Shown one piece after another: positions 1 through 13,940 of a stretch of DNA of 13,940 nucleotides. A program made the position numbers and the translations under genes. The stretch comes from Eudoraea sp. Lineage in GTDB: Bacteria > Bacteroidota > Bacteroidia > Flavobacteriales > Flavobacteriaceae. Positions within the stretch are counted from its first letter, which is position 1, and each line of letters opens with the position of its first letter. The notes under the pieces were generated by a model. The model was given only the letters and a program-made list of their open reading frames with translations, was not told the origin of the DNA and ran no database searches. The DNA lies in assembly GCA_013041785.1 (NCBI GenBank), contig JABDRK010000231.1, forward strand, positions 1 through 13,940. The letters run 5' to 3'.

Positions 1-291
1 CACGTAATCGGGATCAAAACCACCTAGTTCTATTGTCTGGTTGGGGGCCATAAAAACTAGTGTTCCCTCATCATAATCGTAGGGTTTGCCTCCGTAATGC
101 ATTTTGCAACCCTTGGCGTCCTTCAGGAAAATTGCATAACAGTTATAATGGAAGGCATCATAGTCTCTATTCGAGTAGGGCTCTTCGCCCAGCTTATCAA
201 AATCAACAATACCTACCAAAGGATGCAGTATCTCTTGATTTCGAAGCCTCAGGTAATCACCAACGGTATTTATTCTAAAAACATTACTCAT
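1..291 (-). CDS. AraC-family transcriptional regulator, N-terminal part (cut by window edge)
   Basis: The minus strand is open from an ATG at 291-289 to position 1, giving 97 codons with no stop. The protein begins MSNVFRINTVGDYLRLRNQE and contains NCYAIFLKDAKG, then YDYDEGTLVFMAPNQTIELG near residues 73-92. This is the layout of the cupin-like sensor half of Bacteroidota AraC-family regulators, in which a short leader is followed by 'YAIFLK' and '(Y)EGTLVFxAPxQ'. The DNA-binding helix-turn-helix pair would be in the missing C-terminal part, so DNA binding is inferred from the family. The gene is divergent from the DUF5916 gene across 159 bp, a common position for a regulator acting on its neighbour or on itself. 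Whether it controls the enzyme cluster starting at 2784 is unknown. The two plus-strand reading frames that overlap it are shadows. Confidence 0.82.
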   Translation of the reverse strand, partial: MSNVFRINTVGDYLRLRNQEILHPLVGIVDFDKLGEEPYSNRDYDAFHYNCYAIFLKDAKGCKMHYGGKPYDYDEGTLVFMAPNQTIELGGFDPDYV

Positions 292-311
292 GGATAATTC
301 TAATTATTTGT

Positions 312-344
312 TAAATATAATGCATTGATTACCAGTAAATCAAA
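312..344 (-). promoter_or_regulatory. Candidate promoter of the AraC-family gene
   Basis: Read on the minus strand, TATATTTA (319-312) is one base away from the Bacteroidota -7 consensus TAnnTTTG, and a TTTG (344-341) lies 21 bases upstream as a possible -33 element. The -7 box ends about 20 bases before the start codon at 291. The match is imperfect in AT-rich DNA, so this is only a candidate. Confidence 0.28.
325..343. promoter_or_regulatory. Small inverted repeat in the divergent intergenic region, possible operator
   Basis: TTGATT (325-330) and AATCAA (338-343) form a perfect 6-bp inverted repeat with a 7-base spacer. It lies between the candidate -7 and -33 boxes of the AraC-family gene, where a bound protein would block its own transcription. 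AraC-family proteins more often use direct repeats, and a 6-bp AT-rich dyad can arise by chance, so operator function is speculative. Confidence 0.25.
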
Positions 345-417
345 CAACTATTCCAAAATCAGTAATAGTGGTAGGTTTATCCGTAATTGAGGTAGTAAAA
401 AAGGCATTATAAGCCGG

Positions 418-425
418 TACTTTTG
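418..425 (+). promoter_or_regulatory. Candidate -7 promoter box of the DUF5916 gene
   Basis: TACTTTTG matches the Bacteroidota -7 consensus TAnnTTTG exactly and is followed 25 bases later by the ATG at 451, implying a short leader of about 20 bases. The nearest upstream TTG (387-389) is 28 bases away, longer than the usual spacing, so no good -33 element is seen. The position just before the gene supports the call; the lack of a -33 box weakens it. Confidence 0.4.
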
Positions 426-450
426 TAAGGTGTTAACTATCACTTCTACC

Positions 451-2649
451 ATGAATTTACGTAAGCAGCTTATTTTCCTGTTTGGAATTTTTATATCTGC
501 ATTTTGTACTGCCCAAATCACCCCAAAAAGTGTTACTGCCAGATATATAGATGCACCCATAAATTTGGATGGTGTATTAGATGAAGCTGTTTGGGAAACC
601 GCTGAAGTGGCAGGTGATTTCCGACAATTTTTTCCATCAGATCAGGTGTCTGCAGAATATCCTACCGAAGTAAAAGTACTATTCTCTGATACACATTTAT
701 ATTTAGGTATTTATGCCAAAAAGGCCCCCGGCGATTATGTGGTCTCTACCTTAAAAAGAGACTTTGGGGCGCTGACCAATGACAATATTTCTCTTCTTTT
801 TGACACCTTTAGTGATGGCACCACCGCCTATTTTTTCGGCGTCACTCCCTACGGAGTGCGCCGCGAAGGATTGGTTTCTGAAGGCGGGTCCAATTTCAAC
901 AATACCTGGGATATCAAATGGCAGGCAGAAGCCACCCGGTTTGACGACCATTTTGTGATCGAGATTGCCATTCCGTTTACCTCCCTGAAGTTTGTTGAAG
1001 GAGCCACAAAGTGGCGGTTCAGGCCCTATCGCTGGAACAACCAGTCTAACCAACAGGACACCTGGGTCAAAGTCCCACAGCAACAATTGCTATCAAGCCT
1101 GGCTGATATGGGGGAATTACGTTTTGAGCGCCCCCTGGGAAAATCCCGTACGCCTATTGCGCTGATTCCGTACGTTAACGCCCTGGCTGACAAGGACTAT
1201 GCAAGTGATGTTTCTGAAACCAGCTTCAAAACTGGCGGGGATGCCAAAATCGCCGTGGGAAATGGCATGAACCTGGACCTTACCCTAAACCCGGATTTCT
1301 CCAATGTGGAAGTTGATGATATTTTCACCAACCTAACGCGGTTTGAGGTACGCCTGCCTGAAAAAAGACAATTCTTTATCGACAACAGCGACCTTTTTGA
1401 AAGTTTCGGCAATACTTTTAATGAGGCCAAACCTTTTTTTTCACGGAGGATTGGCTTAGCAAGAAATGCTGAGGGAAATCTAGTTCAAAATGATATTATT
1501 GGCGGTGCCAGACTCAGCGGTAAACTTAATAGCGATTGGCGACTTGGATTTTTAAACTTACAAACAGCCCGGGACGAGGCCAATGAAATAGCCTCCTACA
1601 ACAATATGATGCTAGCCGTTCAGCGTAAAGTGGGCACTCGCTCAAATATCGGTGTGTTCTGGGTGAACCGTCAGGCGGTTGGAGATGAGGACTATCTAAA
1701 CCCTGCTGAAAATTACAATCGGGTTATAGGTGCGGATTACAATCTGGCTTCTTCAGACAATGTGTGGAATGGAAAGCTTTACCTGCACAAATCCTTTCAG
1801 CCTGGTGACAGTGAAGGTAATTTTTCTTCCCAGGCTACGGTTACCTACAATCCGCGCAGGTGGCGAATTATTCAGGATTTGGTCTATATCGACCAGGATT
1901 TCCGAGCCGATCTGGGATTTGTTCCGAGAAGGGATGTATTTAAATGGGGAAATGGGATACAGCGCATATTTTATCCGAAAACCGGAATTTTCAATACCCA
2001 TGGGGTACGATTGCTATCTATAACGTATTGGAGACCCTCATTGGATTACAAGAAAACAGACCATAACTATAGCCTTAATTGGGAAACGGCTTTCAGAAAC
2101 CAGGCCAGTGCAGAAGTTACATTTAGAAATAATTATATCTTCCTTGTCTCCCCTTTTGACCCTACACGTACGAATGGAGCAACCCCATTACCGGGAAACC
2201 AGGGCTATCATTTCAATCAGGTCAGCCTTGAATATCAATCCAACAATACCAAAGTGATCACATATAGTGCCAATGCCACGCTGGGTCGATTTTTTAATGG
2301 AGAAATCACCTCTGTGGGCGGACAATTAGGGTTCCGGGTACAACCCAAAGCGGCTTTCAGTTTGGGCTTTAATTATGACGGAATCCGGTTGCCCGAGCCT
2401 TACGCCGATGCCAACATCTTTTTTGCCACGTTCCGGGCAGACCTTACCTTTAGTAAAAGCCTTTTTTGGAATACCCTGGTTCAATATAGCAACCGTCAGG
2501 AGAATTTAGGCATCAACTCCCGTTTGCAGTGGCGTTTTGCCCCATTATCCGACCTATACCTTGTGTATAACGACAACTATTTTACGGGCACTTTTGGTCC
2601 TCGGTTCCGATCGATAAACTTAAAACTAACCTATTGGTTGAATATTTAA
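451..2649 (+). CDS. DUF5916 protein with N-terminal CBM9/DOMON-like domain, probable outer-membrane barrel
   Basis: Exported 732-residue protein. The ATG at 451 is preferred over an in-frame GTG at 430 because it begins directly with a signal peptide (MNLRKQLIF..., cleavage likely after the Ala of CTAQ, residue 21). Residues about 30-215 resemble a carbohydrate-binding module 9/DOMON-like domain: INLDGVLDEAVW (38-49), FSDTHLYLGIYA (78-89), DNISLLFDTFSDGTTAYFFG (111-130), and the IEIAIPFTSLKF strand. The rest matches DUF5916, including the LPEKRQFFIDNSDLFESFG stretch and an aromatic-rich, alternating C-terminal region typical of an outer-membrane beta-barrel. In other Bacteroidota such proteins are often found near peptidase or polysaccharide genes, but no activity is established, and ligand binding is inference. 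It has its own candidate promoter and is 134 bp from the next gene, so it may be a separate transcription unit from the enzyme cluster. Confidence 0.88.
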   Translation: MNLRKQLIFLFGIFISAFCTAQITPKSVTARYIDAPINLDGVLDEAVWETAEVAGDFRQFFPSDQVSAEYPTEVKVLFSDTHLYLGIYAKKAPGDYVVSTLKRDFGALTNDNISLLFDTFSDGTTAYFFGVTPYGVRREGLVSEGGSNFNNTWDIKWQAEATRFDDHFVIEIAIPFTSLKFVEGATKWRFRPYRWNNQSNQQDTWVKVPQQQLLSSLADMGELRFERPLGKSRTPIALIPYVNALADKDYASDVSETSFKTGGDAKIAVGNGMNLDLTLNPDFSNVEVDDIFTNLTRFEVRLPEKRQFFIDNSDLFESFGNTFNEAKPFFSRRIGLARNAEGNLVQNDIIGGARLSGKLNSDWRLGFLNLQTARDEANEIASYNNMMLAVQRKVGTRSNIGVFWVNRQAVGDEDYLNPAENYNRVIGADYNLASSDNVWNGKLYLHKSFQPGDSEGNFSSQATVTYNPRRWRIIQDLVYIDQDFRADLGFVPRRDVFKWGNGIQRIFYPKTGIFNTHGVRLLSITYWRPSLDYKKTDHNYSLNWETAFRNQASAEVTFRNNYIFLVSPFDPTRTNGATPLPGNQGYHFNQVSLEYQSNNTKVITYSANATLGRFFNGEITSVGGQLGFRVQPKAAFSLGFNYDGIRLPEPYADANIFFATFRADLTFSKSLFWNTLVQYSNRQENLGINSRLQWRFAPLSDLYLVYNDNYFTGTFGPRFRSINLKLTYWLNI

Positions 2650-2783
2650 TTTGAATACATGAAAATTAGGAAACACCTTGAAGTGTATTAAATAATATTT
2701 TGGATGTATGGGGATGAACCCTGGCCATGTCCCTTCCAAAAAATGAAAATGAAATGTGTAATCGTTCAATAAAATAACGCCTT
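2650..2783. other. Intergenic region with an imperfect long hairpin
   Basis: This 134-bp gap separates the DUF5916 gene from the enzyme cluster. TTTTGGA (2698-2704) pairs with TCCAAAA (2735-2741). Inside it, GGG (2710-2712) pairs with CCC (2731-2733) and ATG (2714-2716) with CAT (2726-2728), leaving a nine-base loop. No T-run follows on the plus strand, so it is not a classic intrinsic terminator. It could be a terminator of another kind, a leader structure of the cluster, or chance. I found no convincing TAnnTTTG box for the first cluster gene here. Confidence 0.35.
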
Positions 2784-3542
2784 ATGAAAATGAAAATATT
2801 CGACATAATACCGTTAAAATCAATTGTTATTGTATCGCTTGCCTTTGTGTTTCTTGGAATCCCAGGCGAAGCAAAAGCTCAATCAACCAATGGTGTAACC
2901 TTGCATTTGGACAATAAGCAGCAGTCTATGGTGACCATTGCATCACTGACCGCAAAAGGAGATCTGGGGAATTTGGAAACTGCTTTGAATGGAGGTCTGG
3001 ATGCCGGTTTGACCATAAATGAGATCAAAGAGGTAATGGTGCATCTGTATGCCTATTGCGGATTTCCGCGCAGCCTGCGTGGTTTACGCACTTTTATCAA
3101 AGTATTGGACGAACGCAAGGCAAAGGGAATTGAAGATAATCCAGGTGCGGAAGCCTCGCCTATTGTAGACACACGGCCCAAATACGACAGGGGAAAAGAA
3201 AATTTAGAAACATTGGTGCAAAGGAAATTAGATGGCCCAAAAGCCGATTATGCTCAATTTGCCCCTGTTATAGAAGTCTTTCTAAAGGAACATTTGTTTG
3301 CCGATATTTTTGAACGTGATGTTTTGAACTATCAGCAAAGGGAACTGGTCACGGTTTCGGTGCTGACAACTATTGGAGATGTAGAACCTATGCTGCGTTC
3401 GCACATGAACATCTGTTTGATACAGGGATTCACCCCGGGGCAATTAGAAAAATTGCTGCAGGTATTGGAAAAAAACGTGGACGAGTCGAAAATCAAATCG
3501 GCCAGAGAAGTTTTAAATGAATTAATACAATCTAAAGACTAG
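2784..3542 (+). CDS. Exported carboxymuconolactone decarboxylase (CMD) family protein
   Basis: 252-residue protein with two CMD-like helical repeats. A signal peptide (hydrophobic stretch about residues 13-27, ending GEAKAQS, cleavage likely after Ala32) directs it out of the cytoplasm. Repeat one covers about residues 45-112 and carries the family motif HLYAYCGFPRSLRG (87-100) with Cys92. Repeat two (about 175-248) carries RELVTVSVLTTIGD and RSHMNICLIQGFT with His207 and Cys211. Neither repeat has the CxxC redox pair of AhpD, so a peroxidase role is not supported. The superfamily includes gamma-carboxymuconolactone decarboxylase, but most exported members have no proven substrate. It is the first gene of the tightly spaced cluster, seven bases before the hydrolase gene. 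A second in-frame ATG at 2790 is an equally possible start. Confidence 0.88.
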   Translation: MKMKIFDIIPLKSIVIVSLAFVFLGIPGEAKAQSTNGVTLHLDNKQQSMVTIASLTAKGDLGNLETALNGGLDAGLTINEIKEVMVHLYAYCGFPRSLRGLRTFIKVLDERKAKGIEDNPGAEASPIVDTRPKYDRGKENLETLVQRKLDGPKADYAQFAPVIEVFLKEHLFADIFERDVLNYQQRELVTVSVLTTIGDVEPMLRSHMNICLIQGFTPGQLEKLLQVLEKNVDESKIKSAREVLNELIQSKD

Positions 3543-3549
3543 TGCAGAA

Positions 3550-4608
3550 ATGAAAAAACTTAGCGTTGCAATTTTTATAAGCATGTTAGTAATACATTGT
3601 ACAACCGAGGCGCAACTCAAGGAAAATCCCTTTACCCTGGTGTATCAAGGGGCTATAACGGAGAATACGAAAGGAAAGGTAAACATCCATCCCGTAACCT
3701 ATAAATTGCATGGGATTGAAATCGCAGCTAATGTCTACACCCCCCCAAATTACGATCCGAAAGTATCACATGCTGCAGTAGTAGTCGCCCATCCCAATGG
3801 CGGGGTAAAAGAACAGGTGGCTGGTTTGTATGCACAGCGATTGGCGGAAAAAGGTTACATTACTATTGCGGCAGATGCGGCTTATCAGGGGGCAAGTGGT
3901 GGCACCCCAAGAAATGTCGATAAACCAGCCAACCGTATTGAGGATATTCACGGCATGGCTGATTTTATATCGCAATATCCAGGCGTCAATATTGCAAAAC
4001 TCGGCCTGCTTGGAGTTTGCGGAGGAGGTGGATACGCCTTAAAAGCGGCCCAATCCGATAAACGATTTAAAGCCATTGCAACTTTAAGCATGTTCAATTC
4101 GGGCGTGGTCCGGCGCAATGGATTTATGAACTCACAGGTGAATACGATACAGGAACGACTAAGACAAGCTTCAATAGCAAGGGCTCAAGAAGCATCAGGA
4201 GGTGAGGTGCTTTATACCGCAAATACAGAGATTACGGATGAAATGGCGGACAAGATGCCCTTCGACCTCTACAGGGAAGGCCACTATTATTACCACAGAA
4301 CCCATACCCATCCCAATTCCACATTCCGCTACACCACAAGCAGTTTATTGGATTTAATGACATTTGATGCGGCTACTAATATGGATTTAATCGACCAGCC
4401 CTTGTTGATGATGGCGGGAAGTAAGGCAGATACCAAATATATGACGGATGAAGCCTTCGCGAAAGCCGCTAATGCCAAAAGCAAGGAATTTTTCCTTATC
4501 GAAGGTGCCACACATATAGAAACTTACTGGAAGCCTGAATACGTACAACAAGCAGTGAACAAACTAGTGGACTTCTACCAAAACAACCTTTTAACTTCGA
4601 ACCCATGA
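3550..4608 (+). CDS. Exported alpha/beta hydrolase with Cys nucleophile (dienelactone hydrolase/YcjY-like)
   Basis: 352-residue hydrolase. The N-terminus MKKLSVAIFISMLVIHCTTEAQ is a signal peptide. Cleavage at A21/Q22 is likely; Cys17 preceded by VIH is a poor lipobox. The strand and loop VVVAHPNGG (77-85) would form the oxyanion region. GVCGGGG (155-161) is the nucleophile elbow with Cys157 in place of serine, as in dienelactone hydrolases and the YcjY-like group. Asp294 (in GSKAD) and His322 (in GATHIETYW) complete a plausible triad. The AAYQGASGG stretch (110-118) is also typical of this group. Residues about 200-262 form a lid-like insertion rich in His and Tyr (GHYYYHRTHTHP). The substrate is unknown; an ester or lactone is inferred from the fold. 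It overlaps the following cupin gene by four bases (ATGA), suggesting coupled translation. Confidence 0.88.
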   Translation: MKKLSVAIFISMLVIHCTTEAQLKENPFTLVYQGAITENTKGKVNIHPVTYKLHGIEIAANVYTPPNYDPKVSHAAVVVAHPNGGVKEQVAGLYAQRLAEKGYITIAADAAYQGASGGTPRNVDKPANRIEDIHGMADFISQYPGVNIAKLGLLGVCGGGGYALKAAQSDKRFKAIATLSMFNSGVVRRNGFMNSQVNTIQERLRQASIARAQEASGGEVLYTANTEITDEMADKMPFDLYREGHYYYHRTHTHPNSTFRYTTSSLLDLMTFDAATNMDLIDQPLLMMAGSKADTKYMTDEAFAKAANAKSKEFFLIEGATHIETYWKPEYVQQAVNKLVDFYQNNLLTSNP

Positions 4609-5090
4609 GCAGCAAAACTCTTTTAGCGATTACCCTGATCGGAACACTTATATTTTCCTGTAAACCATCGGAGGAGAAAAATCTAGCGGTCAATTCAACT
4701 AAACAACAGGAATTGATTTTCTCGAAAGGGCAAAAAATAACAAACAACAATTTTGTCGGCAATGCATGGGTGGAAATGTTGGTACTTGCGGATAGTGTTA
4801 ACCGAAATTCCGTAGGCAGTGTTACGTTCGAACCTGGGGCAAGAACCAACTGGCATTTGCATCCCAACGGGCAGATTATTTTATCATTGGATGGGGTGGG
4901 ATATTATCAGGAGAAAGGAAGCGAGAAGAAAATATTGCGTAAGGGAGATGTGGTAAAATGCCCGGCAAACACCCCGCATTGGCATGGGGCAAGTCCCGAT
5001 ACCAAATTTATTCAGGTTGCCATCACCAGCAGAGTAGACGGCCCTACGGAATGGTTCGAAGCTGTTACTGACGAGGAATATATGAAGTAG
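4605..5090 (+). CDS. Cupin-domain lipoprotein, hydroxynitrile-lyase-like metal site
   Basis: 161-residue single-domain cupin with a lipoprotein signal: LIFSC places the lipidated Cys at residue 19, followed by KPSEE, an acidic stretch like the surface-export signals of Flavobacteriia. Cupin motif 1 is GARTNWHLHPNGQIILSLDG (78-97), with ligands His84, His86 and Gln90 instead of the usual Glu. Motif 2 is GDVVKCPANTPHWHGA (114-129) with His125. From memory, a His-His-Gln-His site is that of the manganese cupin hydroxynitrile lyase of Granulicella tundricola, and the flanking pattern (VTFEPGART, HWHGA, EWFEAVTDEEY) also resembles that group. The actual reaction is not shown: this cupin group is often found beside CMD proteins and most members are uncharacterised. 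Its start overlaps the stop of the hydrolase gene. Confidence 0.9.
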   Translation: MSSKTLLAITLIGTLIFSCKPSEEKNLAVNSTKQQELIFSKGQKITNNNFVGNAWVEMLVLADSVNRNSVGSVTFEPGARTNWHLHPNGQIILSLDGVGYYQEKGSEKKILRKGDVVKCPANTPHWHGASPDTKFIQVAITSRVDGPTEWFEAVTDEEYMK

Positions 5091-5119
5091 GTTCCATCAA
5101 ACACTTAAAAATATTGGAT

Positions 5120-6187
5120 ATGAAACTCTTAAAAGCAAAATTATTTTTATCGGTCGGCATCTCGATGGTAATGACTTTAGGCATATTTTCCCAAAAGAAA
5201 CCTATTATCATACAGGACCAGGGCAGTTTTGCAGTAGGTGGCAGCGTGATAGAAAACCCGGGGACCTTTGACGCCATTAAGCGAGGACCGGAAGGCCAGA
5301 CCTTTCATGGCGACCATGCCTATGTCTTTTATCAGATTCCAGTTGATGCTCGTAAATACCCTTTGGTCATGTGGCACGGATTCGGCCAGTTTTCGAAGAC
5401 CTGGGAAACGACACCCGACGGGCGTGAAGGGTACCAGAATATTTTCTTGCGCCGTGGTTTCAGTACCTATATCATGGACCAGCCCAGAAGGGGAAGGGCG
5501 GGAAGAAGTATGGTGGAAGCCACGATTACCCCAACGCCCGACGAGCAGTTCTGGTTCAATATCTTTCGTATAGGGGTATGGCCTGATTATTTCCCTGGGG
5601 TACAATTTGCCAGAGACGAGGAAACCCTGAACCAGTATTTTCGGCAAATCACACCGAATATCGGGGGCTTTGATACCGAAGTTATTACCGATGCGGCATC
5701 AAAACTGTTTGATAAAATCGGAGCGGGAATCCTGGTCACCCACTCCCATTCCGGGGGATTTGGTTGGGCTACTGCCATTAAAAACGATAAGATTAAGGCC
5801 ATTGTCTCCTACGAACCAGGCTCCGGTTTCCCCTTTCCGGATGGAGAAGTGCCGGAACCGATTGATAGTTCAGCAGGCGCCCTCGAGGCGGTAGGAGTCT
5901 CCAAAGCAAACTTTTTAAAGCTGACCCAAATTCCGATAATCATTTATTATGGGGACTTCATCCCTGTAAAATATGACCCCAATCCGGGTGTTGATGGCTG
6001 GCGGGTACGTATGGAAATGGCAAGAAAATGGCGCGATGTAGTGAACAAGTATGGTGGCGATGTGACAGTAGTACACTTACCTGAAATAGGAATAAACGGT
6101 AATACCCATTTTCCGTTTTCCGACCTGAATAACCTGGAGATTGCCGACCTGATGTCAAAATGGCTAGAGGAAAAGCAATTGGACTAA
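5120..6187 (+). CDS. Exported alpha/beta hydrolase, esterase-713-like
   Basis: 355-residue protein. The ATG at 5120 is chosen over an in-frame TTG at 5114. A signal peptide covers about residues 1-24 (LSVGISMVMTLGIFSQ). The layout follows the esterase 713 family of Alcaligenes as I recall it: GSFAVGG (35-41), a HGxxxxxxxWETTPDGR block (86-102), FLRRGFSTYIMDQPRRGRAG (109-128), the nucleophile region THSHSGG (207-213), IVSYEPG with Glu232, and PEIGINGNTHFPFSDLNNLE (321-340) with His330. The nucleophile is Ser209 or Ser211; Ser209 fits the family's serine-to-glutamate spacing better. Glu rather than Asp as the acid is a feature of this family. The natural substrate of esterase 713 itself is not known. 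It sits 29 bases after the cupin gene and 12 before the ABM-domain gene. Confidence 0.87.
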   Translation: MKLLKAKLFLSVGISMVMTLGIFSQKKPIIIQDQGSFAVGGSVIENPGTFDAIKRGPEGQTFHGDHAYVFYQIPVDARKYPLVMWHGFGQFSKTWETTPDGREGYQNIFLRRGFSTYIMDQPRRGRAGRSMVEATITPTPDEQFWFNIFRIGVWPDYFPGVQFARDEETLNQYFRQITPNIGGFDTEVITDAASKLFDKIGAGILVTHSHSGGFGWATAIKNDKIKAIVSYEPGSGFPFPDGEVPEPIDSSAGALEAVGVSKANFLKLTQIPIIIYYGDFIPVKYDPNPGVDGWRVRMEMARKWRDVVNKYGGDVTVVHLPEIGINGNTHFPFSDLNNLEIADLMSKWLEEKQLD

Positions 6188-6199
6188 TTCAAAAACAAA

Positions 6200-6628
6200 A
6201 TGAGACTTCAAAAATTAGGGCTCCTTTTAATATTGATGGCCATGTGGACAAGTTCCTCAGGTCAAGAATCTGAATCAGGTAAAGACGATTTGGAGTCCGG
6301 TGAAATGATGGTGCGGATTGCTGAAATTGAAATTGAACCAAATTACCACAATGAATACCTGGCCATTCTAAAAGAAGAAGCTGCAGCATCGGTGCGGTTG
6401 GAGCCGGGAGTGATTTGCATTTTACCTATGTATCAAAAAGAGCATCCGACCGAAATCAGGCTTTTGGAAATTTATGCCAGTAAAGAAGCATACGAATCAC
6501 ATCTGCAGACACCGCATTTTATACATTATAAAAAGACAACCCTGCATATGATCAAGTCTTTAAAATTGATCGATATGGAGGTCGTAGATGTGGAAATAAT
6601 GCCTATGATTTTTAGAAAACTAAATTGA
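6200..6628 (+). CDS. Exported antibiotic biosynthesis monooxygenase (ABM) domain protein
   Basis: 142 residues: a signal peptide (MRLQKLGLLLILMAMWTSSSG, cleavage about 21/22), a short acidic linker, then one ABM ferredoxin-like domain at about 37-112. Landmarks are MVRIAEIEIEPN (37-48), the helix EYLAILKEEAAASVRLEPG (52-70), and LLEIYASKEAYESHLQTPHF (88-107), the usual 'E-Y-x-x-x-x-A-Y-x-x-H-x-x-x-x-H-F' pattern with His101 and His106. Members act as cofactor-independent quinol monooxygenases, as haem-degrading enzymes or as small dimeric modifying proteins. This one has no residues that decide between them. The export signal is unusual, since characterised YgiN-like enzymes are cytoplasmic. 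It is in the middle of the cluster and presumably co-transcribed. Confidence 0.86.
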   Translation: MRLQKLGLLLILMAMWTSSSGQESESGKDDLESGEMMVRIAEIEIEPNYHNEYLAILKEEAAASVRLEPGVICILPMYQKEHPTEIRLLEIYASKEAYESHLQTPHFIHYKKTTLHMIKSLKLIDMEVVDVEIMPMIFRKLN

Positions 6629-6656
6629 AAACTGAATTATAATCTTAAATAAGCAA

Positions 6657-7109
6657 ATGAGAACATTACTGATCGGAGTCTTTTTATTCGCAATAAGCGC
6701 AATATCCTTTGCTCAAGACGCGGCCATAGAACAGGAGATTAAAGAACTCTCCAAAGCCAAATGGGAATGGATGGCCGACAAGGATGTAGAAAAGCTTGCT
6801 TCGCTTTTTCACGACAAATCCAAGTTTGTACACATGAGTGGCTCCTGGAAAAAGGACAGGGAGCTGGAAATCATAAAAACGGGAAGCATTTGGTATAAAA
6901 ATGCCGATGTACACGATGTTGCCGTCGAGGTTTTTGGCGACGACACAACCGTACTGTGGAATCGCATTACGCTAACGGCACATGTGCGTGGAAATGATGT
7001 GTCTAACGAATTCACGGTAACCGAGTTCTATAAAAAAGAAGGGGGAGACTGGAAATTGCTGGACCTCACCTTTAGCAGCGTTCGGGATACCCATAAAATT
7101 GAACATTAA
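6657..7109 (+). CDS. Exported NTF2-like (DUF4440) protein, first of a tandem pair
   Basis: 150 residues with a signal peptide (MRTLLIGVFLFAISAISFAQ, cleavage after Ala19). The mature part is a single SnoaL/NTF2-like cone fold: helix EIKELSKAKWEWMADKD, then LASLFHDKSKFVHMSG (47-62), KKDRELEIIKTG, TVLWNRITL, and a closing DWKLLDLTFS strand. The FHDxxxFVHM pattern is common in Bacteroidota DUF4440 proteins. The fold can house an isomerase, dehydratase or hydrolase active site or simply bind a ligand; no function can be assigned. It is about 60% identical by eye to the next gene, 21 bases downstream, which indicates a tandem duplication. Confidence 0.85.
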   Translation: MRTLLIGVFLFAISAISFAQDAAIEQEIKELSKAKWEWMADKDVEKLASLFHDKSKFVHMSGSWKKDRELEIIKTGSIWYKNADVHDVAVEVFGDDTTVLWNRITLTAHVRGNDVSNEFTVTEFYKKEGGDWKLLDLTFSSVRDTHKIEH

Positions 7110-7130
7110 GATAACATTAGAACACTTGAA

Positions 7131-7583
7131 ATGATAAAAATAAAAACAACAATTATTGGACTTTTTTTAGTCTTTATCACTGGTCAGGTAGCCCTGGCAC
7201 AATCCCCGGACATTAAGCAGGAAATCAAGGAGCTCTCCGAACAAAAGTGGCAATGGATGGCGGATAAAAATGCCGATAGTCTGGCTATACTTTTCCACGA
7301 CAAGGCCAAGTTTGTGCATATGGGCGGCACCTGGGGCAAAGACCGGGAGGTGGACATCATAAGAAGCGGTCGCATCCATTACAAGAAAGCCGATATCCAC
7401 GAAGTCATGGTAGAAATGCTGAACGAGGGCACCGTCATTCTTTGGAACCGAATAACCTTGCTGGCCGTAGTGGGCAGTAACGAAGTGACCAACCCTTTTA
7501 TGGTGACCGAAGTATATGTCAAAGAGAACAACGATTGGAAATTGGCCGATTTGACTTTTAGCAAGCTTCTCATCAGAGAGTAA
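7131..7583 (+). CDS. Exported NTF2-like (DUF4440) protein, second of a tandem pair
   Basis: 150 residues with a signal peptide ending QVALAQ (cleavage after Ala23). It aligns end to end with the preceding protein without a sizeable gap; about 73 of 118 residues match in my count by eye. Shared blocks are QEIKELS, WMADK, LFHDKxKFVHM, KDRE, LWNRITL and DLTFS. Differences are concentrated around residues 92-100 and 108-116, where the paralogue has DDTTV and RGNDVSNEF. This pattern suggests a kept fold with changed pocket edges, or a heterodimer. Function is unknown. The next gene starts 37 bases downstream. Confidence 0.85.
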   Translation: MIKIKTTIIGLFLVFITGQVALAQSPDIKQEIKELSEQKWQWMADKNADSLAILFHDKAKFVHMGGTWGKDREVDIIRSGRIHYKKADIHEVMVEMLNEGTVILWNRITLLAVVGSNEVTNPFMVTEVYVKENNDWKLADLTFSKLLIRE

Positions 7584-7620
7584 TACTAAGGTGGATTGTC
7601 AAACAAATTGTAGTGTTAAA

Positions 7621-9255
7621 ATGAAAAAAATGAGAAAAGGTATTTTGGGATTGGTTTTGATCTTAAGCGCATCGATAACTGCACAAGAAATTGTTGACAA
7701 CGCTACAAAAGTAAAAACCGAATTGGGTGTTATTCGTGGCGTAAATGAAGGTGATGTTGATAGTTTTAAGGGAATTCCTTATGCTGCTCCCCCGGTAGGA
7801 GCGTTTCGCTGGCGTCCCCCACAACCCCTGACCCCCTGGGAGGGTGAACTGGATGCAAGTGAGTTCGGTTCAAATTGTGCCCAGTCCGGTTGGGGCGCAG
7901 CCCCGGGAACCATTAGCGAAGGCTCGTCAGAAGATTGCCTTTACCTCAATTTGTGGAAACCCGCAGGAACCGAGGCAAAAAATTTACCGGTTATGGTATG
8001 GATACACGGTGGCGCCTTCGTTGGCGGTAGCGGTTCAGGTCCCGGTACGTTTGGGGACAAATTTGCCAAACAAGGCATTATTTTGGTCACTTTGAATTAC
8101 CGCTTAGGTCGGCTGGGCCATTTTGCGTTCCCTGCTTTAAGCCGGGAATACCCTGAAGAACCCAAGGGCAGTTATGCCTATATGGACCAGATTGCGGCTT
8201 TGGATTGGATTCAGCAACATATAGGAGCCTTTGGTGGCGACGAGAACAATGTGACTATTTTCGGATTTTCTGCGGGTGGCGTATCGGTTCATTCACTTAT
8301 GACTATTCCGGATGCGAAAGGCCTTTTCCACAAGGCCATTAGTCAATCCGGCGGAGGCCGGGATGGTGTGCTTACCGCAAGGCCCATACGTGAAGAAAAC
8401 GCCGATCCTTTTTACGCAGTTTCCGCAGAAACTATAGGAATAAATTTTGCCCGTAAACACGGTATCGAAGGTACCGATGCAACAGCCCTCGCTAAGCTTC
8501 GGGCCCTTAGCGTGGAGGAAATTGTAGATGGAGGCCAGGAATCTGATGGTCAGGGAGGCCCGCGCATCTATTCAGGACCGATTCTGGATGGCAAATTGGT
8601 GGTGGAAACCGCCGAGAGTGCATACAAGGCGGGCAGACAGGCAAAGATCCCTCTTATCATAGGGTCTAATAGCGCTGAAATAGGCGGAGGCTTTGTCAAT
8701 AGTAGCAATTCAAAGGAAGAACTATTTTCTCTGTTTGGAGAACTTGGAGCAGCAGCCAAAGCTGCCTATGACCCTGATGGCACTAAAGATTTCGCCGAGG
8801 TAATCACGAAGTTCAATACGGACTGGGTTTGGGCCGAACCTGGACGATTTGCTGCCAGCGCAATGGCTGCTCAGGGTGAACCGGCCTATATCTACCATTT
8901 TGATTTCGTTCCTGCCCCAATGAAAGGGCGCATGCCCTATGGTGCCGGTCACGGCTCCGAAGTCGGTTATGTATTCAACAACCTAGATGCACGTTGGGGT
9001 AATCCTGAAACAACTCCTGAGGACATAAAAGTTGCTGAAATGATGAATGGGTTTTGGGCCAACTTTGCCAAGACAGGTAATCCCAATGGGGAGGGGCTGC
9101 CAAATTGGCCCGTGTACACTCTCAAAAAGGGTGAAATTCTTGACATCCAGCCCGATGGTAAGCCGATTGGGAAAAAAGATCCCAGACAAGCGAGACTGGA
9201 TGTGATCGAAAAAGCTTTTAAATTGAGAAGTCAGTTACAATCCCGTGGTATTTAA
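7621..9255 (+). CDS. Exported type-B carboxylesterase (para-nitrobenzyl esterase family)
   Basis: 544 residues from the ATG at 7621, preferred over an in-frame GTG at 7591 because it starts a signal peptide (MKKMRKGILGLVLILSASITAQ, cleavage after Ala21). All family landmarks are present: GIPYAAPPVG (51-60), SEDCLYLNLW (103-112), the oxyanion loop WIHGGAFVGGSG (127-138), and LNYRLGRLGHFAFP. The nucleophile elbow is GFSAGG with Ser217, the acid is Glu353 in SNSAEIGG, and the base is His444 in GAGHGSE. Length is normal for the family. It should hydrolyse carboxylic esters in the periplasm or outside the cell; the substrate is not predictable. It is the third and largest hydrolase of the cluster and uses a standard Ser-Glu-His triad, unlike the other two. 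Confidence 0.93.
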   Translation: MKKMRKGILGLVLILSASITAQEIVDNATKVKTELGVIRGVNEGDVDSFKGIPYAAPPVGAFRWRPPQPLTPWEGELDASEFGSNCAQSGWGAAPGTISEGSSEDCLYLNLWKPAGTEAKNLPVMVWIHGGAFVGGSGSGPGTFGDKFAKQGIILVTLNYRLGRLGHFAFPALSREYPEEPKGSYAYMDQIAALDWIQQHIGAFGGDENNVTIFGFSAGGVSVHSLMTIPDAKGLFHKAISQSGGGRDGVLTARPIREENADPFYAVSAETIGINFARKHGIEGTDATALAKLRALSVEEIVDGGQESDGQGGPRIYSGPILDGKLVVETAESAYKAGRQAKIPLIIGSNSAEIGGGFVNSSNSKEELFSLFGELGAAAKAAYDPDGTKDFAEVITKFNTDWVWAEPGRFAASAMAAQGEPAYIYHFDFVPAPMKGRMPYGAGHGSEVGYVFNNLDARWGNPETTPEDIKVAEMMNGFWANFAKTGNPNGEGLPNWPVYTLKKGEILDIQPDGKPIGKKDPRQARLDVIEKAFKLRSQLQSRGI

Positions 9256-9281
9256 CCAAGGATTACGAATTGTAAAGTGCT

Positions 9282-9893
9282 ATGCATAAAATTGTTATTC
9301 TATTGTTGCTTTTTTCTTCTGGCTTGCAGAGGCATTCAGCACAAGCGCTGGAGGATTTGGATGATAGGATTTTAATTGTTTATCTCTCCCGTACCAACAA
9401 CACCAAAGCAGTTGCCGAAATCATCCAGAAACAGGTGGGCGGGGATTTGGTGGCTTTGGAGTTGGAAGATCCCTACCCTGAAGACTATAGTGCTATTGTA
9501 AAACAAGTAGCCAAAGAAAATGAAACCGGGTTCTTGCCTCCACTGAAAACCCGTGTCGATTTAGAAAAGTACGATATCATATTCCTGGGGTTTCCGACCT
9601 GGGGTATGCGGCTGCCACCACCACTGAAAAGTTTTTTAAACGGTAATGATCTGTCGGGTAAAACACTGATTCCATTTAATACGCATGGGGGTTATGGTGT
9701 GGGGAGTTGTTTCCGGACCATTAAAGAGTTATGTCCAGAAAGTGAGATTCTCAAAGGCTTTTCAATACGCGGTGGCAGTGAACGGGATGGTATACATCTG
9801 GCTATTCAGGGAAATAGAATAAAGGTGGTGGCAAAAGAAGTTGATAAATGGTTGACTGAGCTCGCTGTGTTACACCCTAAAAATAAAAAATGA
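9282..9893 (+). CDS. Exported flavodoxin-family protein
   Basis: 203 residues. Residues 1-22 form a signal peptide (KIVILLLLFSSGL core, HSAQA cleavage region). The flavodoxin domain follows: RILIVYLSRTNNT (29-41) with the FMN-phosphate loop Ser36-Arg-Thr-Asn-Asn-Thr41, then FLGFPTWGMRLPPPLKSFL (101-119), a flavin-ring-contacting loop, and FNTHGGYGVGS (132-142). This is the short-chain 'flavodoxin_4' type, which carries electrons or has quinone or small-molecule reductase activity. It is unusual for a flavodoxin to have an N-terminal export signal, because FMN is loaded in the cytoplasm. In this cluster it could pass electrons to or from an exported redox enzyme, which is inference. A 90-bp gap separates it from the 2Fe-2S subunit gene. 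Confidence 0.86.
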   Translation: MHKIVILLLLFSSGLQRHSAQALEDLDDRILIVYLSRTNNTKAVAEIIQKQVGGDLVALELEDPYPEDYSAIVKQVAKENETGFLPPLKTRVDLEKYDIIFLGFPTWGMRLPPPLKSFLNGNDLSGKTLIPFNTHGGYGVGSCFRTIKELCPESEILKGFSIRGGSERDGIHLAIQGNRIKVVAKEVDKWLTELAVLHPKNKK

Positions 9894-9983
9894 AACTTTA
9901 ACACAAAGTGAGTCAACAAGGCTTCAATTTGTAGCATATAAGCAGCTAAAAATCAGTATATTCAAAGAACTTATTTTTAAATC

Positions 9984-10439
9984 ATGGCAAAAATTAACTT
10001 AAACATTAACGGGACAACACGGGAAGTGGATGTTGACCCCAATACACCCTTGCTTTGGGTGTTGCGAGATCATCTGAATTTATTCGGTACAAAATACGGC
10101 TGTGGTATTGCCCAATGTGGCAGTTGCACCGTTCATTTAGACGGCGTGGCCGTTAGGGCGTGTATGGTAACCACAGCTATGGTGGGCAATCAGGAAGTAA
10201 CCACCATTGAAGGGCTTTCGGAAAACGGAGACCACCCGGTTCAAAAGGCCTGGCTGGAATTGGATGTACCCCAATGCGGGTATTGTCAAACCGGCCAAAT
10301 TATGTCTGCAGTTGCCCTCTTGGAAAAAAATCCGGAACCATCGGATGCGGAAATTGAAATGGCTATGAACGGCAATATCTGCCGTTGCGGAACCTATGTA
10401 AGGATCAAGAAGGCCATCAAGCTGGCTGCCAATTCATAA
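9984..10439 (+). CDS. iorA: 2Fe-2S subunit of a molybdenum hydroxylase (isoquinoline 1-oxidoreductase alpha type)
   Basis: 151 residues, the standard length. The N-terminal plant-ferredoxin-type domain holds Cys40, Cys45, Cys48 and Cys60 ([11 protein letters not shown]...RAC). The C-terminal helical domain holds Cys98, Cys101, Cys133 and Cys135 ([11 protein letters not shown]...NICRCGTY). Together they bind two 2Fe-2S clusters that carry electrons away from the molybdopterin of the large subunit. There is no signal peptide; export together with the Tat-signalled partner encoded 23 bases downstream is expected from related systems. The gene symbol names the family; isoquinoline is not necessarily the substrate. 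The 90 bp upstream hold only a weak promoter-like TCAATTTG (9924-9931), so the gene may be read from the upstream operon or start its own unit. Confidence 0.94.
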
Positions 10440-10462
10440 TTCATCCACCTAATTCAGGAATA

Positions 10463-12724
10463 ATGACACTTATAAAAACACAAATCGGAAGACGTGCCTT
10501 CATAAAAAACACAAGTCTTGCCAGTGGCGGACTCGTTCTTGGTTTCAGCATTTTCAATTCCTGCAGGCCAAAGGATATGGAAACAATGGCTATCCGGGAA
10601 ATGCCCAAGGAATGGTTTGAGATCAATGCCTATTTGAAGATTGGCGATAATGGGCTGGTAACCATCATGTCTCCCAATCCGGAATTCGGCCAGGGAGTAA
10701 TCACCTCCATGCCCATGATTGTAGCCGATGAACTGGATGTTGCCTGGAAGGATGTGCTCGTTGAGCAGGCCAATCTGGATGCAGAGGAATACGGCTGGCA
10801 ATTCACCGGCGGAAGCCAGGGGATTCGACGCCGTTGGCAGGGACTTAGAATGGCCGGGGCTACAGCAAAACAAATGTTGAAAGAAGCCGCGGCAGAATCC
10901 TGGCAGGTGCCTGTCTCGGAAATTTCGGCATCAGAAGGGGTCCTAAGTCATAAAGGCAGCGGAAATTCAGCTGGATATGGTGAAATGGCTTCATTGGCTG
11001 CCCAAAGGGAAGTACCAGAGGAAGTGCCTCTGAAAGAAATCAAGGATTTTACCATTATAGGAACTTCCAAAAAGGATGTGGAAGCCCTGAAAGTTGTTAC
11101 CGGCAAACCATTATTTGGAGTTGATTATCAGTTTGAGGGTGCCTTGGTTGCCATGGCTAAACACCCTCCTGCATTTGGGCTGAAACTAAAGTCCTTTGAC
11201 GATAGCAGGGTAAGGAATATGCCGGGAATTGTGGATGTTTTCAAAATAAAAACCCTTGAAGACGACGCCACCCGGGGATATTTTGACACCACTGCCTTTA
11301 CTGAATTGGTGGTAATCGTTGGGAAAACCACCTGGGAGGTCATGAATGCGAAAAAGCAGTTAAGCGTGGATTGGGAACCCATTGCTGATTCCAAATTGAC
11401 CCTGGACCGCTTTGGCACACAAATGGAAGTTGAGGTACCGAAAGGCCTCGAAAATACGAATGACCATTACGCTCAGATGATTAAAATGGCAGCTGAACCT
11501 GGTACCGTTGCCCGAAAAGATGGAGATCCGGCAGCCGCCTTTAAAAATGCGGCCAGGGTCATCGAAAGGTCCTACAGCTGTCCGTTCCTGGCGCACAACT
11601 GCATGGAACCCATGAACTTTTTTGCCCACGTTACCGATGAGGTAGTAAAATTGGCCGGACCGCTACAGGCCCCTGCTTTGGCCGAAGCCACAGTGGCCGC
11701 CCGCCTGGGCGTTCCTGTTGAAAAAATAGAGGTAGAACTTACGCGAATGGGCGGTGGATTTGGAAGAAGGGCCTATGGACATTACGCTGTTGAAGCAGCC
11801 CTGATTTCAAAACAGGTTAAAGCCCCGGTGAAATTGGTCTACGACCGTGAAGACGATATGACCTTTGGTATTTATCGACCATCTTATCACGCGACCTATC
11901 GTGCAGCACTGGATGAAAACAACAATTTGATTGCATTCCATGTAAAAGCCGGTGGAGTGCCAGAAACACCTTTATTTGCCAATCGTTTTCCTGCCGGAGC
12001 GGTGGATAATTACCTGGCAGAACAATGGGAAATCAATTCAAACATAACCATAGGGGCCTTCCGTGCGCCGCGCTCAAATTTTATGGCGGGTGTTGAACAA
12101 GCCTTTCTGGATGAAGTTGCTGAAGCGGCCGGGAAAGATCCGATTGAATTTAGGCTAGAGCTACTGAACCGGGCAAAGGAAAAGCCGGTTGGGGAACGAA
12201 ATGATTACGACCCTGAACGCTACGCAGGCGTATTAAAACTGGTCCGTGATAAATCAAACTGGAATGAATCGGCTCCTGGATCTTACCGTGGAGTATCGGC
12301 TTATTTATGCCACAACAGCTATGCCGCCCATGTGCTGGATGTTGTTTTGGAAGGTGATACACCTAAGGTGGAAAAAGTGGTCTGTGCTATTGATTGCGGT
12401 ATTGTGGTAAATCCCGATGCTGCTGCAAATATGGCCGAAGGGGCCATAGTTGACGGTATAGGCAACGCCATGTATGGTAACCTTTCCTTTAAGGACGGCA
12501 GGCCGGAACAATCCAATTTTGACCGGTACAGGATCATTCGGCACAGTGAAGCGCCTAAAGAAATTAAGGTACATTTTGTCAATAACGAAATTGACCCAAC
12601 CGGTTTGGGAGAACCCCCGTTCCCGCCGGTAATGGGGGCATTGGCCAATGCGCTTTACAAGGCAACGGGGAGAAGGGTTTACCATCAACCCTTTATTTCC
12701 GACCGGCCTCCTTTAGTGGGATAA
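10463..12724 (+). CDS. iorB: Molybdopterin-binding large subunit of a molybdenum hydroxylase (IorB type), first copy
   Basis: 753 residues from the ATG at 10463. A longer in-frame opening from 10385 would overlap the iorA gene and bury the Tat signal. The Tat signal is GRRAFIK (9-15) plus a hydrophobic stretch to residue 31. FNSC puts a Cys at 34, so a lipidated Tat substrate is possible. Landmarks of the aldehyde oxidase/xanthine dehydrogenase family, single-chain IorB type, follow: PNPEFGQGVIT (71-81), GGSQGIRRRWQGLRMAG (116-132), GGGFGRRAYGHYAVEAALIS (430-449), APRSNFMAGVEQAFLDE (535-551), CGIVVNPDAAANMAEGAI (645-662), and GLGEPP with the conserved catalytic Glu717. It would hydroxylate an aldehyde or N-heterocycle using water, with electrons leaving through IorA. 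No cytochrome c domain is attached, so the final electron acceptor is unknown. Confidence 0.93.
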   Translation: MTLIKTQIGRRAFIKNTSLASGGLVLGFSIFNSCRPKDMETMAIREMPKEWFEINAYLKIGDNGLVTIMSPNPEFGQGVITSMPMIVADELDVAWKDVLVEQANLDAEEYGWQFTGGSQGIRRRWQGLRMAGATAKQMLKEAAAESWQVPVSEISASEGVLSHKGSGNSAGYGEMASLAAQREVPEEVPLKEIKDFTIIGTSKKDVEALKVVTGKPLFGVDYQFEGALVAMAKHPPAFGLKLKSFDDSRVRNMPGIVDVFKIKTLEDDATRGYFDTTAFTELVVIVGKTTWEVMNAKKQLSVDWEPIADSKLTLDRFGTQMEVEVPKGLENTNDHYAQMIKMAAEPGTVARKDGDPAAAFKNAARVIERSYSCPFLAHNCMEPMNFFAHVTDEVVKLAGPLQAPALAEATVAARLGVPVEKIEVELTRMGGGFGRRAYGHYAVEAALISKQVKAPVKLVYDREDDMTFGIYRPSYHATYRAALDENNNLIAFHVKAGGVPETPLFANRFPAGAVDNYLAEQWEINSNITIGAFRAPRSNFMAGVEQAFLDEVAEAAGKDPIEFRLELLNRAKEKPVGERNDYDPERYAGVLKLVRDKSNWNESAPGSYRGVSAYLCHNSYAAHVLDVVLEGDTPKVEKVVCAIDCGIVVNPDAAANMAEGAIVDGIGNAMYGNLSFKDGRPEQSNFDRYRIIRHSEAPKEIKVHFVNNEIDPTGLGEPPFPPVMGALANALYKATGRRVYHQPFISDRPPLVG

Positions 12725-12786
12725 ATGGAGCAATTATACCCTGAAGCGGCCCAGCATATTGGTCGCTAAAACATATTGGAAAGAAA
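12725..12786. other. Gap between the two iorB-type genes with a small hairpin and a direct repeat
   Basis: AGCGGCC (12745-12751) pairs with GGTCGCT (12761-12767), seven pairs including one G-T wobble, with a nine-base loop. CATATTGG occurs twice, at 12755-12762 and 12772-12779. No T-run follows, so termination is doubtful. The structure may adjust expression of the second large subunit or stabilise the upstream part of the message. It is short enough to be chance. Confidence 0.3.
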
Positions 12787-13940
12787 ATGACCGTGATTAA
12801 AACCAAAGTCGGGAGACGCGCTTTTATAAAGAATGCCAGTTTGGCTGGCAGTGGCCTTGTTTTGGGTTTTAGCTGGCTGAATTCCTGTAAACCCGAAGAG
12901 GCCGGAAAAATGGTCGCCCGGGAAATGCCAAAAGAATGGTTTGAAATCAATGGTTATTTGAAAATCGGAGAAAATGGGTTAGTGACTATCATGTCTCCCA
13001 ATCCCGAAGGAGGCCAGAATGTTAAGACTTCCATGCCCATGATTGTCGCCGATGAACTGGATGTAGATTGGGCAGCCGTTCTTGTAGAACAAGCACCTTT
13101 GAACACCGAATTGTACAGCCGACAGTTTATTGGGGGTAGCCAGGCAATTCGACGTGGCTGGGCAGGCTTGCGGATGGCAGGGGCCTCCGCCCGCCAAATG
13201 CTTCGGGAAGCTGCAGCCGGGGAATGGGAAGTTCCCGTCGCAGAAGTAACCACAGAAATGGGTATGCTGCATCATAAATCCAGCGGACGTTCCCTTACCT
13301 ATGGGGAAGTAGCCGCTGCCGCTTCCCAGCTTGCTGTTCCTGAAGAAGTGCAGCTGAAGGAGGTGGAGGATTTTGATATCATTGGGACTTCACGTAAAAA
13401 TGTAGAGGGAGAAAATATGGTGACCGGCAAGTCCTTGTTTGGATCAGACATACACCAGGAAGGCATGCTGATTGCCATGATCGTCCACCCTCCGGCTTTT
13501 GGTAAAAAACTAAAGTCATTTGATGATTCGGGGATCAGATCAATGCCAGGAATAAAGGATGTATTTAGTATCAAGGTACTGGAAGATGACTTTGAAAGAC
13601 AGCATTTTGACACCTGCACCTTTCTTGAAGTTGTAGTCATTGTGGGGGATTCTACCTGGGAGGTCATGAATGCCAAAAAAGCAATAGCCGTTGAATGGGA
13701 ACCTTTTGGAACCTACACAGAACAAAAAAGATTTTATGGAAGGCCAAGTGCCCAGACCATTACTATCCCGGCCGGTTTAGAGAATACAAAAGATCACAGG
13801 GCTGAGATGGCTGAGATGGCATCTATGCAGCCCAGCGTGGTTCGTAAGGATGGTAACCCGGGGGATGCCTTTAAAAAAGCCGCTAAAGTAATCGAACGGA
13901 CGTATACCGCTCCTTTCCTTGCCCACAATTGTATGGAGCC
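12787..13940 (+). CDS. iorB: Molybdopterin-binding large subunit of a molybdenum hydroxylase (IorB type), second copy, cut by window edge
   Basis: The frame is open from the ATG at 12787 to the edge, giving 384 codons, about half of the 753 in the first copy. It starts MTVIKTKVGRRAFIKNASLA, a Tat signal, followed by LNSC with Cys34, a better lipobox than in copy one. Identity to the first copy is about three quarters over the first 100 residues by eye and lower afterwards. GGSQAIRRGWAGLRMAGA aligns to the GGSQGIRRRWQGLRMAG block, and FLAHNCMEP is shared at the edge. The most divergent part is around residues 309-330. The molybdopterin-contacting GGGFGRR block and the catalytic Glu are beyond the edge, so catalytic competence cannot be judged here. 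No second iorA lies between the copies, so both would rely on the same 2Fe-2S subunit, unless another lies downstream. Confidence 0.93.
   Translation, partial: MTVIKTKVGRRAFIKNASLAGSGLVLGFSWLNSCKPEEAGKMVAREMPKEWFEINGYLKIGENGLVTIMSPNPEGGQNVKTSMPMIVADELDVDWAAVLVEQAPLNTELYSRQFIGGSQAIRRGWAGLRMAGASARQMLREAAAGEWEVPVAEVTTEMGMLHHKSSGRSLTYGEVAAAASQLAVPEEVQLKEVEDFDIIGTSRKNVEGENMVTGKSLFGSDIHQEGMLIAMIVHPPAFGKKLKSFDDSGIRSMPGIKDVFSIKVLEDDFERQHFDTCTFLEVVVIVGDSTWEVMNAKKAIAVEWEPFGTYTEQKRFYGRPSAQTITIPAGLENTKDHRAEMAEMASMQPSVVRKDGNPGDAFKKAAKVIERTYTAPFLAHNCME

Follow-up and report, generated by a model that had tools for sequence, protein, structure and literature searches.

A predicted AraC-activated operon of mostly exported enzymes in Eudoraea sp. 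and its operator

The window analysed here is the entire contig G000:C186 of Eudoraea sp. (13,940 bases). Profile searches and the list of open reading frames (ORFs) place 12 same-strand ORFs at 2784–13940, preceded by a DUF5916 gene and a divergent regulator gene, in the following order.

1..291, minus strand: AraC-family regulator, truncated by the contig start so that its N-terminal 97 aa remain
359..394, plus strand: predicted operator, 36 bp, two direct half-sites TCAGTAATAGTGGTA / TCCGTAATTGAGGTA, 21 bp apart
418..425, plus strand: predicted −7 promoter box TACTTTTG (TAnnTTTG), Bacteroidota-type, 23 bp past the operator
430..2649, plus strand: DUF5916 protein (PF19313), signal peptide; opens the operon immediately past operator and promoter
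2784..3542, plus strand: exported two-domain CMD-family protein (PF02627), with signal
3550..4608, plus strand: lipoprotein-type alpha/beta hydrolase, DLH/YcjY type (PF12146/PF01738/PF02129; PDB YcjY 5xb6)
4605..5090, plus strand: lipoprotein-type cupin with (R)-mandelonitrile-lyase-like metal site (PF07883; PDB 2f4p, 4bif)
5114..6187, plus strand: exported esterase, SulE/esterase-713 type (PDB 4q34, 8goy (SulE), 1qlw)
6200..6628, plus strand: exported ABM-domain protein (PF03992)
6657..7109, plus strand: exported NTF2-like protein a (DUF4440, PF14534), NTF2 fold, model pLDDT 88.9
7131..7583, plus strand: exported NTF2-like protein b (DUF4440, PF14534), 56% identity to a
7591..9255, plus strand: exported carboxylesterase B (PF00135), best PDB match fumonisin B1 esterase 8s6d
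9282..9893, plus strand: exported flavodoxin (PF12682)
9984..10439, plus strand: 2Fe-2S small subunit of Mo-hydroxylase (PF00111/PF01799), without its own signal
10463..12724, plus strand: Mo-hydroxylase large subunit 1 (PF02738/PF20256), Tat signal (GRRAFIK)
12787..13940, plus strand: Mo-hydroxylase large subunit 2, truncated at the contig end, with a Tat signal

The 11 intergenic gaps among the 12 genes range from −4 to 90 bases, eight of them being 7–28 bases, in line with the mostly short spacing described by an earlier, sequence-only reading. That reading counted eleven consecutive genes from 2784; the same-strand run holds, and the count rises to 12, the last gene being cut by the contig end. 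Its start of the unit at 2784 proved too late, because the operator and promoter sit before the DUF5916 gene, and the unit thus starts at 430. Since the window is the whole contig and ends there, the second Mo-hydroxylase large subunit is incomplete. The families that the sequence-only reading named, including three hydrolases, CMD, cupin, ABM, NTF2-like, flavodoxin, and Mo-hydroxylase, were recovered by Pfam and PDB matches. The true start of the DUF5916 protein is likely the ATG at 451, and we infer that this protein is of the outer-membrane type; the SulE-type esterase probably starts at the ATG at 5120.

The three hydrolases retain their putative catalytic residues in aligned relatives, with length and identity limits applied to all residue-conservation alignments. 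In the DLH-type hydrolase, the Cys nucleophile C157 and H322 are present in 41 of 41 relatives, a dienelactone-hydrolase-like (DLH) feature, and PF01738 matches at 31.6 bits against a cut-off of 21. In the SulE-type esterase, S211, E234, and H332 occur in all 57 relatives and correspond to the catalytic residues S209, E232, and H333 of SulE (PMC10356948), forming the Ser-Glu-His triad of the SulE/esterase-713 type; the phmmer match to 8goy reaches 5.6e-57. Carboxylesterase B carries S227, E363, and H454 in 20 of 20 relatives. Two of these hydrolases have solved relatives that act on xenobiotics or toxins, namely the fumonisin B1 esterase and SulE (PMC10356948), an enzyme that de-esterifies sulfonylurea herbicides. 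Most members of the set are distant from characterised enzymes.

Among the small-ligand proteins, the CMD protein possesses E83 in 24 of 24 and H87 in 23 of 24 aligned relatives. Assignment as the 4-carboxymuconolactone decarboxylase PcaC was rejected, the protein scoring 57.9 bits against the NCBIfam TIGR02425 cut-off of 155.7, and an AhpD-like or ECF41-linked CMD type was ruled out by the lack of a conserved CxxC or Cys pair in the 24 aligned CMDs. In the cupin, H84, H86, and Q90 (32/32 relatives) and H125 (31/32) follow the pattern His-x-His-x3-Gln...His, which constitutes the metal ligands of (R)-hydroxynitrile lyase cupins. The cupin matches PDB 4bif at 3.3e-23 and NCBIfam NF049940 at 129.6 bits, just under the cut-off of 140. 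A fold search with the NTF2-like model gave generic NTF2-fold matches only and indicated no function.

The redox branch is formed by the flavodoxin and the Mo-hydroxylase. Eight Cys of the 2Fe-2S subunit are conserved in 23 of 23 relatives and the Glu of GLGEPP in the large subunit in 26 of 26, together with GGGFG; the two four-Cys 2Fe-2S sets and the large-subunit catalytic Glu are features of Mo aldehyde dehydrogenase and IorAB. The best PDB match of large subunit 1, over its full length, is 8gy3_C, an aldehyde dehydrogenase large subunit, and large subunit 2 is 64% identical to it over 382 aa. Contig C364 of the same genome ends with a C-terminal piece of a Mo-hydroxylase large-subunit gene, which may belong to the same gene as large subunit 2. 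The profile search found no cytochrome c domain among the proteins of the window, itself cut at the contig end. Recycling outside the cytoplasm is not known for the cofactors required by the flavodoxin and, in relatives, by the aldo/keto reductase (AKR). These cofactors, and the AKRs and SDRs without export signal added in some relatives, count against the best reading given below.

Eleven of the 12 genes from 2784 carry a predicted export signal (nine Sec or lipoprotein, two Tat), the 2Fe-2S subunit being the one negative; the scan was a home-made heuristic, not SignalP, and is permissive, scoring 111 of 301 control ORFs positive. At this control rate, and with the genes treated as independent, the binomial p is ~1.4e-4, and the longest run of positives in 20 control stretches is 7. 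Family-by-family conservation of export in relatives is stronger evidence than the binomial within the window. In the AraC loci, with matches below 30% identity excluded, the positives amount to 26/27 for CMD, 18/19 for DLH, 24/26 for the cupin, 29/36 for the SulE-type esterase (7/36 negative), 45/48 for NTF2, 18/18 for COesterase, 12/12 for ABM, and 12/13 for flavodoxin. The compact cluster of exported enzymes, originally credited with ten signals (eight Sec or lipoprotein, two Tat), is confirmed in a stronger form than first stated.

The AraC fragment, divergent from the operon, shares 96% identity with an AraC of 303 aa at locus L016 that contains HTH_18/HTH_AraC. In the gap between araC and the operon, two direct half-sites TCNGTAAnnnnGGTA are placed 21 bp apart and form a predicted operator that is a new finding here and scores 45.5 with a position weight matrix (PWM). 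Of 46 araC/operon gaps, 44 served as the training set for this matrix, and these training gaps score at least 12.7; plain base shuffles of the gaps (920) reach a maximum of 3.4, and no site scoring at least 10 occurs in the 20 control stretches (398 kb). The two gaps that do not fit belong to L030, with degenerate half-sites only and no PWM match of at least 10, and to L094, where the called gap is too short and a site of 34.2 lies in the stretch. An AraC-anchored search fetched 30 loci, 28 of them with an AraC at least 52% identical; a site scoring at least 26 is present in 26 of these 28, whereas L177 and L179 have no site, and eight of the 26 lie outside the training set and score 34.2–47.6. 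As a search pattern, the bare 14-letter core was rejected as non-discriminating: in 199 genomes it matched 42 times, and the reversed control pattern 38 times. Among 30 loci fetched from that search, 20 score at least 34 with the full matrix and adjoin araC or set genes, and the other ten score −9.2 to 23.3 with no such genes beside them. Since scores up to ~23 occur away from the set, only higher scores carry weight. The exact −7 box is located within 80 bp in 23 of 43 gaps, at +23 from the operator in 22 of the 23, and is absent from the called gap in 20 of 43. These 20 gaps, the two gaps that the operator does not fit, and L177 and L179 count against the model. With its direct-repeat operator at a fixed distance from the −7 box, the arrangement resembles a class-II-like AraC-activated operon. 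A redox switch in AraC finds no support, as the 44 aligned AraC proteins contain no invariant cysteine pair, only C177 (41/44).

In Bacteroidota, the enzyme genes repeatedly co-occur, with their order shuffled; they do so likewise in Proteobacteria and Planctomycetota, where the regulator is LysR or another AraC. Twelve CMD-anchored loci contain araC in 11, NTF2 in 10, cupin in 9, SulE-type esterase in 8, iorA in 8, and flavodoxin in 7, and the 20 random control stretches (398 kb) contain none of the window's enzymes and one DUF5916. Independent scattering of the genes in relatives, which the sequence-only reading had named as refuting it, is not the general picture: the neighbourhood comparison that had been proposed shows a set recurring in Bacteroidota and beyond, variable in composition and order. 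In a same-genus genome (L016), a Tat-signal AKR follows the carboxylesterase, replacing the flavodoxin and Mo-hydroxylase of the window. AKRs occur in many loci, four genomes add a PQQ/cytochrome-c dehydrogenase, and some operator-bearing loci consist of a single gene. Neither Mo-hydroxylase nor flavodoxin is labelled in the Bacteroidales loci L029–L031, L033, L034, L037, and L038; the lack of the redox branch in several Bacteroidales loci counts against the best reading given below. Several counts leave out L079, which is the L016 stretch, and L093 and L019 overlap in the same genome.

Shared operator and promoter spacing, a recurring gene set with enzymes absent from the 20 controls, and conserved export together point to a co-regulated exported enzyme set. 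This part of the dedicated extracytoplasmic pathway suggested by the sequence-only reading stands; the single pathway is not supported. Composition and order vary and single-gene loci exist, and the whole looks like a modular toolkit. The best reading would be a modular AraC-activated envelope toolkit for ester and lactone hydrolysis, followed by oxidation or reduction of the products, and detoxification seems more likely than one fixed growth pathway. The operator, the −7 box, the export signals, the intact catalytic residues, and the cross-phylum modular kit are read directly from sequence. For the window, we consider it somewhat more probable than not that one AraC-activated operon starts at 430, runs at least as far as the contig end, and serves to break down foreign esters or lactones outside the cytoplasm, most likely as detoxification. 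The AraC protein would sense a small molecule from outside and, bound as predicted to the two direct half-sites, recruit RNA polymerase. The envelope would then fill with the three ester- or lactone-cleaving hydrolases, the small-ligand proteins (CMD, cupin, ABM, and NTF2-like), and the redox branch. The Tat-exported Mo-hydroxylase would carry the 2Fe-2S subunit along and oxidise aldehydes or N-heterocycles, delivering electrons to the respiratory chain, and foreign esters, lactones, and reactive products would be broken down before entering the cytoplasm.

A possible, tentatively held extension is a novel extracytoplasmic metabolic regulon distinguished by an AraC subfamily and an operator of its own. 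Even cofactor-dependent redox enzymes of usually cytoplasmic kind, namely flavodoxin, an NAD(P)H-type AKR with a Tat signal, and the Mo-hydroxylase, would then act outside, and the exported reductase would perhaps keep its nucleotide permanently bound and recycle it by ping-pong dismutation. Glucose-fructose oxidoreductase utilizes such a permanently bound nucleotide and ping-pong dismutation. Consistent with the earlier remark that no described pathway of this composition is known, searches of open-licence PMC papers, judged by title and start of abstract, gave none describing the gene set, and the available excerpts of PMC10434189 and PMC3426412 do not concern it.

A dedicated catabolic growth pathway for one natural-compound class, such as phenolic or algal esters, would combine cleavage outside, PQQ/Mo oxidation, and uptake of the acids. 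It agrees with the presence, in some loci, of ester hydrolases alongside PQQ dehydrogenase and an enzyme of the Mo-aldehyde-dehydrogenase type, with DUF5916 as the first gene, and with a group of hydrolases of BD-FAE type (feruloyl-esterase-like) that L093/L095 contain (the scanned member being that of L093). However, the 14 window proteins scanned include no transporter or ring-cleavage family, the clusters of relatives show DUF418 membrane genes in two loci and MFS genes in two (10 of 19 in-cluster neighbour gene groups scanned), and minimal loci hold one enzyme only; we regard this pathway as rather unlikely. CMD, flavodoxin, AKR, SDR, and ABM families often participate in oxidant or electrophile responses, and this family match, with AKRs in many loci, would suit a stress regulon of the envelope that counters oxidants or reactive electrophiles such as quinones, aldehydes, and hypochlorite and in which the hydrolases are secondary. 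A role in oxidative stress has been proposed for CMD genes beside ECF41 sigma factors (PMC3426412), but the CxxC invoked there is not conserved in the 24 CMDs. Such a regulon also leaves the conserved ester hydrolases unexplained and finds no invariant cysteine pair in AraC, making it distinctly improbable. ABM, SnoaL/NTF2, cupin, and CMD folds occur in natural-product clusters, yet no synthase, ligase, or carrier protein exists among the 14 window proteins or the ten scanned neighbour groups, and exported tailoring of a secreted natural product is very unlikely. A chance collection, conceivable in view of the commonness of heuristic export positives, has a negligible probability, being ruled out by the control stretches and contradicted by the recurrent co-occurrence and the shared operator and promoter spacing.

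If the toolkit reading is correct, bacteria of several phyla carry out switchable extracytoplasmic chemistry on small molecules, and the export signals on proteins with normally cytoplasmic folds would thereby be explained. The operator and −7 box would provide a regulatory handle for finding and inducing such sets; the operator could serve as a reporter, and an inducer so found would name the substrate class. Furthermore, the set would supply exported esterases with kinship to enzymes that degrade herbicides and mycotoxins.

Polysaccharide utilisation loci are likewise operons of Bacteroidota in which exported hydrolases are encoded together with a dedicated regulator; in contrast, the window proteins include no SusC/SusD or glycoside hydrolase match. 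The periplasmic oxidations of acetic acid bacteria and of Acinetobacter (quinate/chlorogenate) carry out successive reactions outside the cytoplasm and pass PQQ/Mo electrons to the respiratory chain. Several extracytoplasmic steps would be shared with them, whereas the enzyme families (CMD, cupin, ABM, NTF2, and flavodoxin), regulator, and organism group of the window differ. Mo aldehyde dehydrogenase (8gy3) and isoquinoline 1-oxidoreductase resemble the window in the eight-Cys 2Fe-2S subunit, the Tat signal, and the conserved Glu; the window differs in having two large subunits with one small, distant sequences, and, up to the contig end that cuts it, no cytochrome c domain. SulE, esterase 713, and BDI_1566 (4Q34) share the triad positions and a predicted signal peptide with the window esterase, which here belongs, with two further hydrolases, to a large AraC-linked operon, an arrangement not described for SulE in the available excerpt of PMC10356948. 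ECF41 sigma factors with COE (CMD/oxidoreductase/epimerase) likewise associate CMD-type enzymes with one dedicated regulator and its own promoter signature across phyla, according to the available excerpt of PMC3426412; in the window, the CMD lacks the CxxC, the adjoining regulator is AraC instead of an ECF41 sigma factor, and it is linked to a dozen mostly exported genes.

The window is one whole contig (13,940 bases) of a fragmented genome. A divergent AraC gene, cut by the contig start, precedes the listed genes, all of which lie on the + strand from position 430 to the contig end. The operon families, in order, are DUF5916, a two-domain CMD protein, a DLH/YcjY-type hydrolase, a cupin, a SulE/esterase-713-type hydrolase, an ABM protein, two DUF4440/NTF2-like proteins, carboxylesterase B, a flavodoxin, a 2Fe-2S subunit, and two Mo-hydroxylase large subunits. 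The same-strand cluster of the sequence-only reading is thus present, and its count of eleven genes becomes 12 (13 with DUF5916). The contig end truncates the second large subunit (12787-13940). Elsewhere in this genome, contig C364 has at its end the start of a C-terminal fragment of a gene of this kind (L092, 13477-14550), possibly the missing part. A convergent ORF follows this fragment; hence, the operon may end there.

Sequence comparison reveals a common regulator with a shared operator and promoter geometry. The 46 araC/operon gaps contain a common 36-bp element, roughly TCNGTAAnAnTGGTAnnnnnnTCNGTAATnnGnGTA, with two direct half-sites 21 bp apart. Matrix scores among these gaps, 44 of which formed the training set, reach at least 12.7 in 44, at least 20 in 43, and at least 26 in 41. 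The maximum in 920 shuffled gaps is 3.4, and no site of 10 or more occurs in 20 control stretches (19.9 kb each, taken from five set-bearing genomes). A search anchored on the AraC protein gave a match in 63 of 199 Flavobacteriaceae genomes, and 30 loci were fetched. Where the AraC is at least 52% identical (28 loci), a site of at least 26 is found in 26 and is absent in two (L177 and L179); no operator stands at the expected place for the two more distant AraCs. Eight of the fetched loci outside the training set (L160, L165, L168-L172, and L182) score 34.2-47.6. Furthermore, 43 gaps were examined for a TAnnTTTG box, the Bacteroidota -7 element. Of the 23 with a box inside the called gap, 22 have it starting exactly 23 bp past the operator; in the other 20 no box is present there, some called gaps being too short. 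At the AraC-anchored loci, which partly overlap with these, the box stands at 23 in 17/30. In the window, the two elements are:

359-394, + strand, predicted operator (matrix match)
418-425, + strand, predicted -7 box (TAnnTTTG)

These positions place the expected transcription start near 430 and make ATG 451 the likely first codon of DUF5916.

Additional operators are located within the clusters of L080, L087, L091, and L093. Some operator-bearing loci contain DUF5916 only (L187), a Tat-signal aldo/keto reductase (AKR) only (L192), or iorAB with a cupin and an exported-looking uncharacterised protein (L188). Such loci speak for a modular regulon. L189 has three operators (8758, 12379, and 17601) within 9 kb, with a different subset of the set behind each, and two AraC genes. 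Several genomes also have, close to this operator, a member of a protein family that looks exported, is about 258 aa long, and has a DDFRGTASIT-like motif (L188, 17512-18294; L193, 1341-2117; L088, 16791-17570); the L088 member has no Pfam match.

The set recurs in relatives, so that the neighbourhood conservation sought for the sequence-only reading is found as clustering, with an order that is shuffled and fixed only in some loci. The window order CMD-DLH-cupin-esterase-ABM-NTF2a-NTF2b-COesterase is retained in L015 and L016, and esterase-DLH-NTF2-COesterase-CMD-cupin occurs in several Bacteroidales loci. CMD and cupin form a single ORF in 22 loci (such as L034, L045, L058, L084, and L090); open frames are also shared by CMD and ABM in L025 and by esterase and NTF2-like protein in L086 and L087. 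An esterase search of the genome collection gave 64 loci in Bacteroidota, Proteobacteria, Planctomycetota, Gemmatimonadota, and others; the divergent regulator is the window-type AraC in many Bacteroidota loci and LysR or another AraC in Proteobacteria and Planctomycetota. Among the 199 Flavobacteriaceae genomes, CMD (E ≤ 1e-40) is found in 12, esterase in 9, DLH-type hydrolase in 6, and NTF2-like protein in 20; the Mo-hydroxylase large subunit, present in 99, is common and not set-specific. The twelve CMD-bearing genomes include 6/6 with the DLH-type hydrolase and 8/9 with the esterase. Around CMD (12 stretches, 10 genomes) lie araC in 11, NTF2 in 10, cupin in 9, esterase and iorA in 8 each, flavodoxin and AKR in 7 each, DLH in 5, ABM in 4, and COesterase in 2. 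For 40 stretches anchored on the esterase and no shorter than 19 kb, the counts are lower bounds, the ORF-based labels having recovered the esterase itself in only 35: DLH and cupin at least 26 each, CMD 19, NTF2 18, COesterase 12, iorA 7, and flavodoxin 6. The control stretches contain none of the window's enzymes and one DUF5916; weaker matches add a single AKR (32% identity) and two SDRs.

Predicted export of nearly all genes, put at ten of eleven by the sequence-only reading, holds with altered figures: 11/12 are positive in a heuristic scan, a permissive one that also accepts 111 of 301 control ORFs. The longest run of positives in the control stretches is 7, and the binomial value for 11/12 is 1.4e-4 with genes treated as independent. 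More telling is the family-by-family conservation of the predicted signals in AraC-linked loci: CMD 26/27, DLH 18/19, cupin 24/26, esterase 29/36, NTF2 45/48, carboxylesterase 18/18, ABM 12/12, and flavodoxin 12/13. The 2Fe-2S subunit and araC, by comparison, give 1/17 and 1/49. Large-subunit-1-type genes are positive in 19/27 in AraC loci, and an RRx[FILM] motif lies near the start in 32/34 overall.

The active sites are intact in the alignments. The esterase residues S211, E234, and H332 are conserved in 57/57 relatives and correspond to S209, E232, and H333 of SulE (PMC10356948); the nearest solved structures are 4q34 and SulE. The DLH-type hydrolase retains C157 and H322 in 41/41, the nucleophile being cysteine. 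Also conserved are H84, H86, and Q90 (32/32) and H125 (31/32) in the cupin, E83 (24/24) and H87 (23/24) in CMD, S227, E363, and H454 in the carboxylesterase (20/20), eight cysteines in the 2Fe-2S subunit (23/23), and the catalytic Glu and GGGFG in the Mo-hydroxylase large subunit (26/26). No conserved CxxC exists in the 24 aligned CMD proteins. The nearest solved structures are fumonisin B1 esterase for carboxylesterase B and an aldehyde dehydrogenase large subunit for the Mo-hydroxylase.

Other loci contain extra members, among which the predicted exported state is not universal. AKRs occur in 35 stretches (one a duplicate), with a twin-arginine signal in 13 loci (L015, L016, L045, L047, L048, L054, L064, L069, L080, L082, L087, L093, and L095) and in a further AKR of L192. 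A fourteenth motif match, in L067, is no signal; other AKRs lack an export signal, and the SDRs are negative in the heuristic scan. An extracytoplasmic location is unexpected for NAD(P)H enzymes such as the twin-arginine AKRs. Four genomes (L019/L093, L021, L024, and L081; two Pfam-scanned) encode PQQ dehydrogenases that include a cytochrome c domain, and L081 also has an SMP-30-like protein and a GSDH/cytochrome c protein.

Mechanistically, a small molecule from outside would activate AraC, esters or lactones would be cleaved outside the cytoplasm, and the products would be oxidised or reduced, with electrons passing to the respiratory chain. The main purpose would be detoxification, which we favour, not decisively, over a fixed growth pathway because no uptake or ring-cleavage genes were found within the window, the tail is modular, and single-gene loci exist.

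Every individual family of the set is already known, and literature searches of open-licence PMC papers found none describing this gene set. The nearest described idea is the ECF41-CMD unit (PMC3426412), which differs in its regulator, its size, and the CxxC that the window-type CMD lacks. On these grounds, we read the set as a putative AraC-linked degradation or detoxification operon moved outside the cytoplasm.
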